From: Methylotenera versatilis 79
GTDB taxonomy: Bacteria > Pseudomonadota > Gammaproteobacteria > Burkholderiales > Methylophilaceae
Assembly (NCBI RefSeq): GCF_000384375.1
Contig: NZ_ARVX01000001.1
Coordinates: 806,001 to 870,000, forward strand
Direction: 5' to 3'
Length of the DNA: 64,000 nucleotides
Below, piece after piece: positions 1 to 64,000 of the stretch; position 1 is the first letter of the stretch; every line of letters begins with the position of its first letter. Made by a program: the position numbers and the translations under genes. The notes beneath the pieces are model-generated. The model was not told the DNA's origin, did no database searches, and saw only the letters and a list, made by a program, of their open reading frames with translations.

Positions 1-53
1 TTGTATTAATTGCTTTGATGTTAGCCGTTAAAAACCTAAAGGTGCATGAATGA
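1..53 (+). CDS. 3' end of an upstream mxa gene, probably mxaC (partial)
   Basis: An open frame enters from the left edge and ends at a TGA at 51-53, which overlaps the next start codon as ATGA. The 16 visible codons encode a hydrophobic tail followed by basic residues (ending AVKNLKVHE), as expected for a C-terminal membrane anchor. In mxa operons the gene before mxaK is mxaC, a von Willebrand A-domain membrane protein needed for methanol dehydrogenase assembly. The identity is inferred from position and the hydrophobic tail only, since almost all of the gene lies outside the window. Confidence 0.5.
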   Translation, partial: VLIALMLAVKNLKVHE

Positions 54-613
54 AAAACAGAATCGTCCGCATTAACCAAATAATAGGGCTCATTTTTTTG
101 ACAGGATTAATTGGTACGAGTTATGAACTGTATCAATTTAAAAAAATTGAAAAAGTGAACAGGCAATTATTATCTGGCCAGGTTCTGGATATGGAAACTT
201 ATCCATTCCACCAAAAATATTCTGATGCGTATCAACAGGCTAAATCGGGCAACTACAAGCATGCCATACAAGGGTTTGGCCAATTAATGGAGCCGCCTAA
301 AAAAGATCAGGAAAATCAGTTTGAGATTGATAAAAAACTGAAATCACAGATCCATTTTAATATTGCTAATAACTTATTCCGGTCTGGCTTACAAAGATTA
401 GTCAATGAAGATGGTGAACTTCAAGAGGAGGCTAAATTCAATTACTTGCAGGCAAAAGCATCCTATGAGCAAGCTTTAAAACTGGATCCTTATTCAAAAG
501 CGTCAAAGTTTAATCTCAGCTTATTACTCTCCATCATTCCAAAAAATATCAAAACAGTCGCGCAAGATCCATCGGGTATGGAGATTAGTAATTTGCCACA
601 AGGATTGCCATGA
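50..613 (+). CDS. mxaK: MxaK-like membrane-anchored TPR protein
   Basis: 187 aa protein with an N-terminal membrane segment (about residues 10-27) and a soluble part rich in helical TPR-like repeats. The pattern of Tyr, Ala and Leu around residues 60-160 (for example YEQALKLDPYSKASKFNLSL) is a TPR signature. In methylotrophs MxaK is encoded in the mxaACKLD accessory block and is involved in maturation or calcium insertion of methanol dehydrogenase in the periplasm; its exact role is unknown. It is translationally coupled on both sides: ATGA overlap with the previous gene and a 4-base overlap with mxaL. The family is assigned from size, topology and its vWA-domain neighbour. Confidence 0.7.
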   Translation: MKNRIVRINQIIGLIFLTGLIGTSYELYQFKKIEKVNRQLLSGQVLDMETYPFHQKYSDAYQQAKSGNYKHAIQGFGQLMEPPKKDQENQFEIDKKLKSQIHFNIANNLFRSGLQRLVNEDGELQEEAKFNYLQAKASYEQALKLDPYSKASKFNLSLLLSIIPKNIKTVAQDPSGMEISNLPQGLP

Positions 614-1584
614 AAAATCTCATTTCAAAATTGAGGGCAAAATATGAAAGTGTTTTATTAGTATTAGCGTTGGTTTTTTTGCTACTAGCTTTAATCAAAC
701 CCGATATACAACTCAAACAAGAGGTGCATAACTATCTGTTAGTGGCCGATGTTTCGCAAAGCATGAACGCGGAAGACATGAAAGTTGGCAATAAAGTCGT
801 TAGCCGTTTAGCCTACTCGCAGCACATGATGAAACAAGTCGTAAAATCTTCACCTTGCGGGACTTACGTCAGCGTAGGAATTTTTGCGGCCGAGAATGTA
901 GCGCTGCTTTTTATGCCTTTAGAGGTTTGTGCTAATTTCGATATCATTACAGATACCATCAATCATCTTGAATGGCGCATGGCATGGAGCGGTAATAGTC
1001 GCATGACGTTCGGGATCAAAGCGGCAGAAGCGACTTTCCAATACCTTAATATTCCCGCCCAGATGCTTTTCTTTACAGATGGCGATGAAGCGCCTAAAGC
1101 AAATGGCATTAATAAACTAGATATCAGCGATGTTCGCATCGGCAAAAATGTGATATTTGTGGGTGTTGGCGGTACTGACCCGGTCCCGATAAAACGTTTC
1201 AATGCTAACAATAAGTTTGTGGGTTATTGGGGTACAGATGCCGCTGCAGAAAGCGCTGGTGGGGGTATTATGTATAACGATGCTAGCAAAGATGATCCCG
1301 ATCCTCCTGTTGCATATGCTGAGTTTGATCGATTTTTATCGAAACAAGATACTGAACATTTAAAAGACATGGCTAGTGAAATTAAAGGACAATACATTGA
1401 AGGGTCTGATACACCCGGTTTTTACGAATTCGTGCAATCACAAACACCTGCTGCAAAATTTGTAACGGCTTATTCTATAAGATGGATATTATTACTTATT
1501 GCTGTTTTACTCGTACTATCCACTTATTTACCTGATTTACTTTCATATCGTTTAAATAAGAAAAAATTTAATAAGAGCCAATAG
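610..1584 (+). CDS. mxaL: MxaL-like von Willebrand factor A domain protein
   Basis: 324 aa. One N-terminal membrane helix (about 15-32), a periplasmic vWA domain starting at the MIDAS motif DVSQSMN (about residues 48-54), with the second conserved segment FFTDGDEAP near residue 155, and a C-terminal membrane helix (about 290-310) followed by a basic tail. This topology matches MxaL and MxaC of the methanol dehydrogenase accessory operon, whose vWA domains are thought to aid Ca2+ insertion or enzyme assembly. The 4-base overlap with mxaK supports cotranscription. The expected next gene, mxaD, is not found downstream, so the operon either ends here or has been rearranged. Confidence 0.75.
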   Translation: MKNLISKLRAKYESVLLVLALVFLLLALIKPDIQLKQEVHNYLLVADVSQSMNAEDMKVGNKVVSRLAYSQHMMKQVVKSSPCGTYVSVGIFAAENVALLFMPLEVCANFDIITDTINHLEWRMAWSGNSRMTFGIKAAEATFQYLNIPAQMLFFTDGDEAPKANGINKLDISDVRIGKNVIFVGVGGTDPVPIKRFNANNKFVGYWGTDAAAESAGGGIMYNDASKDDPDPPVAYAEFDRFLSKQDTEHLKDMASEIKGQYIEGSDTPGFYEFVQSQTPAAKFVTAYSIRWILLLIAVLLVLSTYLPDLLSYRLNKKKFNKSQ

Positions 1585-1734
1585 CATCCTTAAGGAACAT
1601 TCGACTACTGTATAAAACCAGTTATGTAATTTGATAATTATCATTACGCTGCAGTGAGACTTATATATAGCTCTAACAATCTTTTATTGAACAAACTAAT
1701 TTTGTAAATCTGAAGAATATTCTATTAGGAATCT

Positions 1735-2640
1735 ATGTTTATTGGTTTAAGTGCGTTCCCATTAACACCATTATTTAATGGTTTTTTAGATGAAGAAGCT
1801 TTCATTAAGCTTATTGTTCGGCTCACACAAGCAAAAGTAGATTCAATTGGCGCACTTGGTTCAACTGGGAACTACGCATACCTTTCGCGAAAGGAGCGTT
1901 ACCAGATAGCAAAAATTGCAGTTGATCATTCTGAAAATATCCCTGTCATGGTAAGTATCGGTGCTGTTAGAACATCGGATATCTTATTGCTGGCGGAAGA
2001 TGCTCAATTGGCAGGCGTGGACGCTGTTCTTTTAGCCCCTGTTTCATACCAGAGACTTACACAGGATGAAGTATATTGTTTATATGCTGATGTCTGCAGG
2101 AATCTATCAGTACCGTTATGCATCTATGATAATCCTGGTACGACACATTTTGAATTTAGTGATGAACTGTATATTCGAATCTCCGAGTTACCCAATGTAA
2201 ACTCTATTAAAATTCCTGGCGTGCCGACAGATACTCACCAAGCAAAATCTAGAATTGAGAAACTCCGGTCATTCTTGCCTGCAAAGGTAACAATTGGGAT
2301 TAGTGGAGATTGGCATGCAATGAATGGTATTAAAGCTGGCTGTGATATTTGGTACTCTGTAATTGCTGGGCTCTACCCTAAACTAGCACGTAAAATAATA
2401 CTGGTAGCATCTAGTGATGATTTGCAACTTTATGAATCACTTACTCAACAACTTGAGCCTCTATGGGCGTTATTTAAACAATTTGGAAGTCTAAGGGTAA
2501 TTGCTGCCGTTGCTGAGTTAGAAGGAATAATCACAGAGCCTTGTTTACCTGCTCCACTTATGTCACTGAATCCGGAAGCTCGCAAAACGTTAAATGAAGT
2601 GATTAACCAAATGAAAAATATTTCACTCATTTCTGAATAG
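1735..2640 (+). CDS. Dihydrodipicolinate synthase/N-acetylneuraminate lyase family protein
   Basis: 301 aa, the usual length for this class I aldolase superfamily. Visible hallmarks are the N-terminal GALGSTGNYAYLS segment (the substrate carboxylate-binding GxxGE/T loop region), the YDNPGTT motif with the catalytic Tyr near residue 132, and the Schiff-base Lys in SIKIPG near 160. These make an active pyruvate-dependent lyase likely. The GSTGN loop replaces the GTTGE of true DapA, so lysine biosynthesis is not assured and the substrate is unknown. It lies 15 bases before an ABM-domain gene, suggesting a two-gene unit, and about 150 bases after mxaL. Confidence 0.75.
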   Translation: MFIGLSAFPLTPLFNGFLDEEAFIKLIVRLTQAKVDSIGALGSTGNYAYLSRKERYQIAKIAVDHSENIPVMVSIGAVRTSDILLLAEDAQLAGVDAVLLAPVSYQRLTQDEVYCLYADVCRNLSVPLCIYDNPGTTHFEFSDELYIRISELPNVNSIKIPGVPTDTHQAKSRIEKLRSFLPAKVTIGISGDWHAMNGIKAGCDIWYSVIAGLYPKLARKIILVASSDDLQLYESLTQQLEPLWALFKQFGSLRVIAAVAELEGIITEPCLPAPLMSLNPEARKTLNEVINQMKNISLISE

Positions 2641-2655
2641 GGAATTTTCACTGCT

Positions 2656-2982
2656 ATGTACTCATCAACGTTTATCTTTGCGAAGAAGCAGTTCGATAAC
2701 GAGTTTTATCGCCTAGACCAAGCAATTGCGGAAGCAGCTAAAGAAATCCCTGGCTACATTGGAGAAGAAATCTGGGAAAATCCAAATACAGGGCTTGTCT
2801 CGAATGTTTACTACTGGGAGACCCTAGAATCATTACAAGCTTTAATTAAACATCCAAAGCATTTAGAAGCTAAAGCTGCTCAAGAAAATTGGCTTAATGG
2901 ATATCAAGTGGTTATTTCTGAGGTCATTAAAACCTATGGGGATGCCAAGCTGACTTCTCTGCCGTTATCCAAAGCGGGCTAA
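2656..2982 (+). CDS. ABM-domain (antibiotic biosynthesis monooxygenase-like) protein
   Basis: 108 aa single-domain protein of the dimeric alpha/beta-barrel type. The EEIWENPNTGLVSNVYYWET segment followed by ALIKHPKHLEAK is typical of ABM family proteins, where a His in the last helix region is common. The family includes monooxygenases, haem-degrading enzymes and many uncharacterised proteins, so no reaction can be assigned. It starts 15 bases after the lyase-like gene and is probably cotranscribed with it. Confidence 0.65.
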   Translation: MYSSTFIFAKKQFDNEFYRLDQAIAEAAKEIPGYIGEEIWENPNTGLVSNVYYWETLESLQALIKHPKHLEAKAAQENWLNGYQVVISEVIKTYGDAKLTSLPLSKAG

Positions 2983-3509
2983 GCTCTCCGCTAAGAACAG
3001 CTCACTACAGAGAGTCGGCGTATCCAACAAATCTCTAATGACTACTTTGGTGCCGCTTAGTGTCGATGGGTAAAGTCGGCCCTTTTCGGACTATTAATTG
3101 CCTGTTTTTATTCAGCTTGTTGCTTTAGTTCTGAATAATTTGTTCCAAATCTTAATTTAGTCGTGTAACACCTTCATGAATAGCAATAAATGGCATAACT
3201 AATCTATATTTCTCCATCAATATTGCGGGTTTGCCAATTCTTGCTACACCATCTTCGTTAACAAAGTTATTGTCGTATCGCTTCAGTTCAAATGTATCGA
3301 CCAGAAGCAAAAATCTGGGGGGGGGTTATAAAATCAGGTGGATGGATTTTAAGTATCAGAAGTGAATTTCAGAAGAGTACTTAGTTTCAAAGTTTTATAG
3401 TTATTAACTCACTGATGTTTTGCATCATCCACCCTTTACATTTCCCACCTTTCAAGCTTGCCAGGTTATAGATGTCATAAAAAATATATAACAATCAGAG
3501 AGGGTTTGT
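2983..3509. other. 527-base intergenic stretch with no intact gene
   Basis: Holds no complete gene that I can support. It contains a run of nine G residues at 3317-3325 and a degraded minus-strand reading frame (listed separately) resembling a transposase piece. No clear terminator follows the ABM gene. The start of the TorF-like gene at 3510 is preceded by AGAGAGGG, a reasonable ribosome binding site. Confidence 0.5.
3152..3327 (-). pseudogene. Possible transposase N-terminal remnant
   Basis: Reading the minus strand, a frame without a start codon runs to a TAA at 3154-3152. It contains ARIGKPAILMEKYRLVM and ends IHEGVTRLN. The spacing of a Gly-Arg/Lys-Pro-Ala-(Ile/Tyr) element followed by a Met/Leu-Leu helix resembles the N-terminal region of IS1182/IS5-type DDE transposases. 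There is no catalytic domain, no start, and the frame opens at a G9 tract, so if real it is a decayed fragment. Confidence is low because the similarity is judged by eye. Confidence 0.25.
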
Positions 3510-4364
3510 ATGAAACAAAAAAGAGGATGCCTTTTGGTGTCAGTATTTTTATTCGGAACCACCACGCTTACACAGGCTGAAGAAGTCACTATTACAGATG
3601 CAATTGACATTATTAAAGAGAGTCCAACTGAATTAATTACATCAACACATCATCTTAACGGTAATGTTGGTGTTTACACCGATTACTTATTTAGGGGGAT
3701 ATCATACGGAAGAGGTAGAGGTGCTTTTCAAGCTGCTATTGATTATTCAAATGATAACGGTTTCTTCATTGGGTTGGGTTATACCAACGTGGATAAGGGC
3801 GCCATTTATGGCAACACCTATGAAACAGATGTTTATGCAGGATTCAAGAAAAAGTTTGCTGAAAATTTGGCAGTGACGACAGGTTTTATCACCTACTATT
3901 ACCCACAAAATAACCATTATGTTGGACAGCATCCTCATGTGACGGAACTAAATCTTGCAATTGATTATCGTCAGTTCAATGTTAAATACTCGCATTCGTT
4001 GACTGATTGGTTTGGAGTCAATTCAGTTTCAATGGGGCACCAGATTATCGGCAGTCATGAAATGGGAGTTGGCGACTCTAAAGGCAGTTACTATTTGGAA
4101 GCCAACTACACTACTCAAATTTCGAATTCAAATATTAACTGTGTCATCCATGTAGGTCATCAATCGGTTAATAACTACCATATCGCCGATTACACCGACT
4201 ATTCAATCGGCCTCAACAAGGACTTCACCGTTGCCAACTTAAAAGGTTGGAATGCTGGCATTAGTTATGTGGCACTTGATGCCAATCATGACTGGTATGT
4301 AGCGAGTGATGGCTATAAAACTGCTGAAAACAAATTCTTTGGCTTCATTCGGTTCAATATGTAA
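3510..4364 (+). CDS. TorF-family putative outer-membrane porin
   Basis: 284 aa with a cleavable signal peptide (about 1-23, ending LTQA). The mature part starts with a GNVGVYTDYLFRGISYGRG block (about residue 50), the hallmark of the TorF (TIGR02001) family, and continues as alternating aromatic/polar beta strands ending in an aromatic C-terminal strand (GFIRFNM), as expected of an outer-membrane beta barrel. Substrates of this family are unknown. It is a single gene with its own terminator at 4400. Confidence 0.75.
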   Translation: MKQKRGCLLVSVFLFGTTTLTQAEEVTITDAIDIIKESPTELITSTHHLNGNVGVYTDYLFRGISYGRGRGAFQAAIDYSNDNGFFIGLGYTNVDKGAIYGNTYETDVYAGFKKKFAENLAVTTGFITYYYPQNNHYVGQHPHVTELNLAIDYRQFNVKYSHSLTDWFGVNSVSMGHQIIGSHEMGVGDSKGSYYLEANYTTQISNSNINCVIHVGHQSVNNYHIADYTDYSIGLNKDFTVANLKGWNAGISYVALDANHDWYVASDGYKTAENKFFGFIRFNM

Positions 4365-4399
4365 TACGGGTGAATTTAATCAGTCAAAAGTCAATTTAT

Positions 4400-4446
4400 A
4401 AGCCCCGTTCTTCTCCAAAATTTCTTACTTTGAATGGGGCTTTTCC
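4400..4446 (+). terminator. Rho-independent terminator of the TorF-like gene
   Basis: AGCCCCGTTC at 4401-4410 pairs with GAATGGGGCT at 4432-4441 (9 of 10 positions, one G-T wobble), followed by TTTT. It lies 36 bases after the stop codon. Confidence 0.75.
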
Positions 4447-4667
4447 TCAGATAGTAAAAACTGGCATTCTTATCCCAATGGCAACTCTGTATTACACCCT
4501 AAAAAAACCAATCAAAATTAGCTCATGGCAAACCCTTAACTTGGTGATTATATGATTTCACGCGGCAAAATCACTACCCATTAGCATATGTAATGCCGTT
4601 TCTTACCATCGTATAACAATTGTCACGTCTAAAATCAAACTTCGATTATTACTAAACTGGATTAATT
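4447..4667. other. Intergenic region upstream of the cytochrome c gene
   Basis: No gene seen. With the terminator before it, the total gap from 4365 to 4667 is about 300 bases. It presumably carries the promoter of the cytochrome gene, but I cannot single out convincing -35 and -10 boxes. Confidence 0.3.
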
Positions 4668-5045
4668 ATGCGCACTCAATCACTATTTTTTTCGGCTCGC
4701 ATCCCTAAAGCGGTTACTGCGACCTCCATCACGTTGAAATCTCCGTTATCCATAATATTGGCAGCTACACTTGGACTAGCCTCCCAAGGAGTGCTGGCTG
4801 ACGGCGCCATTCTTGCAGAAAAAGGTAGCTGTCTGATGTGCCATGCCATTGAAAAACGAACTGTGGGGCCAGCATTCAAAGACATAGCTGCAGCATACAA
4901 AGGTCAGGATGTAGAAGATAAATTGATCACCAAAATCAAAAAGGGCGGTCGTGGCACTTGGGGCGTGTTACCTATGCCTCCTAACGAAGGTAAATTAACA
5001 GACGATGAGTTCAGAGAAGTTGTGCGCTGGATCAGAACTCTGTAA
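4668..5045 (+). CDS. Small periplasmic monohaem cytochrome c (c551/c552 type)
   Basis: 125 aa. A long basic/hydrophobic leader (about 1-44, cleavage after VLADG or nearby) precedes a class I cytochrome domain: haem site CLMCH near residue 56-60, GPAFKDIAAAYKGQ as in c551/c552 proteins, and the Met-ligand segment LPMPPN near residue 105. It sits next to and convergent with the mau operon, so it is a candidate electron acceptor in methylamine oxidation, either from the dehydrogenase or from a cupredoxin. That partnership is an inference from position only. Confidence 0.85.
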   Translation: MRTQSLFFSARIPKAVTATSITLKSPLSIILAATLGLASQGVLADGAILAEKGSCLMCHAIEKRTVGPAFKDIAAAYKGQDVEDKLITKIKKGGRGTWGVLPMPPNEGKLTDDEFREVVRWIRTL

Positions 5046-5074
5046 ATCAGCTTTATCGACTCTAATTATACTTT

Positions 5075-5097
5075 AGCGGGCTTGTCCCGCTTTTTTG
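5075..5097 (+). terminator. Rho-independent terminator after cytochrome c
   Basis: AGCGGG at 5075-5080 and CCCGCT at 5086-5091 form a stem with a short loop, followed directly by a T tract. It terminates the cytochrome transcript. The mau operon converges from the other side, and its own end carries no obvious hairpin of this quality. Confidence 0.8.
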
Positions 5098-5229
5098 ATT
5101 TGTAGGATCATGCAGTGTTTGCAAGCTAAAATGTAAGATATGTGAGATAAGAATTCAGATAAACCAGCCTGCAATAGGCCTCTTTAAATTTAATTGCTTC
5201 GTTACTTCGCAGACATGATCTGCATCAAA

Positions 5230-6096
5230 TCAATTTTTCACAATCGGGATACCACGAAATGAGCTTCCACGGCCCATATCCAACTTCATGGACAGTGCTC
5301 CGCTGCCACATTTATCGAGGCACGCACCACAGCGCGTACAGTCGCTATTGGTTACCGTAATGGCTTTCTGGGCAAACAAGGGCGCTAGTACATGAGGTTC
5401 AGGGCAAACTTTGATGCAGTCGGTACAACCTGAGCACGAATCGGTATTGAGTGCAGTAACACGCAACCTACCATAATGCCCAATCCATCTGTAAAAAGCG
5501 CCCACTGGGCAAAGATGCCCGCACCACCCACGACGTGTCACGAGAAAATCAAACAGGAACAATGCTGCGAGAAATGTGAGTCCGGCAGCAGAACTCCACA
5601 TGATTTCACGCTGCAACAGCGTGATCGGATTGATGTTCTCCCAGGCCAGTGTGCCAGTGATTACAGACAGCACTAACGCCATTACCAGCAGCACCGACCG
5701 CAGGTCTTGCGACATGGTCAGGTTGCCCTTTATTTTGAGTTTCTGCCGCAGCCAGTGTGCAGCATCGGTCAAAATATTAATCGGACATACCCAGCTGCAA
5801 TAAATGCGACCGCCAAAAAATGCGTAAAAACCTGCCACAATGGCAGCTCCAATCAGCGCAGTCTGCGCCAGAGGAGCGCCCGCAAGCAGCGATTGAAGCA
5901 GCACGAAGGGGTCGCTAAGCGGCACATTCCAAAACCAGAAACTGGAGGACAGATTACCGTGGGCGATATGCCCTACTTCCGGAATATCAACGACAAAAGC
6001 AAGTACGATCAGAATTTGCAGCGTGCGGCGCATCAGCAGCCAGCGATGGCTTTTCAGGAAAGAAACAATACGCCGGAATAAATTAGCTATTACCAC
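5230..6096 (-). CDS. mauN: MauN, polyferredoxin-type methylamine utilisation protein
   Basis: 288 aa NapH-like membrane iron-sulfur protein. Several membrane segments in the first 200 residues carry CSWVCPIN and CGHLCPVGA cysteine motifs. They are followed by two [4Fe-4S] sites, CSGCTDCIKVCP (about 220) and CTRCGACLDKC (about 254). MauN ends the mau operon and is paired with MauM, much as NapH pairs with NapG; both are dispensable for methylamine growth in some species and their electron donor is unknown. The start is GTG at 6096, overlapping the end of mauM by seven bases. Confidence 0.9.
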   Translation of the reverse strand: MVIANLFRRIVSFLKSHRWLLMRRTLQILIVLAFVVDIPEVGHIAHGNLSSSFWFWNVPLSDPFVLLQSLLAGAPLAQTALIGAAIVAGFYAFFGGRIYCSWVCPINILTDAAHWLRQKLKIKGNLTMSQDLRSVLLVMALVLSVITGTLAWENINPITLLQREIMWSSAAGLTFLAALFLFDFLVTRRGWCGHLCPVGAFYRWIGHYGRLRVTALNTDSCSGCTDCIKVCPEPHVLAPLFAQKAITVTNSDCTRCGACLDKCGSGALSMKLDMGRGSSFRGIPIVKN

Positions 6097-6791
6097 ACCG
6101 TGCGCCCCATGGCGTTCGTACCGGAAACACCCAACCCTAATTCACGCGGCAGCACTCGTATCGCCGCTTCGGACAGTACGCAATGTTTCTCACAGGTGCC
6201 ACAACCTGTACACTTATCGGGGTCCACTGTCGGAATCTGCAACAGGCCTTGCTCGTTCTGTATCGGTTTCAGCGAAATTGCCTCACCCTGGATCGGACAT
6301 ACGCGTACGCAGATACTGCAGGTCAAGCCTTTATAATTTAGGCAGTTTTCGTGATCTACCAACACCGCCACACCCATATCTGCCTTGCGGATATCTATCA
6401 GTAATGGGTCAAGGGCACCGGTTGGACAGGCTTTCACACAAGGAATATCAGTGCACATGCGGCAAGGATCCTGGCGTGCTACAAAAAACGGGGTACCCAA
6501 TGGCGCTTGGTCAGCCCAGCTTGCCAGCTTGAGTATGTCGTAGGGACAATCATTAACACATAAGCCGCAGCGGATGCAGGTCGAATCAAACTCTTTTTCC
6601 GGCAACGCGCCAGGCGGTCTAAGAATTTTGGCAGCACGCGCAGGCCGTGAGAAAATTGCTGCCTGCGCAACAACAGTGCCGAGCATCCCCAGGCCAGCAT
6701 GACGAAATATACGTTTTATGGCTTTCCTGCGCTCTGGCTCTTCTATCACAGACTTGTCCACTGACTCTTTTGCAGGCATATGCTTCGACAT
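6090..6791 (-). CDS. mauM: MauM, ferredoxin-type methylamine utilisation protein
   Basis: NapG-like protein with a twin-arginine-like leader (ERRKAIKRIFRHAG, then a hydrophobic stretch ending PARA) and four iron-sulfur sites: CIRCGLCVNDCP, CRMCTDIPCVKACP, CSICVRVCP and CTGCGTCEKHC. ATG at 6791 is chosen over the TTG four codons upstream because GGAG lies seven bases before it. The family is thought to pass electrons with MauN between the membrane and the periplasm. It is fourth-cluster complete and shows no disruption. Confidence 0.9.
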   Translation of the reverse strand: MSKHMPAKESVDKSVIEEPERRKAIKRIFRHAGLGMLGTVVAQAAIFSRPARAAKILRPPGALPEKEFDSTCIRCGLCVNDCPYDILKLASWADQAPLGTPFFVARQDPCRMCTDIPCVKACPTGALDPLLIDIRKADMGVAVLVDHENCLNYKGLTCSICVRVCPIQGEAISLKPIQNEQGLLQIPTVDPDKCTGCGTCEKHCVLSEAAIRVLPRELGLGVSGTNAMGRTVW

Positions 6792-6843
6792 ATCTTGCTC
6801 CAATCTTAATCTCTATATTGCAGTCATCAATCAGCTTGGCTTA

Positions 6844-7368
6844 TCACTCATCTATCATCATGTTTGCTCGTATCACCGGATGGATCCAGCACCGGAACAC
6901 ATACTCGCCTTCGGCATCATCCGGTACCGTCCAGCTGACAATATCACCAGGAATTTGAATTTCAAGATTGACCACAGTACCGTCAGGATAAGTTACATAA
7001 AGTGCATGTGTAATATTCGAACGGTTTTCAATCTCGATACGATCTTTGCGTTTTGGAACAAATGACCACGCTTCAAGCTCATGATGAGACAGCGTCATTT
7101 TGTGCAGCTTTGCTCCTGGGGCCAACGGAGTAACTACGCCCTGTTCCGCTCTGGACGGGTAAACTTTTTCTGAAGAATCATGTACTGCAGGATGATGTTC
7201 AGTTGCACTATAAGCGGATGTACATACGCTCAAGGTCATAGCTGCTATCAAGATCACATCACAGAATTGCAATCGCGGAACACTGGCTTGGTTTGTATTA
7301 ACAACACCGAGCAAGCCTGTAATCGGTTTCGCTACGATATCCTCTATTTTCTTTATACGCATACTCAC
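6844..7368 (-). CDS. mauL: MauL, cupredoxin-like methylamine utilisation protein
   Basis: 174 aa. A hydrophobic leader (about 36-55, ending SAYSA) is followed by a cupredoxin-like domain of about 110 residues, with [16 protein letters not shown] (first His) and the C-terminal [16 protein letters not shown] block. The latter holds Cys, His and Met in the order expected of a type I copper site. MauL is found in betaproteobacterial mau clusters that lack amicyanin (mauC). Its role is not settled, but the visible Cys/His/Met arrangement makes copper-mediated electron transfer plausible. The GTG start overlaps the mauG stop by four bases; an ATG two codons in is an alternative. Confidence 0.8.
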
Positions 7369-8387
7369 TCCGGCATCTTTGGGTAATCCACCCTCAATGG
7401 GCCACCATCCAAAGTCTCAACAAACTCGATTAAGGACAACATTTCCACCTCGGTAAGTTCAAATGGTTTCATTTCCAGCGAACGGCTCTTACGGTCAATG
7501 CCACCCTTTTCATAGTGTTTGATCGTTTCCTCCAGACTCGACATGGAACCATCGTGCATATAGGGACCATTAATCGGCAGATCACGCAACGATGGTGTCT
7601 TGAATGCATACTGCATGAGCGTTACCTCTGGTGGCACCTTTGCACCTCGGCCCAGGTCGTCGGTACGCAACCCGATATCGTGGAAGCTGTCATCAGTAAA
7701 TCGCCATGATTTATGGCAGGAGGCACATTGCGCCTTGCCTGTAAACAGTTTAAAACCGCGCTTGGAGCGCTCGCTGATAGCGCTTTCATCACCAGTAACC
7801 CAACGGTCAAAAGGCGAAGTATTGGAAACCAGCGTTCTCTCGAAACTAGCCAGCGCTTCGGTAATGCGTTTTTTGTTAACACTGACATCACCAAAAGCCT
7901 GCGTGAACAAAGGGCGATACCCTTGAATACTTTCCAAGCGTGCTACCACGCTCGGCAAATCAAAATTCATTTCATGCTGGGTAGTAATCGGCAGCACAGC
8001 CTGAGCCTCTAAAGAACCGGCACGGCCATCCCACATCAAGGCTGAAAGCCACGCGCTATTGAGCACGGTTGGGGTGCGGCGTGCATTTGCTACACGTTCT
8101 GAACCCAGAGGACGTAAACGGCCATCACTCCAGCGCTTATCTGGCGCATGACATGTGGCACAAGACATACTATTGTTGCGAGAAAGACGCGTATCGAAAA
8201 ACAACGTTTTGCCAAGATTTGCTTTTTCTTCCGTCAATGGATTGGATGAAGGTGACGGAATTCCCTCCGGCCGACGATAATCGTTTTTTGAAACTATATC
8301 GCCAGCGTGTGAAACACACGTCACCGCCATGTTCATGATAAGAATCAGGCCCATTAAGCAAGTACCGAGCCTAGTTCTCATTTTCAT
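7365..8387 (-). CDS. mauG: MauG, dihaem enzyme for TTQ cofactor biogenesis
   Basis: Periplasmic dihaem c-type enzyme of the bacterial cytochrome c peroxidase superfamily. It completes the tryptophan tryptophylquinone cofactor on MauA by oxidative cross-linking. Counted from an upstream TTG at 8408, the haem sites are CATCH at 83-87 and CASCH at 228-232. The Tyr in [10 protein letters not shown] (about 299) occupies the place where peroxidases have the Met axial ligand, and this Tyr is the diagnostic MauG feature. ATG 8387 is preferred because it gives a normal signal peptide (MKMRTRLG to VSHAG) and avoids overlap with mauA. All catalytic elements are present. Confidence 0.92.
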
Positions 8388-8388
8388 T

Positions 8389-8958
8389 TTAGCTAGCCTT
8401 ACCAACAACTGGTGAAATGGTGCAGTGATATGTCATATCATCATTATCAGCACCGAAACACCAAACGATGTCGTTGTTGAACTCTGGACGATACACTGGC
8501 AACTCACCTTGTGTATTGAAGCAGCCGCAACGAGTGGCAGTTTGTTTACCACAGCAGTCACGGTACGCAATCAGATATGTCTGACCATCGCCAGGGTTGA
8601 AGCAACTGGCAACCCATGAGCTTGGTGACAGGCTTGAACCTGGTGGGCAAGAAGTCAAGCTACCACCATTACAATCACATATTTGACCGTCAATAGAGCA
8701 ATGACGCCAGTAGTCACAAGCTTTTGGATCTTTATCCTGTGGCACCCATCCACGTTCACGGGTCATGCTGTTAACACTGGCTGCCTGTGCTTCACCGAGA
8801 CCAAGACGAGCGCGACGGTCAACTGGCAGCAAAGGTAACAGTGCTGAACCTGCTAAAAACATACCTAGTTTACCGATAAAGCTACGGCGGCCAGTGTAAT
8901 TGGCAGTGGTACGCGCCAATTTTTCAATGGTAGAATCAAATCGTTTGTTTTCTTTCAT
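8389..8958 (-). CDS. mauA: MauA, methylamine dehydrogenase small (beta) subunit
   Basis: 189 aa precursor. An unusually long leader with the twin-arginine pattern [10 protein letters not shown] (about 23-32) and a signal region ending about residue 60 is followed by a cysteine-rich mature domain with 12 Cys (six disulfides in the family). The two tryptophans that form the TTQ cofactor are W115 (PSSWVASC) and W166 (DIVWCFG), separated by 51 residues as in the known enzyme (57 and 108 of the mature chain). It oxidises methylamine to formaldehyde and ammonia in the periplasm together with MauB. AAGGAAAAC precedes the ATG. Confidence 0.97.
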
Positions 8959-8995
8959 TTTGTTTTCCTTATCCTAAATATTTGAACTTTTAGAC

Positions 8996-9631
8996 TTAAT
9001 TAATGAATACCTTTTTTTCGTCTGCTTGCAGTAACGGAGTCGTGCTGTGCTTCATGAAGTCCTGTAAAGTTGAATGACCTTCACGAACTGTTTCAAACAA
9101 GCTTTCAACATGCTCACGTGTATTACATAGGCCTTTGCCAAGGATCACCCCATCTGCGTCGAGCAACACGCCATAAGGAACTTTAGAAATTTGATAACGG
9201 ATACCAATTTCAGCTGAAACAACATAACGCTCATTTTGCAGCGGATGGTTACGAAGGAACTCAAGGTGTTCAGCGCGTGTACCATCACTGATCAGCACTA
9301 CATCAGTTCCTTCTGCAGCAGCTACTGAACGAATGATCGGCAGTAACTTAGCGCAGATTGGGCAGCTAGGACCAGTGAACATCAACAGGCTTGGACGGTT
9401 TGGTGTAACCGCACGACCAACTACAATCGGCGCACCGTCAAACGTCGTCAGACTGAACACTGGTGAGCGTTCGCCGACTTCAGGGCCGTTGTCGAGCAAC
9501 ATTGCACCCAGCGGAGCGGAACGCTCGTGTAACAGACCAATTTGTCGTATAACGCCAAGCATCAATGCTGCCAGGCTTAAGAATGCGCACCACAAAAACA
9601 CATTCGATGCAATCATAAATCCAGTATTCAT
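8996..9631 (-). CDS. mauD: MauD, thioredoxin-like protein for MauA disulfide formation
   Basis: 211 aa with one N-terminal membrane anchor (about 5-27) and a periplasmic thioredoxin-fold domain carrying the CPIC redox motif (in FTGPSCPICAKLL, about residue 95). MauD together with MauE is needed to form the six disulfide bonds of MauA; without it the small subunit is degraded. It sits between mauE (21 bases) and mauA (37 bases) in the conserved order. Confidence 0.93.
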   Translation of the reverse strand: MNTGFMIASNVFLWCAFLSLAALMLGVIRQIGLLHERSAPLGAMLLDNGPEVGERSPVFSLTTFDGAPIVVGRAVTPNRPSLLMFTGPSCPICAKLLPIIRSVAAAEGTDVVLISDGTRAEHLEFLRNHPLQNERYVVSAEIGIRYQISKVPYGVLLDADGVILGKGLCNTREHVESLFETVREGHSTLQDFMKHSTTPLLQADEKKVFIN

Positions 9632-9652
9632 TTCTATTCTCCTAAATATAAA

Positions 9653-10201
9653 CTAACTTTTTTTGGCACGTGGGTCGTGTAACCCCACGATTAGATCCGC
9701 AGCAAGATAAAGCATCGCAAACATCGCAGCCGCCGCGATACCGATCACTACTGATTCAAATGTCATTGTTGACAAACTAACAGTTACATTAGCGGTGAAG
9801 AGACTCACTGCGGCGAGTGCAAGGGCACGCATTACGTGGAACATGCCGATGCGGCTCACACTGGTCGGGCGACGTACGCAACCACAGTCAATGTGGGTGC
9901 GGCCACGTCCGACATTAATCGCTAGCGCCATTGCAAACATCATAAACAGGCCTGCCGCTACCCACGCAGCCACCTCGCGCGCTGGCGGCACCAGCAATGC
10001 TATGGCGCTGGCAAGCTCCAACCAAGGTAGAAGCTTCGCGAAAGGGGCGACCATAAAGGAAGGAAGCAGCCGATAGTTGGCAACCACACCCTGAAACTCA
10101 TCTGAATTGCGGATTTTTGGAATTGCTGCCGCAGCCAGAACAAGTGCCAGGAAAAGTGAAGCAAATACCGGAACAATCGGGTCATTAATCAGCCAGTTCA
10201 T
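9653..10201 (-). CDS. mauE: MauE, DoxX-like membrane protein for methylamine dehydrogenase assembly
   Basis: 182 aa, about four to five membrane helices, of the MauE/DoxX-related family. A cysteine pair in the DCGCVRR segment (about residue 105) is likely the redox centre that exchanges electrons with MauD. It is required with MauD for small-subunit stability. Part of this gene is noticeably G+C rich (the 60 bases from 9961 are about 70% G+C), unlike the A+T-rich origin region. The gap to mauB is only seven bases. Confidence 0.92.
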
Positions 10202-10208
10202 GATTTAC

Positions 10209-11435
10209 TCACTTATCCATCGTAATGATCATTTGAGGGGCTTTGCCCATCTCGTCCATTGATGCCAACTGCTTACCGCCCACCGCGTCAAATGTATAGA
10301 TGATTTTGTGCTCAATTGAAGCTGCAATCAGCGTAGGATTTTTGTCCTGGGTCACAGCAATAGAATCAATCGCATGTTTCAGGTCAATACGGCGCAAACG
10401 TTTACCGGTTGTACCATCAGCAACCACTACAAAACGGCTAGCTAATTTATGCGTCCATTTAGCACGCTGGTCTGCCAGCAGATAGATTTCGTTACGCTCT
10501 TTATGGAAAGCAATTGGTTGCCAACCACCTGGACCCCACTTATCTTTCTTCTCTTTATCGCTGAAAATCTCGATTGGTTTCAAGAATTCAGCACCGGAGT
10601 CAGTCAACTTAGCCTGGAAGATCTTACCTTCGTAAGTTGGCCATACTAAACGACCAGCGGAGTTTGAGTAGTACGGGTTATTGTGCAGATACTCATTCTC
10701 GGCATGGAATACTTTAGTATTTTTCTGCTTGGCATTACCTTGGTCGTCATAAGCCACTTGCAGCAATGAGCCGTCACGACAGTGCATGAAGAAGTTTTGT
10801 TTGGCCGCTGGGAAAATGTGATAACAGTCTGGAACAGCCATCGTCTTCACAAACTTCTTGTTTTCCAGATCAACCAGACCCACGCCAGATGTTGGTGAGA
10901 ACTGCTGAATCAGCATGTGTTTGTCATCAACACTCAAAGCTGCCGTACGTTCCATTAACCCGGTTAAAAAGCGGATTTCAGGAATATCAATATCTGCAAC
11001 TGGCTCAAGTGTTTGCGTATCATGCAACCTAACGTAGTCATCTCTCTTACCATGAGCAATACGATCGTAAGTTGTATTAGCAATACCTACAAACTTAGAG
11101 CTTGACATCACATGAGGCAGTTTCCCACCATCGATCAAGCCATGCAGTTGTAGCTTGTTGTCATTTGCACCCATTACATACGTTTGAGAAGTCATATTGA
11201 AGTGACCAGGATCAATCACGTAAAAGCGCTTAGGGTCACTGGGCGGAGCTTTTTCAACTGACAAATTGTCAATCTTTAGGCTGCCAACTGTGGCAAGTTG
11301 TTTTGGCACTGCTTTTTGAACTTCAGCAAACGCAGGTTGCGCCGCCACCAACAAAGCGGCGATTGCCAACTTGCCTGCAAAGCGAGTTTTCAACCCGCGC
11401 TGCCCGTTTGTTGTTTGATTATTTAAAGTAATCAT
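10209..11435 (-). CDS. mauB: MauB, methylamine dehydrogenase large (alpha) subunit
   Basis: About 408 aa. The signal peptide (RFAGKLAIAALLVAAQPAFA) is followed by a seven-bladed beta-propeller domain with repeated WD/LVD-like blade strands. The ATG at 11435 is chosen because GGGAG lies seven bases upstream; a longer start at 11450 would put that sequence inside the gene. MauB forms the scaffold of the alpha2-beta2 enzyme and lines the substrate channel to the TTQ of MauA. No cofactor of its own is expected. Length and order match the family. Confidence 0.95.
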   Translation of the reverse strand: MITLNNQTTNGQRGLKTRFAGKLAIAALLVAAQPAFAEVQKAVPKQLATVGSLKIDNLSVEKAPPSDPKRFYVIDPGHFNMTSQTYVMGANDNKLQLHGLIDGGKLPHVMSSSKFVGIANTTYDRIAHGKRDDYVRLHDTQTLEPVADIDIPEIRFLTGLMERTAALSVDDKHMLIQQFSPTSGVGLVDLENKKFVKTMAVPDCYHIFPAAKQNFFMHCRDGSLLQVAYDDQGNAKQKNTKVFHAENEYLHNNPYYSNSAGRLVWPTYEGKIFQAKLTDSGAEFLKPIEIFSDKEKKDKWGPGGWQPIAFHKERNEIYLLADQRAKWTHKLASRFVVVADGTTGKRLRRIDLKHAIDSIAVTQDKNPTLIAASIEHKIIYTFDAVGGKQLASMDEMGKAPQMIITMDK

Positions 11436-11495
11436 ATTTTCTCCCGACATTATTAAAATTTATAAAATGCACTTCTTAATCAAATCCACCAGCTA

Positions 11496-12353
11496 TCACA
11501 GAACCAACAGCGTTAAAGCTGCAGAACCTATAGAAAGCAAGAGGAATCCATCCGTTTCAACAGCGCGCTCTTGCCAACGCGCTAACCAGGCTTGTGCAGA
11601 CTGATTGCTTACTGGCAGGAAATTAATCGCAACTGGTAGGAAGCGACCGATGTTGAAGATGGCAATGATGGCAATAGCAGTTGTAACGTTTCCGCTGAAC
11701 AGGGCTGCGCCGGTAACGATATAGAGCATTGGCGTCTGCACATAGGTAAGATAATTCATACCCAATGCAAAACCGTACAATAGACCGATCACCCATGAAC
11801 GGAAGCGGTAACGTGCATCATGAGGAACCTGTGCGCGGCGCTGCGGATATGGCATCTTCAAAAATCCAAACTGATGGAGACCATAGCCGATGCCTATTAC
11901 AGACAGACCCACTACCAAATAATTAAAAGGCAGCTGCTCGAACAACAGCCAACCTGCCAGACCCAGCACACCCCCCAAAACCAATGCACCAACTGCATAA
12001 CCCAGTGCATGTGTCAAAAAGGTTGGTGTCCAGCGCGCTACTGATCCGAATGTGTAACGACCGGCAGGTCTTAACAGACTCAAGCTTGAATAACCACATG
12101 GAGACCATGTAGATAACAAACCTCCTACCAGTGCCAACACTACGAATAGTCCGGTCAAGGCCATTTCAGTCGGCATGACGGATTGCAGCATACCGCCACC
12201 AATGAGTCCGGTAGCAATAGCCGAAACCACCATGACCAACCTGGTCTTTGTCGACTGTGTTTCAGAAAAGGTATATGCGTCAGGTATACATTCAATCGCA
12301 GCGTGGGTGCTCTGCGATTGGTGTAGTACTGTTGCACCTACATTCATACTCAT
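11496..12353 (-). CDS. mauF: MauF, membrane protein for methylamine dehydrogenase biogenesis
   Basis: About 285 aa with roughly seven membrane helices, related to the CcdA/DsbD transmembrane family (segment STWSPCGYSSLSLL has the typical PCG motif at about residue 90 of the long frame). MauF is essential for active enzyme and is the first gene of the operon. ATG 12353 is preceded by AGGAGGAAAT, an ideal ribosome binding site, so the TTG six codons upstream is rejected. The leader to the operon contains a terminator-like hairpin (12493-12542). Confidence 0.92.
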   Translation of the reverse strand: MSMNVGATVLHQSQSTHAAIECIPDAYTFSETQSTKTRLVMVVSAIATGLIGGGMLQSVMPTEMALTGLFVVLALVGGLLSTWSPCGYSSLSLLRPAGRYTFGSVARWTPTFLTHALGYAVGALVLGGVLGLAGWLLFEQLPFNYLVVGLSVIGIGYGLHQFGFLKMPYPQRRAQVPHDARYRFRSWVIGLLYGFALGMNYLTYVQTPMLYIVTGAALFSGNVTTAIAIIAIFNIGRFLPVAINFLPVSNQSAQAWLARWQERAVETDGFLLLSIGSAALTLLVL

Positions 12354-12492
12354 ATTTCCTCCTAAAGCCAAATGGCCAACAGTTGTTAATGAGTTGTAAA
12401 TGTAAAGGAATTAATTTGGCATCTTTAGCAAGAATCGGCACATCCTTATCACCTGTAATTTTTATGTAACAAGTCTTGCCGATTTTTACTAT

Positions 12493-12542
12493 TCAAAAAA
12501 AAGAACCTCCCCATGGAGGGTGTGTGGCACGTATGGGGAGGC
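12493..12542 (-). terminator. Terminator-like hairpin in the mau leader (possible attenuator)
   Basis: On the minus strand CCTCCCCAT (12541-12533) pairs perfectly with ATGGGGAGG (12514-12506) and is followed by TTCTTTTTTTT, the form of an intrinsic terminator. It lies about 140 bases upstream of the mauF start, so a transcript beginning in the A+T-rich region further upstream would have to read through it. An alternative pairing of the CCTCC at 12519-12515 with the GGAGG at 12510-12506 uses the same right-hand arm and would compete. A regulatory role is inferred; the hairpin and T tract are seen directly. Confidence 0.6.
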
Positions 12543-12722
12543 CTAAAAACGAACTTAGCAACCTTTGGAGAAATCGCTAAATTTGGGAGGCGCGACAATA
12601 GCAGCCTTTTATGAAGATAAGTTGATAAAATCGGCAAATAATTAAATAATTACTATAAATTCATGCTAGTTATGCCAAATATTGCTATTTATATGCATAT
12701 TTTCGCTCTAAAGTAGCATTTA

Positions 12723-12784
12723 CCAGTCCGTATATCCAAAAGCAAAAACATCCCGTCTGGACTAAAAGGACACCAAAAGTGTCC
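12723..12784. promoter_or_regulatory. Repeat block in the mau-araC divergent promoter region
   Basis: A CCAGTCC at 12723-12729 faces GTCTGGACT (about 12755-12763), and a perfect dyad GGACAC-CAAAA-GTGTCC lies at 12768-12784. Short direct repeats of GGAC followed by AAAA are also present. Such repeats are usual operators for AraC-type dimers, and the regulator gene starts about 100 bases downstream. Binding is inferred. Confidence 0.4.
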
Positions 12785-12888
12785 GAGAGAAAAAATAATA
12801 AGAATACCGACGAATTCAATTAGAGCATCAATTGAAATTTGAAATATAAGGTCACTGCTTTAGCAGAGCCTTTATGGGGAGAGATGCA

Positions 12889-13911
12889 ATGGGATTTCAT
12901 GAGAATATTTTCGGGGTCAGCTCAACAACTGCCCTTGGCTTTCATATCGTAAAGCGCGACACGGTAGACGTTCTGGATCAAGCCGAGGCATTGCCGTTTT
13001 GGTCGCAAGACTATACCCAGCTTAGCAAAGGCACATTTTCTGGCTCGGTCGACAGCGTTGCTTGTAATGGTATTCAAATTTTCACTGAAACCATGAACCG
13101 CGCAGTGGATCAAATTGCCAGCGCACCACAAGACTGTTATGTCATCGGCTTACCCACAGTGGTTGATGGTCAATCCTCATGGGGGTTATTACCCGTTACT
13201 AAATACTCCCTCATTACCTTAGATAAAAATTCCGAGTTGTATTTCAGAACGTCTAACCTCTCGCAGATTACCGTCGCTGTCATTCCGGCCAAACGCCTAG
13301 AAGCATACGCAGAAGCGAATGACTGTTTAAACTTCAGCAAGATCATGCAATCCATCAAGCCTGTAGAGTTATTGCATTCAGATGTAGCGAGACTATTACT
13401 CACCGTTCTATTAGAAGGCTTACAAATAGATTCTGATGATAACTCCCTTATCAATCTAAATGACAGATGGCAGCAATACGAAGAAGATCTGATGTCAGCC
13501 TGTTTGCATGCCTTGTTATATGTTAATGAAAACAAACATCCGCATTTTGACCACCGTATTCCTCGCTATATTGTCAATCGTGTTAGAGATACCACTTTGA
13601 AAAACTCTGAGTTCCAGTTTTCTATCGATGAACTGTGTCACTCATTAAAGATAAGTCGCAGAACGCTCAATCACGCATTTATCAGGGTACTTGGCATCAC
13701 TCCCGTTACCTATATCCGCAATGTACGGTTGCATCGAATCAGATATGAGCTGATCAATATGCCTAACGGCGTATCCAATATTGCCTTCGTCGCGACTAGG
13801 TGGGGGTTTTGGCATATGAGCCTTTTCTCTCGGTACTATCGCGAACTATTTGGTGAATGCCCTATCGACACCTTGCAAAGAGCGAAGAAAAATACCAGTA
13901 TCAAAGATTAA
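12889..13911 (+). CDS. AraC-family transcriptional regulator, candidate mau regulator
   Basis: About 340 aa. The N-terminal sensor region contains QLSKGTFSGSVDSV, similar in layout to EutR-type amine-responsive regulators, and the C-terminal 100 residues hold the two AraC helix-turn-helix motifs (FSIDELCHSLKISRRTLNHA and GVSNIAFVATRWGFWHMSLF, then SRYYRELFGECP). ATG 12889 is preferred to 12874 since GGGGAGAGA lies just upstream. It is transcribed divergently from mauF, which makes it the likely methylamine-responsive activator. That function is inferred from position and the weak EutR resemblance. Confidence 0.75.
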   Translation: MGFHENIFGVSSTTALGFHIVKRDTVDVLDQAEALPFWSQDYTQLSKGTFSGSVDSVACNGIQIFTETMNRAVDQIASAPQDCYVIGLPTVVDGQSSWGLLPVTKYSLITLDKNSELYFRTSNLSQITVAVIPAKRLEAYAEANDCLNFSKIMQSIKPVELLHSDVARLLLTVLLEGLQIDSDDNSLINLNDRWQQYEEDLMSACLHALLYVNENKHPHFDHRIPRYIVNRVRDTTLKNSEFQFSIDELCHSLKISRRTLNHAFIRVLGITPVTYIRNVRLHRIRYELINMPNGVSNIAFVATRWGFWHMSLFSRYYRELFGECPIDTLQRAKKNTSIKD

Positions 13912-13928
13912 ATATCTAATGTTAGAGC

Positions 13929-14702
13929 CTAGCTATTTTGCCCGTGTTTGATAATGCTGATATCTGGTATTTCAGAAACAACTGCGCGATTACGCTTGTA
14001 AATCAATACACTCGCAATCAGCAAACCTAGCTCATAAAGTAACCAAAGTGGAATCGCTAAAAAGAGCTGTGAAATGATGTCTGGCGGGGTAAATATCGCA
14101 CCAATCACAAATGCGCCAACAATAATATAGCTTCTAATTTCCTTAAGTGTCTTAAGCTCCACTAAGCCTGTATAGGAAATCACCACCACAATGACTGGCG
14201 TTTGAAAAGAAACACCAAAAGCAAGCATGATGGAAATCAAGAAATCCACATAATTTCCTATCTCAGTCATCACCGCCACCCCAACTGGTGCACTGCTAAT
14301 GATGAATTTAAACACCACAGGCGCAACTACATAAAATGCAAAACTGGCACCTATAATTAATAATATGGCACTGGAAATTACGCCTACTACAACGAACCAC
14401 TTTTCCTTAACATACAAACCTGGCTGCACAAATTTCCAGATCTGATACAGCGTATTGGGTAAACTAATCGCTATAGCCACGTATAAGGCTATTTTTAAGG
14501 GCACCATGAATGGTGAAGTGACAGATGTGGCAAGCAATTGCCCGCCTGCTGGCAATTGATTAAGCAATGGAGCAATAAAGAATTGATGTAGTTGCGCTGC
14601 AAATGGGATAGTAATACCGAGCGCAATCAACAATCCAATGATAATTCGAATGAATTTTTCTCTTAATTCGTAAAGGTGGATAAGAGTGTTATTAAGTTCC
14701 AT
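13929..14702 (-). CDS. tatC: TatC, Sec-independent protein translocase subunit
   Basis: About 257 aa with six membrane helices. It begins [20 protein letters not shown], equivalent to the conserved N-terminal HL.ELR.R signal-recognition motif, and carries the FxxPVxxxVxSYTGLV segment near the middle. TatC recognises twin-arginine signal peptides. The start at 14702 has GAGAG eight bases before it and overlaps tatB by 11 bases; ATG 14708 is the alternative. It lies next to the mau cluster, where MauA (and probably MauM) carry twin-arginine leaders. Confidence 0.93.
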   Translation of the reverse strand: MELNNTLIHLYELREKFIRIIIGLLIALGITIPFAAQLHQFFIAPLLNQLPAGGQLLATSVTSPFMVPLKIALYVAIAISLPNTLYQIWKFVQPGLYVKEKWFVVVGVISSAILLIIGASFAFYVVAPVVFKFIISSAPVGVAVMTEIGNYVDFLISIMLAFGVSFQTPVIVVVISYTGLVELKTLKEIRSYIIVGAFVIGAIFTPPDIISQLFLAIPLWLLYELGLLIASVLIYKRNRAVVSEIPDISIIKHGQNS

Positions 14703-15018
14703 ACACATTACTCTCAACCACAGTTTTATTTTCAGCTTGCACCGCACGCTGTACTTCTGGCACTAACTCATCATCTGAAATAGTTGCATATTCCGATTGA
14801 AAAGCCAGCAGTTTCTGTTGCGCTTCTGCAGTCGCTTTTTTCATAGCATCAATCGCTACTTCACGGTCGATATCCTGTTTTAAACCAGACATATATCGCT
14901 GCAATCTACCATATAGTAAACCGTATGTCCTCGCTATTTTAGGCAACTTGTCCGGGCCAATCACCAGCAAAGCGACGATTGCAATGACAATGATTTCTGA
15001 AAAACCGATATCAAACAT
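14692..15018 (-). CDS. tatB: TatB, Sec-independent protein translocase subunit
   Basis: 108 aa: [26 protein letters not shown] is the typical TatB start, with the membrane helix, the Glu at position 8 and the GPDKLP hinge. An amphipathic helix and a polar tail rich in Ala, Gln and Glu follow. It overlaps both tatA and tatC in the order tatA-tatB-tatC. Confidence 0.93.
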
Positions 15019-15181
15019 CTGAAGATTTGTCTCCCAAGCTTGATGACTCTTTTGCGGCTTCTTTGAAGTTTTTTACCGCTCCGCCAATATCAGAACCCAT
15101 ATTGCGCAAACGCTTAGTGCCAAAAACCATTGCCACAACCGCTAGGACAATCAACCAATGCCAAATACTGAAACTACCCAT
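15011..15181 (-). CDS. tatA: TatA, Sec-independent protein translocase pore subunit
   Basis: 56 aa, found by translating the minus strand from the ATG at 15181: [20 protein letters not shown], then [19 protein letters not shown], ending at TGA 15013-15011. The short N-terminal membrane helix, the [10 protein letters not shown] hinge and the amphipathic helix are diagnostic of TatA. It overlaps tatB by eight bases. The protein is near the short end for the family, whose C-terminal tail varies. Confidence 0.93.
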
Positions 15182-15512
15182 TTATTAACTCTCCCAAATA
15201 TCTGAAATGTAATAATCCTTGATATACAGGAGTTTCGTTAGCAATAAATGGCACAACTTATAACATAACAACACTAAGAATAAATCAAAGAAATAGATGA
15301 TTTGAATAAGGTGTATTTATATACTTTTCACAAAGTATAATTTGTGTGGAGATGAGGAACCCGACTAACTTTGAGTCAAATAAATAAGTGTCTGCTTAGG
15401 GCCACAAGTTACGACATTAATCGGCCCAAAGCAGTCATTGAGTTTCAATTCTGGGAAAGTAAAATCCGCTTGCTTACATAACTTTCTCTATATAGGTACT
15501 TCATCTTCATCA
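15182..15512. other. Intergenic region upstream of tatA
   Basis: About 330 bases without a gene. It should hold the tat promoter (minus strand), but no confident -35/-10 pair was identified. Nothing else of note is seen. Confidence 0.3.
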
Positions 15513-15549
15513 AATAAATAAGGGCGCCGAAGTAGCGCCCTTATTTATT
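15513..15549. terminator. Strong bidirectional terminator
   Basis: Perfect 15-bp arms at 15513-15527 and 15535-15549 (core AAGGGCGC against GCGCCCTT, flanked by A/T runs) with a seven-base loop. It ends the minus-strand gene at 15575 and would also stop transcripts from the left. Confidence 0.85.
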
Positions 15550-15574
15550 CCTAAACTGTTTACAGCCTAGATTA

Positions 15575-16384
15575 TTAACGAACTTTGTCTTTCAGTTTTG
15601 GCATTTCACCAGAAAAATCTACCCATGCATTGGTATTAAGCAACTCTGCATGAGGCACGCTCGGTTCTTCATAGCGAATCATGAAGCTTTCAGGGCCGTG
15701 TGCGAAAGCAACGATAAGGCCATTTTGTGGTTCCATGTAACCTGCATGCATGCCAAGGCCAGGATAGCTTAAACGTACTGCCTGGTCGTTTGGCCCAACA
15801 TGCTCAACTGTTAATCTTGCAAGTACGCCATTTGGCAGAACATATACCCAGGTAAATGGACCACCTGAAACTACTGTCATCACTTCATCCAGACCCATAC
15901 CATTGTCAGATGAATTTACATGCAGCGTTCCGTAACGCTTCAACACGTCCTTATGTACCTCTGGGCTAAGTGCTTTCATATCGTAAACCTTAGGATACGG
16001 CGCAGTATTGCCTTCTCTTGTACCAAGATACCCACCACGTGGCGCTACTGGTGTGCGGCCAGCCAGCTCAATTTGCTCAAGCAATTGACCACGATGTAAA
16101 TAGAATATCTTGATAAGCTTGTTTTGTTCTTCAGCAGTGGTTGGTCTTGTCACTGAGGCGTTGATGATCGGTTTGGCCTCGTCTGGAATTGGTAATGTGC
16201 TGGCACGAACTCCAATCGCACGCAGTACAGCATTTACATTTTCCACGCCGGTAACGTTACTGCGGCCATCGCTAAACTGAAGCTTCACGACATCGTGTGC
16301 ATATACAGCAGTCGCGTTTCCGATGATGAATAAAGTTGAGATGAATCCCATTAATTTTCTTTTGAATTTGAGTGTAGTGCCCAT
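15575..16384 (-). CDS. Secreted protein of unknown function
   Basis: 269 aa with a signal peptide (about 1-29, ending AVYAHD). No family recognised. The mature part has an N-terminal segment (ENVNAVLRAIGVRASTLPIP) that looks like a small alpha/beta unit and a central region with GRTPVAPRGGYLGTREG. A C-terminal part of about 130 residues contains YGTLHVNSSDNGMGLDEVMT and SYPGLGMHAGYMEP, with several His, Asp and Glu residues that could bind metal. GGAGAGC precedes the start. It is a monocistronic unit ended by the strong terminator at 15513. Function cannot be assigned. Confidence 0.6.
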   Translation of the reverse strand: MGTTLKFKRKLMGFISTLFIIGNATAVYAHDVVKLQFSDGRSNVTGVENVNAVLRAIGVRASTLPIPDEAKPIINASVTRPTTAEEQNKLIKIFYLHRGQLLEQIELAGRTPVAPRGGYLGTREGNTAPYPKVYDMKALSPEVHKDVLKRYGTLHVNSSDNGMGLDEVMTVVSGGPFTWVYVLPNGVLARLTVEHVGPNDQAVRLSYPGLGMHAGYMEPQNGLIVAFAHGPESFMIRYEEPSVPHAELLNTNAWVDFSGEMPKLKDKVR

Positions 16385-16422
16385 GTTGCTCTCCTTTGAT
16401 TGATATTAACTATGTTTAAAAT

Positions 16423-17268
16423 TTAGACTTTGCCTCGCTGGCTCATGACGATGCTTGCCAGCACTAAGGTGATACCCAATGCTTGAGTTATGGTCAGTGA
16501 TTCAGATGCCAGAAACACACCAAGCAGTACTCCTGTAACAGGGTTGAGTAACCCAATCATTGCGACGGTGCTTGCTTTAAGATGTCTAAAACCAGTGAAC
16601 CAGCAAAAATAACCAATCACAGTGGCAATCAAACTGATATAGGCGAATGCTGCAACTTCACTTCCGTTGAGTACAGGCGGAGTACCCTCAACAAGTACCG
16701 CTGCAATTGCCAATTCAATCCCACCTGCGAGTAACTGCCATGATGTTGTGGTGAGAACTGGGGTACCGTCATCCCATAGCTTGGTTAACACGGCACCAAT
16801 AGACATAAGTACAATAGCGCCGCCAGAAGCTGCTACTCCCCAAGGATTAACTACTCCACTTGCGGCGCCCACGATTAAGGTCACACCAAAGACACCAAGA
16901 ACTGCCCCACCTAAAAACCATGTGGTAATACGTTCTTTCATCAAGAGCCAAGCTAGTCCAGCAATCACTATTGGACTTAATGAAGCAATGGATGCTGCGA
17001 TGCTTGATGGCAGAAGTTGTGCTGCAACATAGATCAGCAGAAAAAATATGCCCATATTTAATGAGCCAAGAACTGCTGCTTTCAGCCACCAAGCACCCCG
17101 TGGTAATTGACGCACGATCAGCAGCATCACTATCCCAGCGGGTAAGGCACGAAATGCAGAACCCCATAATGGAGAACCCGGCGGCAGAAAGGTGTGTGTG
17201 ACCCAGTAAATGGAGCCAAATAAAATTGGCGCAATTGCCGTGATAAGCGACCAACGTAAACTGTTCAT
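16423..17268 (-). CDS. EamA-type drug/metabolite (DMT) transporter
   Basis: About 281 aa with ten predicted membrane helices in two five-helix EamA repeats (first repeat ends about 150; the second contains SIGAVLTKLWDDG and LNPVTGVLLGVFLASE, a common EamA motif). Probably an inner-membrane exporter of small metabolites such as amino acids. ATG 17268 is preferred over 17313 because GAGAAG lies seven bases upstream. It is divergent from a LysR gene, which likely controls it. Confidence 0.8.
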   Translation of the reverse strand: MNSLRWSLITAIAPILFGSIYWVTHTFLPPGSPLWGSAFRALPAGIVMLLIVRQLPRGAWWLKAAVLGSLNMGIFFLLIYVAAQLLPSSIAASIASLSPIVIAGLAWLLMKERITTWFLGGAVLGVFGVTLIVGAASGVVNPWGVAASGGAIVLMSIGAVLTKLWDDGTPVLTTTSWQLLAGGIELAIAAVLVEGTPPVLNGSEVAAFAYISLIATVIGYFCWFTGFRHLKASTVAMIGLLNPVTGVLLGVFLASESLTITQALGITLVLASIVMSQRGKV

Positions 17269-17361
17269 AAGTGACTTCTCAGGTAAATTTGAATAGCCAC
17301 AATCATCTAGCATCTGTTATATTTATGGAAATCGTTTATTTATATAGTTACTATTCTCCAC

Positions 17362-18270
17362 ATGGATGAACTAAGACGAATCGATCTCAATTTATTGTTG
17401 ACTCTACATGCGCTATTAACCGAGAAGCACGTCACACGTGCTGCTGTACTCCTGCATAGGAGTCAACCAGCCGTTAGTCATTCACTGTCCCAACTACGAG
17501 CGCACTTCAATGACCCGTTACTGGTAAAACAGAATGGAAAGCTGGGATTAACAACGCGGGCTTATGCTTTACTGCCACCACTTCAAGATGCACTGAACAG
17601 TTTGGATGGATTGTTGGGCGGGAAGATGCAGTTTGATCCTAATCAGATCAAAAGACGTTTTAGATTGGCTATGTCTGATTACGCAACGCGCCTTGTATTA
17701 CCTCGTTTGGTAAAGCATTTACGTGAGTTTGCTCCGGGTATAGATTTGGCAGTGAGCCAGGCGAGCCGAGATGCAATGCTAGTTCAATTGATCGCAGGTG
17801 AGTTGGACTTGGCACTTGGACTATTCCCTGAGGTGCCAGAAAGCATCAAAGTACAGCCACTTTTCTCAGAAGGCTATATCTGCCTAGCGGATAAAAAAAC
17901 AATACCTGACGAAGGTGGATTATCTTTGGATGATTGGCTGAAAAGACCTCATGTTTTAGTTGCCTTACGCCCAGACTCCAATGACGAAATTGAACGGGCT
18001 TTGGCACTGATTGGCAAACAAAGAAGAATCGCAGTTGCATTGCCACATTGGGGTGTGGCAGCGGATTTGATACCAGATACTGATCTTATCCTGACCGTAG
18101 CAACAAGAGGTGTAGAGCATCTAAAACAATTCTATAATCTGCGCCAATTCTCACCACCACTAGAGCTAGCTCAATTTACTTACAAACAAGGATGGCACTC
18201 AAGACAGGACAATGATCCCGCACATGAATGGTTGCGACAAACTGTGGTGGATTGCAGCCAACCTATGTAA
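17362..18270 (+). CDS. LysR-family transcriptional regulator
   Basis: 302 aa. The N-terminal winged helix (MDELRRIDLNLLLTLHALLTEKHVTRAAVLLHRSQPAVSHSLSQLR) is typical of LysR, with a C-terminal type 2 periplasmic-binding effector domain (about 90-295). It is divergent from the DMT transporter with a gap of about 90 bases, the classic layout of a LysR regulator and its target. The effector is unknown. Confidence 0.85.
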   Translation: MDELRRIDLNLLLTLHALLTEKHVTRAAVLLHRSQPAVSHSLSQLRAHFNDPLLVKQNGKLGLTTRAYALLPPLQDALNSLDGLLGGKMQFDPNQIKRRFRLAMSDYATRLVLPRLVKHLREFAPGIDLAVSQASRDAMLVQLIAGELDLALGLFPEVPESIKVQPLFSEGYICLADKKTIPDEGGLSLDDWLKRPHVLVALRPDSNDEIERALALIGKQRRIAVALPHWGVAADLIPDTDLILTVATRGVEHLKQFYNLRQFSPPLELAQFTYKQGWHSRQDNDPAHEWLRQTVVDCSQPM

Positions 18271-18419
18271 TTAAAATTAAGATTGAATATAGTAACAATA
18301 TTAATAAAAGTTCTAACCACACGATTACAATTAAAAGTTAAGTGCTAAAGGGTAACCTTAATTCAAAGAGTGAATGACCGCTTTGGGCCGAACTGGGACA
18401 TATATATTTTGAAAACAAT

Positions 18420-18445
18420 AAAAAAAGCCCTTAAGGGCTTTTTTT
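18420..18445. terminator. Bidirectional terminator between lysR and gyrB
   Basis: A run of A, then AAGCCC-TTAA-GGGCTT, then a run of T: a symmetric hairpin that can end the plus-strand lysR and the minus-strand gyrB transcripts. Confidence 0.85.
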
Positions 18446-18508
18446 AATTAATTCTCTATTTATATGATATTTTGGGAATTATTCGGACTTTTAAGAGAAC
18501 CTACAATC

Positions 18509-20944
<2,436 letters not shown>

Positions 20945-20978
20945 TTATTAGTGGGTTTCTTACTTACTTTTAACGACT

Positions 20979-20994
20979 TGTTTCACGTGAAACT
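20979..20994. promoter_or_regulatory. parS-type site between dnaN and gyrB
   Basis: TGTTTCACGTGAAACT, 15 of 16 bases of the consensus parS palindrome. It is the only one of the four sites that lies on the left side of the origin genes. Confidence 0.8.
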
Positions 20995-21003
20995 TTAATA
21001 AGC

Positions 21004-22104
21004 TTAAATGCGCATTGGCATTACAACATATTTATAATTTTCATCATTCGGAACAGTAATCAAGCAGCTGCTATTGGCATCCGCAAATGAAAAATTGATA
21101 TTCTCATCGCTGACATTATTCAACACATCAATCAAATACGTCACATTAAAACCAATATCCAAACCATCTTGTACATATTCAATTTCCAACTCTTCTTCCG
21201 CTTCTTCTTGCTCGGTATTAGTACTAATCAGCTTCAAATTATTGTTACTTAATACCATGCGAATACCGCGATATTTCTCATTCGATAATATAGAAGCGCG
21301 TTGCATGGCGGTTAATACCGCTAAACGATTCACACTAAACGTATTTTGATGGCCAGTTGGAATCACTCGATGATAATCAGGAAATTTACCATCTATCACT
21401 TTTGAAATTAACCGAATATCACTAAAGGTAAAGTTTACTTGACCTGCATTAATTTCAATAATGACTTCTTGTTCAGAATCATTTAATAATTTAATCAGTT
21501 CTATCACGGTTTTACGCGGAACAATAACATCAGTTTTATCATAACTTTGATTAAGTTTAATCGAACTAAAACTCAAACGATGGCCATCTGTGCCGACTAC
21601 ATTTAAATTATCTTCAACCACTTCTAGTAACAAACCGTTCAAATAGTAGCGAATATCTTGCTGTGCCATTGCAAATTCCACTTGCTTAAATAGTTTTTTC
21701 AATGCTATTTGGCTAATACTGATATTAACACCTTGACCCGTCGCTTTTGTCATCACTGGATAATCAGCAGCGGGTAAGGTCTGTAAATTAAAACGACTTT
21801 TCCCTGCTTTTACCGTCATGCGGCTGTCATTGGTAATCATATCGATTTCAGCTGACTCTGGTAATGAGCGACAAATATCTAAGAATTTTTTAGCTGAAAT
21901 TGTCGTTGATAATTCACCACTGAAGTTGTTTTCAACGTTGAGCGAAATTTGCATTTCTAAATCGGTTGCCGTTAATTGCAATTGATTATTTTTAGCTTCT
22001 AGTAATAAATTAGAAAGTATCGGCAGAGTGTGACGTCTTTCTACAATACTAGTGACATTCATCAATGGTTTTAGCAAAGTTTCGCGATTTATTTTAATTT
22101 GCAT
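21004..22104 (-). CDS. dnaN: DNA polymerase III beta sliding clamp
   Basis: 366 aa, the usual length. Three clamp domains are clear: MQIKINRETLLKPLMNVTSIVERRHTLPILSNLL at the start, YYLNGLLLEV at the second domain and the C-terminal YVVMPMRI ending. Forms the ring that tethers polymerase III. It lies downstream of dnaA with the candidate origin between them. Confidence 0.97.
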   Translation of the reverse strand: MQIKINRETLLKPLMNVTSIVERRHTLPILSNLLLEAKNNQLQLTATDLEMQISLNVENNFSGELSTTISAKKFLDICRSLPESAEIDMITNDSRMTVKAGKSRFNLQTLPAADYPVMTKATGQGVNISISQIALKKLFKQVEFAMAQQDIRYYLNGLLLEVVEDNLNVVGTDGHRLSFSSIKLNQSYDKTDVIVPRKTVIELIKLLNDSEQEVIIEINAGQVNFTFSDIRLISKVIDGKFPDYHRVIPTGHQNTFSVNRLAVLTAMQRASILSNEKYRGIRMVLSNNNLKLISTNTEQEEAEEELEIEYVQDGLDIGFNVTYLIDVLNNVSDENINFSFADANSSCLITVPNDENYKYVVMPMRI

Positions 22105-22394
22105 GGTTTAAATTCCTAAGGTAATACCGATTTTTTTAAGTAGTTAGTTTTTAAATAAATAATAATATATAAAATAACAATAATAGTAATGGCGTTTTTT
22201 TCTGTGTATATCTTTTAAAAAATAATTAAATCAATTAGTTAAGTGCATTTTAATGTTGTTTATAACTAAGTTTATTACTGTGCATTAATTGTGTATTAAA
22301 AATCGCATTAAGTAAAATCGCGTTTTATTCTTATTCTATCCACAAGCTAAAAGTACTTTTATACACAGCCGTTCAACCCTCTAATTCCTATTTA
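22105..22394. other. Candidate origin of replication (dnaN-dnaA intergenic region)
   Basis: Very A+T-rich, with a long stretch (about 22145-22200) almost free of G and C that could serve as the unwinding element. DnaA-box-like sites: TTATACACA at 22359-22367 fits TTATNCACA exactly. One-mismatch sites lie at 22336-22344 (CTATCCACA) and, inverted, at 22203-22211 (TGTGTATAT), 22279-22287 (TGTGCATTA) and 22290-22298 (TGTGTATTA). The dnaA-dnaN gap is a common origin position. Confidence 0.65.
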
Positions 22395-23822
22395 TTAATC
22401 ACGAATCACTTGCGTTAGAAAGCCTAAATCTCGCGCAATCGTTTGATCATTTAAGCGTAACTGCTCAATCTCATCACATGCATGCATCACTGTTGTGTGA
22501 TGACGACTACCAAACGCTTCACCAATCTCAGGGAAGCTATGATTCGTCAATTCGCGCGCAAGGCTCATCGCGATTTGTCGCGGCCGTGCAAAATTACGCG
22601 AACGTTTTTTGCTGTACATCTCGCCGACTTTTATTTTGTAATAATCAGCAACGGTTTTTTGAATATTCTCAATGGTAATTTGTCGACCGCGCACGGCAAT
22701 TAAATCACGTAACGCATCTTTAGCTAAATGAATATCAATGGCGTGACCCGTAAAATTTGCCATCGCCACAATTCTATTTAACGCACCTTCTAATTCGCGC
22801 ACACTAGATCGTATTTGTTTCGCCACAAAAAAAGCTACATCTTCCGAAATATGCACTTTAGATTCTTCCGCTTTTTTAAGCAAAATTGCCACACGCATTT
22901 CCAATTCTGGCGGTTCGACTGCAACCGTTAAACCCCAACTAAAGCGCGTACGCAAGCGCTCATCTACATCTGCAATTTCTTTTGGATAAGTATCGCATGT
23001 GATAACAATCTGTTTTTTCTCTTCAATTAAGGTATTAAAAGCATAGAAAAACTCTTCTTGTGTGCGATTTTTCTTAGCAAAAAATTGAATATCATCGATT
23101 AATAACAGATCTAGCGAATGATATTGACGCTTAAATTCATCAAAAGCTTTATTTTCATAAGCTTTCACTACATCGGATACATAACGTTCCGCATGCAAAT
23201 AACGAATATTGGCGTCAGGTTTTTGTTGTTTTAATTGGTTACCAATGGCTTGCAATAAGTGCGTTTTACCCAAACCCACACCGCCGTAAATAAATAGCGG
23301 GTTATAAGATTGACCAGGATTATCAGCCACTTGAATTGCGGCTGCACGGGCCAACTGATTGGCGCGGCCGGTGACATAATTATCAAAATTAAAACTGCTA
23401 TTTAAGCCAGATGCGCGTTCAGCATTGCGAGGAACCGCTATTTTAATTGGCGTATCTTTTTTAGATGAACTTTGTGTTTCATTGGCTTTTTGCAAAGGCG
23501 AACGGATAATGTCGCTGAAATTTTGAGCAGGATTTTTTCTAAGATTATTCTTCTCTGTATTTTCAGGCTTGGATGGATTAATACACAATTCAACGGTGAA
23601 ATTATTAGGCAATAATTCTGCTGCAATCGATTCAATTTTGCTTAGAAACCGGTCTTTTACCCATTGCTGCACAAATTTATTTGGCGCAAGCACGCGAATG
23701 GCATTGCTTCCCTGAGCGTTTTCAATCAACTCTGTTTGCAGCGGTTTAATCCAGGTATTGAATTGCTGTGTTGATAACTCTTGTTCAAAACGCCTCAGGC
23801 AAGTAGGCCAAAAATTATGCAT
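22395..23822 (-). CDS. dnaA: Chromosomal replication initiator DnaA
   Basis: 475 aa from the ATG at 23822, which begins MHNFWPTCLRRFEQELS like other DnaA N-termini and has GGGAGGG ten bases upstream; a longer frame to 23894 is rejected. Domain I about 1-85, linker to about 140, AAA+ domain with Walker A GGVGLGKTH and Walker B LLLIDDIQFF, and the C-terminal helix-turn-helix domain with GEAFGSRHHTTVMHACDEIE. The signature has His-His where E. coli has Asp-His (D433). Binds DnaA boxes and opens the origin. Confidence 0.96.
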   Translation of the reverse strand: MHNFWPTCLRRFEQELSTQQFNTWIKPLQTELIENAQGSNAIRVLAPNKFVQQWVKDRFLSKIESIAAELLPNNFTVELCINPSKPENTEKNNLRKNPAQNFSDIIRSPLQKANETQSSSKKDTPIKIAVPRNAERASGLNSSFNFDNYVTGRANQLARAAAIQVADNPGQSYNPLFIYGGVGLGKTHLLQAIGNQLKQQKPDANIRYLHAERYVSDVVKAYENKAFDEFKRQYHSLDLLLIDDIQFFAKKNRTQEEFFYAFNTLIEEKKQIVITCDTYPKEIADVDERLRTRFSWGLTVAVEPPELEMRVAILLKKAEESKVHISEDVAFFVAKQIRSSVRELEGALNRIVAMANFTGHAIDIHLAKDALRDLIAVRGRQITIENIQKTVADYYKIKVGEMYSKKRSRNFARPRQIAMSLARELTNHSFPEIGEAFGSRHHTTVMHACDEIEQLRLNDQTIARDLGFLTQVIRD

Positions 23823-24130
23823 CTGTTTTCTGCCCTCCCAAGCGTTAGTGTTGTGAATGCGTTTATAATGAATGGCTTGCACATTTATATGCACCGTTAA
23901 TCATCCATACGCAGGTTAGTTAACCATTATTTTTAGTGAGTTTTTCATGAAAAAACGCTAGAGCAAAACTAGAGTAAAAACCGTGCGTTAATCTTTCTAT
24001 TTTAGCTTGTTTACTCTTACTTATCCACAGGCAATTAGCTTGATTGTTAAACTAAATATCGGTTGACAAAACAACACTTAATCGTGTTTAATAGAGGGCT
24101 TTGTTGCATATTGCTTTTGCGGAGAATTAA
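23823..24130. other. dnaA-rpmH intergenic region with a DnaA box
   Basis: About 308 bases between the divergent dnaA and rpmH genes. It has one perfect DnaA box, TTATCCACA at 24021-24029, plus the rpmH promoter. In many bacteria this gap is part of the origin or a site of DnaA autoregulation. With only one perfect box here, either role is possible. Confidence 0.6.
24063..24092 (+). promoter_or_regulatory. rpmH promoter
   Basis: TTGACA at 24063-24068 and TTTAAT at 24087-24092, 18 bases apart, upstream of rpmH (start 24131). The -35 box is exact and the -10 box has four of six consensus bases. Drives the rpmH-rnpA-yidD-yidC set. Confidence 0.65.
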
Positions 24131-24265
24131 ATGAAACGTACTTACCAACCTTCTAAAACACGTCGTGCACGTACACATGGCTTTTTAGTACGCATGAAAA
24201 CTAAAGGTGGCCGTGCTGTTATTGCAGCTCGTCGCGCTAAAGGTCGTTCGCGTCTAGGTCTTTAA
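24131..24265 (+). CDS. rpmH: Ribosomal protein bL34
   Basis: 44 aa: starts [20 protein letters not shown] and ends in AKGRSRLGL, diagnostic for bL34 of the large ribosomal subunit. Very basic. A ribosome binding site GGAG lies ten bases upstream of the ATG. First gene of the rightward operon next to the origin. Confidence 0.98.
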
Positions 24266-24352
24266 TATTCTTAAGTTTTTAAGTTAAAGGCTTTTAATGA
24301 TTAACGTTAATTGCCTACTTAATACTTAAGTATGAGTACTTAATGATAGAAA

Positions 24353-24721
24353 ATGGTTAAGTTTAGTTTACCTAAACAAGCCAAGCTAATTAAAACGGAT
24401 GATTTCTCATCCGTTTTTAATTTGCGACAACGAATTGCAACACCTTATTTGGTGATGCGGTTTAAACCAAATGCATTGAATGGGCCGCGTTTGGGTTTGA
24501 TTGTGGCAAAAAAAACAGCCAAATTAGCGGTTAAACGTAATTATATGCGGCGTGTTTTACGGGAATTATTTAGATTAAGCCAGCATGATTTACCCGCAAT
24601 CGATTTGGTGATTCAGGCTCAAAAAGCCTTTGAAAAAGCCGATTTTAATAGGATTAAACATGAGTTTGAACAGTTAACGTTTAAGTTAATTGCAAAGAAT
24701 TCAGTAAAAACAGATGCATAG
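24353..24721 (+). CDS. rnpA: Ribonuclease P protein component
   Basis: 122 aa basic protein with the N-terminal FSLPKQAKLIKTDDFSSVF segment and the RNR-type motif, here KLAVKRNYMRRVLRELFR (about 58-75). This is the signature that contacts RNase P RNA. Helps process tRNA 5' ends. It lies between rpmH and yidD as usual. Confidence 0.95.
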   Translation: MVKFSLPKQAKLIKTDDFSSVFNLRQRIATPYLVMRFKPNALNGPRLGLIVAKKTAKLAVKRNYMRRVLRELFRLSQHDLPAIDLVIQAQKAFEKADFNRIKHEFEQLTFKLIAKNSVKTDA

Positions 24722-24754
24722 CACCACATGCATGTATATTTGCAAACTGTGAAC

Positions 24755-24976
24755 ATGGCAAAATTGATGACACGATTTTTAATCGCTTTTATTCGATTAT
24801 ATCAAATTGCATTAAGTCCATTTTTTGGACAACAATGTCGATTCCATCCAACTTGTTCGCATTATGCAATTGCCTGTATACAAAAACATGGCGCTATTCG
24901 TGGTGCCGGTTTAAGTGTCAAAAGATTGGCGCGTTGCCATCCTTGGCATGCTGGTGGTAGCGACCCTGTACCTTAA
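24755..24976 (+). CDS. yidD: Membrane protein insertion efficiency factor YidD
   Basis: 73 aa from ATG 24755 (a longer frame starts at 24728). The family blocks [42 protein letters not shown] and [13 protein letters not shown] are all present, with the conserved Cys residues. Thought to assist YidC-dependent membrane insertion. The exact start is uncertain. Confidence 0.92.
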
Positions 24977-25049
24977 TATTACTTTGTCTAAATATTTATT
25001 AAGTAACCAATTTAACAAACGCAATAACTAAAGATCGATTATAGAAACC

Positions 25050-26681
25050 ATGGATACACGCCGTTTAATTTTATTTGTTATTTTTTCTTTTTCAATCATG
25101 ATGTTATGGGATGCTTGGCAGCAAAAGAATAATCCCGCACCGATAGTTCAAACATCACCTGCTACCAATGGCGTAGCAACAGCAGGCAGCGCGGCTGGCG
25201 TGTCGCAAACAAATGTTAATGACGGTAGTTTCAAGCTGACTAATGGCCAGCGCATTAAAGTAAAAACCGATTTATTTGAAGCGGAAATTGATACAATCGG
25301 CGGTGACTTGCGCCATTTGGTATTAAACAAGCATGCTGCGTCTAATAGCAAAGATGGTAATTTTGTATTAATGGATGATGCATTCAAGCCAATGTTTTAT
25401 GTGGCGCAATCGGGTTTAATGGGCGCAGATTTACCGAATCATAAATCACAGTTTACCAGTACCGCCGATAGTTATACGCTAGTAGATGGTCAAGAGTCGC
25501 AAGAAGTACGTCTTACTTGGGCTGGTAACGGCGTAACAGTCGATAAAATCTATACTTTCCACCGCAACAATTACGTGATTGATGTGCGTTATCAAATCAA
25601 TAATGCCAGCTCAGCAGCAATCACGCCTTCAGCTTATTACCAAATTGTGCACGATAGTGAATCGAATCAAGGTTCTATGATGATGCCAACCTTTACAGGC
25701 GGCGCGTATTTTACTGAAGCAGATAAATTTAAAAAGATTAAATTTAGCGAGATGGCAAAAACCAACTTATCTAAAACCACTAAAGATGGTTGGGTTGGGT
25801 TGGTGCAACATTATTTTGCCAGTGCGTGGATTCCAAAAGCAGGTGTTGAGCGCGAGTTTTATACCAAAAAATTATCTGACAATATTTATGCGGTAGGTGT
25901 TGTAACGCCGAATGCAAGTATTGCCGCTGGCACAACCACGGAATTTGGCGCGCAATTATTCGCAGGCCCACAAAATGAAGATGTATTAACCAAAGCGGCA
26001 CCAGGCTTAGAATACGCGGTAGATTACGGATGGTTAACCATTATTGCTAAGCCATTATTTTGGGTGCTATCTAAAATCCATAGCCTTGTTAATAACTGGG
26101 GCGTGGCGATTATTTTGCTAACAATATTGATTAAAGCGGCATTTTTCCCACTTTCTGCAGCCAGCTATAAATCAATGGCGCAAATGCGTGAACTAGCACC
26201 GCGTTTGCAAAGTATGAAAGAAAAATTCGGCGATGATAAGCAAAAGATGCAACAAGCGATGCTTGAATTGTATCGCACGGAAAAGATCAATCCAATGGGT
26301 GGTTGTTTACCAATTATTGTGCAAATACCTGTTTTCATTGCACTTTACTGGGTATTGCTTGCTTCTATAGAGTTGCGTCATGCACCATTCTTTGGTTGGA
26401 TTCAAGATTTATCTGCTACCGATCCATGGTTTATTTTGCCTATTTTGATGGGCTCAACCATGATTATTCAAACTTTCCTTAACCCAGCGCCGACAGATCC
26501 TATTCAAGCTAAAGTGATGAAAGTCATGCCTGTGGTATTTAGTGTGTTCTTCTTCTTCTTTCCTGCTGGATTGGTGTTGTATTGGTTGGTGAACAATATA
26601 TTGTCTATCGCGCAACAATGGTATGTGAACAAAACCATTCACGCGGCGGCATTGGCAAAAAAAGGCAACATCAAAAAATAG
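25050..26681 (+). CDS. yidC: Membrane protein insertase YidC
   Basis: 543 aa. N-terminal membrane anchor (MDTRRLILFVIFSFSIMMLWDAWQ), large periplasmic domain (about 55-340), and the conserved five-helix insertase core (about 350-530) with the basic loop MREL.PRLQSMKEKFGDDKQKM and the NPMGGCLPIIVQIPVFIALYWVL segment. Inserts and folds inner-membrane proteins, alone or with SecYEG. Confidence 0.97.
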   Translation: MDTRRLILFVIFSFSIMMLWDAWQQKNNPAPIVQTSPATNGVATAGSAAGVSQTNVNDGSFKLTNGQRIKVKTDLFEAEIDTIGGDLRHLVLNKHAASNSKDGNFVLMDDAFKPMFYVAQSGLMGADLPNHKSQFTSTADSYTLVDGQESQEVRLTWAGNGVTVDKIYTFHRNNYVIDVRYQINNASSAAITPSAYYQIVHDSESNQGSMMMPTFTGGAYFTEADKFKKIKFSEMAKTNLSKTTKDGWVGLVQHYFASAWIPKAGVEREFYTKKLSDNIYAVGVVTPNASIAAGTTTEFGAQLFAGPQNEDVLTKAAPGLEYAVDYGWLTIIAKPLFWVLSKIHSLVNNWGVAIILLTILIKAAFFPLSAASYKSMAQMRELAPRLQSMKEKFGDDKQKMQQAMLELYRTEKINPMGGCLPIIVQIPVFIALYWVLLASIELRHAPFFGWIQDLSATDPWFILPILMGSTMIIQTFLNPAPTDPIQAKVMKVMPVVFSVFFFFFPAGLVLYWLVNNILSIAQQWYVNKTIHAAALAKKGNIKK

Positions 26682-26721
26682 GCGTTGTGTATCGCCTGCT
26701 TTAATGATCTGGTGAAACCGC

Positions 26722-28065
26722 ATGTTAAATTCAATTGATACCATTGCCGCCATTGCCACAGCCAGTGGCGCCGGTGGTATTGGTGTTGTGCGAGTTTCTG
26801 GGCCATTAAGTAATTTCATCGCAACACAAACTCTGGGCGCATGCCCTGCCCCGCGTCATGCGGCATATTTGCCGTTTTACGATGAACATCAACAGTTAAT
26901 CGATCGCGGTATCGCGATTTATTATCAAAATCCACACTCCTACACTGGCGAAGATGTCTTAGAGTTGCAAGCGCATGGCGGCACCGCGTTGATGCAATTA
27001 TTATTGGCCCGCTGCGTTCAACTAGGCGCACGTCAAGCTGAACCAGGTGAATTCACTAAACGCGCTTACTTGAATGACAAAATAGATTTAGCCCAAGCTG
27101 AAGCGGTTGCAGATGTGATTAATGCAACAACTATTGAAGCTGCACGTAGTGCGATGCGCTCATTGTCAGGCGAGTTTTCAAATAGCGTTAATACCGTATT
27201 AGCCAAATTAATTAATTTGCGCATGTATGTAGAAGCTTGTTTGGATTTCCCCGAAGAAGAAATCGATTTTATTACACAGGGAAATGTCGCTGTAAAACTG
27301 GCTGCAATTGCGCAGGAATTAAAATCGGTATTTGCAAAAGCCAAACAAGGCAGCTTATTACGTGAAGGCATGCATATCGTATTAGTCGGTCGGCCAAATG
27401 TTGGGAAATCCAGTTTGATGAACCAATTAAGTGGTGAAGAAATCGCAATTGTTACACCGATTGCTGGAACCACACGAGATTCTATTAAAAGTTTTATACA
27501 AATCAATGGCTTACCTTTACATATTATTGATACGGCTGGTTTGCGCGATACAGAAGACGAAGTAGAAAAGATTGGAATTGCCCGAACATATCAAGCACTA
27601 GAAAACGCGCAGATCGCATTATTGTTGGTAGATGTGGCTCATGGTATTGGGGGGACTGAAAAAATCGTTTTAGACCGCTTGCCGCAAGGAATCAGCAAAA
27701 TTTGGGTACATAATAAAATAGATGCGACCAAAGAATCTGCAAAAATCACAGAAATTGCTGGTGAAACGCATATTTACCTATCGGCCAAAACTGGCGAAGG
27801 CATTTCTTTATTGAAACAGCATTTATTAAATATCGCGGGCTATCAGCAAAATGCTGAGGGTGTTTTTATGGCGCGCACGCGACATTTGAGCGCGTTAACA
27901 CAAGTGGAAAACCACTTAACCAACGCAGCAGCGCAAATCAATGCAGCAGAGTTAGTAGCTGAAGAGTTAAAATTAGCGCAGGAAGCGCTAAGCAGCATTA
28001 CAGGTGAATTTACACCAGATGATTTATTGGGTGAAATTTTCAGTAAATTTTGTATAGGTAAATAA
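26722..28065 (+). CDS. mnmE: tRNA modification GTPase MnmE
   Basis: 447 aa. N-terminal tetrahydrofolate-binding domain (starting [22 protein letters not shown]), helical domain, G domain with [28 protein letters not shown] and HNKIDAT motifs, and the C-terminal CIGK with the essential Cys. Acts with MnmG to install carboxymethylaminomethyl at U34 of tRNAs. Confidence 0.97.
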
Positions 28066-28096
28066 TCAGGCTCAATATAAAACATTAAGCACAGAT

Positions 28097-28123
28097 AAAA
28101 AAGGCGCCAAAAGCGCCTTTTTT
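28097..28123. terminator. Bidirectional terminator after mnmE
   Basis: An A run, then GGCGC-CAAAA-GCGCC, then six T. It serves both mnmE (plus) and the convergent DUF2853 gene (minus). Confidence 0.85.
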
Positions 28124-28143
28124 AATACAAAAAATGGATTAAC

Positions 28144-28476
28144 TTATTTAACAAAATTAGCTAATAGATTGTATTTTTCCGCTAACAAATAGTAGAAAAC
28201 CAAGCGCGATTTCTGGCGATCTTCTTTTACTTTTGCACAAATTTCATCAATAGCCGCATCTAGCACAGCATCTGAATGTGTCAGACCTAATTTTTTCTTT
28301 AAAAAGTTCTCACGTACAGTTTGCTTCTCAGTCGGGTCACCACATGATACAAGGCGAGAGTCTTGTTTAGATAAAACTAAGGCATACGTTCTTGCCATGC
28401 CTTGCAGCGCAGCATCATTGATGTTGGAAGTGTATTTTGCGAGTGTAGCTTTATGTTCTTGAATATCGGCCATCAT
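28144..28476 (-). CDS. DUF2853 family protein
   Basis: 110 aa. The segments DSRLVSCGDPTEKQTVRENFLKK and KSRLVFYYLLAEKY are typical of DUF2853, a small all-helical family of unknown function. AGGAGAAA precedes two tandem ATG codons, so the start is 28476 or 28473. Isolated minus-strand gene among rightward genes. Probably cytoplasmic, since no signal is seen. Confidence 0.8.
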   Translation of the reverse strand: MMADIQEHKATLAKYTSNINDAALQGMARTYALVLSKQDSRLVSCGDPTEKQTVRENFLKKKLGLTHSDAVLDAAIDEICAKVKEDRQKSRLVFYYLLAEKYNLLANFVK

Positions 28477-28673
28477 TTTCTCCTAAACTAATTTGTAAAA
28501 CTCAATTTTACGGAATATTACTTAAGGCATAAGTGCTAAATATCAAGGCTGGATAGCATACTAAATGACGGATTGCCCAGTTTTGATATTTAGTACATTA
28601 CAGTATTCGCCCCCATTACTATAGGCGCGTCGCTGAGCATGGTCAAGGGCTGGCCATGTAAATGATTGTGAAG

Positions 28674-28689
28674 TGTTTCACGTGAAACA
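28674..28689. promoter_or_regulatory. parS site (perfect consensus)
   Basis: TGTTTCACGTGAAACA, the exact 16-bp palindrome bound by ParB. It lies 4 kb from parB. Confidence 0.93.
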
Positions 28690-28893
28690 ATGTGAGTTAT
28701 TTCTACATATGGAACAATTACAGCAACAGTTTTTCGTAAATATTAAAGTTACTTCTAAAATGTAGCTAAATAATATTTTTATTTGAGAGATATCAAAAAA
28801 TCATCTCGATTTTTTGATTAAACGACATGGGACTAAGACTGGGAGTTGCCGCAATGGGCATATAAGCTATTTTAAAATCAGGGTTAAATATAT

Positions 28894-28909
28894 TGTTCCA
28901 CGTGGAACA
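28894..28909. promoter_or_regulatory. parS-like site, TTCC variant
   Basis: TGTTCCACGTGGAACA, a fully symmetric variant of parS with compensating changes in both half-sites (T to C and A to G). It keeps the core CACGTG and is probably also a ParB site. Confidence 0.8.
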
Positions 28910-29047
28910 TGCTAAAAAGACAAATATTAACTCGTTATATCTTGCTGTTTTTAAATGACTTAACGCCCTCTTTGCAGTAAAATCTAATGCTTTACACAAT
29001 TCATGTAATCTGGATTGTTAACTTATTGAAGTGTAAGCACTATTTAA

Positions 29048-30991
29048 ATGAATTTTCCTGATATTTTTGATGTGATTGTTGTTGGTGGTGGTCATGCTGG
29101 CACTGAGGCTGCGTTGGCGGCTGCGCGTATGGGGCAAAAAACCCTGTTGCTCAGCCATAACATTGAAACATTGGGCCAAATGTCTTGCAACCCCAGCATT
29201 GGCGGTATTGGCAAAGGCCATTTGGTTAAAGAGATCGATGCACTTGGCGGCGTAATGGCGCAGGCGACTGATATTGGCGGCATTCAATTTCGTATCTTAA
29301 ATTCATCTAAAGGCCCAGCTGTTCGCGCCACACGTGCCCAGGCAGACCGTATTTTGTACAAAGCGGCAGTACGTCACAAACTAGAAAATCAGCCAAACTT
29401 ATGGTTATTTCAACAAGCGGTTGATGACATTATTTTAGATGGCGACCGTGCGGCAGGCGTGGTGACGCAAATTGGTTTACGTTTTAAATCTAAAAGTGTG
29501 GTGTTAACAGCAGGCACTTTTTTGGGTGGCCTAATTCATGTAGGCTTGCAAAATTACAGCGCTGGTCGCGCTGGCGATCCACCAGCTATTTCATTGGCGG
29601 CGCGATTGCGTGAAATTGGTTTGCCAGCAGGCAGGCTAAAAACTGGTACGCCACCGCGCATTGATGGTCGTACGATTGATTATTCTGTGATGTTAGAGCA
29701 GCCAGGCGATAATCCTGCCCCAGTGTTCTCATTTATGGGCAATGTGGCACAACATCCGCAACAAGTGCCCTGCTGGATTACGCATACCAATGAGCGCACG
29801 CATGACATTATCCGTAGTGGTTTAGACCGTTCGCCGATGTACACGGGCGTGATTGAGGGCGTTGGTCCGCGTTACTGTCCAAGTGTGGAAGACAAAATCC
29901 ATCGTTTTGCCGATAAAGAATCACATCAACTGTTTTTAGAGCCCGAAGGCTTAACCACCAACGAGATTTATCCGAATGGCATTTCAACCAGTTTGCCATT
30001 TGATATTCAACTTGCTTTAGTGCGCTCCATTAAAGGTTTAGAAAACGCACATATTTTGCGGCCAGGCTATGCGATTGAATACGATTACTACGATCCGCGC
30101 AGTTTGAAATCCAGCCTAGAAACCAAAACCGTACAAGGCTTATTTTTTGCTGGACAAATCAACGGAACAACTGGATACGAAGAGGCGGCTGCACAAGGAC
30201 TATTAGCAGGCGCAAATGCAGCTTTATACGTGCAAGGCAAAGAAAGCTGGTGCCCTGCCCGCGATGAGGCTTATTTGGGCGTGTTAGTGGATGACTTAAT
30301 CACTACTGGCGTAACAGAGCCATATCGAATGTTTACTTCGCGCGCGGAATATCGTTTGCAGTTGCGCGAAGATAACGCCGATATGCGCTTAACTACCAAG
30401 GGTCGTGAATTGGGTTTGGTGGATGATGCGCGCTGGAGCGCTTTTGAGAAGAAATTAGAGGCGGTGTCACGCGAACAAGAGCGTTTGAAAAAAACATTTG
30501 TGCAAGTGGCGACAGATGATGTTTCACGTGAAACACAAGCAGCCATTTTGGGTAAACCTTTAGAGCACGAATATAGCCTGTTTGAATTATTACGCCGTCC
30601 AGAAGTGAGCTACGAAAACATGTTAAGTTTGGGCGAAGGCTTTTTGGATGGGATTGAGTTGGGTGAGTTGAACCCAGCTGTACGTGAACAAGTGGAAATT
30701 GCCGCGAAATACCAAGGTTATATTACGCGACAGCAAGAAGAAATCGCTAAGCAAAAAGGCAGTGAAAATATTAAGTTGCTGGATTTGGATTATGCCGATG
30801 TGCATGGCTTAAGTATTGAAGCGCGCCAAAAATTAAACCAACATAAACCAGAAACGCTTGGTCAAGCTGGTCGAATTTCTGGCATAACGCCAGCGACTAT
30901 TTCTTTATTATTGGTGTATTTAAAACGTAAACATAAAAAACAAGCCAGCCAAATTAGCCCAGATATTAAATCTGACACGCAAGCTGCATGA
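29048..30991 (+). CDS. mnmG: tRNA uridine-5-carboxymethylaminomethyl modification enzyme MnmG
   Basis: 647 aa flavoprotein. FAD-binding [17 protein letters not shown] near the N-terminus, the [23 protein letters not shown] motif, and a C-terminal helical domain that binds MnmE (about 550-630). Partner of MnmE in tRNA U34 modification. It contains a perfect parS palindrome in its coding sequence at 30520 and overlaps rsmG by four bases. Confidence 0.97.
30520..30535. promoter_or_regulatory. parS site inside mnmG
   Basis: TGTTTCACGTGAAACA, a perfect consensus palindrome, within the mnmG coding region. The local protein sequence is DDVSRETQA, so the site is accommodated by the codons. Confidence 0.9.
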
Positions 30992-31611
30992 GTCAGGCGA
31001 TTTTATTAGCGCAAGGTATTGCCAGTATGGGTTTGGCAGTAGCAGCCGAAACACAAGAAAAATTATTGGCTTATTTAAGCTTGTTAAACAAGTGGAACAA
31101 AGTGTACAACTTGACGGCGGTGCGCGATCCGCTGGAAATGGTGACTTTGCATTTGCTGGATAGCTTAAGTGTATTACCACATATCAATAGTAAAAATTTA
31201 TTAGATGTAGGCAGTGGTGGCGGTTTGCCAGGTATTGTGTTGGCGATATGTAAACCCGAATTGCAAGTGACGACGATTGATACAGTGCAAAAGAAAGCCA
31301 TTTTTATGCGCCAAGTAAAAGGCGAATTGGGTTTGGATAATTTAACCGCTATGCATGCGCGTGTAGAAAATTTTCAGCCGAGTGAACCGTTTGAAATAGT
31401 GATATCAAGAGCGTTTTCAGAAATTGCTTTGTTTATTCAGTTAACTAAGCATTTGATTGCAACAAATGGTCAATGGCTTGCCATGAAAGGTATGATGCCT
31501 TCTGGCGAATTAGATGGTTTGCCGATTTTGCCAAGCAATATTATTCCGCTGAAAGTTGCGGGTTTGGATGCAGAGCGGCATTTGGTTGTATTTAAAAATA
31601 CCGTCATTTAA
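30988..31611 (+). CDS. rsmG: 16S rRNA (guanine-527-N7)-methyltransferase RsmG
   Basis: 207 aa. Shows [32 protein letters not shown] and the SAM-binding [15 protein letters not shown] motif, and [10 protein letters not shown] near the C-terminus. Methylates G527 of 16S rRNA. Translationally coupled to mnmG (ATGA overlap). Confidence 0.96.
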
Positions 31612-31653
31612 AAACGACAGTGCTTAATAATGTTTAATGACAAAGAATAATTG

Positions 31654-32457
31654 ATGAAAATATTAGCGATTACCAATCAAAAAGGCGGCGTGGGTAAAAC
31701 CACCACTTGCGTGAATTTGGCTGCTAGTTTGGCTGCTAAAAAACAAAAAGTATTGTTGGTTGATTTAGATCCGCAAGGCAATGCCAGCACTGGTAGCGGC
31801 ATTGATAAATCACATCTTAAACTCAGTATTTATCATGTACTAATCGGTGAAAAAAGCTTAAAAGAAGTCATCGTAAAAAGCGAAAAAGGAGGCTTTGATA
31901 TTGCGCCATCTAACCGTGAATTGGCAGGTGCAGAAGTTGAGCTGGTGAATGAATTGGCACGTGAAATGCGCTTAAAACAAGCCATTTCAGCGATTTCTGA
32001 TTACGATTATGTGCTGCTCGATTGCCCCCCTGCCCTCAATTTGGTCACGGTAAATGCATTAACAGCGGCTGATACAGTGATGATTCCGATGCAATGTGAA
32101 TATTATGCGCTAGAAGGTTTGTCTGATTTGGTGAACACCATCAAAAAAGTGCGCGCACATTTAAATCCAAAGCTGGAAATCGAAGGCTTATTACGCACCA
32201 TGTTTGATAATCGCAATATGCTGGCTAGCCAAGTGTCTGCGCAATTAGTCAGCCATTTTGGCGATAAAGTCTATAAAACAGTGATACCGCGCAATATTCG
32301 TTTGGCCGAAGCGCCGAGTTACGGTTTGCCAGTGTTGATTTATGACAAAACGTCCAAAGGAGCGATTGCTTATTTGGACTTAGCAGCAGAAATTATCCAT
32401 AAAAATCAAAAGTTTAAAGAGTCACCAACGCAATTAAAGGGTACGGTAAATGGTTAA
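31654..32457 (+). CDS. parA: Chromosome partitioning ATPase ParA
   Basis: 267 aa from the ATG at 31654 (a TTG one codon upstream is not needed). Deviant Walker A KGGVGKTT (about 10-17), Walker A' VDLDPQGNAS and Walker B VLLDCPPAL are present. It is the short chromosomal type without a DNA-binding N-terminus. Drives origin segregation with ParB. Overlaps parB by eight bases. Confidence 0.96.
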   Translation: MKILAITNQKGGVGKTTTCVNLAASLAAKKQKVLLVDLDPQGNASTGSGIDKSHLKLSIYHVLIGEKSLKEVIVKSEKGGFDIAPSNRELAGAEVELVNELAREMRLKQAISAISDYDYVLLDCPPALNLVTVNALTAADTVMIPMQCEYYALEGLSDLVNTIKKVRAHLNPKLEIEGLLRTMFDNRNMLASQVSAQLVSHFGDKVYKTVIPRNIRLAEAPSYGLPVLIYDKTSKGAIAYLDLAAEIIHKNQKFKESPTQLKGTVNG

Positions 32458-33313
32458 ACCAAAAGGTTTAGGACGCGGATTGGACGCGTTGTTAGCAAAT
32501 GACAACGAAGAAATTGCACATGGCGATGCGTTAATGACGTTGAATGTGAGCCAATTGCAGCCGGGCAAATATCAACCGCGTTCCTATATGGATGATGCTG
32601 CATTACAAACGTTGGCTGATTCGATTCGCGCGCAAGGAATAATGCAGCCGATTTTGGTGCGCAATGTTGGTGCTAATCAATATGAAATCATTGCCGGTGA
32701 ACGTCGTTGGCGCGCTTCGCAGTTGGCTGGTTTAACAGAAGTGCCTGTTTTAGTACGTGAAATCGCGGATGAATCTGCGCTGGCGATGGCATTAATTGAG
32801 AATATCCAGCGTGAAAATTTAAATCCATTAGAAGAAGCGCAAGGTATTAAACGCTTGATTGATGAGTTTGACATGACGCACGAAAAAGCTGCTACTGCAG
32901 TTGGGCGCTCGCGCGCGGCGGTATCCAATTTGCTACGACTTTTGTCATTGTCGTCACCAGTACAAGCCATGTTGATGCACAACAAATTGGATATGGGCCA
33001 CGCTAGAGCGTTAATTGGCTTAGATGCGGCGCAACAAATTATGCTGGCTAATAAAATAGTGCAACAAAATTTATCGGTGCGCGATGTTGAAAATCTGGTG
33101 AAAAAATTAGCTGAGAATGACACTACAAATGACAACGATAAACCACAGAAAACTGCGGTCAATCATGACGTTTTAACCCTGCAAAATACATTAAGTGAAA
33201 AAATCGGTGCCAGCGTGAATATTTCAGCTAAAGAAAATGGATCCGGCATGCTTAAAATTAACTATAGTAATTTGGATCAATTGGATGAGATTATTCGTAA
33301 AATGATGCGCTAA
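32450..33313 (+). CDS. parB: Chromosome partitioning protein ParB
   Basis: 287 aa. N-terminal CTPase/ParB domain with the GERRWRAS arginine box, preceded by QPRSYMDDAALQTLADSIRAQGIMQPILVR. A helix-turn-helix (HEKAATAVGRSRAAVSNLLRLL) recognises parS and a C-terminal dimer domain follows a linker. Chromosomal Spo0J type. Four sites it can bind are present within 13 kb. Confidence 0.96.
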   Translation: MVKPKGLGRGLDALLANDNEEIAHGDALMTLNVSQLQPGKYQPRSYMDDAALQTLADSIRAQGIMQPILVRNVGANQYEIIAGERRWRASQLAGLTEVPVLVREIADESALAMALIENIQRENLNPLEEAQGIKRLIDEFDMTHEKAATAVGRSRAAVSNLLRLLSLSSPVQAMLMHNKLDMGHARALIGLDAAQQIMLANKIVQQNLSVRDVENLVKKLAENDTTNDNDKPQKTAVNHDVLTLQNTLSEKIGASVNISAKENGSGMLKINYSNLDQLDEIIRKMMR

Positions 33314-33445
33314 GTGTTTCATTTTGCGTGAAACTTATTGTAATTACTTACACTTAGCGCTTGACTAAAAACGCTTAATAATTCAAAATCGCGGACTTTG
33401 CTGATAAGCCCATTTCAATCAAACTGAAATGATAAGAAAACAGAA

Positions 33446-33877
33446 ATGACAGAAGAGCAAAATTCAAAGTCAGGCTTAACAACGACTAACTTAAAAACAG
33501 GCTTAGATTCAAATAAAGTATTTAGCAAAATGTTGCAGTGGCAATTAGGCGCAACAGTCGTTGTAATGCTAATTGCGTTAGTTGTTTCAGGTTTGCATGC
33601 AGGTGTTTCAGCATTGGCTGGTGGATTATCAGTCACAATCGGTGCGTTTTTCGCTTCTAAAATCGCACAACGTAGTAGTAAAGAGGCCGCAACAGTATTG
33701 GTTAATCTGCTAAAAGCAGAGGCAGTTAAAATTATCATCATTGTTGTGCTGCTATTTATTACCTTTAAGGTTTATAAGCAATTGGTGCCGTTTGCGCTGA
33801 TTGCAGGTTTGGCAGGCGCAGCTTTGTTTTCTGGCGCGGCAATGAGTAAGTTAGACAAAACAGAATTAGAAATATAA
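33446..33877 (+). CDS. atpI: ATP synthase protein I
   Basis: 143 aa with four membrane helices (about 30-48, 53-72, 90-108, 114-132), following a charged N-terminus. First gene of the atp operon, in front of subunit a, the standard place of AtpI, a chaperone for c-ring assembly. A small hairpin, CATTTCA-ATCAAAC-TGAAATG, lies in the leader at 33411-33431. TTGACT at 33361 is a possible -35 box, with only a weak -10. Confidence 0.85.
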   Translation: MTEEQNSKSGLTTTNLKTGLDSNKVFSKMLQWQLGATVVVMLIALVVSGLHAGVSALAGGLSVTIGAFFASKIAQRSSKEAATVLVNLLKAEAVKIIIIVVLLFITFKVYKQLVPFALIAGLAGAALFSGAAMSKLDKTELEI

Positions 33878-33945
33878 AACTACAGTTTTAGATTTTAGGT
33901 AAGTAACTTTTAATTAAGCGCCTATTTGGGGCAATTCGGATTGAT

Positions 33946-34761
33946 ATGGCTACAGAACACGCAGAACACGTACTCACCCCATCAGAATATATTTCGCATC
34001 ATTTAAGTTTTAATGCGCAATCAGTTGGCAATGGCAGTTTTTGGACATTGCATATCGATACATTGATTACATCAGTTGTATTGGGTTTGCTGGTAATGGG
34101 TTTGGTCTGGTGGGTAGCGCGTGGCGCAACTGCCGGCGTGCCAACCAAGCGTCAGGCTTTTGTTGAGCTGGTTTTTGGTTTTATTGATGACCAAGTTAAA
34201 AATATTTTCCACGGTAACCGTCACAGCTTTATTGCCCCAACAGCGCTGACGGTTTTTTTATGGGTGTTCGCAATGAATGCCATGGATTTTCTACCAATTG
34301 ATATTTTCGCTAAATTTATGCATGGCATTGGCTTTGACAAATGGCGCGCAGTACCAACCTCAGACATTAACACCACATTTGCCCTAGCTTTATCGGTCTG
34401 GATTTTGATGATTTTCTTCTCGATTAAAGTTAAGGGTTTTGGCGGTTGGTTGCATGAGTTGTTCTACACGCCATTCGGTAGCAAATTCTGGGTACTGCCA
34501 TTGAATTTCTTGTTTAACCTCATTGAATACGTTTCAAAACCACTTTCACATTCATTGCGTCTTTTCGGCAACATGTATGCAGGTGAAGTGATTTTCTTGT
34601 TATTAGGTATGTGGGCTGCTACGGGTTTGTCTGGCACGATATTTGGTGCGGTTTTAGGCGCTGGCTGGTCAATTTTCCATATTTTAATCGTGGCATTACA
34701 AGCATTTATTTTCATGATGTTGACGGTTGTATATCTAGCAATGGCGCATGAATCGCATTAA
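33946..34761 (+). CDS. atpB: ATP synthase F0 subunit a
   Basis: 271 aa, about five to six membrane helices. The essential Arg is in the [16 protein letters not shown] motif (about 202-217), which lines the proton half-channels. N-terminal extension [20 protein letters not shown] is typical of betaproteobacteria. Confidence 0.96.
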
Positions 34762-34837
34762 TTAGTTTTAAGTTGTTTAAGTAAGTGGTTTTAGAGTAAT
34801 TATAGTTTTTGATTATAAAGTGCAGTTTAATTTTTGA

Positions 34838-35125
<288 letters not shown>

Positions 35126-35186
35126 TTTTTTGAGTCATGCACAATGACTCAAATTTTTATACTGACTTAATTTAATTGGATTAAAC

Positions 35187-35657
35187 ATGAACATTAACTT
35201 TACACTGATCGCACAAGCTATCGCATTTGCTGTGTTGATTTGGTTCACAGTGAAATTCGTTTGGCCACCGCTATTAAAAGCGATTGAAACACGCCAAAAA
35301 GAAATTGCTGACGGTTTGGCAGCAGCACAAGAAGGCAGAAGTGCCTTAGAAGTTGCGGCTAAAAAATCAGAAGCAACACTTGCAGAAGCCAAACAAAAAG
35401 CCAGCGAGATTATTGGTCAGGCTGAAAAACGTGCGACACAAATCGTTGAAGAAGCTAAAGGCAATGCTAAAGCAGAAGGCGACCGTATTATTACGGGTGC
35501 AAAAGCTGAGATTGATCAAGAAGTAAACCGCGCTAAAGAAGGTTTACGTGCGCAGGTTTCAGCATTGGCAATCGCTGGCGCTGAAAAAATCTTACGTAAA
35601 GAGATCGATGGCAAAGCGCATTCTGAAATGCTATCTAAACTCGCGGCGGAGCTATAA
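35187..35657 (+). CDS. atpF: ATP synthase F0 subunit b
   Basis: 156 aa. One N-terminal membrane helix (about 5-24), then a long charged helix with an Ala-rich heptad pattern that forms the peripheral stalk dimer. Ends LSKLAAEL, as usual. Confidence 0.96.
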
Positions 35658-35660
35658 CTC

Positions 35661-36197
35661 ATGGCTGAAATATCAACCATCGCACGGCCATACGCAGTTG
35701 CGGCTTACAAGCTTGGTAAAGAGCAAAAATCGCTGGCTAAATGGTCTGAGATGTTAAGTTTTGCCACAGCTGTATCTAACGATGCACAAATGCAGGCTTA
35801 TATTCAAGATCCAAAAGTAGTCTCAAGCGACTTAGAAAAGACTTTTTTAAAAGTGTGTGGCGACAAACTCAATGAGCAGGGACAGAACCTGATTAAAGTG
35901 TTGGTTGAATATAATCGCATGTCAATTTTGCCTGCTATTACCAGTGCCTTTGAAGAGTTAAAAGCATTGGATGAAGGCACATTAGATGCGCAAATTATTG
36001 CTGCATCTAAACCAAGCGTTGCTGAAACTAAAGATATCGTAAAACGTCTTGAAGCTAAGTTTGGTAAAAAGATTGAAGCCAGTGTAACTGTAGATGCAGA
36101 GCTCATTGGTGGCATTAAAATTATTGTTGGCGATACCGTGATAGACGCGTCCGTCAAAGGTCAGTTACAAAATTTAGCCTATACGCTATCAGCTTAA
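35661..36197 (+). CDS. atpH: ATP synthase F1 subunit delta
   Basis: 178 aa. Begins MAEISTIARPYAVAAYKLGKE, the conserved delta start, and ends with GGIKIIVGDTVIDASVKGQLQNLAYTL. Links the peripheral stalk to the F1 head. Three bases after atpF. Confidence 0.96.
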   Translation: MAEISTIARPYAVAAYKLGKEQKSLAKWSEMLSFATAVSNDAQMQAYIQDPKVVSSDLEKTFLKVCGDKLNEQGQNLIKVLVEYNRMSILPAITSAFEELKALDEGTLDAQIIAASKPSVAETKDIVKRLEAKFGKKIEASVTVDAELIGGIKIIVGDTVIDASVKGQLQNLAYTLSA

Positions 36198-36215
36198 GGC
36201 ACAGGAGAGACATAA

Positions 36216-37757
36216 ATGCAGTTATCTACATCAGAAATCAGTGAACTGATTAAAAGCAGATTAGAAAATTTTTCTACCTCAGCTGAAGCGCGTACTCAAG
36301 GTACAGTTATTTCAGTTACTGACGGTATCGTCCGTATTCACGGCCTTTCAAACGTGATGGCTGGCGAGATGATCGAATTTCCAGGCAACACATTTGGTTT
36401 AGCGCTTAACTTAGAGCGTGACTCAGTGGGTGCGGTGGTTTTAGGTGATTACGAGCACATTACTGAAGGCGATACTGTTAAATGTACAGGTCGTATTTTA
36501 GAAGTGCCAGTCGGTCCAGAGTTAATTGGTCGCGTAGTGAACGCGTTAGGTCAGCCGATTGATGGCAAAGGCCCAGTTAATGCAAAAATGACTGACAAAA
36601 TTGAAAAAGTGGCGCCAGGCGTGATTGCGCGTAAATCAGTTTCACAACCAGTGCAAACAGGTTTGAAATCAGTAGACTCAATGGTGCCAGTTGGCCGTGG
36701 TCAACGTGAATTGATTATTGGTGACCGTCAAACAGGTAAAACAGCAGTAGCGATTGATGCCATCATCAATCAAAAAGGTCAGAACATGACTTGTATCTAC
36801 GTTGCGATTGGCCAAAAGGCTTCTACAGTGGCAAACGTGGTCCGTAAGCTAGAAGAAAACGGCGCACTTGCCTACACAATCGTTGTTGCAGCAACTGCTT
36901 CTGACTCAGCAGCACTACAATTTTTAGCACCATATGCTGGTTGTACAATGGGCGAGTATTTCCGTGACCGCGGTGAAGATGCATTGATTGTGTATGATGA
37001 TTTGACTAAACAAGCGATTGCTTACCGTCAAATTTCATTGTTATTACGTCGCCCACCAGGACGTGAAGCTTACCCAGGTGACGTGTTCTACATTCACTCA
37101 CGTTTGTTAGAGCGTGCAGCTCGCGTGAATGAAGATTATGTAGAAAAATTCACTAACGGTGCTGTTAAAGGTAAAACGGGTTCATTGACTGCATTGCCAG
37201 TGATTGAGACAGCTGCTGGTGACGTTTCAGCATTCGTGCCAACTAACGTGATTTCAATTACCGATGGTCAAATCTTCTTAGAGACAGATTTGTTTAACGC
37301 GGGTATTCGTCCAGCAATCAACGCGGGTATTTCAGTATCTCGCGTGGGTGGTGCTGCTCAAACTAAAGTCATCAAAAAACTAGGCGGCGGTGTACGTTTA
37401 GCCTTAGCACAATACCGTGAATTGGCTGCATTTGCGCAGTTCGCTTCTGATTTGGATGAAGCAACACGTAAACAATTAGACCGCGGTCGTATGTTTACTG
37501 AGTTGATGAAACAAGCGCAATACGCCCCATTAAGCGTTTCAAAAATGGCGATTACCTTGTTGGCTGCTAACAAAGGCTATTTTGATGATGTTCCAACCAA
37601 TAAAGTATTAGCTTTTGAAAGTGCATTACACGGCTTCATGGGCTCTAAATACGCTAAATTGATGGACGGTATCGAGTCTAGCAAAGACTTAGCTGGCGAT
37701 AACGAAAAAGCGGTTGAAGCGGCAATTCAAGACTTCAAAGCGACTAACGCGTACTAA
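36216..37757 (+). CDS. atpA: ATP synthase F1 subunit alpha
   Basis: 513 aa, standard length. P-loop GDRQTGKT (about 170-177), the [12 protein letters not shown] block before it and the [17 protein letters not shown] signature. Non-catalytic nucleotide site subunit of F1. Confidence 0.98.
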
Positions 37758-37782
37758 TTAATCGACTATCTAGGACTCTAAA

Positions 37783-38649
37783 ATGGCTGGTAGTAAAGAG
37801 ATTAGAACCAAGATCAAAAGTGTAGAAAATACACGCAAGATCACCAAGGCGATGGAGATGGTGGCTGCTTCTAAAATGCGTAAAGCGCAAGATAGAATGC
37901 GTGCCTCACGTCCATACGCTGAGAAAATTCGTAACGTTGCAGCGCATTTGTCATTTGCAAACCCAGAGTATAAACATCCTTATTTAATTAAGCGTGATGT
38001 GGTTAAAAACATTGGTTTGATTGTGGTGAGTTCAGACAAAGGCTTATGTGGTGGTTTAAATACCAATATGTTGCGTTTGTCTGTTAACCAAATGAAAAAC
38101 TGGGAAACTGAAGGCAAAGCAATCACTGTTAGTGCGATTGGTAACAAAGGTTTCAGTTTTATGAACCGCGTAGGCGCGAATGTTAAATCGCATATTACGG
38201 GTTTGGGCGATGTGCCACATTTAGCAACGTTGATTGGCACAATCAAAGTGATGTTGGATGCTTATGAAGCAGGCGAAATTGATCAACTTTATATTAGCTA
38301 CACAAAGTTCATCAATACCATGAAGCAAGAACCAGTAATGGAGCAATTGCTACCGTTAACAGGTGAAAAATTGGGCAGCCCTACTGGTCATTGGGATTAC
38401 ATCTATGAGCCAGAAGCGAAACCAGTGGTAGATCAGTTAATGATGCGTTATGTAGAGTCATTGGTGTACAACGCAGTTGCAGAGAACATGGCTTCAGAAC
38501 AATCATCACGTATGGTGGCGATGAAATCAGCATCTGATAACGCGAAAGAAGTGATTGGCGATTTGAAACTGATCTACAACAAGGCGCGTCAAGCGGCGAT
38601 TACCAAAGAGATTTCAGAGATCGTTGGCGGCGCAGCGGCAGTCGCTTAA
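37783..38649 (+). CDS. atpG: ATP synthase F1 subunit gamma
   Basis: 288 aa. N-terminal helix [32 protein letters not shown] and the C-terminal signature [20 protein letters not shown]-type sequence form the central shaft coiled coil; [11 protein letters not shown] is the conserved Rossmann-like segment. Confidence 0.97.
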
Positions 38650-38703
38650 TAGTTGAACGAATTTAGAATTTAATTAAATCTGACTAAAAGAAGTTAGGAA
38701 TAG

Positions 38704-40158
<1,455 letters not shown>

Positions 40159-40200
40159 TAAGTTTTTAGAACATTAAACTTTAAAAGTTAAGAGAAAATT

Positions 40201-40623
40201 ATGGCAAATACTGTTCATATCGATGTAGTAAGCGCAGAAGCAAGTATATTCTCAGGCGAAGCCGAGTTTGTGGTTGCGCCTGCGGGTGCTGGTGAAGTGG
40301 GTATCTACCCAAACCACGCGCCGATGATTACGACTATTAAACCAGGTGCATTACGTATCAAACAAACCGATCAAGCTGAAGAAACGTTGATTTTCATCTC
40401 TGGTGGTTTGTTAGAAGTGCAACCAGGTTTAATCACTGTGTTGGCGGATACTGCGGTACGTGGTGCTGATCTAGATGAAGTGAAAGCAATTGCAGCTAAA
40501 GAAGCGGCATTAGAAGCGATGAAAAATCGCACTTCTGATATCGATTATGCAAAAGCGCAGGCGGAGTTATCAGAAGCAATGGCGCAAATCCATGCGATTG
40601 AACGTTTGCGTAAAACGCATTAA
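40201..40623 (+). CDS. atpC: ATP synthase F1 subunit epsilon
   Basis: 140 aa. N-terminal beta sandwich ([42 protein letters not shown]) and C-terminal helical hairpin rich in Ala/Glu. Regulates F1 and closes the operon. Confidence 0.96.
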
Positions 40624-40656
40624 AAACATGGATTGTTTGGCGTAAAGCTAGACCAG

Positions 40657-40685
40657 CAAAAAGGCAGCTTAGGCTGCCTTTTTTG
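40657..40685 (+). terminator. Terminator of the atp operon
   Basis: CAAAAAGGCAGC and GCTGCCTTTTTTG arms around a short TTAG loop, 34 bases after atpC. It separates atp from glmU transcription. Confidence 0.85.
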
Positions 40686-40686
40686 T

Positions 40687-40692
40687 TATACT
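40687..40692 (+). promoter_or_regulatory. Possible glmU -10 box
   Basis: TATACT, five of six consensus bases, immediately after the atp terminator. The -35 region would fall in the terminator stem, with no clear match. Confidence 0.4.
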
Positions 40693-40738
40693 TTCTGAAT
40701 TGAAGAACCAGTACTTAACACTTAAAAACACACAAAAA

Positions 40739-42109
40739 ATGACGCCATTAAACATTGTGATTTTAGCCGCGGGCAAAGGCACGCGCATGCATTCAAATAA
40801 GCCAAAAGTGCTGCATAGTATTGGTGGCAAGCCAATTTTGGCGCATGTGATCGATTGTGCAAAATCCTTAAATCCACAGAAAATCATTGTCGTTTATGGT
40901 TACGGCGGTGAGACAGTGCGTGAAGCATTTGCGCATGAGAATATAGACTGGGTTAATCAAGCCGAGCAATTAGGTACAGGCCACGCGGTACAACAAGCAA
41001 TCCCCTATTTGAGTGACGATGCAACCAGCTTGATTATGCTAGGTGATGTGCCTTTGGTTGATGTTGAAGCTTGCAAAAAATTAATTGAAAGCGCTAATAA
41101 ACAATTGGCGATTTTATCTTTTAATAAAGCCGATCCAACTGGTTACGGTCGCATCGTGCGTAACAACCATCTGGTCACAGCAATCGTTGAGCATAAAGAT
41201 GCAACAGAGGCGCAGCGACAAATCAGCGAAGTGAATACGGGCATTATGGCGATGCCAAATATTCATCTAAAAAATTGGTTAAGTCGCTTAAGTAATAACA
41301 ATGCACAAGGTGAGTATTATTTAACCGATATTGTTGAGCTGGCTGTTAAAGATAATGTAAATGTCATTGCAGAAATCACGGCGGATGAATGGTCGGTGAC
41401 TGGCATTAATTCTAAAATAGATTTAAGCCAGATTGAGCGCGTATACCAATCGCGTGTTGCGCAACGACTATTACAGCAAGGCGTTACGTTAAAAGATGCT
41501 GCTAGGCTAGATGTTCGTGGCGCACTCAGTTGCGGCCGCGATGTGGAAATTGATGTGAATTGCGTATTCGAAGGCAATGTCACATTAGGCGATAACGTAA
41601 AAATCGCTGCTAATTGCGTGATTAAGAATGCAACGATTGCTGCTGGTACACAGATTGCTGCTTTTACGCATATCGATGATGCTGTAATTGGCGAAAATAC
41701 CCGCATCGGACCATATGCACGAATAAGGCCCGGCACTACATTGGCGGCAGATACGCACGTAGGCAACTTTGTAGAGCTTAAAAATGCGCAAGTAGACATT
41801 GGCAGCAAGATTAACCATTTGAGCTACGTGGGCGATGCCAGCGTTGGTAAGAGTGTCAATATTGGCGCAGGCACAATCACTTGTAATTACGATGGTGCGA
41901 ATAAATTCAGAACCATCATTGAAGATGGCGCGTTTATTGGCTCCGATTCGCAGTTGATTGCACCAGTGACCATTGGCAAAAATGCGACGATTGCCGCAGG
42001 ATCAACCATTACAAAAAATGCCCCTGCCGATGCGTTAACTTTTTGTCGTGCTAAAGAACAAAAAACCATTTTGGGTTGGAAACGACCAGTAAAAATTAAA
42101 AAAGATTAA
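40739..42109 (+). CDS. glmU: Bifunctional UDP-GlcNAc pyrophosphorylase/glucosamine-1-phosphate acetyltransferase
   Basis: 456 aa from ATG 40739, which gives the canonical N-terminus MTPLNIVILAAGKGTRMHSN; a TTG at 40700 lies too close to the predicted transcription start. Uridyltransferase domain about 1-230, then left-handed beta-helix acetyltransferase hexapeptide repeats (for example IGENTRIGPYARIRPG, VNIGAGTITCNYDG). Makes UDP-GlcNAc for peptidoglycan and lipopolysaccharide. Confidence 0.96.
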   Translation: MTPLNIVILAAGKGTRMHSNKPKVLHSIGGKPILAHVIDCAKSLNPQKIIVVYGYGGETVREAFAHENIDWVNQAEQLGTGHAVQQAIPYLSDDATSLIMLGDVPLVDVEACKKLIESANKQLAILSFNKADPTGYGRIVRNNHLVTAIVEHKDATEAQRQISEVNTGIMAMPNIHLKNWLSRLSNNNAQGEYYLTDIVELAVKDNVNVIAEITADEWSVTGINSKIDLSQIERVYQSRVAQRLLQQGVTLKDAARLDVRGALSCGRDVEIDVNCVFEGNVTLGDNVKIAANCVIKNATIAAGTQIAAFTHIDDAVIGENTRIGPYARIRPGTTLAADTHVGNFVELKNAQVDIGSKINHLSYVGDASVGKSVNIGAGTITCNYDGANKFRTIIEDGAFIGSDSQLIAPVTIGKNATIAAGSTITKNAPADALTFCRAKEQKTILGWKRPVKIKKD

Positions 42110-42172
42110 CTAGTAAAACAGCGTTTAAAAAAATTGCAGTAAATAGAAAATTAAGCATTAGAAAGAATCATT

Positions 42173-44017
42173 ATGTGTGGAATTGTAGGCGCAGTCGCTA
42201 AAAGAAACGTCGTATCTACGCTAATAGAAGGCTTAAGTCGGCTGGAATATCGCGGCTACGATTCAGCTGGAATTGCAATACTCAATAGCAACGGCATTGA
42301 GCGTGTGCGGGCGGTTGGGCGCGTAGCCGCGATGACAGAAAAAGCGCACGATTTAAAATTAAGCGGATTTGTTGGTATCGGCCACACACGCTGGGCTACG
42401 CATGGCGGCGTAACTGAAAGTAATGCGCATCCGCATGTTTCCCCTAAACAAGAAAATCCAACAATCGCCGTGGTACATAACGGCATTATTGAAAACCACG
42501 ATGAACAACGCGCAAAATTAAAAGCGCTTGGTTACGAATTTTATTCGCAAACTGATACCGAAGTGATCGCTCACTTAATCCATCATTATTTCGCAAAATC
42601 GTCTGATCTATTAGCCGCAACCAAAGCCGCCATCGCTGAATTAACAGGCGCATTTGCAATTAGTGTGATTGCAGTGAGTCAACCCGATTTGATGGTGTGT
42701 GCGCGCTTAGGCTGTCCGCTGTTGATTGGCTTAGGGGAGGATGAAAATTTTATCGCTTCAGACGTTTCAGCCGTGCTTTCTGTGACGCGTAGAGTGATTT
42801 ATTTAGAAGATGGCGATATCGCCACGTTAACAACCGATGCTGTGACTATTTACGGTAAAGATGGCGCCTTAGCCACGCGTAAAGTGCATACTAGTGATGT
42901 TTCGCTAGCAAGCTTAGAGCTTGGCCCTTACAGCCACTTTATGCAAAAAGAAATCTATGAGCAGCCAGTAGCACTTAACGACACCATTGAGGCATTAATC
43001 GATGACGGCGCATTTAGGCCAGAGCTATTTGGCAAAGGTGCAGCAGATGTATTTAAGCAGCTGGATAGCATCTTAATATTAGCCGCTGGCACCAGTTATT
43101 ATGCCGCCTTAACCGCCAAATATTGGTTAGAGGGTATCGCGAAAGTACCTTGCAATGTAGAAGTCGCCAGTGAATATCGTTATCGTGAATCGGTACCAAA
43201 TCCCAATCAACTCATCGTCACGCTTTCGCAATCGGGTGAAACCTTAGATACGATGGAAGCCTTAAAACACGCCAAATCACTAGGCCAAGAATTAAGCTTA
43301 AGCATTTGTAACGTGCAAGAAAGTGCGATTCCACGCGCATCGCAATTGGTTTTCTACACACGTGCAGGCGCAGAGATTGGCGTAGCATCTACCAAAGCAT
43401 TCACCACACAATTAGTGGCTTTATTTGTATTAGCCGCCACTTTAGCTAAACAAAAAGGCATACTTAACACCGAAAAAGAACAAGAATATCTAGGCGCATT
43501 ACGCCAATTGGCCGGCAGCGTGCAATTTGCATTGAATTTAGAGCCGCAAATCCGCGAATGGGCAAAACGCTTTGGTGACAAAGAACACGCGCTATTCTTA
43601 GGCCGTGGCGTGCACTACCCAATCGCTATGGAAGGCGCGCTTAAACTCAAAGAAATCTCATATATTCACGCAGAAGCTTACCCTGCCGGTGAGCTTAAAC
43701 ATGGCCCATTGGCATTGGTAGATAACAACATGCCAGTGGTAGTGATTGCGCCAAATGATGCATTGTTAGAAAAAGTAAAATCCAACATGCAAGAAGTCAA
43801 AGCGCGCGGCGGCGAGCTATTTGTATTTGCCGATGCCGATAGCCACTTTACAGAGTCTGAAGGTGTGCATGTCATACGCACACCACGCCATGTGGGCATA
43901 CTATCCCCTATTTTGCATACGATTCCAGTGCAGTTGCTGGCGTATCATGCGGCATTGTTAAAGGGAACGGATGTGGATAAGCCTAGGAATTTGGCTAAGT
44001 CGGTCACGGTTGAGTAA
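42173..44017 (+). CDS. glmS: Glutamine-fructose-6-phosphate aminotransferase
   Basis: 614 aa. Begins MCGIVGAVA with the N-terminal nucleophile Cys after Met removal, glutaminase domain to about 220, then two SIS isomerase domains ([28 protein letters not shown]) and the C-terminal LAKSVTVE. First step of amino-sugar synthesis, adjacent to glmU as is common. Confidence 0.97.
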
Positions 44018-44050
44018 CGATAAGTTAATATGAAATAAGAAAGAATTCAT

Positions 44051-44449
44051 ATGCAGTTTTTTCTAAGAACTCTATTAGTTATACTTTCTATTTATATTTT
44101 GGTAAGCGTCATTTACATGATATGGGCTGTAATTTACAGACCAGAACAAATTGACGAAAAAGGTGAATATAGTTTTAAACTATATTACTTTTCTGATAAA
44201 AAATATTTGCTTAGAAAAATACTTTTTCTAGGGGCTTTTTTGGGATATGTCATCATAATTGGTGCGGGAGCTTATCAATTACTTTATTGGGTCCCTTATT
44301 TATCTGGTTCAGATATTGACGGGGATTGGAACTCTACAAGACGTTGGATTTCATATTTATTTGGTTGCGGTGTTGGCGGTGCAACTTACCTCCAATTATC
44401 ACTGCATGGATATAATCAATATATGAAAAGTATAAAAGAGCCTAACTAG
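44051..44449 (+). CDS. Small membrane protein of unknown function
   Basis: 132 aa with three hydrophobic segments (about 5-27, 57-80 and 100-117). No family recognised. Lys/Tyr-rich loop between the first two (YSFKLYYFSDKKYLLRK) suggests a cytoplasmic basic segment. It follows glmS by 33 bases on the same strand but is not a normal glmS partner, and its base composition is low in G+C. Confidence 0.55.
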   Translation: MQFFLRTLLVILSIYILVSVIYMIWAVIYRPEQIDEKGEYSFKLYYFSDKKYLLRKILFLGAFLGYVIIIGAGAYQLLYWVPYLSGSDIDGDWNSTRRWISYLFGCGVGGATYLQLSLHGYNQYMKSIKEPN

Positions 44450-44458
44450 ATTTAAAAC

Positions 44459-44670
44459 TAGTCAGGGTTGCCCGACGGCAAGTTACTTTCTTTTGCTTGT
44501 CCAAAAGAAAGTAACCAAAGTAAACGACACCCCATGCCATGACCTTCGGTTTCCCTGCGCTACTCAACGAATCAGGCGGCTGCGGAACTCGCTTCGCTCA
44601 GACAGTCCTCGCCGAAAACTCCTGATTCGTCTGCGTTGCTCGGCACGGCATCAGGGGATTGCAAGTCAAA
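44459..44670. repeat. Hairpin-rich intergenic repeat element
   Basis: The first part is a perfect hairpin with 14-bp arms, GTTACTTTCTTTTG at 44482-44495 and CAAAAGAAAGTAAC at 44502-44515. A second dyad has CGAATCAGG at 44568-44576 against CCTGATTCG at 44621-44629. Outer sequences (CCCCATGCC and GGCATCAGGGG) also pair imperfectly, so the whole unit can fold as a long imperfect inverted repeat. The TTACTTTCTTTTG...CAAAAGAAAGTAACC core is known from many proteobacterial genomes as a dispersed element of unknown function that often yields false small genes. It is G+C richer than its surroundings. Confidence 0.65.
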
Positions 44671-44728
44671 ACCACCTGTAAATTTAAGCATAGATGATAT
44701 TTTTTGAGGTTTTAATATGTTAACTTCA

Positions 44729-44764
44729 TAAGCAAAAAGCCTAACTAACTAGGCTTTTTGCTTA
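44729..44764. terminator. Bidirectional terminator before the sigma-54 activator gene
   Basis: Perfect 15-bp arms, TAAGCAAAAAGCCTA at 44729-44743 and its complement at 44750-44764. It stops the minus-strand activator transcript and any rightward one. Confidence 0.85.
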
Positions 44765-44791
44765 AAAATAATGGTTAACTTAAGTTCTGCC

Positions 44792-45970
44792 TTAAGCAAT
44801 CAGATTCAATTCTTTTAAACGTGCACGCAAAATATTACGACTAATACCTAATAATTTTGCGGTATGTACTTGGTTATTATTGCAATGATCATACGCTTTG
44901 CGCACAGTAATCGCGTTGATTAGCTCATATAAATTAGGTAATTCTTGCTTGAAAAGTCTGGAAAGCAGATTTTCAATATCTTGAGATCTAACCTCGGTTG
45001 ATGTTGTTGGAACATTTAAGAAGTGATCATCACTTTCATGAACACTTATGGGTGTAAATTTACTGGTAATGTAAGGTAAATGCAGATCTTTAGGATAAAT
45101 TACACCGCCAGAAGAGACCAATAAAGCGCGGTGGATAGTGTTTTCTAGCTCTCGAATATTACCTGGCCATGCGTAGGTTTCTAAGGCATGGACTGAAGCG
45201 GCTGATAGGTGTGGTGTCGATGTATGTAAACGTCCCGTATAAACTTTTAAGAAATGATTCACTAGCGGAAGAATGTCGCCGATGCGTTCGCGCAGTGGTG
45301 GCAACTCAATCGGCACAACTTTGATTCGATAGTATAAATCTTGTCTAAAATTTCCCGCATTTACCGCATCTTCCAAATTGACATTTGTCGCGGCGATTAG
45401 CCTGACATTGATTTTTTGAGGCTTGCGTGAGCCGACGCGTACGATTTCTCTTTCTTGAAGAACGCGAAGCAGTTTTACTTGGGTCGATAAAGGCAAATCG
45501 CCAACTTCATCTAAAAATAAAGTCCCTCCACTTGCGCTCTCAAACCAGCCTTCTTTGGCGGAAATGGCACCCGTAAATGAGCCTTTTTCATGACCAAATA
45601 ATTCGCTTTCTACCAATGATTCAGAAAAGGCGCCGCAATTAATGGCTGCAAAAGGTCCATTTCTGCGCGCACTTAAATCATGCAGACGCCTAGCAATTAA
45701 TTCTTTACCTGTTCCAGTTTCGCCAATAATTAATGCGGTTGCGTCGCTAGCGGCCACCCTTTCAATCAGTGCTAAAAGTTTTTTAGATTTTGGGTCGTTG
45801 AACACCAGCGCACTTGCGCGGATGGATAAGCTAACAGCCGAAGGATTAGGATGTTCGATGACACCATGACTGCTATCGTCTTGAAAGCCGCGCAACTCAG
45901 TGTTAGATAACCATGGTTTAGATTGCATGCTGATGGATGTTGACCTAATGATAACTCGGTGAATATACAT
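44792..45970 (-). CDS. Sigma-54-dependent transcriptional activator without receiver domain
   Basis: 392 aa. Only a short N-terminal part (about 1-48) precedes the AAA+ domain, so there is no receiver, PAS or GAF domain. Walker A GETGTGKE at 83-90, the sigma-54 contact loop GSFTGA at 130-135 (the usual form is GAFTGA), Walker B LFLDEVG about 151-157, the RxDLYYR region about 209-215, and a Fis-type HTH at the C-terminus (about 362-392, LLGISRNILRARLKELNLIA). It belongs to the group with PspF and HrpR-like activators, which are controlled by protein-protein contacts or constitutively. It is divergent from the 46541 gene, whose promoter is a -24/-12 type, so it is the likely activator of this island. 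Confidence 0.88.
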   Translation of the reverse strand: MYIHRVIIRSTSISMQSKPWLSNTELRGFQDDSSHGVIEHPNPSAVSLSIRASALVFNDPKSKKLLALIERVAASDATALIIGETGTGKELIARRLHDLSARRNGPFAAINCGAFSESLVESELFGHEKGSFTGAISAKEGWFESASGGTLFLDEVGDLPLSTQVKLLRVLQEREIVRVGSRKPQKINVRLIAATNVNLEDAVNAGNFRQDLYYRIKVVPIELPPLRERIGDILPLVNHFLKVYTGRLHTSTPHLSAASVHALETYAWPGNIRELENTIHRALLVSSGGVIYPKDLHLPYITSKFTPISVHESDDHFLNVPTTSTEVRSQDIENLLSRLFKQELPNLYELINAITVRKAYDHCNNNQVHTAKLLGISRNILRARLKELNLIA

Positions 45971-46207
45971 AACTTTCTATCTAATTAATAATTATATATA
46001 GTTATTTACATATACTCATTATGCATATAGGAAGTTTGCGTATTTATCGTAAAATTTTTCTCTCGTCTAAAAAGCAAATTTTCTAGTGCAGTCAAAAAAG
46101 TAGATTAAATTTTAGTATTTGGATATTTATAAATGACGAATTTAAGTACCTAATTATTTTGCGGTGAGACGAATTGCGATTTTTGGTAAGAGTGGTTTAA
46201 TTTAATA

Positions 46208-46227
46208 GCTGTTTCTGTAGCAACAAA
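46208..46227 (+). promoter_or_regulatory. Putative upstream activator site 1
   Basis: GCTGTTTCTGTAGCAACAAA. It contains a near-dyad TGTTTC-N4-GCAACA (five of six symmetric positions). It is 17/20 identical to the site at 54201-54220 and lies about 170 bases upstream of the -24 element, a normal distance for enhancer-binding proteins. Confidence 0.6.
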
Positions 46228-46377
46228 AAAAACGTAAAACACTGTTCCTACATCACCAGAATCATCAACATGTAAATGCTCAATAAAATTAATTATTGAT
46301 CACTATTCTTTATTTTATAGTTATAAATCAACCATATAGAAACATAACCCAGGTATTTTCAAGTTGCGTATACAGAG

Positions 46378-46392
46378 TGGCACAATAGTTGC
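46378..46392 (+). promoter_or_regulatory. Sigma-54 (-24/-12) promoter 1
   Basis: TGGCACAATAGTTGC: the -24 GG (46379-46380) and -12 GC (46391-46392) are 12 bases apart as required, and TGGCAC-N5-TTGC matches the consensus. It lies about 150 bases before the gene at 46541. Confidence 0.85.
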
Positions 46393-46540
46393 GCTATAGC
46401 TCGTGAGTCGGTTTTTCCAAATAGCCCATGTTTTGCAGATTCTAGGCTTGCTTTGGTAGCAGTTAAAGCCGCAACGCGTTGAGGCTAACGCAATTGATAC
46501 ATAACTCGGGAGTGGTAAATGAATAATGCGGGAGTAGTAA

Positions 46541-48883
46541 ATGAGTAATCTAAATAATTTAATAAAAAAGACCGTTTATTTTGCGGTGTTGATGGCATTT
46601 TCAACAGCGACAACCTATGCGGCGGAAGAAAAAGCTGCGGCTGATACTATTGCAAAGCCACAAGCTGAGCAAAAAAAACCTGCTGCCGCCAAGCTGTGGT
46701 CATGGCAACAGGTACAAAACCAAGCGGTACCAGTAGTAAAGCAAAAGGCCTGGGTGCGTACGCCAGTAGATGCTTTTGTGCTATCACAATTAGAAGCCAA
46801 GGGCATCAAACCGTCTCCAGATGCTGATCGCGCAGCGTATATTCGTCGTGCTACTTTGGATGCTTGGGGTGTGATTCCCACTACTGAAGAAGTGCGTACT
46901 TTTGTAGAAGACCGTTCGCCGAATGCTTATGAAAAGTTAGTAGACCGTTTACTGGCATCACCTCGATATGGTGAGCGCCAAGCACGTCGCTGGCTGGATC
47001 TGGCTCGTTATGCGGACAGCACCGGTTTTCAAGGTGACCAGACACGTCCAAATATGTGGCGTTACCGCGATTATGTCATCAACTCGTTTAATCAGGACAA
47101 GCCGTTTGATCGCTTTGTGAAAGAGCAGTTGGCGGGAGATGAGTTATTCCCAGGTGACACAGAAGCATTGGTCGCAACGGGTTTTATCGCTGGTTTTCCC
47201 GATAATCGTAACTCACGTGATCTTATTCAGCGTAAATACCAAATCACTACTGACATTACAGATACTGTTGGTTTGGCATTACTTGGCACGACTGTGGGTT
47301 GCGCCAGATGTCATAACCACAAGGCTGACAAAGTAACGCAAAAAGACTATTTTGCTTTACAGGCTTTCTTTTCTAATGTCAGCGCAGTAGACAATGTTCC
47401 GGCTCCCAAAAATGATCAGGAAATCCAGTATCAACAGGTGCAGGCCAAGTGGGAAGAGGCTACCAAGGATATCCGTGCGCAGCGCACTGCTATTTTAGAT
47501 ACGGTACGTGATAAGGCCTTACAGTATCACAAAGAACGTTACTTAACTGATAGCCGCGACTCTATATTCAAGCCAGAAGGACAATGGAATGCGCTGGATC
47601 GCTGGGTAAATCATCGCTTGACTAATGTCACTACCGATAATGAATTAGGCGCCTATCTGAAAGAGTCTGCAGAGAAAGAAAGCGATAATTATGTGCCAGG
47701 TAATGCAGAGAAGTATGCGCAATATAAAAAACTTGGTGATGATCTGAAGAAGTTCGACAAGCTTAAACCAGCTAAAGGCTCAGACACTATTTCAGCTATG
47801 ACTGAGCTCGGCCATAGTGATGCGCCGCCTACTTTTGTGTTCTTTGGCGGTAATCATGAACGCCCACTTGATGAAGTTCAACCAGCTTTCCCGGTTGCAT
47901 TAACGGATGAGAAGCCAAATATCGTGCCTACCGAGATTTCATCGGGCCGTCGTACTGCGCTTGCCAACTGGATTGCCAGTCCGCAAAACCCGCTTACGGC
48001 GCGCGTATTTGTGAATCGCGTTTGGAATCAGTATTTTGGAACAGGCATTGTACGTACAGTCAGTGACTTCGGCCGTGCAGGAGACAAACCAAGTAATCCC
48101 GAATTACTGGACTATTTAGCAGGCAATTTTGTATCGCAGGGTTGGAGCGTGAAAAAGCTGCAGCGTGAAATATTGCTATCTAGCGTTTACCGTCAGTCTT
48201 CATCTTATCGTGAAGATGCCTATAAAGCGGATCCTGAAAACAAGCTGTTAGCGGTGTTCCCACGCAAACGTTTGGAAGCCGAAGAAATTCGTGACTCCTT
48301 GCTTGTCGCATCTGGTCAGCTGGAAGAAAAAGTAGGCGGCCCAAGCGTATTCCCACCTGTTCCGGGCAATTTGGGCGCAGGCAATTTGTGGGAAGTTTCT
48401 AAAGATTCCAAGGATTTCAATAGACGCAGCCTGTATGTATTTACGCGTCGTAGTGTGCCTTATCCATTGCTGGAAACTTTTGATATGGCCTCTGCACAAC
48501 AAGTGCATAGCAAGCGTGACGTAACAACCACGCCACTGCAAGCACTGGCGCTATTTAATAGTGATGTAGTGTTTGGTTGGTCTCAGGCATTGGCTGGTCG
48601 CGTGATACGCGAGGCGGGCAATGATGAATCTGCACAGTTGGATAAGTTGTATCAGATACTGTTTGCACGTAAACCTGATCAGGCAGAAAAAGCCACTTTG
48701 GTTTCATTCCTGACCAATCACGAAAAAGAGATTGTTCAAGAAAAAAGCACGGATGGAAAACTGGCAATTGCGTTGCCGACTGGCTTAAAAGATGCAAAAG
48801 TGACCAATCCGATTCGAGCCGCAGCTTTGGTTGATCTGGTGCATACAGTTGCAAATTCCAACGAGTTTAGTTACCGGTTTTAA
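46541..48883 (+). CDS. DUF1549/DUF1553 protein (PSD1-like) with a haem-c motif
   Basis: 780 aa. A signal peptide (about 1-28) is followed by a DUF1549 domain (about 70-290) with RRATLDAWGVIPTTEEV, RWLDLARYADSTGF and the haem-c site CARCH at 254-258 (TVGCARCHNHK). The DUF1553 domain follows (about 470-760) with TARVFVNRVWNQYFGTGIV and RRSVPYPLLETFD. In planctomycetes these domains form large proteins usually with an N-terminal PSCyt1 cytochrome, which is absent here. Function of the family is unknown. Periplasmic, first gene of the sigma-54 unit and followed by DUF1501, its usual neighbour. Confidence 0.85.
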   Translation: MSNLNNLIKKTVYFAVLMAFSTATTYAAEEKAAADTIAKPQAEQKKPAAAKLWSWQQVQNQAVPVVKQKAWVRTPVDAFVLSQLEAKGIKPSPDADRAAYIRRATLDAWGVIPTTEEVRTFVEDRSPNAYEKLVDRLLASPRYGERQARRWLDLARYADSTGFQGDQTRPNMWRYRDYVINSFNQDKPFDRFVKEQLAGDELFPGDTEALVATGFIAGFPDNRNSRDLIQRKYQITTDITDTVGLALLGTTVGCARCHNHKADKVTQKDYFALQAFFSNVSAVDNVPAPKNDQEIQYQQVQAKWEEATKDIRAQRTAILDTVRDKALQYHKERYLTDSRDSIFKPEGQWNALDRWVNHRLTNVTTDNELGAYLKESAEKESDNYVPGNAEKYAQYKKLGDDLKKFDKLKPAKGSDTISAMTELGHSDAPPTFVFFGGNHERPLDEVQPAFPVALTDEKPNIVPTEISSGRRTALANWIASPQNPLTARVFVNRVWNQYFGTGIVRTVSDFGRAGDKPSNPELLDYLAGNFVSQGWSVKKLQREILLSSVYRQSSSYREDAYKADPENKLLAVFPRKRLEAEEIRDSLLVASGQLEEKVGGPSVFPPVPGNLGAGNLWEVSKDSKDFNRRSLYVFTRRSVPYPLLETFDMASAQQVHSKRDVTTTPLQALALFNSDVVFGWSQALAGRVIREAGNDESAQLDKLYQILFARKPDQAEKATLVSFLTNHEKEIVQEKSTDGKLAIALPTGLKDAKVTNPIRAAALVDLVHTVANSNEFSYRF

Positions 48884-48962
48884 GCAATAAGATTTAAATC
48901 GGCAAAAATTTTAAACCCAGACAACTTTTATAAAATAATTGAATAATATTAAGGATAGCATC

Positions 48963-50402
48963 ATGAACAATCAATCTCGCAGAGACTTTTTACTTAAAGC
49001 CGGCATAGGCCTAGGGGGCATTGCAGCCGGCGGCTTCTTGCCAGGTATTGGCTTTTTAACAGCTGCACAAGCGGCAGAGCTTATTGATCCACTAGCGCCT
49101 AAACAGCCACATTTTGCCGCTAAGGTTAAATCCGTCATCTGGCTACATATGGATGGCGCACCTAGTACGTTAGATTTATATGATTACAAACCCGACCTGA
49201 TTAAGTTGTCTGGCCAAGAAGTACCCGCTTCATTCCTGAAAGGTATCAAGACCAGTACGCAAGGTGGCGTCGGCAAGCTTTACGCTTCAAAGCGTGAGTG
49301 GAAGCAACACGGGGAAAGTGGTGCATGGTTTTCAGACCTAGTACCTAATATTGCTAAGCATGCAGATAAGATTGCCTTTATCAAATCTAGTACCACGGTT
49401 GGTGCAACACACGATATTTCTATCCTCAAATTGAATACCGGCGATTTGAATCCAGGCCGCCCTTCATTAGGCGCTTGGATATCCTATGCGCTGGGTACAG
49501 CAAATCCAGACTTGCCTTCCTACGTGGTGCTGTATGGTGGTAAAAAAGAGCCACAAGCTGGTTCAGTCAATTGGAGTTCAGGCTTCTTGCCAGCTGTGTA
49601 TCAAGGTACGGCATTCCGTCCAGGGGCATCGCCTATTTTGCATCTTGAGCGCCCTGAGTTAATGGCTGCTGGCCAGCAACGCGGCAACTTTGATTTGCTG
49701 AAACGCTTGAATGAAAAACGTGGTGAGCGTTATCCCGAAGATACAGAGTTGCAAGCCAGAGTGCGTTCTTATGAGCTAGCTTATCGTATGGAATCTGCAG
49801 CGCCAGAAGCAGTAGATTTGAGTAAAGAAACTGATGCAACCAAAGAGTTGTATGGTCTAAACGACGAAGCAACTAAGGATTACGGTACTAATATGTTACG
49901 TGCTCGCCGCCTAGTTGAGCGTGGCGTACGTTTTATTCAAGTTGTTTCAGGCCCTACTGATATTGAGGGCGAAAGCAGAAACTGGGATGCACACCAAGAT
50001 CTTGAAAAAAATCATGGCGCCCATGCCAAGGCTGTTGATAAGCCGATTGCAGGCTTACTGGCCGATCTTGAATCTCGTGGCTTGCTAGAATCTACGCTTG
50101 TCGTGTGGACCTCGGAGTTTGGCAGGACATCTTACGGACAAAGCGGTACAGGCCGTGACCATAATCCCTGGGGTTATACACAATGGATGGCGGGCGCTGG
50201 CGTTAAAGCTGGTACCACTTTTGGCCAAACAGATGAAGTCGGTTTGCAGTCTGTAGGAAAAACAGTAGATACCTATGATTTGCACGCCACAATTCTGCAA
50301 CTGATGGGCCTTGATCACTTGAAAACCACGTTCTTGCATGATGGCCGTTCTGAGCGTCCGACTGTTGTGTATGGTGAAGTGATTAAAGAGTTACTGGCTT
50401 AA
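48963..50402 (+). CDS. Tat-exported DUF1501 protein (alkaline phosphatase-like superfamily)
   Basis: 479 aa from ATG 48963, chosen because AAGGA lies eight bases upstream. Twin-arginine signal (SRRDFLLKAGIG) and hydrophobic stretch ending AQAAE. The DUF1501 body includes VKSVIWLHMDGAPSTLDLYD, TTVGATHDISIL, WTSEFGRT and GRDHNPWGYTQW, with conserved Asp and His residues like those that bind metal in sulfatases and phosphatases. Substrate unknown. It usually accompanies DUF1549/DUF1553 proteins; here the gap is about 80 bases. Confidence 0.85.
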   Translation: MNNQSRRDFLLKAGIGLGGIAAGGFLPGIGFLTAAQAAELIDPLAPKQPHFAAKVKSVIWLHMDGAPSTLDLYDYKPDLIKLSGQEVPASFLKGIKTSTQGGVGKLYASKREWKQHGESGAWFSDLVPNIAKHADKIAFIKSSTTVGATHDISILKLNTGDLNPGRPSLGAWISYALGTANPDLPSYVVLYGGKKEPQAGSVNWSSGFLPAVYQGTAFRPGASPILHLERPELMAAGQQRGNFDLLKRLNEKRGERYPEDTELQARVRSYELAYRMESAAPEAVDLSKETDATKELYGLNDEATKDYGTNMLRARRLVERGVRFIQVVSGPTDIEGESRNWDAHQDLEKNHGAHAKAVDKPIAGLLADLESRGLLESTLVVWTSEFGRTSYGQSGTGRDHNPWGYTQWMAGAGVKAGTTFGQTDEVGLQSVGKTVDTYDLHATILQLMGLDHLKTTFLHDGRSERPTVVYGEVIKELLA

Positions 50403-50432
50403 TTATTATTTATATAAGTGGGTATTTATATC

Positions 50433-50474
50433 AATGGCACACGGAACTAGACATGACTAGTTTCGTGTGCCATT
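50433..50474. other. Long inverted repeat after the DUF1501 gene
   Basis: 18-bp arms at 50433-50450 and 50457-50474 (17 of 18 complementary, core TGGCACACG against CGTGTGCCA) with an ACATGA loop; GTGGG and CCCAC extend the stem outside an internal loop. No T tract follows, so it may be an mRNA-stabilising or partial-termination hairpin rather than a standard terminator. Confidence 0.6.
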
Positions 50475-50539
50475 GCCCACTACTTAACACTTAAATATTT
50501 TAAGTGCTTTATGTCTACAAGTTTGTAATTAAAGTAAAA

Positions 50540-50935
50540 ATGAAAAAAAAGATTTATCAATATTTAGCAATTGCCTTAATTGCAATGGCAGCTATTACTA
50601 CACCCGTATTTTCCTATAGTGAAGTCGACGAAGACTTTATGACAGCGATGGAAGATTTAAATAAAAGTCTGACTTCAAACTTGGCCTTGAAAGATGTAGC
50701 AGCATCTGCCTCTGAAGCGTCAGAAATGCAAAAAATGTTTGATGAAGTCGAGGCATTTTTCCTCAAGAAAGCAGATGCCGCTGATGGCGTGAAATGGGCG
50801 CAGGAAAGTCGTGATCTTTCTGCTTTGATTGCAAAGTCAGTCTCAGCCAACGACTTTGACGCCGCTTCGCAAAATGCTGTGGCTTTATCTAAAACCTGCA
50901 AAGCTTGCCACAAAATTTATAAAAAGAAGGATTAG
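50540..50935 (+). CDS. Periplasmic c-type cytochrome, c'-like
   Basis: 131 aa from ATG 50540 (a longer frame from 50504 gives a poor leader). Signal peptide ending VFSYSE, all-helical Ala/Ser/Glu-rich body and a single haem site CKACHKIY close to the C-terminus, the arrangement of cytochrome c' and c556 types. Second such cytochrome in the island is at 53341. May carry electrons or bind NO; not determinable here. Confidence 0.8.
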   Translation: MKKKIYQYLAIALIAMAAITTPVFSYSEVDEDFMTAMEDLNKSLTSNLALKDVAASASEASEMQKMFDEVEAFFLKKADAADGVKWAQESRDLSALIAKSVSANDFDAASQNAVALSKTCKACHKIYKKKD

Positions 50936-50986
50936 CTTTTTAAGCTTGATTCAACCTTTATATTCAATTACTCAAGGAATTTACCC

Positions 50987-51589
50987 ATGAAACGATTACT
51001 ACTTACGGCCTTGTTGGCTAGCGTGATTTCATTACCAGCCGCTGCTGCGCTTAAAGAAGGTGATAAAGCGCCGGACTTTACCACTCAAGCATCTCTGGAT
51101 GGCAAGGCTTATACCTTTTCACTCAAAGAAGCGCTGAAAAAAGGGCCGGTTGTCGTGTATTTTTACCCTTCTGCTTACACTGGTGGATGCAATGTTCAAG
51201 CGCATACATTTGCCCAGAAGTATGAAAAATTTGCTGCTGCGAAAGCAACAGTCGTCGGCGTGTCGCTGGACAATATTGAGCGACTGAATGAGTTTTCCGC
51301 AGACCCTGATTATTGCGCAGGCAAGGTATCGGTTGCTACAGATATTGATGGCAAGATTTCAAAATCTTATGAATTGGCGATACGCGATGCCGTAGCTGGT
51401 AAGAAAGACACGCGCGGTAAAGACATCAATCACGGTTATGCAGAACGCACGACTTTCGTGGTGACGCAGGATGGCAAAATTGCCGCGACAATTGGCGGCA
51501 TTAAACCTGCAGAAAATGTAGGAAAAGCGCTTGAAGTGGTTGAGAAAATAGCGGCAGCAAGCCCAAATAAGGCAATAGGGTCTAAGTAA
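50987..51589 (+). CDS. Exported peroxiredoxin (PrxQ/AhpC-TSA type)
   Basis: 200 aa. Signal peptide (1-20, ending AAA) so periplasmic. The peroxidase core KAPDFTTQASLDGKAYTFSL and VVVYFYPSAYTGGCNVQAHTF holds the peroxidatic Cys68; the second Cys110 (DPDYCAGK) may be the resolving Cys. The GGCN motif replaces the more usual T-x-x-C environment, so activity should be tested. Periplasmic peroxiredoxins are less common than cytoplasmic ones; the neighbours are haem proteins, which suggests peroxide protection. SD AAGGAAT precedes the start. Confidence 0.82.
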   Translation: MKRLLLTALLASVISLPAAAALKEGDKAPDFTTQASLDGKAYTFSLKEALKKGPVVVYFYPSAYTGGCNVQAHTFAQKYEKFAAAKATVVGVSLDNIERLNEFSADPDYCAGKVSVATDIDGKISKSYELAIRDAVAGKKDTRGKDINHGYAERTTFVVTQDGKIAATIGGIKPAENVGKALEVVEKIAAASPNKAIGSK

Positions 51590-51591
51590 GT

Positions 51592-52272
51592 TTGTTTAGA
51601 AATTATTTTGCATTATTTAGCATGTTAAGTTTTTTTGTCATTCCAAACGTTATTCCACCTGTCATGGCTGAAACCACATTTGTAGATCAAGAAGATGTTG
51701 CCATCCGTTTTGGCGGCGGCAATCTTGAACTGGGTAAAAACAAATCCAAGTCAGAGCTTTGTATTGAGTGCCATGCGAATGCTGATTCCTTAGAAAAATC
51801 CGGCATTGGCGTGCCCCAGCTTGCGGGACAATATGCTGGATATTTGTTCAAGCAATTGCGCAATTTTAAATCAGGGGAGCGCAAACACTCTGTGATGAGC
51901 AAAATGGTAGAGCACCTTAATGACGAAGACTTAGAGAATATTGCTACGTATTTTGCTAATCAACCCGTTATGCAAGGTAAAGGCAGTAAAACAAACGCAA
52001 TCGCGCAGAATCTGTTTCTGCGTGGTGATTCAAAACGCAACATCATGTCTTGCAAAAGTTGTCATGGAATGGATGGTAAAGGCAGTCATTCCGCGAATGA
52101 TATTAACCCTGTCATTGCTGGACAAAGTCAGTTTTACCTACGTGAACAATTACGCAACTGGCGATCTGCGGCACGGACAAATAGCCCTGACCAGGTGATG
52201 AATGTGATTGCAAAGTCACTGACAGATACTGAGATAGAAGCATTGGCAGAATATATTTCTGACATGCCATAA
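51592..52272 (+). CDS. Diheme cytochrome c (c4-like)
   Basis: 226 aa starting at TTG 51592, two bases after the peroxiredoxin stop; ATG 51622 is a possible alternative. Leader ending VMAE, then two class I domains with haem sites CIECHANAD (about 58) and CKSCHGMDGKG (about 153), each followed by an M-containing loop. The pair of similar domains is the cytochrome c4 pattern. Probable soluble or membrane-bound electron carrier to a terminal oxidase. Confidence 0.8.
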   Translation: MFRNYFALFSMLSFFVIPNVIPPVMAETTFVDQEDVAIRFGGGNLELGKNKSKSELCIECHANADSLEKSGIGVPQLAGQYAGYLFKQLRNFKSGERKHSVMSKMVEHLNDEDLENIATYFANQPVMQGKGSKTNAIAQNLFLRGDSKRNIMSCKSCHGMDGKGSHSANDINPVIAGQSQFYLREQLRNWRSAARTNSPDQVMNVIAKSLTDTEIEALAEYISDMP

Positions 52273-52314
52273 ACCATATAACTACATAGCGTACCAACGC
52301 TTAAAGGAAACAAC

Positions 52315-53313
52315 ATGAAAACAAAAAAACCATCACTCATACTTAAACAGTCATGGATTCTAGGCACATTATTTACTTCAGTAACCATTATTGGTGCGCT
52401 TCCAGCATTTGCTGAGGAAGCCGTCGCCCCAGCAGTGACGCCACCAATTGCAGGAGTAATCGCTGGCGGTTTAGAGCTAAGGCCGATTAAAAACGGCTTT
52501 ACAGGAACGGAAGGCCCCATTGCTTTACCAGATGGCAGTGGTTTTATCTTTACTGAAACGCAAGCAAACCGTATTACTAAAATTGGCCTAGATGGCAATA
52601 CGAGCAATTTCATCGCGGAAAGCAATGGTGCAAATGGCTTAGCGTTTTCAGCCAATGGTGATTTATATGCAGTGCAAACGTTGAAACCTAGCGTAGGCAT
52701 CATCTACCCAAAAGAGCATGCAAAAGTGTTGGCGAGTCAATTTAACGGTAAGCCATTAAATCGTCCAAATGATCTGGTCATTGATAAAAAAGGCGGTGTG
52801 TATTTCACGGATCCTGGCATAAATCCTAAACCGGGAGAAGCCTCAACGGGCCAACCAGCAGTTTACTATATCAAGCCAAGTGGTGAGTTGGTGCAGATTA
52901 TCACGGACATTCAACGCCCTAACGGCATTCAACTTAGCCCGGATGAGAAAGTTTTATACGTTGCGAATACTTTCGGCGAATATGTGTTTGTTTACGACGT
53001 TGCAGAAGATGGCTCCATCGGGCCACGTCATAAATTCGCCTTGCTTGACGGCTATCGTAAAGCCGAAAATGGATTTAGCAGTGGCGCCGATGGCTTGGCG
53101 ATAGATGCGGAGGGTCGCTTATATGTGGCGACTACTATTGGCATTCAAGTGTTTGATAAGGCCGGCATAGCACTAGGCATTATTGAACTGCCGAAAGCGC
53201 CGCAAAACCTTGCTTTTGCAGGTAAAGATAAAAAGACACTTTACGTAGTTGGTCGTGGGGATGCCTATAAAATCCCAATGTTAACGACGGGCTACGCAGG
53301 TCGAGTTAAATAA
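52315..53313 (+). CDS. SMP-30/gluconolactonase-like beta-propeller protein
   Basis: 332 aa. Long basic leader and signal region (about 1-35, ending AFAEE). Repeated propeller strands include NGLAFSANGDLYAV, RPNDLVIDKKGGVYFTD, RPNGIQLSPDEKVLYVAN and GADGLAIDAEGRLYVAT, with Asn/Asp metal-site residues as in SMP-30 lactonases. Exported. Could hydrolyse lactones; substrate unknown. AAAGGAAAC precedes the start. Confidence 0.82.
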   Translation: MKTKKPSLILKQSWILGTLFTSVTIIGALPAFAEEAVAPAVTPPIAGVIAGGLELRPIKNGFTGTEGPIALPDGSGFIFTETQANRITKIGLDGNTSNFIAESNGANGLAFSANGDLYAVQTLKPSVGIIYPKEHAKVLASQFNGKPLNRPNDLVIDKKGGVYFTDPGINPKPGEASTGQPAVYYIKPSGELVQIITDIQRPNGIQLSPDEKVLYVANTFGEYVFVYDVAEDGSIGPRHKFALLDGYRKAENGFSSGADGLAIDAEGRLYVATTIGIQVFDKAGIALGIIELPKAPQNLAFAGKDKKTLYVVGRGDAYKIPMLTTGYAGRVK

Positions 53314-53340
53314 GTAATTAGAAGTCTTGATTGAGAAAAT

Positions 53341-53841
53341 ATGACAAAACTACAGATTAAATCCATACAGCTTAAGTCCATTGCTACAGTCATTGTTACA
53401 ACAGTGCTTATGGTTACATCAACGGCTTCTCTGGCTGAGCAGACACCCAAACCTGAAAAATTGATTCAATGGCGACAGTCCGCCTACCGCATAATTGAAT
53501 GGAACGTTTCACGTATCAAGTCTTCGATTCAGGGAACTTACAACAAAGCTGAGGTGGTCGCTGCTGCCAATGCAATCGCGGGCATCGCCAATTCAGGATT
53601 GCCAGTTTTATTTGTGCCTGGTACGGAAAAAGGCAAGGGTTGGCATGAAACAGCCGCTAACGCAGAGGTGTTTAAAGATAAAGCGAAATTTACAGAACTA
53701 TCGAATAACTTTAGTAAAGAAGCGACCGAGTTAGCCAAAATAGCGGCGAGTGCTAATGATGCATCGGCTATCAAAGAGCAGTTCGGCAAAGTGACGCGCA
53801 GTTGCAAAGCTTGCCATGATGATTTTAAAGGGGATGATTAA
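53341..53841 (+). CDS. Cytochrome c'
   Basis: 166 aa. Signal peptide (about 1-31, ending SLAEQ), then a four-helix body beginning RQSAYRIIEWNVSRIKSSIQGTYN (typical of cytochrome c', with the Arg/Tyr/Asn-rich first helix) and the haem site CKACHDDF near the C-terminus (about 155). Cytochrome c' proteins bind NO and some act as electron carriers. 28 bases after the SMP-30-like gene. Confidence 0.88.
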   Translation: MTKLQIKSIQLKSIATVIVTTVLMVTSTASLAEQTPKPEKLIQWRQSAYRIIEWNVSRIKSSIQGTYNKAEVVAAANAIAGIANSGLPVLFVPGTEKGKGWHETAANAEVFKDKAKFTELSNNFSKEATELAKIAASANDASAIKEQFGKVTRSCKACHDDFKGDD

Positions 53842-53858
53842 GCTAAAAGTTTTTCAAG

Positions 53859-54143
53859 ATGCGAGCCACTATAACTAAACTAAATTTCTTATATGGTAAT
53901 TATCAGGCGCTGACGGATAATAATATTGGAATTTCGTTCTCTGTAGTAGATGGGGAGAAGCTTAATCTTCAGGAAATTATAGAAATTGACCTTCCTAACT
54001 TGGTCGCAAATCAACGAATTGTTAGGGTTCGTGACCAAAAAAATATCTCAGTCAAACTTGGTGCGAATGATCTTCACGACCTCAATCAGCATTCTAGTTA
54101 TCATGGAGACAGCCGTACGCCATTCAAGCATCGCTTAGAATAA
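53859..54143 (+). CDS. Small hypothetical protein
   Basis: 94 aa, no signal peptide or membrane segment. Mixed alpha/beta composition with NIGISFSVVDGEKLNLQEII and FKHRLE at the end. No family recognised. Last gene before a terminator and 17 bases after the cytochrome c' gene, so it is probably in the same transcript. It could be a spurious reading, since it lacks a good ribosome binding site. Confidence 0.35.
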   Translation: MRATITKLNFLYGNYQALTDNNIGISFSVVDGEKLNLQEIIEIDLPNLVANQRIVRVRDQKNISVKLGANDLHDLNQHSSYHGDSRTPFKHRLE

Positions 54144-54162
54144 AATACACTATCTATTTAAG

Positions 54163-54199
54163 AGCCTTCTGTTTGAAAAACAACAGTGGGCTTTTTTGT
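54163..54199 (+). terminator. Terminator of the first sigma-54 unit
   Basis: AGCC-TT-CTGTT at 54163-54173 pairs with AACAG-TG-GGCT at 54182-54192 (interrupted by one small internal loop), followed by a T run. The T run directly borders the second activator site. Confidence 0.7.
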
Positions 54200-54200
54200 T

Positions 54201-54220
54201 GCTGTTTCCCTAACAACAAA
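54201..54220 (+). promoter_or_regulatory. Putative upstream activator site 2
   Basis: GCTGTTTCCCTAACAACAAA, 17/20 identical to the site at 46208-46227 and containing TGTTTC-N4-ACAACA. It lies about 135 bases before the -24 element at 54338. Confidence 0.6.
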
Positions 54221-54336
54221 CCAATGTGCATATTTATTCGATTTATACCCTGTGTTTTCGGTTGTATTTAATATTAGTGATTAAAAACAATATGTTATCT
54301 GGTGTTTTTTTGTGATTTTACGCATTATAAAATGTC

Positions 54337-54352
54337 TGGCACAGGACTTGCA
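54337..54352 (+). promoter_or_regulatory. Sigma-54 (-24/-12) promoter 2
   Basis: TGGCACAGGACTTGCA: GG at 54338-54339 and GC at 54350-54351, 12 bases apart. Matches TGGCAC-N5-TTGCA exactly. It drives the metallo-beta-lactamase-fold gene at 54411. Confidence 0.88.
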
Positions 54353-54410
54353 ACGCAACTAATAACATTCATATGAATGAATTTTTAATATTTGAGCTAA
54401 AGGATTAAAG

Positions 54411-55928
54411 ATGTCAGTAATAACAACAATTACTTCTAAGACAGGTGGTTTAAAGCTGCGCCAGCTTACCGCTATTGCCTTGGCAGTGGCTTCATTTTCA
54501 GCCTGGGGACAAGATGCGCCATCACTTGCTGCTTCGACTGAAGTACTTGGTGCAACTCAATTAAAATCGATTGAGTTTTCAGGCGCCGGGCATTGGTACC
54601 AATTTGGCCAAGCGCCGAATCCAAGCTCATCTTGGCCGCAATTCAATGTAAGTAGTTATAAAGCCACCATCAATTTTGAAGCACCTGCTGAACGTGTACA
54701 GATTACCCGTAAGCAAGCCGTTGAACCTAAACGTGTTCGCCCAGTGCCGGTTGAGCAAAAGCCTGATCAATATGTGAGTGGTAATACGGCTTGGAATTTA
54801 GCGCCAGCAGCGGGTGCTGCGCCAGACTCAGCGCCTGTTGCTCAACCACAAGTAGCCGCAGTTGAAGAGCGCGTGTCAGAGATTTGGGCGACACCACAAG
54901 GCTTTCTGAAAGCTGCGCAAGCTAACAATGCCACATCGAAAAAAGTAAAAAAAGGCGTGGAAGTTTCATTCACGCAGGGTAAGAATAAGTATGTCGGCAT
55001 CATCAATGCCAAAAATGAGGTCAGCAATGTCAAGACTTGGATCGATAGCCCAGTGCTAGGCGATACATTGGTTGAGTACAGTTATAGCGATTACAAAGAT
55101 TACAGCGGCATTTCTTTCCCTTCTAATATCCTCCGCAAACAAGGCGGTTATCCTGTATTGGCTTTAGCGGTTAAATCTGTAACGCCGAATGCTGAGGCAA
55201 ATATTACGGTACCTGCCGAGTTAAGCCAGGCGGACACATCAATTAAAGTGACATCTGATCCGCTTGTGCCGGGAGTGTTCTACTTGAAAGGCGGCACCCA
55301 CCATAGCGTGGCGATTGAGCAGGCAAACCAAATCATTCTGGTTGAAGCGCCTTTAAATGAAGCGCGCTCAGAAGCGGTGATTGCCAAGGTGAAAGAAATC
55401 ATCCCGAACAAGCCCATCACTTTTTTAGTGAATACACATCATCACTTTGACCATTCTGGCGGCTTGCGTACTTATGTGGATGAAGGCGCAACGATTGTGA
55501 CGCATAAACTCAATGAGCCATATTACAAAAAAATCTGGGCCAATGCGCATACGCTTAGTCCTGATCGCTTGGCCGCTTCTCATAAACCTGCAAAGTTTAA
55601 AACCTTTTCAGACAAGCTAGTGTTGCCAGATGCAGCCCATCCTGTAGAGATTTATACCATCGCTGGTAATACGCATAATGATGCTTTCGCATTGGTTTAT
55701 TTGCCAAATGACAAAGTGCTGGTTGAAGCGGATGCCTATACGCCACCTGCAGCTGGTGCGCCCTTGCCTACTAGCGTAAACCCTTACACGGCTAATCTGT
55801 ATGACAATATCAAGCGTCTCAAGTTGAATGTTGAGCAGATTGCTGCGTTACATGGCCCACGTGTCACCAAGTTGGAAGATATAGAAGCAGCAATCGGTAT
55901 CAAGCCACAGACAGCTAGCAATAATTAA
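54411..55928 (+). CDS. Exported metallo-beta-lactamase-fold hydrolase with long N-terminal domain
   Basis: 505 aa. Leader ending AWGQ (about 1-33), then a roughly 245-residue N-terminal region with no recognised family, in which GAGHWYQFGQAPNPSSSWPQ and Pro/Ala-rich segments stand out. A C-terminal metallo-beta-lactamase domain (about 280-495) has the zinc-binding HHHFDH at 343-348 (NTHHHFDHSGGLRTY), a further His in NTHNDAF (about 427) and the Asp in VEADAY (about 441). The sites are complete, so it should be a hydrolase. Substrate unknown. Single-gene unit with its own sigma-54 promoter and terminator. Confidence 0.85.
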   Translation: MSVITTITSKTGGLKLRQLTAIALAVASFSAWGQDAPSLAASTEVLGATQLKSIEFSGAGHWYQFGQAPNPSSSWPQFNVSSYKATINFEAPAERVQITRKQAVEPKRVRPVPVEQKPDQYVSGNTAWNLAPAAGAAPDSAPVAQPQVAAVEERVSEIWATPQGFLKAAQANNATSKKVKKGVEVSFTQGKNKYVGIINAKNEVSNVKTWIDSPVLGDTLVEYSYSDYKDYSGISFPSNILRKQGGYPVLALAVKSVTPNAEANITVPAELSQADTSIKVTSDPLVPGVFYLKGGTHHSVAIEQANQIILVEAPLNEARSEAVIAKVKEIIPNKPITFLVNTHHHFDHSGGLRTYVDEGATIVTHKLNEPYYKKIWANAHTLSPDRLAASHKPAKFKTFSDKLVLPDAAHPVEIYTIAGNTHNDAFALVYLPNDKVLVEADAYTPPAAGAPLPTSVNPYTANLYDNIKRLKLNVEQIAALHGPRVTKLEDIEAAIGIKPQTASNN

Positions 55929-55945
55929 TCTTTTTTTAAAATTAA

Positions 55946-55982
55946 CTGAGTGCCTAAATCTTATTAGGCACTCAGTTTTTTT
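55946..55982 (+). terminator. Terminator of the metallo-beta-lactamase gene
   Basis: Perfect 12-bp stem CTGAGTGCCTAA / TTAGGCACTCAG around ATCTTA (55946-55975), then seven T. Confidence 0.9.
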
Positions 55983-56027
55983 ATTCACGCTAACCAGATT
56001 TGTTATAGCAAAAACAAAATTTAAACG

Positions 56028-57392
56028 ATGACCGTTAACGCATCTCCATCGCGTTTAGACCAGGCTTTGGCTTATCACCAAAACGGTCATTGGTCACAGG
56101 CATTGGATTTGTATCAACAAGTCTTGGCCGATCATCCACATCAGGCAAATGTCCTCAACAATGTCGGCATTATTTTGCAACAAATTAAACGCAACGATGA
56201 TGCTCTAACCTACTTTGAGCTCGCTTTGGCGATTGAACCTGATCATCCGCCATCATTATTCAATCGCGGTAATGTATTGCGTAGCTTAAATCGCCCTCAA
56301 GATGCCGTGCATAGCTATGACCAAGTGTTGCAAACGATGCCGAATCACCCTGAGGTATTGAATAACAAAGGCAATGCATTGCGTGCGCTCAACCGATTGG
56401 ATGATGCCCAAGAAAATTATCAGCTTGCTTTAACTCATGCGCCCGATTATGCAGATGCACGCTGGAATGCTGGCTTATGCTTTTTACTTGCCGGTCACTA
56501 TCAACCGGGCTGGCAGGAGTACGAATGGCGCTGGGCGTCTGAGCTTCACGCAGAAAAACATTTGTTTACACAGTCCTTATGGGACGGCACAGACTCTTTG
56601 CAGGGTAAAACTATCTTATTGCATGCCGAACAGGGGCTTGGCGATACATTACAGTTTTGCCGCTATGCCAGTTTAGTCAAAACGCTGGGAGCGACTGTGG
56701 TGCTAGAAGTACAACCGCAACTGGTTAATTTGATAAGAACTTTAAAAGGTGTCGATCTGCTTATCGCACGTGGTCATTCACTGCCGAAATTTGATTACCA
56801 TTGCCCATTACTCAGCTTGCCCAAAGCATTTGCTACCAAGTTAGATACTATCCCTCATACGTCAGCTTATATTGCGATTGATGCTAAAAAAGTACGTGCA
56901 TGGCGGAATAAGCTGGGCGGGACTGGGCTGGTCAATCAATCAAAATCGCGTGTAGGTTTGATATGGGCAGGCAGTGCGACGCATTCGAATGATCATAATC
57001 GTTCTATAGCCTTACAAGAGCTCGCGTCAATAGTGGACCAAAATGCAGATTTTTATGGGCTACAAAAAAAGTTGCGGGAAGGGGATGCAGAATTCTTTCA
57101 TCAGCATCCCCAAATAAAATATCTGGGTGGACATATAAAAGATTTCACAGATACCGCAGCAATCATCACTTTAATGGATGTGGTTATTACAGTAGATACC
57201 GCTGTTGCGCATCTGGCTGGCGCCATGGGCAAGCCAGTCTGGATATTGTTGCCTTACAGCCCTGATTGGCGCTGGCTCTTAGGTCGTAGCGACAGCCCTT
57301 GGTATCCAACAGCAAGGTTATTCAGGCAAACAGCTATTGGTGATTGGTCATCGGTGTTGCAAGAAGTCAAACAGGCTTTGCAAAAGGCTTAA
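56028..57392 (+). CDS. TPR protein with glycosyltransferase 9-like C-terminal domain
   Basis: 454 aa. Three or four TPR units in the first 150 residues (AYHQNGHWSQALDLYQQVLADHPHQANVLNNVGI and similar), then a GT-B-like domain with LLHAEQGLGDTLQFCRYASL and the nucleotide-sugar-type motif ITVDTAVAHLAGAMGKPVWILLP (about 385). Proteins of this build are common in betaproteobacteria; the substrate is unknown. No signal peptide, so cytoplasmic. Stop lies two bases from the convergent efflux gene. Confidence 0.75.
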   Translation: MTVNASPSRLDQALAYHQNGHWSQALDLYQQVLADHPHQANVLNNVGIILQQIKRNDDALTYFELALAIEPDHPPSLFNRGNVLRSLNRPQDAVHSYDQVLQTMPNHPEVLNNKGNALRALNRLDDAQENYQLALTHAPDYADARWNAGLCFLLAGHYQPGWQEYEWRWASELHAEKHLFTQSLWDGTDSLQGKTILLHAEQGLGDTLQFCRYASLVKTLGATVVLEVQPQLVNLIRTLKGVDLLIARGHSLPKFDYHCPLLSLPKAFATKLDTIPHTSAYIAIDAKKVRAWRNKLGGTGLVNQSKSRVGLIWAGSATHSNDHNRSIALQELASIVDQNADFYGLQKKLREGDAEFFHQHPQIKYLGGHIKDFTDTAAIITLMDVVITVDTAVAHLAGAMGKPVWILLPYSPDWRWLLGRSDSPWYPTARLFRQTAIGDWSSVLQEVKQALQKA

Positions 57393-57394
57393 GG

Positions 57395-58867
57395 CTAATC
57401 GACAGACTTAACCGTTTTTTTAGTATCGTTTTGCGAGTTTTGAACAGGTAGCGTGTTTTGCCAACCGCCACCGAGTGATTTGATCAAAAACACCGCATTG
57501 ACTAATTGCTGGCCTCTGACGACTTGAAGCTGACGTTGATTATCTAGTAGAACCTGGCGCGCGCTGATGAGTTCCAGCACACTGGCAATACCGCCTTTGT
57601 AGCGATCATCAATCATCTCAGCTGCTTTAGCTGAAGCAGCTTCCGCAGCTTGTAAATCACGCAGCGAATCAGTCAAAGAGCGCCCGGTACTAAGCCCGTC
57701 TTCCACTTCCTGCAAGGCGTTTAATACGGTTTGCCTATATTCCGCTGAGGCCAGTTCATGGCCGGCTTTGGCAAATTCAATCTGGGCTTGATTACGACCA
57801 CTATCAAATATGGTCTGCGCCAGACTAATACCCAAAGACCACACAACGCTAGGTGCATCGAATAGATTTGCTGCGGTGGTGCTTTGCCAACCGCGTGTGG
57901 CACTCAAACGTAATGATGGGTACCAGGCTGCTTTGGCAACGCCAATTTGGATGTTAGCTATGGCGACCGCGCGTTCTGTCGCGGCAACATCTGGACGTCT
58001 TTCCAACGCGTCAGCGGGTAATCCAATCGGTATTTCTGGGATCGCCGTCGGTAAGTTGCCATTGATCACTTTGAAATTGTTCACAGTTGAACCAGTCAAG
58101 GTAGCGAGTGCATGTAGCGTGATATCCCGCTGACGTTGCGTAAGGCTGAGTTGTGCCTGAGTCTTGCTTAACAAAGCTTGTTGCTGGATCGTGTCTAGCC
58201 CGGTAGCAACGCCATCTTCATGTCTTGTCTTGGCAAACTTTACAGCTTTAGTTTGCAGCTCGATGCTTTGTTTCAAAATATCCAGTTCGGACTCTAGTTC
58301 ACGCAGATTAAAGTAGTTGCTGGCTACATCGGCAGTGAGTACTAACTTCAGATTCTCAAAATCTGCTTGGGATTGCTGTAATGAAGTTTTTGCCGACTCA
58401 ATGTCATGGGCAATGCGGCCGAATAGATCCACTTCATATCCAGCGACGAATACAGGATTGATATTTTGCTGAATATTGGCAGAAACGGATGCGTTTCTTG
58501 CGTTATTTGGGCGATTGGCAGATGGCTGGGTGCGACTGGCTGTTGCCGCGAAATCCAGAGATGGGTATAACGCTGCTTGCGAAACGCGGGAAAGCGCACG
58601 GGCTTGTTGCACACTGGCAAAGGCAGCTTTCAAACTTTGATTATGTGCAATAGCTGCCTGCGATAATCGAGTCAATTCTGCATCATTGAAAAGTAGCCAC
58701 CACTCGCCTTTTGGAACGCTATCTTGGGGTGTGGCTGGTCGCCAGCCTTCTTGCCAAGTAACGGGCAAATCAATCGCGGGTTTATGGTAAATCTGCCAAG
58801 GAGAGCAAGCGACCAGGCTCATACTGAGCAGGCTTAAACTTAAGCTCTTTTTGAATGCTAAGCTCAT
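57395..58867 (-). CDS. Outer-membrane efflux lipoprotein (NodT/OprM family)
   Basis: 490 aa. Lipobox LVAC at about residues 18-21 (SMSLVACSPW), so a lipoprotein. Two TolC repeats of long helices are seen, for example KAAFASVQQARALSRVSQAALYPSLDFAATAS and VAIANIQIGVAKAAWYPSLRLSATRG. It forms the outer-membrane channel of the RND pump. Overlaps the adaptor gene by four bases. Tail Lys-rich. Confidence 0.93.
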   Translation of the reverse strand: MSLAFKKSLSLSLLSMSLVACSPWQIYHKPAIDLPVTWQEGWRPATPQDSVPKGEWWLLFNDAELTRLSQAAIAHNQSLKAAFASVQQARALSRVSQAALYPSLDFAATASRTQPSANRPNNARNASVSANIQQNINPVFVAGYEVDLFGRIAHDIESAKTSLQQSQADFENLKLVLTADVASNYFNLRELESELDILKQSIELQTKAVKFAKTRHEDGVATGLDTIQQQALLSKTQAQLSLTQRQRDITLHALATLTGSTVNNFKVINGNLPTAIPEIPIGLPADALERRPDVAATERAVAIANIQIGVAKAAWYPSLRLSATRGWQSTTAANLFDAPSVVWSLGISLAQTIFDSGRNQAQIEFAKAGHELASAEYRQTVLNALQEVEDGLSTGRSLTDSLRDLQAAEAASAKAAEMIDDRYKGGIASVLELISARQVLLDNQRQLQVVRGQQLVNAVFLIKSLGGGWQNTLPVQNSQNDTKKTVKSVD

Positions 58868-60126
58868 GGTTTTGCTGTTCCATCAGGCGATGGGTTCTTT
58901 TCACTGGGGTTTTTAATATTCTCGGCTACTTTTTTCTGGCTTTTATCGTCCGGGTCTTTCAAGGTGATTAAAGTTGGGATCACCTTTTCGCCTTCTTCAA
59001 GCAATTCGGACGGGCTTAATATCAACGTGTCGCCTGACGATATGCCATCAATGATCTCTATGGTTTTCCCCAAATCGCGTCCTATTTTCACGTTTTGGAA
59101 CCTGACTTTATTCTCTTTATCAACGATAACGACATATGGGTCGTTTTTACTGATCACCAAAGCGCTAGGCGGAATGATTTGAGCGGGAATCGCCTTGACT
59201 AAGTTAATGCTAACTTCGGCATAGGCTCCGGGAATCAGTTTGCGGTCCGGGTTATCCAAAACGATTTCTATCTGGCGCGAACGTGTGACAGGGTCAATGG
59301 CGCCTGATAAGTGTTCGATTCTGCCCTTGAATTTTTCACTTAGGCCGCTCACGGAAACATCTACTTCCTGATTGGACTTGATTTCGCTGGCATATACTTG
59401 GGGAACCCACAGGCTTAATCGCAGCTTATCTATCTGGGTGAGCGCAAATAACTCTTTGCTGTTAGGTGTAATCAGATCACCAATATCAATGCTGCGCCTG
59501 GTAATGACGCCGGAAAACGGTGCGACGATATGACGAAATGATTGTAGTTGTTCAAGTCTATTGATATTGGCTTCCACCATAGTCAGCTCGTTAAGCGCTT
59601 GTTGGTAGATACTGCGTTTCTCTTCAAGCTCTTGTTGCGGTACAGAATCATGGTCGCGTAAAGTTTGCCAGCGCTCTTGGGTGAGCTTTGCCAACGCTAA
59701 GCGCGTCTTGACCAATTCACGTGAGGCTGTGGCTTGTGCGAGTTCTTGGGTCTGTTCTGGAGTTTCTAATTTAGCGAGTAATTCACCTTTCTTGACCGTA
59801 TCCCCTATGGTTTTATACCAAGCGCTGAGGTAACCATTGCTGCGGGAAAAGACCACAGATTCACTATAACCGCGCAAACTGGCAGGTAACATTAAAGTGG
59901 TTTTGAGTTTATCGGTTTTGGGGTACGTCACATTAACGCTGCGGATTAGATTTTCTTGAGTATGTTGTTGCAAGGCATTGACAGCCTTGGCATTGGCAAG
60001 AAAGCGTAATCCGCCGCTGGCAATCAGCACAATGACAAACCCAAAACCCAGCCAAGCAGCGATGCGTAGGGGATGACGTTTGGAAGTGGATTTCTGAGCA
60101 AGAATGTTGGGAGCTATATCAGTCAT
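58864..60126 (-). CDS. RND efflux periplasmic adaptor
   Basis: 420 aa. One N-terminal membrane helix (about 20-45), barrel-sandwich hybrid (GYLSAWYKTIGDTVKKGELLAKL), long alpha-hairpin (about 115-185), and beta-barrel and membrane-proximal domains with PGAYAEVSINL. Charged C-terminal tail (SEKNPSPDGTAKP). Links permease and outer channel. Seven bases after the permease. Confidence 0.93.
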   Translation of the reverse strand: MTDIAPNILAQKSTSKRHPLRIAAWLGFGFVIVLIASGGLRFLANAKAVNALQQHTQENLIRSVNVTYPKTDKLKTTLMLPASLRGYSESVVFSRSNGYLSAWYKTIGDTVKKGELLAKLETPEQTQELAQATASRELVKTRLALAKLTQERWQTLRDHDSVPQQELEEKRSIYQQALNELTMVEANINRLEQLQSFRHIVAPFSGVITRRSIDIGDLITPNSKELFALTQIDKLRLSLWVPQVYASEIKSNQEVDVSVSGLSEKFKGRIEHLSGAIDPVTRSRQIEIVLDNPDRKLIPGAYAEVSINLVKAIPAQIIPPSALVISKNDPYVVIVDKENKVRFQNVKIGRDLGKTIEIIDGISSGDTLILSPSELLEEGEKVIPTLITLKDPDDKSQKKVAENIKNPSEKNPSPDGTAKP

Positions 60127-60133
60127 AGTATTT

Positions 60134-63100
60134 TCAATGGCCAGATGTTAATGGATTGGGTAAATTCGCCGCATGCGACGAAAGTTGTGACGAATGGTCG
60201 TGACTATGTTTAGACCGTCTATGTAAAGCAGCAAAGACGATAGGCACAAAAATCAATGTGGAAATGGTGGCAAACAATAAACCGCCGATAACCGCTTTGC
60301 CGAGCGGCGCGTTTTGTTCTGCACCTTCGCCAACGCCGATGGCCATGGGTAACATCCCCACGATCATCGCAAAAGCCGTCATCAACACAGGGCGCAACCG
60401 TGTTGAACCGGCTTCCAGTGCCGCGATTACGGCTGTGGTGCCTTTTTGTAATTGGGTGCGGGCAAATGAGACCACCAAAATACTATTAGCAGTCGCCACG
60501 CCCATAGTCATGATGATGCCGGTCAAGGCTGGTACGCTTAATGTGGTGCCAGTTAGATAAAGCGTCCACGCGATACCGGCCAGTGCTGCCGGAAGCGCAC
60601 TGATAATGATGAGCGGATCTAGCCAAGATTGGAAATTGATCACAATGAGTAGATAAACCAGCAGAATAGCGACAGCTAGACCTGTAGCCAATCCAGTAAA
60701 GGAATCGTTGAGGGTTTCAACTTGTCCGCGAAGTGCTATTTCTGCGCCTCTGGGTAGTTGGCCTCTAGTTTCTTCCACCAATCGTTCAAGGTCGCGGCTT
60801 ACTGAACCCAAGTCACGATCTTGCACGTTTGCGTAGATATTAAACACATTGTTGCTGTTGTAATGGGTGACCGCTGGTTGCTGGTAAGAACGTTTCACTG
60901 TGACCAGATTACCCAGTAATTGGGTATTGTTGCTGCCGTTAGCAGTTCCTACCGGAGTGCGCAGGAGTGCATCCAGATTGTTCAATACAAGCTCGTTACT
61001 TTTCACGCCGATATTGACAGAGTTACCGTTGGCCGGATTCAGCCAATAACTTGGGGCGGTTTGCATACTGCCGCTTAAGGATATTAATAGGTTTTGCGCT
61101 ACATCCCTGGCGGAAAGTCCCAGCTGATTAAGTTGTGTGCGATTCATCTCCAGATCGAGTGTAGGCTTGCTCCAGCGCTGGTAAACGTGGGCATCCACAA
61201 TACCGGGAATCTGTCGTACCTTATTATTAAGTGCGACAAGAAGCGGCGTGATTTCTTCAGGTTTACCATTCATGATTTGAATGTCAATCGGCGCCGGGAT
61301 GCCAAAATTCAATGTCTGACTGATCTGGTCGGCTGGCTGGAAAAAGAACTCAATCCCAGGAAAGCGTTTCGGTAGTACCGACCGCAGTTTGCTGATATAT
61401 TGAGCGCTAGAATCACGATGGCCCGCTTTCAGAGAAATCATAATCTCCGTATCCGCTGTTTCTACAGTGCCAGAGTTACCAAATAACGTATTGCGGGTAC
61501 TGTAAGGGCCACCGATAATGTCCAGCACTTCCCCGATTTGGTCTTGCGGTATGTGTTCACGGATGACGCCCTCAACTGCATTGACCAGCTTGGGCATTTC
61601 TTCTATCCGCACACCTGAGGTGGCGCGCAAATGTAAACGAATTTGCCCGGCATCCACGGGGGGGAATAAATCTTGTCCAAGCAAAGGGTACAAGCCAAGT
61701 GAGAGCAGGCAGAATAGCAAGAAGCCTGCGCCAAATAGTTTACGGCGGTTTAACAAGCCAGCGAGCAGGGAAACATACTGCTGACGCAACAATTCAAATC
61801 CACGATTGAATCGTTGATGTATGCTTGAAAACCAGCCTTGAACCTTAGCCTTACCCTGACTTAGGCCATGATCATGCTCATGATTGGCCAGCAGGTACAT
61901 GGCCAAGGTAGGAACCAACGTACGCGAAATGATGTAAGACGCCAGCATGGCAAATACCACCGCTTCTGCAAGCGGCACGAACAAAAAGTGTGCGACGCCA
62001 CTTAAAAAGAACATGGGGACGAATACGATACAGATACACAACGTGGAAACGAATGCAGGCACTGCGATTTCCGCTGCACCGTCCATAATGGCCTGATGTA
62101 TCGGCTTGCCCATCGCCATATGGCGTTCTATATTCTCAATCTCTACCGTAGCATCATCTACCAATATGCCCACGGCAAGTGCCAGCCCACCTAAGGTCAT
62201 CAAGTTGATGGTTTCACCAATCAGGTATAGCACGATGAGTGAACACATGATGGATAACGGAATGGAAACGGCGATGATGCAGGTACTACGCCAGCTGCCA
62301 AGAAATAGCAGAATCAAAGCAGCTGTCAAACTAGCCGCGATCAGGCCTTCATGCAACACGTTATCTACGGCAGCTTTTACAAATAGCGATTGATCGAACA
62401 TCAGTTTTAAATCAATCCCTTGCGGCATTTGGTCGAGAATTTTGGGGATAGATTCTTTGACATGAGCCACCACTTCCAGCGTTGAGATGTCGCCTATTTT
62501 AAATACCGAAGTGAGCACGCCGCGCTCGCCATTTTGTCGTGCAATAGTGGTCTGTGCTCCAGCTCCATCGCGCACTTGAGCTACATCGCGGACAAATATA
62601 GTATTGCCGTTGATCGTGGTCACAGGTAAATCAGCAATCGAAGCAATTTTGGCGATAGAACCGTTCAAGGTGACATCCAGCTCAGTGTCTCCTAACTTAA
62701 TAGAGCCAGTAGGCAAAATCATATTCTGGGCGGCCATGGTATTGACCAGATCGACTGGGCTCAAACCATCTGCTAACAGTGCGGTGCTGTCTAAATCGAC
62801 TGATATCTGGCGGTCTTTGGTGCCATATGGACGTGTGAGCGCCAAGCCTTTTTTGGATTGCAAAACGTTACGCAAAACATTGCCACTTAAATCAGCAACT
62901 TCGGTTTCCGGGATCGTTTTACTCGATAATCCAATCTGCAGAAGCGGCAAATCTGATGCTGAGTATTGAATAATTTGCGGCGGGTTAATCCCTGGAGGCA
63001 GCGAACGAAATACAGAGTTACTGCTTGCCATCACTTGTGCAAGTGCGGTTCTGATATCGGTACCTTGATGAAAGAATATTTTAATGATTGAGGCTCCAGA

Positions 63101-63355
63101 GAAAGAAACCGACTCAATATGTTCAATACCATCAATCAGGCTCATCGATCGCTCAACCTGCCCAGCAATACGGTCCGCCATTTCCTTGGAGGTCATGCCT
63201 CTGTATTCCCAAATCATGGCGACGACTGGAATATTGATATTGGGGAAGATGTCTGTCGACATGTTGCGCAGTACATACAGGTTAGACAGGACGACGAGTA
63301 AAGCAGCCACTACAAAAGTATAAGGGCGGCGAAGTGCAATGCTAACTATCCACAT
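60134..63355 (-). CDS. RND-family efflux permease
   Basis: 1073 aa, 12 membrane helices in two halves separated by large periplasmic loops, first gene of the operon. The helix-4 motif GILVDDATVEIENIERH has the paired Asp residues of proton-driven pumps, and the second half has VSFARTQLQKG. The relatively hydrophobic channel and the position with NodT/OprM and adaptor genes suggest an HAE1-type drug or small-molecule exporter, not a metal pump. His-rich segments (NHEHDHG and HSHDHSSQ) lie in a cytoplasmic loop and the C-terminus; their role is unknown. Confidence 0.92.
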   Translation of the reverse strand: MWIVSIALRRPYTFVVAALLVVLSNLYVLRNMSTDIFPNINIPVVAMIWEYRGMTSKEMADRIAGQVERSMSLIDGIEHIESVSFSGASIIKIFFHQGTDIRTALAQVMASSNSVFRSLPPGINPPQIIQYSASDLPLLQIGLSSKTIPETEVADLSGNVLRNVLQSKKGLALTRPYGTKDRQISVDLDSTALLADGLSPVDLVNTMAAQNMILPTGSIKLGDTELDVTLNGSIAKIASIADLPVTTINGNTIFVRDVAQVRDGAGAQTTIARQNGERGVLTSVFKIGDISTLEVVAHVKESIPKILDQMPQGIDLKLMFDQSLFVKAAVDNVLHEGLIAASLTAALILLFLGSWRSTCIIAVSIPLSIMCSLIVLYLIGETINLMTLGGLALAVGILVDDATVEIENIERHMAMGKPIHQAIMDGAAEIAVPAFVSTLCICIVFVPMFFLSGVAHFLFVPLAEAVVFAMLASYIISRTLVPTLAMYLLANHEHDHGLSQGKAKVQGWFSSIHQRFNRGFELLRQQYVSLLAGLLNRRKLFGAGFLLFCLLSLGLYPLLGQDLFPPVDAGQIRLHLRATSGVRIEEMPKLVNAVEGVIREHIPQDQIGEVLDIIGGPYSTRNTLFGNSGTVETADTEIMISLKAGHRDSSAQYISKLRSVLPKRFPGIEFFFQPADQISQTLNFGIPAPIDIQIMNGKPEEITPLLVALNNKVRQIPGIVDAHVYQRWSKPTLDLEMNRTQLNQLGLSARDVAQNLLISLSGSMQTAPSYWLNPANGNSVNIGVKSNELVLNNLDALLRTPVGTANGSNNTQLLGNLVTVKRSYQQPAVTHYNSNNVFNIYANVQDRDLGSVSRDLERLVEETRGQLPRGAEIALRGQVETLNDSFTGLATGLAVAILLVYLLIVINFQSWLDPLIIISALPAALAGIAWTLYLTGTTLSVPALTGIIMTMGVATANSILVVSFARTQLQKGTTAVIAALEAGSTRLRPVLMTAFAMIVGMLPMAIGVGEGAEQNAPLGKAVIGGLLFATISTLIFVPIVFAALHRRSKHSHDHSSQLSSHAANLPNPLTSGH

Positions 63356-63640
63356 ATGGGGAGGAACTCCAGGTATTTCCGTATAGATGTCAGGAATGAA
63401 TTTTTTTAATGAATCCAGACAAAGGTTGCACTATTGGCTGTACTTATCGAAAACTACAAAACCCCACATAAGAACAGCAATACCTAAATGCAAAAACCAT
63501 ACCAAGCGAAATTGCCTCAATTAGTCCTAAATCAGCTGTTTTTCGAAACAAACTTGCTGAATTTTGTGCACATGATGATGACTGCTGTTGTATGGCAAAC
63601 AGTTGAGTGTTTTGTTAAACATGGAAATTGCAAAAGAAAA
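63356..63640. other. Upstream region of the RND operon
   Basis: About 285 bases without a gene. The minus-strand promoter of the RND genes should lie here, but no convincing -35/-10 or -24/-12 element was found. A dyad at 63535-63552 (GCTGTTTTTCGAAACAAA) resembles the sigma-54 island motif with two bases less spacing. Confidence 0.4.
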
Positions 63641-63667
63641 GGGACTTGAGGAAATCCCCCAAGTCCC
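63641..63667 (-). terminator. Terminator of the TonB-dependent receptor gene
   Basis: Hairpin with arms GGGACTTG and CAAGTCCC and additional GG/CC pairs, followed on the minus strand by TTTTCTTTT. It lies 55 bases after the receptor stop codon. Confidence 0.75.
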
Positions 63668-63721
63668 TAAAAGAGCAACTTAATATTAGATTTGGTATTA
63701 GATTCTGGCGCAGCAAGCGGA

Positions 63722-64000
63722 CTACAATTTGCCGCTGAAACTTACACCAATCCAGCGTGGATAAGGAAACGGCGCATAACTGGTCCAACCTTCTTCATGC
63801 TCACGGTTATCGAATATATTGCGTCCCACCAGACTCAAGTCAAAATTATTCTTAAACGTAAGACCGATTGAGGCATCGGTACGACTGTAGGCATCTACCC
63901 AGCCATAGCTCGAAAGCGTATCGGTGTTGTTATAACGGCTGTTGAAATTGGTGTTGAAGCTGGTATGGAATATCTTGTCGACGATTGGGCGACGGTATTC
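63722..64000 (-). CDS. TonB-dependent outer-membrane receptor, C-terminal part (partial)
   Basis: The minus-strand frame ending in TAG at 63724-63722 gives a C-terminus FSGKL with a preceding PRWIGVS strand and an upstream SLVGRNIFDNREHEEGW segment. The V/S-x-N-I-F-D block followed by a final PR-x-(I/V) strand is typical of TonB-dependent receptor beta-barrels. Only about 90 residues are visible and the N-terminus lies outside the window, so the ligand cannot be inferred. Confidence 0.8.
   Translation of the reverse strand, partial: EYRRPIVDKIFHTSFNTNFNSRYNNTDTLSSYGWVDAYSRTDASIGLTFKNNFDLSLVGRNIFDNREHEEGWTSYAPFPYPRWIGVSFSGKL

Follow-up and report, generated by a model that had tools for sequence, protein, structure and literature searches.

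A PSCyt2/PSD1-DUF1501 island of Methylotenera versatilis 79 and its probable place in an SfnR-type sulfate-starvation regulon

We analyzed a stretch of 64,000 nucleotides from Methylotenera versatilis 79 (hereafter the window) and propose that the island at window positions 44792-55928 forms the periplasmic arm of a sigma-54-dependent regulon of SfnR type that responds to sulfate starvation and scavenges organic sulfur, a reading to which we assign a probability of roughly two in three. An initial annotation had taken the same genes for a general periplasmic substrate-oxidation pathway; the evidence favors sulfur supply instead, because the activator is of SfnR type, the upstream dyads are of the kind found before sfn- and ssu-like genes, and the products are poor in methionine. 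The sulfur-starvation signature on a PSCyt2/PSD1-DUF1501 island looks new.

Results

Exported redox proteins and hydrolases around a conserved core

The island holds up as a conserved unit, and every gene lies at the coordinates that the initial annotation gave. At its core, a gene for an exported mono-haem PSCyt2/PSD1 protein (DUF1549/DUF1553; 46541..48883, plus strand; Pfam PF07583/PF07587) is adjacent to and co-oriented with a DUF1501 gene (48939..50402, plus strand; PF07394), both with Pfam models over cut-off. Four further genomes of the family carry the pair, which is also present at 80 named loci; almost all of these are proteobacterial, and their record titles point to methanotrophs, methylotrophs and other proteobacteria. 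PSCyt2 is directly followed by DUF1501 in 74 of 76 loci tested, so that the scattering named at the outset as a refuting outcome was not found for the core.

Further along the plus strand lie genes for a small exported mono-haem protein with a CKACH motif and no Pfam match (50504..50935), an exported AhpC/TSA peroxiredoxin with two cysteines (50987..51589), an exported dihaem cytochrome c with two CxxCH motifs (51592..52272), an exported SMP-30/gluconolactonase-like (SGL) protein (52315..53313) and an exported cytochrome c' with one CxxCH (PF01322; 53341..53841), the last four assigned by Pfam. At 54411..55928, also on the plus strand, lies the gene for an exported MBL-fold hydrolase (PF00753) that carries an additional N-terminal region. 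Across the 55 fetched loci, only DUF1501 is a more constant partner than the peroxiredoxin (49), which is followed by the dihaem cytochrome (38) and homologues of the small haem protein (34). Cytochromes and peroxiredoxin make up the recurrent company of the pair, and the SGL (25/55), cytochrome c' (25/55) and MBL (10/55) genes are variable; co-occurrence in other genomes holds for the core pair and is loose for some partners. A homologue of the MBL protein (55%) is carried on a plasmid of M. trichosporium OB3b, with no PSCyt2 within the 37 kb fetched there.

The families of the proposed run of eight genes were likewise confirmed; its eighth member, if the small ORF at 53859..54143 (plus strand) is meant, is a doubtful gene because Pfam gave no match and tblastn found nothing in the stretches of four relatives. 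Export-signal-like N-termini were present in 8/8 proteins by a simple script rule, and the count of five haem-c or redox proteins stands, with CxxCH in four (PSCyt2 and the products of the genes at 50504, 51592 and 53341) plus the peroxiredoxin, which supports the description of the island as a group of redox proteins and hydrolases meant for export. The activator gene, described as facing the run, is divergent from it. A search of positions 44000-64000 against Rfam returned nothing at gathering scores.

The activator belongs to the SfnR clade

The activator gene (44792..45970, minus strand) encodes an AAA+ domain (PF00158) and a Fis-type HTH; no receiver domain was found, and the protein has no methionine after residue 35. 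In our tree it falls, together with SfnR-type activators, within a 28-member clade (support 100/99) that leaves eight other activators outside. This clade includes the B. pyrrocinia activator, which adjoins sfnG/msuE/sfnB, and three of its SfnR-type members adjoin annotated sfn or ssu genes. Judged from its sequence, the activator is of SfnR type and a member of the SfnR clade, on a branch beside SfnR proper and not inside it. A paralogue in the same genome has SfnB-like genes and SsuD as neighbors, of which SsuD and one SfnB score over cut-off, and an orthologue in another genome (G043) adjoins MsuE-like, SsuA/SsuC-like and TonB-ExbBD genes. At E<=1e-100, SfnR-type activators were detected in 22 of 120 genomes, and all 5 PSCyt2 genomes are among those 22.

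Sigma-54 promoters and dyads recur upstream of the same genes

We located a full match to the -24/-12 promoter, TGGCACAGGACTTGCA, before the MBL gene (54337..54352, plus strand), and a second element, TGGCACAATAGTTGCG, before the main operon (46378..46393, plus strand). Both had been reported as exact; the second differs at its last base, and it is supported by recurrence upstream of PSCyt2. By count alone such elements are unremarkable, with 5 matches at no more than one mismatch in the whole window versus 4.19 expected. Across loci, -24/-12 elements occurred in 65 of 154 upstream regions versus 1 for the control, and strict elements precede PSCyt2 in 25 of 76 regions (1 with the reversed control).

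The upstream motif said to be shared by the two units was also recovered, as candidate dyad activator sites (unstranded) TGTTTCTGTAGCAACA at 46210..46225, 152 bp before the -24 element, and TGTTTCCCTAACAACA, with one mismatch, at 54203..54218, 118 bp before it; the motif recurs in other genomes. It belongs to the dyad TGYTK-N6-MARCA, present in 56/154 upstream regions (reversed pattern, 0/154) and absent from 98/154. De novo search yielded the dyad CTGCTG-N6-CAGCAG in 24/154 regions (shuffle maximum, 4). A related dyad, TGCTGM-N4-KCAGCA, precedes the SfnB-like/SsuD genes of the same genome, the likeness to sfn/ssu here meaning sites that we found before sfn/ssu-like genes and no published SfnR site. 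We regard the island promoters and motif as credible because the same genes in other genomes carry them upstream, and this recurrence supports the initial proposal of sigma-54 control and a common regulon.

Within the window the motif has 7 matches at no more than one mismatch (1.44 expected). Two exact matches, and probably one of those with a mismatch, are parS-like; we set aside the exact dyads at window positions 28674 and 30520 for their resemblance to the parS consensus. Genome-wide, 54 dyads were counted at this threshold versus 34 for the reversed pattern. Four exact dyads in the genome have promoters, and three of the seven exact non-parS places lack a proper one. Exact dyads L136 and L144, with no -24/-12 element on the right side, and L141, with only a weak element inside an opposite-strand gene, were taken as chance occurrences. 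At the cytochrome b561 gene, the dyad lies only ~50 bp from the -24 element.

Products assigned to the regulon are depleted in methionine

Products poor in methionine and cysteine are a hallmark of sulfur-starvation proteins. The 16 exported proteins that we assigned to the regulon contain 29 Met in 6184 residues (0.47%), versus 1.68% for a background of sampled stretches of the same genome, and Met this low was reached by 0 of 100,000 random sets; for the island proteins alone, 119 of 20,000 random sets reached a value that low. After residue 35 the peroxiredoxin and cytochrome c' have no Met, the SGL protein has one, and the MBL protein has neither Met nor Cys. Regulon products are Met-poor with the exception of three island proteins, namely DUF1501 (1.33%), the product of the gene at 50504 (3.70%) and the dihaem cytochrome (3.66%). 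In a same-family control, the MBL protein (0 Met) compares with 0.90-2.08% in 7 paralogues; the zero count of the peroxiredoxin is equaled by 3/12 of its own paralogues. Compared with exported ORFs from the flanks of the same loci, lower Met was seen in the SGL protein, cytochrome c' and peroxiredoxin only, and differences were mostly not significant; because those flanks contain spurious ORFs as well as presumed regulon genes, we replaced this background by the genome samples.

The core pair: a haem-c protein and a cysteine-free partner of predicted sulfatase-like fold

The genome has one PSD1 gene. The haem motif of its PSCyt2 part is CARCH, and C-x-R-C-H is invariant in 43 sequences. Searching with the AF2 model of PSCyt2/PSD1 (pTM 0.81) for a solved fold returned no PDB match at E<=0.001.

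DUF1501 had been called alkaline-phosphatase-like, and its predicted fold moderately supports this: the best Foldseek matches, obtained with a model of pLDDT 66.8, were S1 sulfatases of that superfamily (E 6e-6, probability 1.00, TM about 0.35, with query TM spanning 0.26-0.38). The best sequence-profile match had E 0.007, and hhalign of the DUF1501 profile against one plasmid arylsulfatase gave no match. DUF1501 differs from the S1 enzymes in the absent Cys nucleophile. The island protein has no cysteine, nor do 43 of 47 homologues; in place of the nucleophilic Cys/Ser of C/S-x-P-x-R, the presumed nucleophile position, two before the invariant P165 when the sulfatase motif was aligned by eye, holds L/V/T. 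For these reasons we rejected DUF1501 as a Cys-type formylglycine (S1) sulfatase. All 47 sequences keep D343, H345, H352, D400 and H401 (A2 numbering, from window position 48960), and these residues could be metal ligands.

The wider neighborhood and the case for metal uptake

Also part of the same neighborhoods or regulon are a TonB receptor, PepSY_TM proteins, a cytochrome b561 and a TonB-ExbBD system, none of which featured in the initial annotation. The C-terminal end of a TonB receptor with its own -24/-12 element lies at 63722..64000 (minus strand; 980 aa, continuing past the window); it is 70% identical to a receptor near the Methylobacillus (G064) copy and has one Met after residue 35. 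A rhodanese-like neighbor protein, found in 39/82 sources and with rhodanese PDB matches, seems to lack the catalytic Cys, its active-site loop consensus reading VSNHAGRAG by eye.

PepSY_TM proteins occur in 21/55 loci, and for two scanned TonB receptors the siderophore-receptor model gave the highest score, in one case over cut-off. Such a combination would also suit copper or iron uptake, in which TonB receptors import a metallophore complex, PepSY_TM proteins and cytochromes reduce the metal, and hydrolases open the ligand; the available portion of PMC13038864 ties the PepSY_TM proteins FoxB and CrpH to iron or copper uptake. The copper-regulated cruR-crtA-crpH genes of Bordetella described there have a TonB receptor and a PepSY_TM protein in common with our loci, but the regulator differs, and that portion does not mention the PSCyt2/DUF1501 set. 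As the SfnR-type activator, the sfn/ssu-type dyads and the Met depletion point to sulfur, we consider metal uptake unlikely.

Discussion

Computation established the class of the regulator, the dyads and promoters, the gene set and the depletion in methionine; the substrate, the reaction, the direction of electron flow and the site-by-site choice among the genome's related activators are inferences. Under sulfate shortage, the SfnR-like activator would bind dyads of the TGTTKC-N4-GMAACA type and open the -24/-12 promoters of the PSCyt2 operon, the MBL gene, TonB receptors, the TonB-ExbBD operon and cytochrome b561. A TonB receptor may then carry an organosulfur compound into the periplasm, where PSCyt2/PSD1 and DUF1501 would attack it by redox chemistry at the c-haem and hydrolysis at the sulfatase-like metal site, and the SGL and MBL proteins could hydrolyze a remaining ester or lactone. 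The small cytochromes, with cytochrome b561 and PepSY_TM proteins, may connect the haem chemistry to the quinone pool, peroxide or NO may be handled by the peroxiredoxin and cytochrome c', and freed sulfite, sulfate or sulfonate would enter by known uptake routes. A bolder version, which we hold to be possible though doubtful, makes PSCyt2/PSD1 and DUF1501 a new periplasmic organosulfur-cleaving machine, in which a haem-c protein with no PDB fold match and a cysteine-free sulfatase-like partner release sulfur from a large compound that a dedicated TonB receptor imports, and cytochromes lead to the quinone pool.

Oxidation and hydrolysis of a carbon substrate in the periplasm, with electrons leaving through c-type cytochromes, would fit the gene content and the SGL and MBL hydrolases, and a carbohydrate role has been proposed for PSCyt genes of Verrucomicrobia in the accessible part of PMC5615132. 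The same part, however, also reports sulfatase genes near PSCyt genes in freshwater Verrucomicrobia, and a carbon pathway leaves the methionine depletion and SfnR-type control unexplained; we judge it improbable. A peroxide/NO defense unit (peroxiredoxin, cytochrome c') within a sulfur-starvation regulon, with PSCyt2/DUF1501 as accessory, is very improbable, since it accounts for the constancy of the peroxiredoxin and the antioxidants raised in sulfur-starved P. aeruginosa (PMC12581299, in part) but leaves the TonB receptors, DUF1501, SGL and MBL unexplained.

With the SfnR sulfate-starvation genes (sfn/msu/ssu) of Pseudomonas and Burkholderiales, the island has the activator clade, sigma-54 promoters and related dyads in common. 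Most known SfnR targets are flavin monooxygenases of the cytoplasm or importers of small sulfones and sulfonates, whereas the island has exported haem proteins, hydrolases and TonB receptors instead. Like the island, the sulfur-starvation response of P. aeruginosa includes a peroxiredoxin, LsfA, which according to the accessible part of PMC12581299 increases under sulfur starvation with msu/ssu/sfn products. PSCyt2/PSD1 and DUF1501 are best known from Planctomycetes. There and in Verrucomicrobia the same two families stand side by side, but with many PSCyt genes per genome, compared with one PSD1 gene, an SfnR-type activator and a recurrent redox set here. Nothing is known of the functions of PSCyt genes according to that part of PMC5615132, and we found no sulfur role for PSCyt2/PSD1-DUF1501 pairs in the open-licence literature, searched mostly without full texts.

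These pairs are widespread, and the regulator class, the site and the sulfur-sparing composition offer a first cheap functional test, growth under sulfate limitation, which is also the condition in which to seek the substrate. If the pair is indeed an organosulfur-cleaving machine, the many Planctomycetes and Verrucomicrobia pairs would be desulfurizing or related systems too. Since the loci belong, going by their record titles, to methanotrophs, methylotrophs and other proteobacteria, a role in sulfur supply would matter for understanding the life of these organisms when sulfate is scarce.

Conservation of the gene set

The source genome is a single contig of 2.604 Mb, of which the window covers 806001–870000, and the island genes (44792–55928) lie where the initial annotation had placed them, as described apart from corrections already listed. 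The PSCyt2/PSD1 (DUF1549/DUF1553) protein is sporadic, since it is encoded in 5 of 120 genomes searched (the source and four others of its family) and, within that search, in 0 of 14 other genomes listed for the source's genus. All four relatives keep the order PSCyt2 (46541–48883, + strand), DUF1501, homologue of the small mono-haem protein at 50504–50935 (50504 protein), peroxiredoxin (Prx), dihaem cytochrome c (51592–52272), SMP-30-like protein (SGL), cytochrome c′ and MBL (54411–55928, +). PSCyt2-DUF1501 is doubled in the Methylobacillus copy (G064), and the copy in another relative, G035, has an extra Prx.

A PSCyt2/PSD1 scan of 84,980 genomes, queried with an alignment of six sequences, yielded at least 497 stretches encoding a relative. 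The best 80, a choice by similarity that biases toward proteobacterial and methanotroph-type hosts, are by title nearly all from Alpha-, Beta- and Gammaproteobacteria, with many methanotrophs among them, alongside a single Verrucomicrobiaceae and a single Bryobacterales MAG. Some genomes contribute more than one locus, and three of the loci belong to genomes also represented here as G064, G043 and G035. Partners were counted anywhere in the 55 loci with at least 5 kb either side of PSCyt2, by tblastn (at least 35% identity over at least half the query) or ORF cluster: DUF1501 55, Prx 49, dihaem cytochrome 38, 50504 homologue 34, rhodanese-like protein 30, SGL 25, cytochrome c′ 25, TonB receptor 24, cytochrome b561 22, PepSY_TM 21, ExbB 12, activator 11, MBL 10, DLH hydrolase 10 and RND 6. 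Both genes passed in 76 loci, and in 74 of these DUF1501 lay directly 3′ of PSCyt2.

Surroundings of the MBL gene

A TPR-like gene (56028–57392) immediately follows MBL, and its 53% homologue adjoins MBL in G035 too. Between MBL and the TonB receptor lie RND-type efflux genes (57395–63355, − strand; outer-membrane factor, adaptor and permease, called by reading and homology to relatives), whose homologues adjoin PSCyt2 in Methylobacillus. On a Methylosinus trichosporium OB3b plasmid (L016), an MBL homologue (55%) has no PSCyt2 in the 37 kb fetched. RND pumps occur near it. In the same stretch (900–24285 of that locus) its neighbours include an annotated aryl-sulfate sulfotransferase and an arylsulfatase, and the annotated sulfite dehydrogenase gene soxC is ~16 kb away. 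The sulfur-gene surroundings of this homologue suit a sulfur role.

Relationships of the activator

Pfam recognises AAA+ and HTH regions in the activator (44792–45970, −) and no receiver domain. Of its two nearest paralogues in the source genome (64% and 56%), one adjoins a TonB receptor and a PepSY_TM gene (Pfam) as well as TonB-ExbBD-like genes (by eye); the other is near three SfnB-like genes and SsuD, with SsuD and one SfnB above the NCBIfam cut-off. Each Methylobacillus orthologue adjoins an MsuE-like FMN reductase (by eye; just under cut-off in L110, the G043 locus), followed in G043 by SsuA-like, SsuC-like (below cut-off) and TonB-ExbBD genes. The same run was seen by eye in G064; none follows the MsuE-like gene in G024.

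A maximum-likelihood tree built from 36 activators places 28 of them, including the window's, in one group (100/99), which also holds these paralogues and orthologues and 14 of 15 island-near activators, the fifteenth (L077) being absent from the tree as it was not recovered as an ORF. Four plasmid activators belong to it as well: one of Burkholderia pyrrocinia beside msuE, sfnG and sfnB, one of Sphingobium among ssu genes, and two from unannotated records. A further eight activators from these genomes fall outside the group; the tree program flags the outside rows and L161 as long branches. At E ≤ 1e-100, 22 of 120 genomes carry an SfnR-type activator: all 5 that have PSCyt2 and 17 that do not (hypergeometric 1.4e-4, uncorrected for kinship).

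Dyads and promoters

Removal of near-duplicates left 154 of 158 regions upstream of PSCyt2, TonB, MBL and rhodanese-like genes. A motif-free search of these ranked the dyad CTGCTG-N6-CAGCAG first (24 regions, versus a maximum of 4 for any dyad in three shuffles) and also returned TGCCGG-N5-CCGGCA (11) and poly-T dyads. TGYTK-N6-MARCA, a pattern defined after the window and sfn/ssu-like loci had been looked at, occurs in 56 of 154 regions, versus 0 for the reversed pattern and a shuffle mean of 0.68 (maximum 4), and has a −24/−12 element downstream in 41. The strict −24/−12 pattern occurs in 65 of the 154, versus 1 for the reversed string.

Exact matches to the narrower TGTTKC-N4-GMAACA number nine in the source genome: two parS-like, three without a proper promoter and four preceding a correctly oriented −24/−12. 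These four are upstream of the PSCyt2 operon, at cytochrome b561 (881400; spacing only ~50 bp), at TonB-ExbBD (2264148) and at TonB receptor/PepSY_TM (2269296). The MBL dyad has one mismatch, and the TonB receptor at the window edge has a −24/−12 with only weak dyads. Genome-wide, dyads with at most one mismatch number 54 versus 34 for the reversed control, a weak excess; we therefore relied only on exact or promoter-linked dyads.

The TGTTTCACGTGAAACA sites at 28674–28689 and 30520–30535, with a third at 20979 (one mismatch), are near parA-/parB-like genes and look parS-like by consensus. The intergenic stretch 44460–44700 contains an inverted repeat (actttcttttgcttgtccaaaagaaagt) resembling, by eye, a dispersed repeat.

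Methionine content

Sulfur-starvation proteins are typically low in methionine and cysteine. Counted past residue 35, methionine is absent from the activator, Prx, cytochrome c′ and MBL; SGL has 1, PSCyt2 3, the 50504 protein 4, DUF1501 6 and the dihaem cytochrome 7. Pooled, the eight island proteins and the small ORF have 21 per 2618 residues, a level as low as that of 119 among 20,000 random draws of eight proteins from the exported background. Sixteen exported proteins that a dyad, a promoter or their neighbourhood links to the regulon, a set assembled when most counts had already been seen, have 29/6184 (0.47%) versus 303/18043 (1.68%) in 71 background exported proteins from ~400 kb of the source genome and the remainder of the window; 0 of 100,000 random sets were as low. 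Export was called by a simple script rule. The set of sixteen leaves out PepSY_TM (a membrane protein), the TonB/ExbB proteins and, from L107 (G000 C1:2254331–2274330), the HbpS-like, redoxin and DsbD-like genes.

As same-family controls, seven other MBL-fold proteins have 0.90–2.08%, and 3 of 12 other AhpC/TSA proteins also have none. Across loci, the orthologues' methionine content is 0.03% for SGL (30) and cytochrome c′ (28), 0.09% for MBL (17), 0.11% for Prx (62), 0.36% for TonB (29), 0.39% for PSCyt2 (80), 0.70% for DUF1501 (75), 1.51% for the 50504 protein (44) and 2.59% for the dihaem cytochrome (51).

Further along L107, past an exact dyad and the TonB-ExbBD genes, are exported-looking proteins (345, 347, 290 and 140 aa) with zero methionine after residue 35; of the three scanned (all but the 347-aa one), one is DUF6152 and two have no Pfam match.

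Predicted folds

In Foldseek, the DUF1501 model (pLDDT 66.8, pTM 0.76) gave 124 matches at E ≤ 0.001, to S1 sulfatases and related proteins, with a query TM of 0.26–0.38 among the 50 listed; candidate metal-binding residues are invariant, and 43 of 47 homologues have no cysteine. The PSCyt2/PSD1 model (pLDDT 76.9, pTM 0.81) is almost all helix, with no PDB match at E ≤ 0.001. The rhodanese-like neighbour, found in 39 of 82 sources, gave no Pfam match in the single member scanned; its profile matches PDB rhodanese domains (best 2e-6), and judged from sequence the catalytic cysteine seems to be missing.

Discussion

A sulfate-starvation regulon most simply accounts for the activator class, the dyads and promoters, and the avoidance of methionine. 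In Pseudomonas aeruginosa, msu/ssu/sfn products and the peroxiredoxin LsfA rise under sulfur starvation, according to one study (PMC12581299); LsfA induction fits the constant peroxiredoxin at island loci. For freshwater Verrucomicrobia, another study (PMC5615132) calls the functions of PSCyt genes wholly obscure, notes sulfatase genes near them and suggests a carbohydrate role. That role requires no sulfur; the obscure functions and nearby sulfatases fit the sulfur reading. Taken with the gene set, a sulfate-starvation regulon suggests a periplasmic attack on an organosulfur compound, which a TonB receptor would import.
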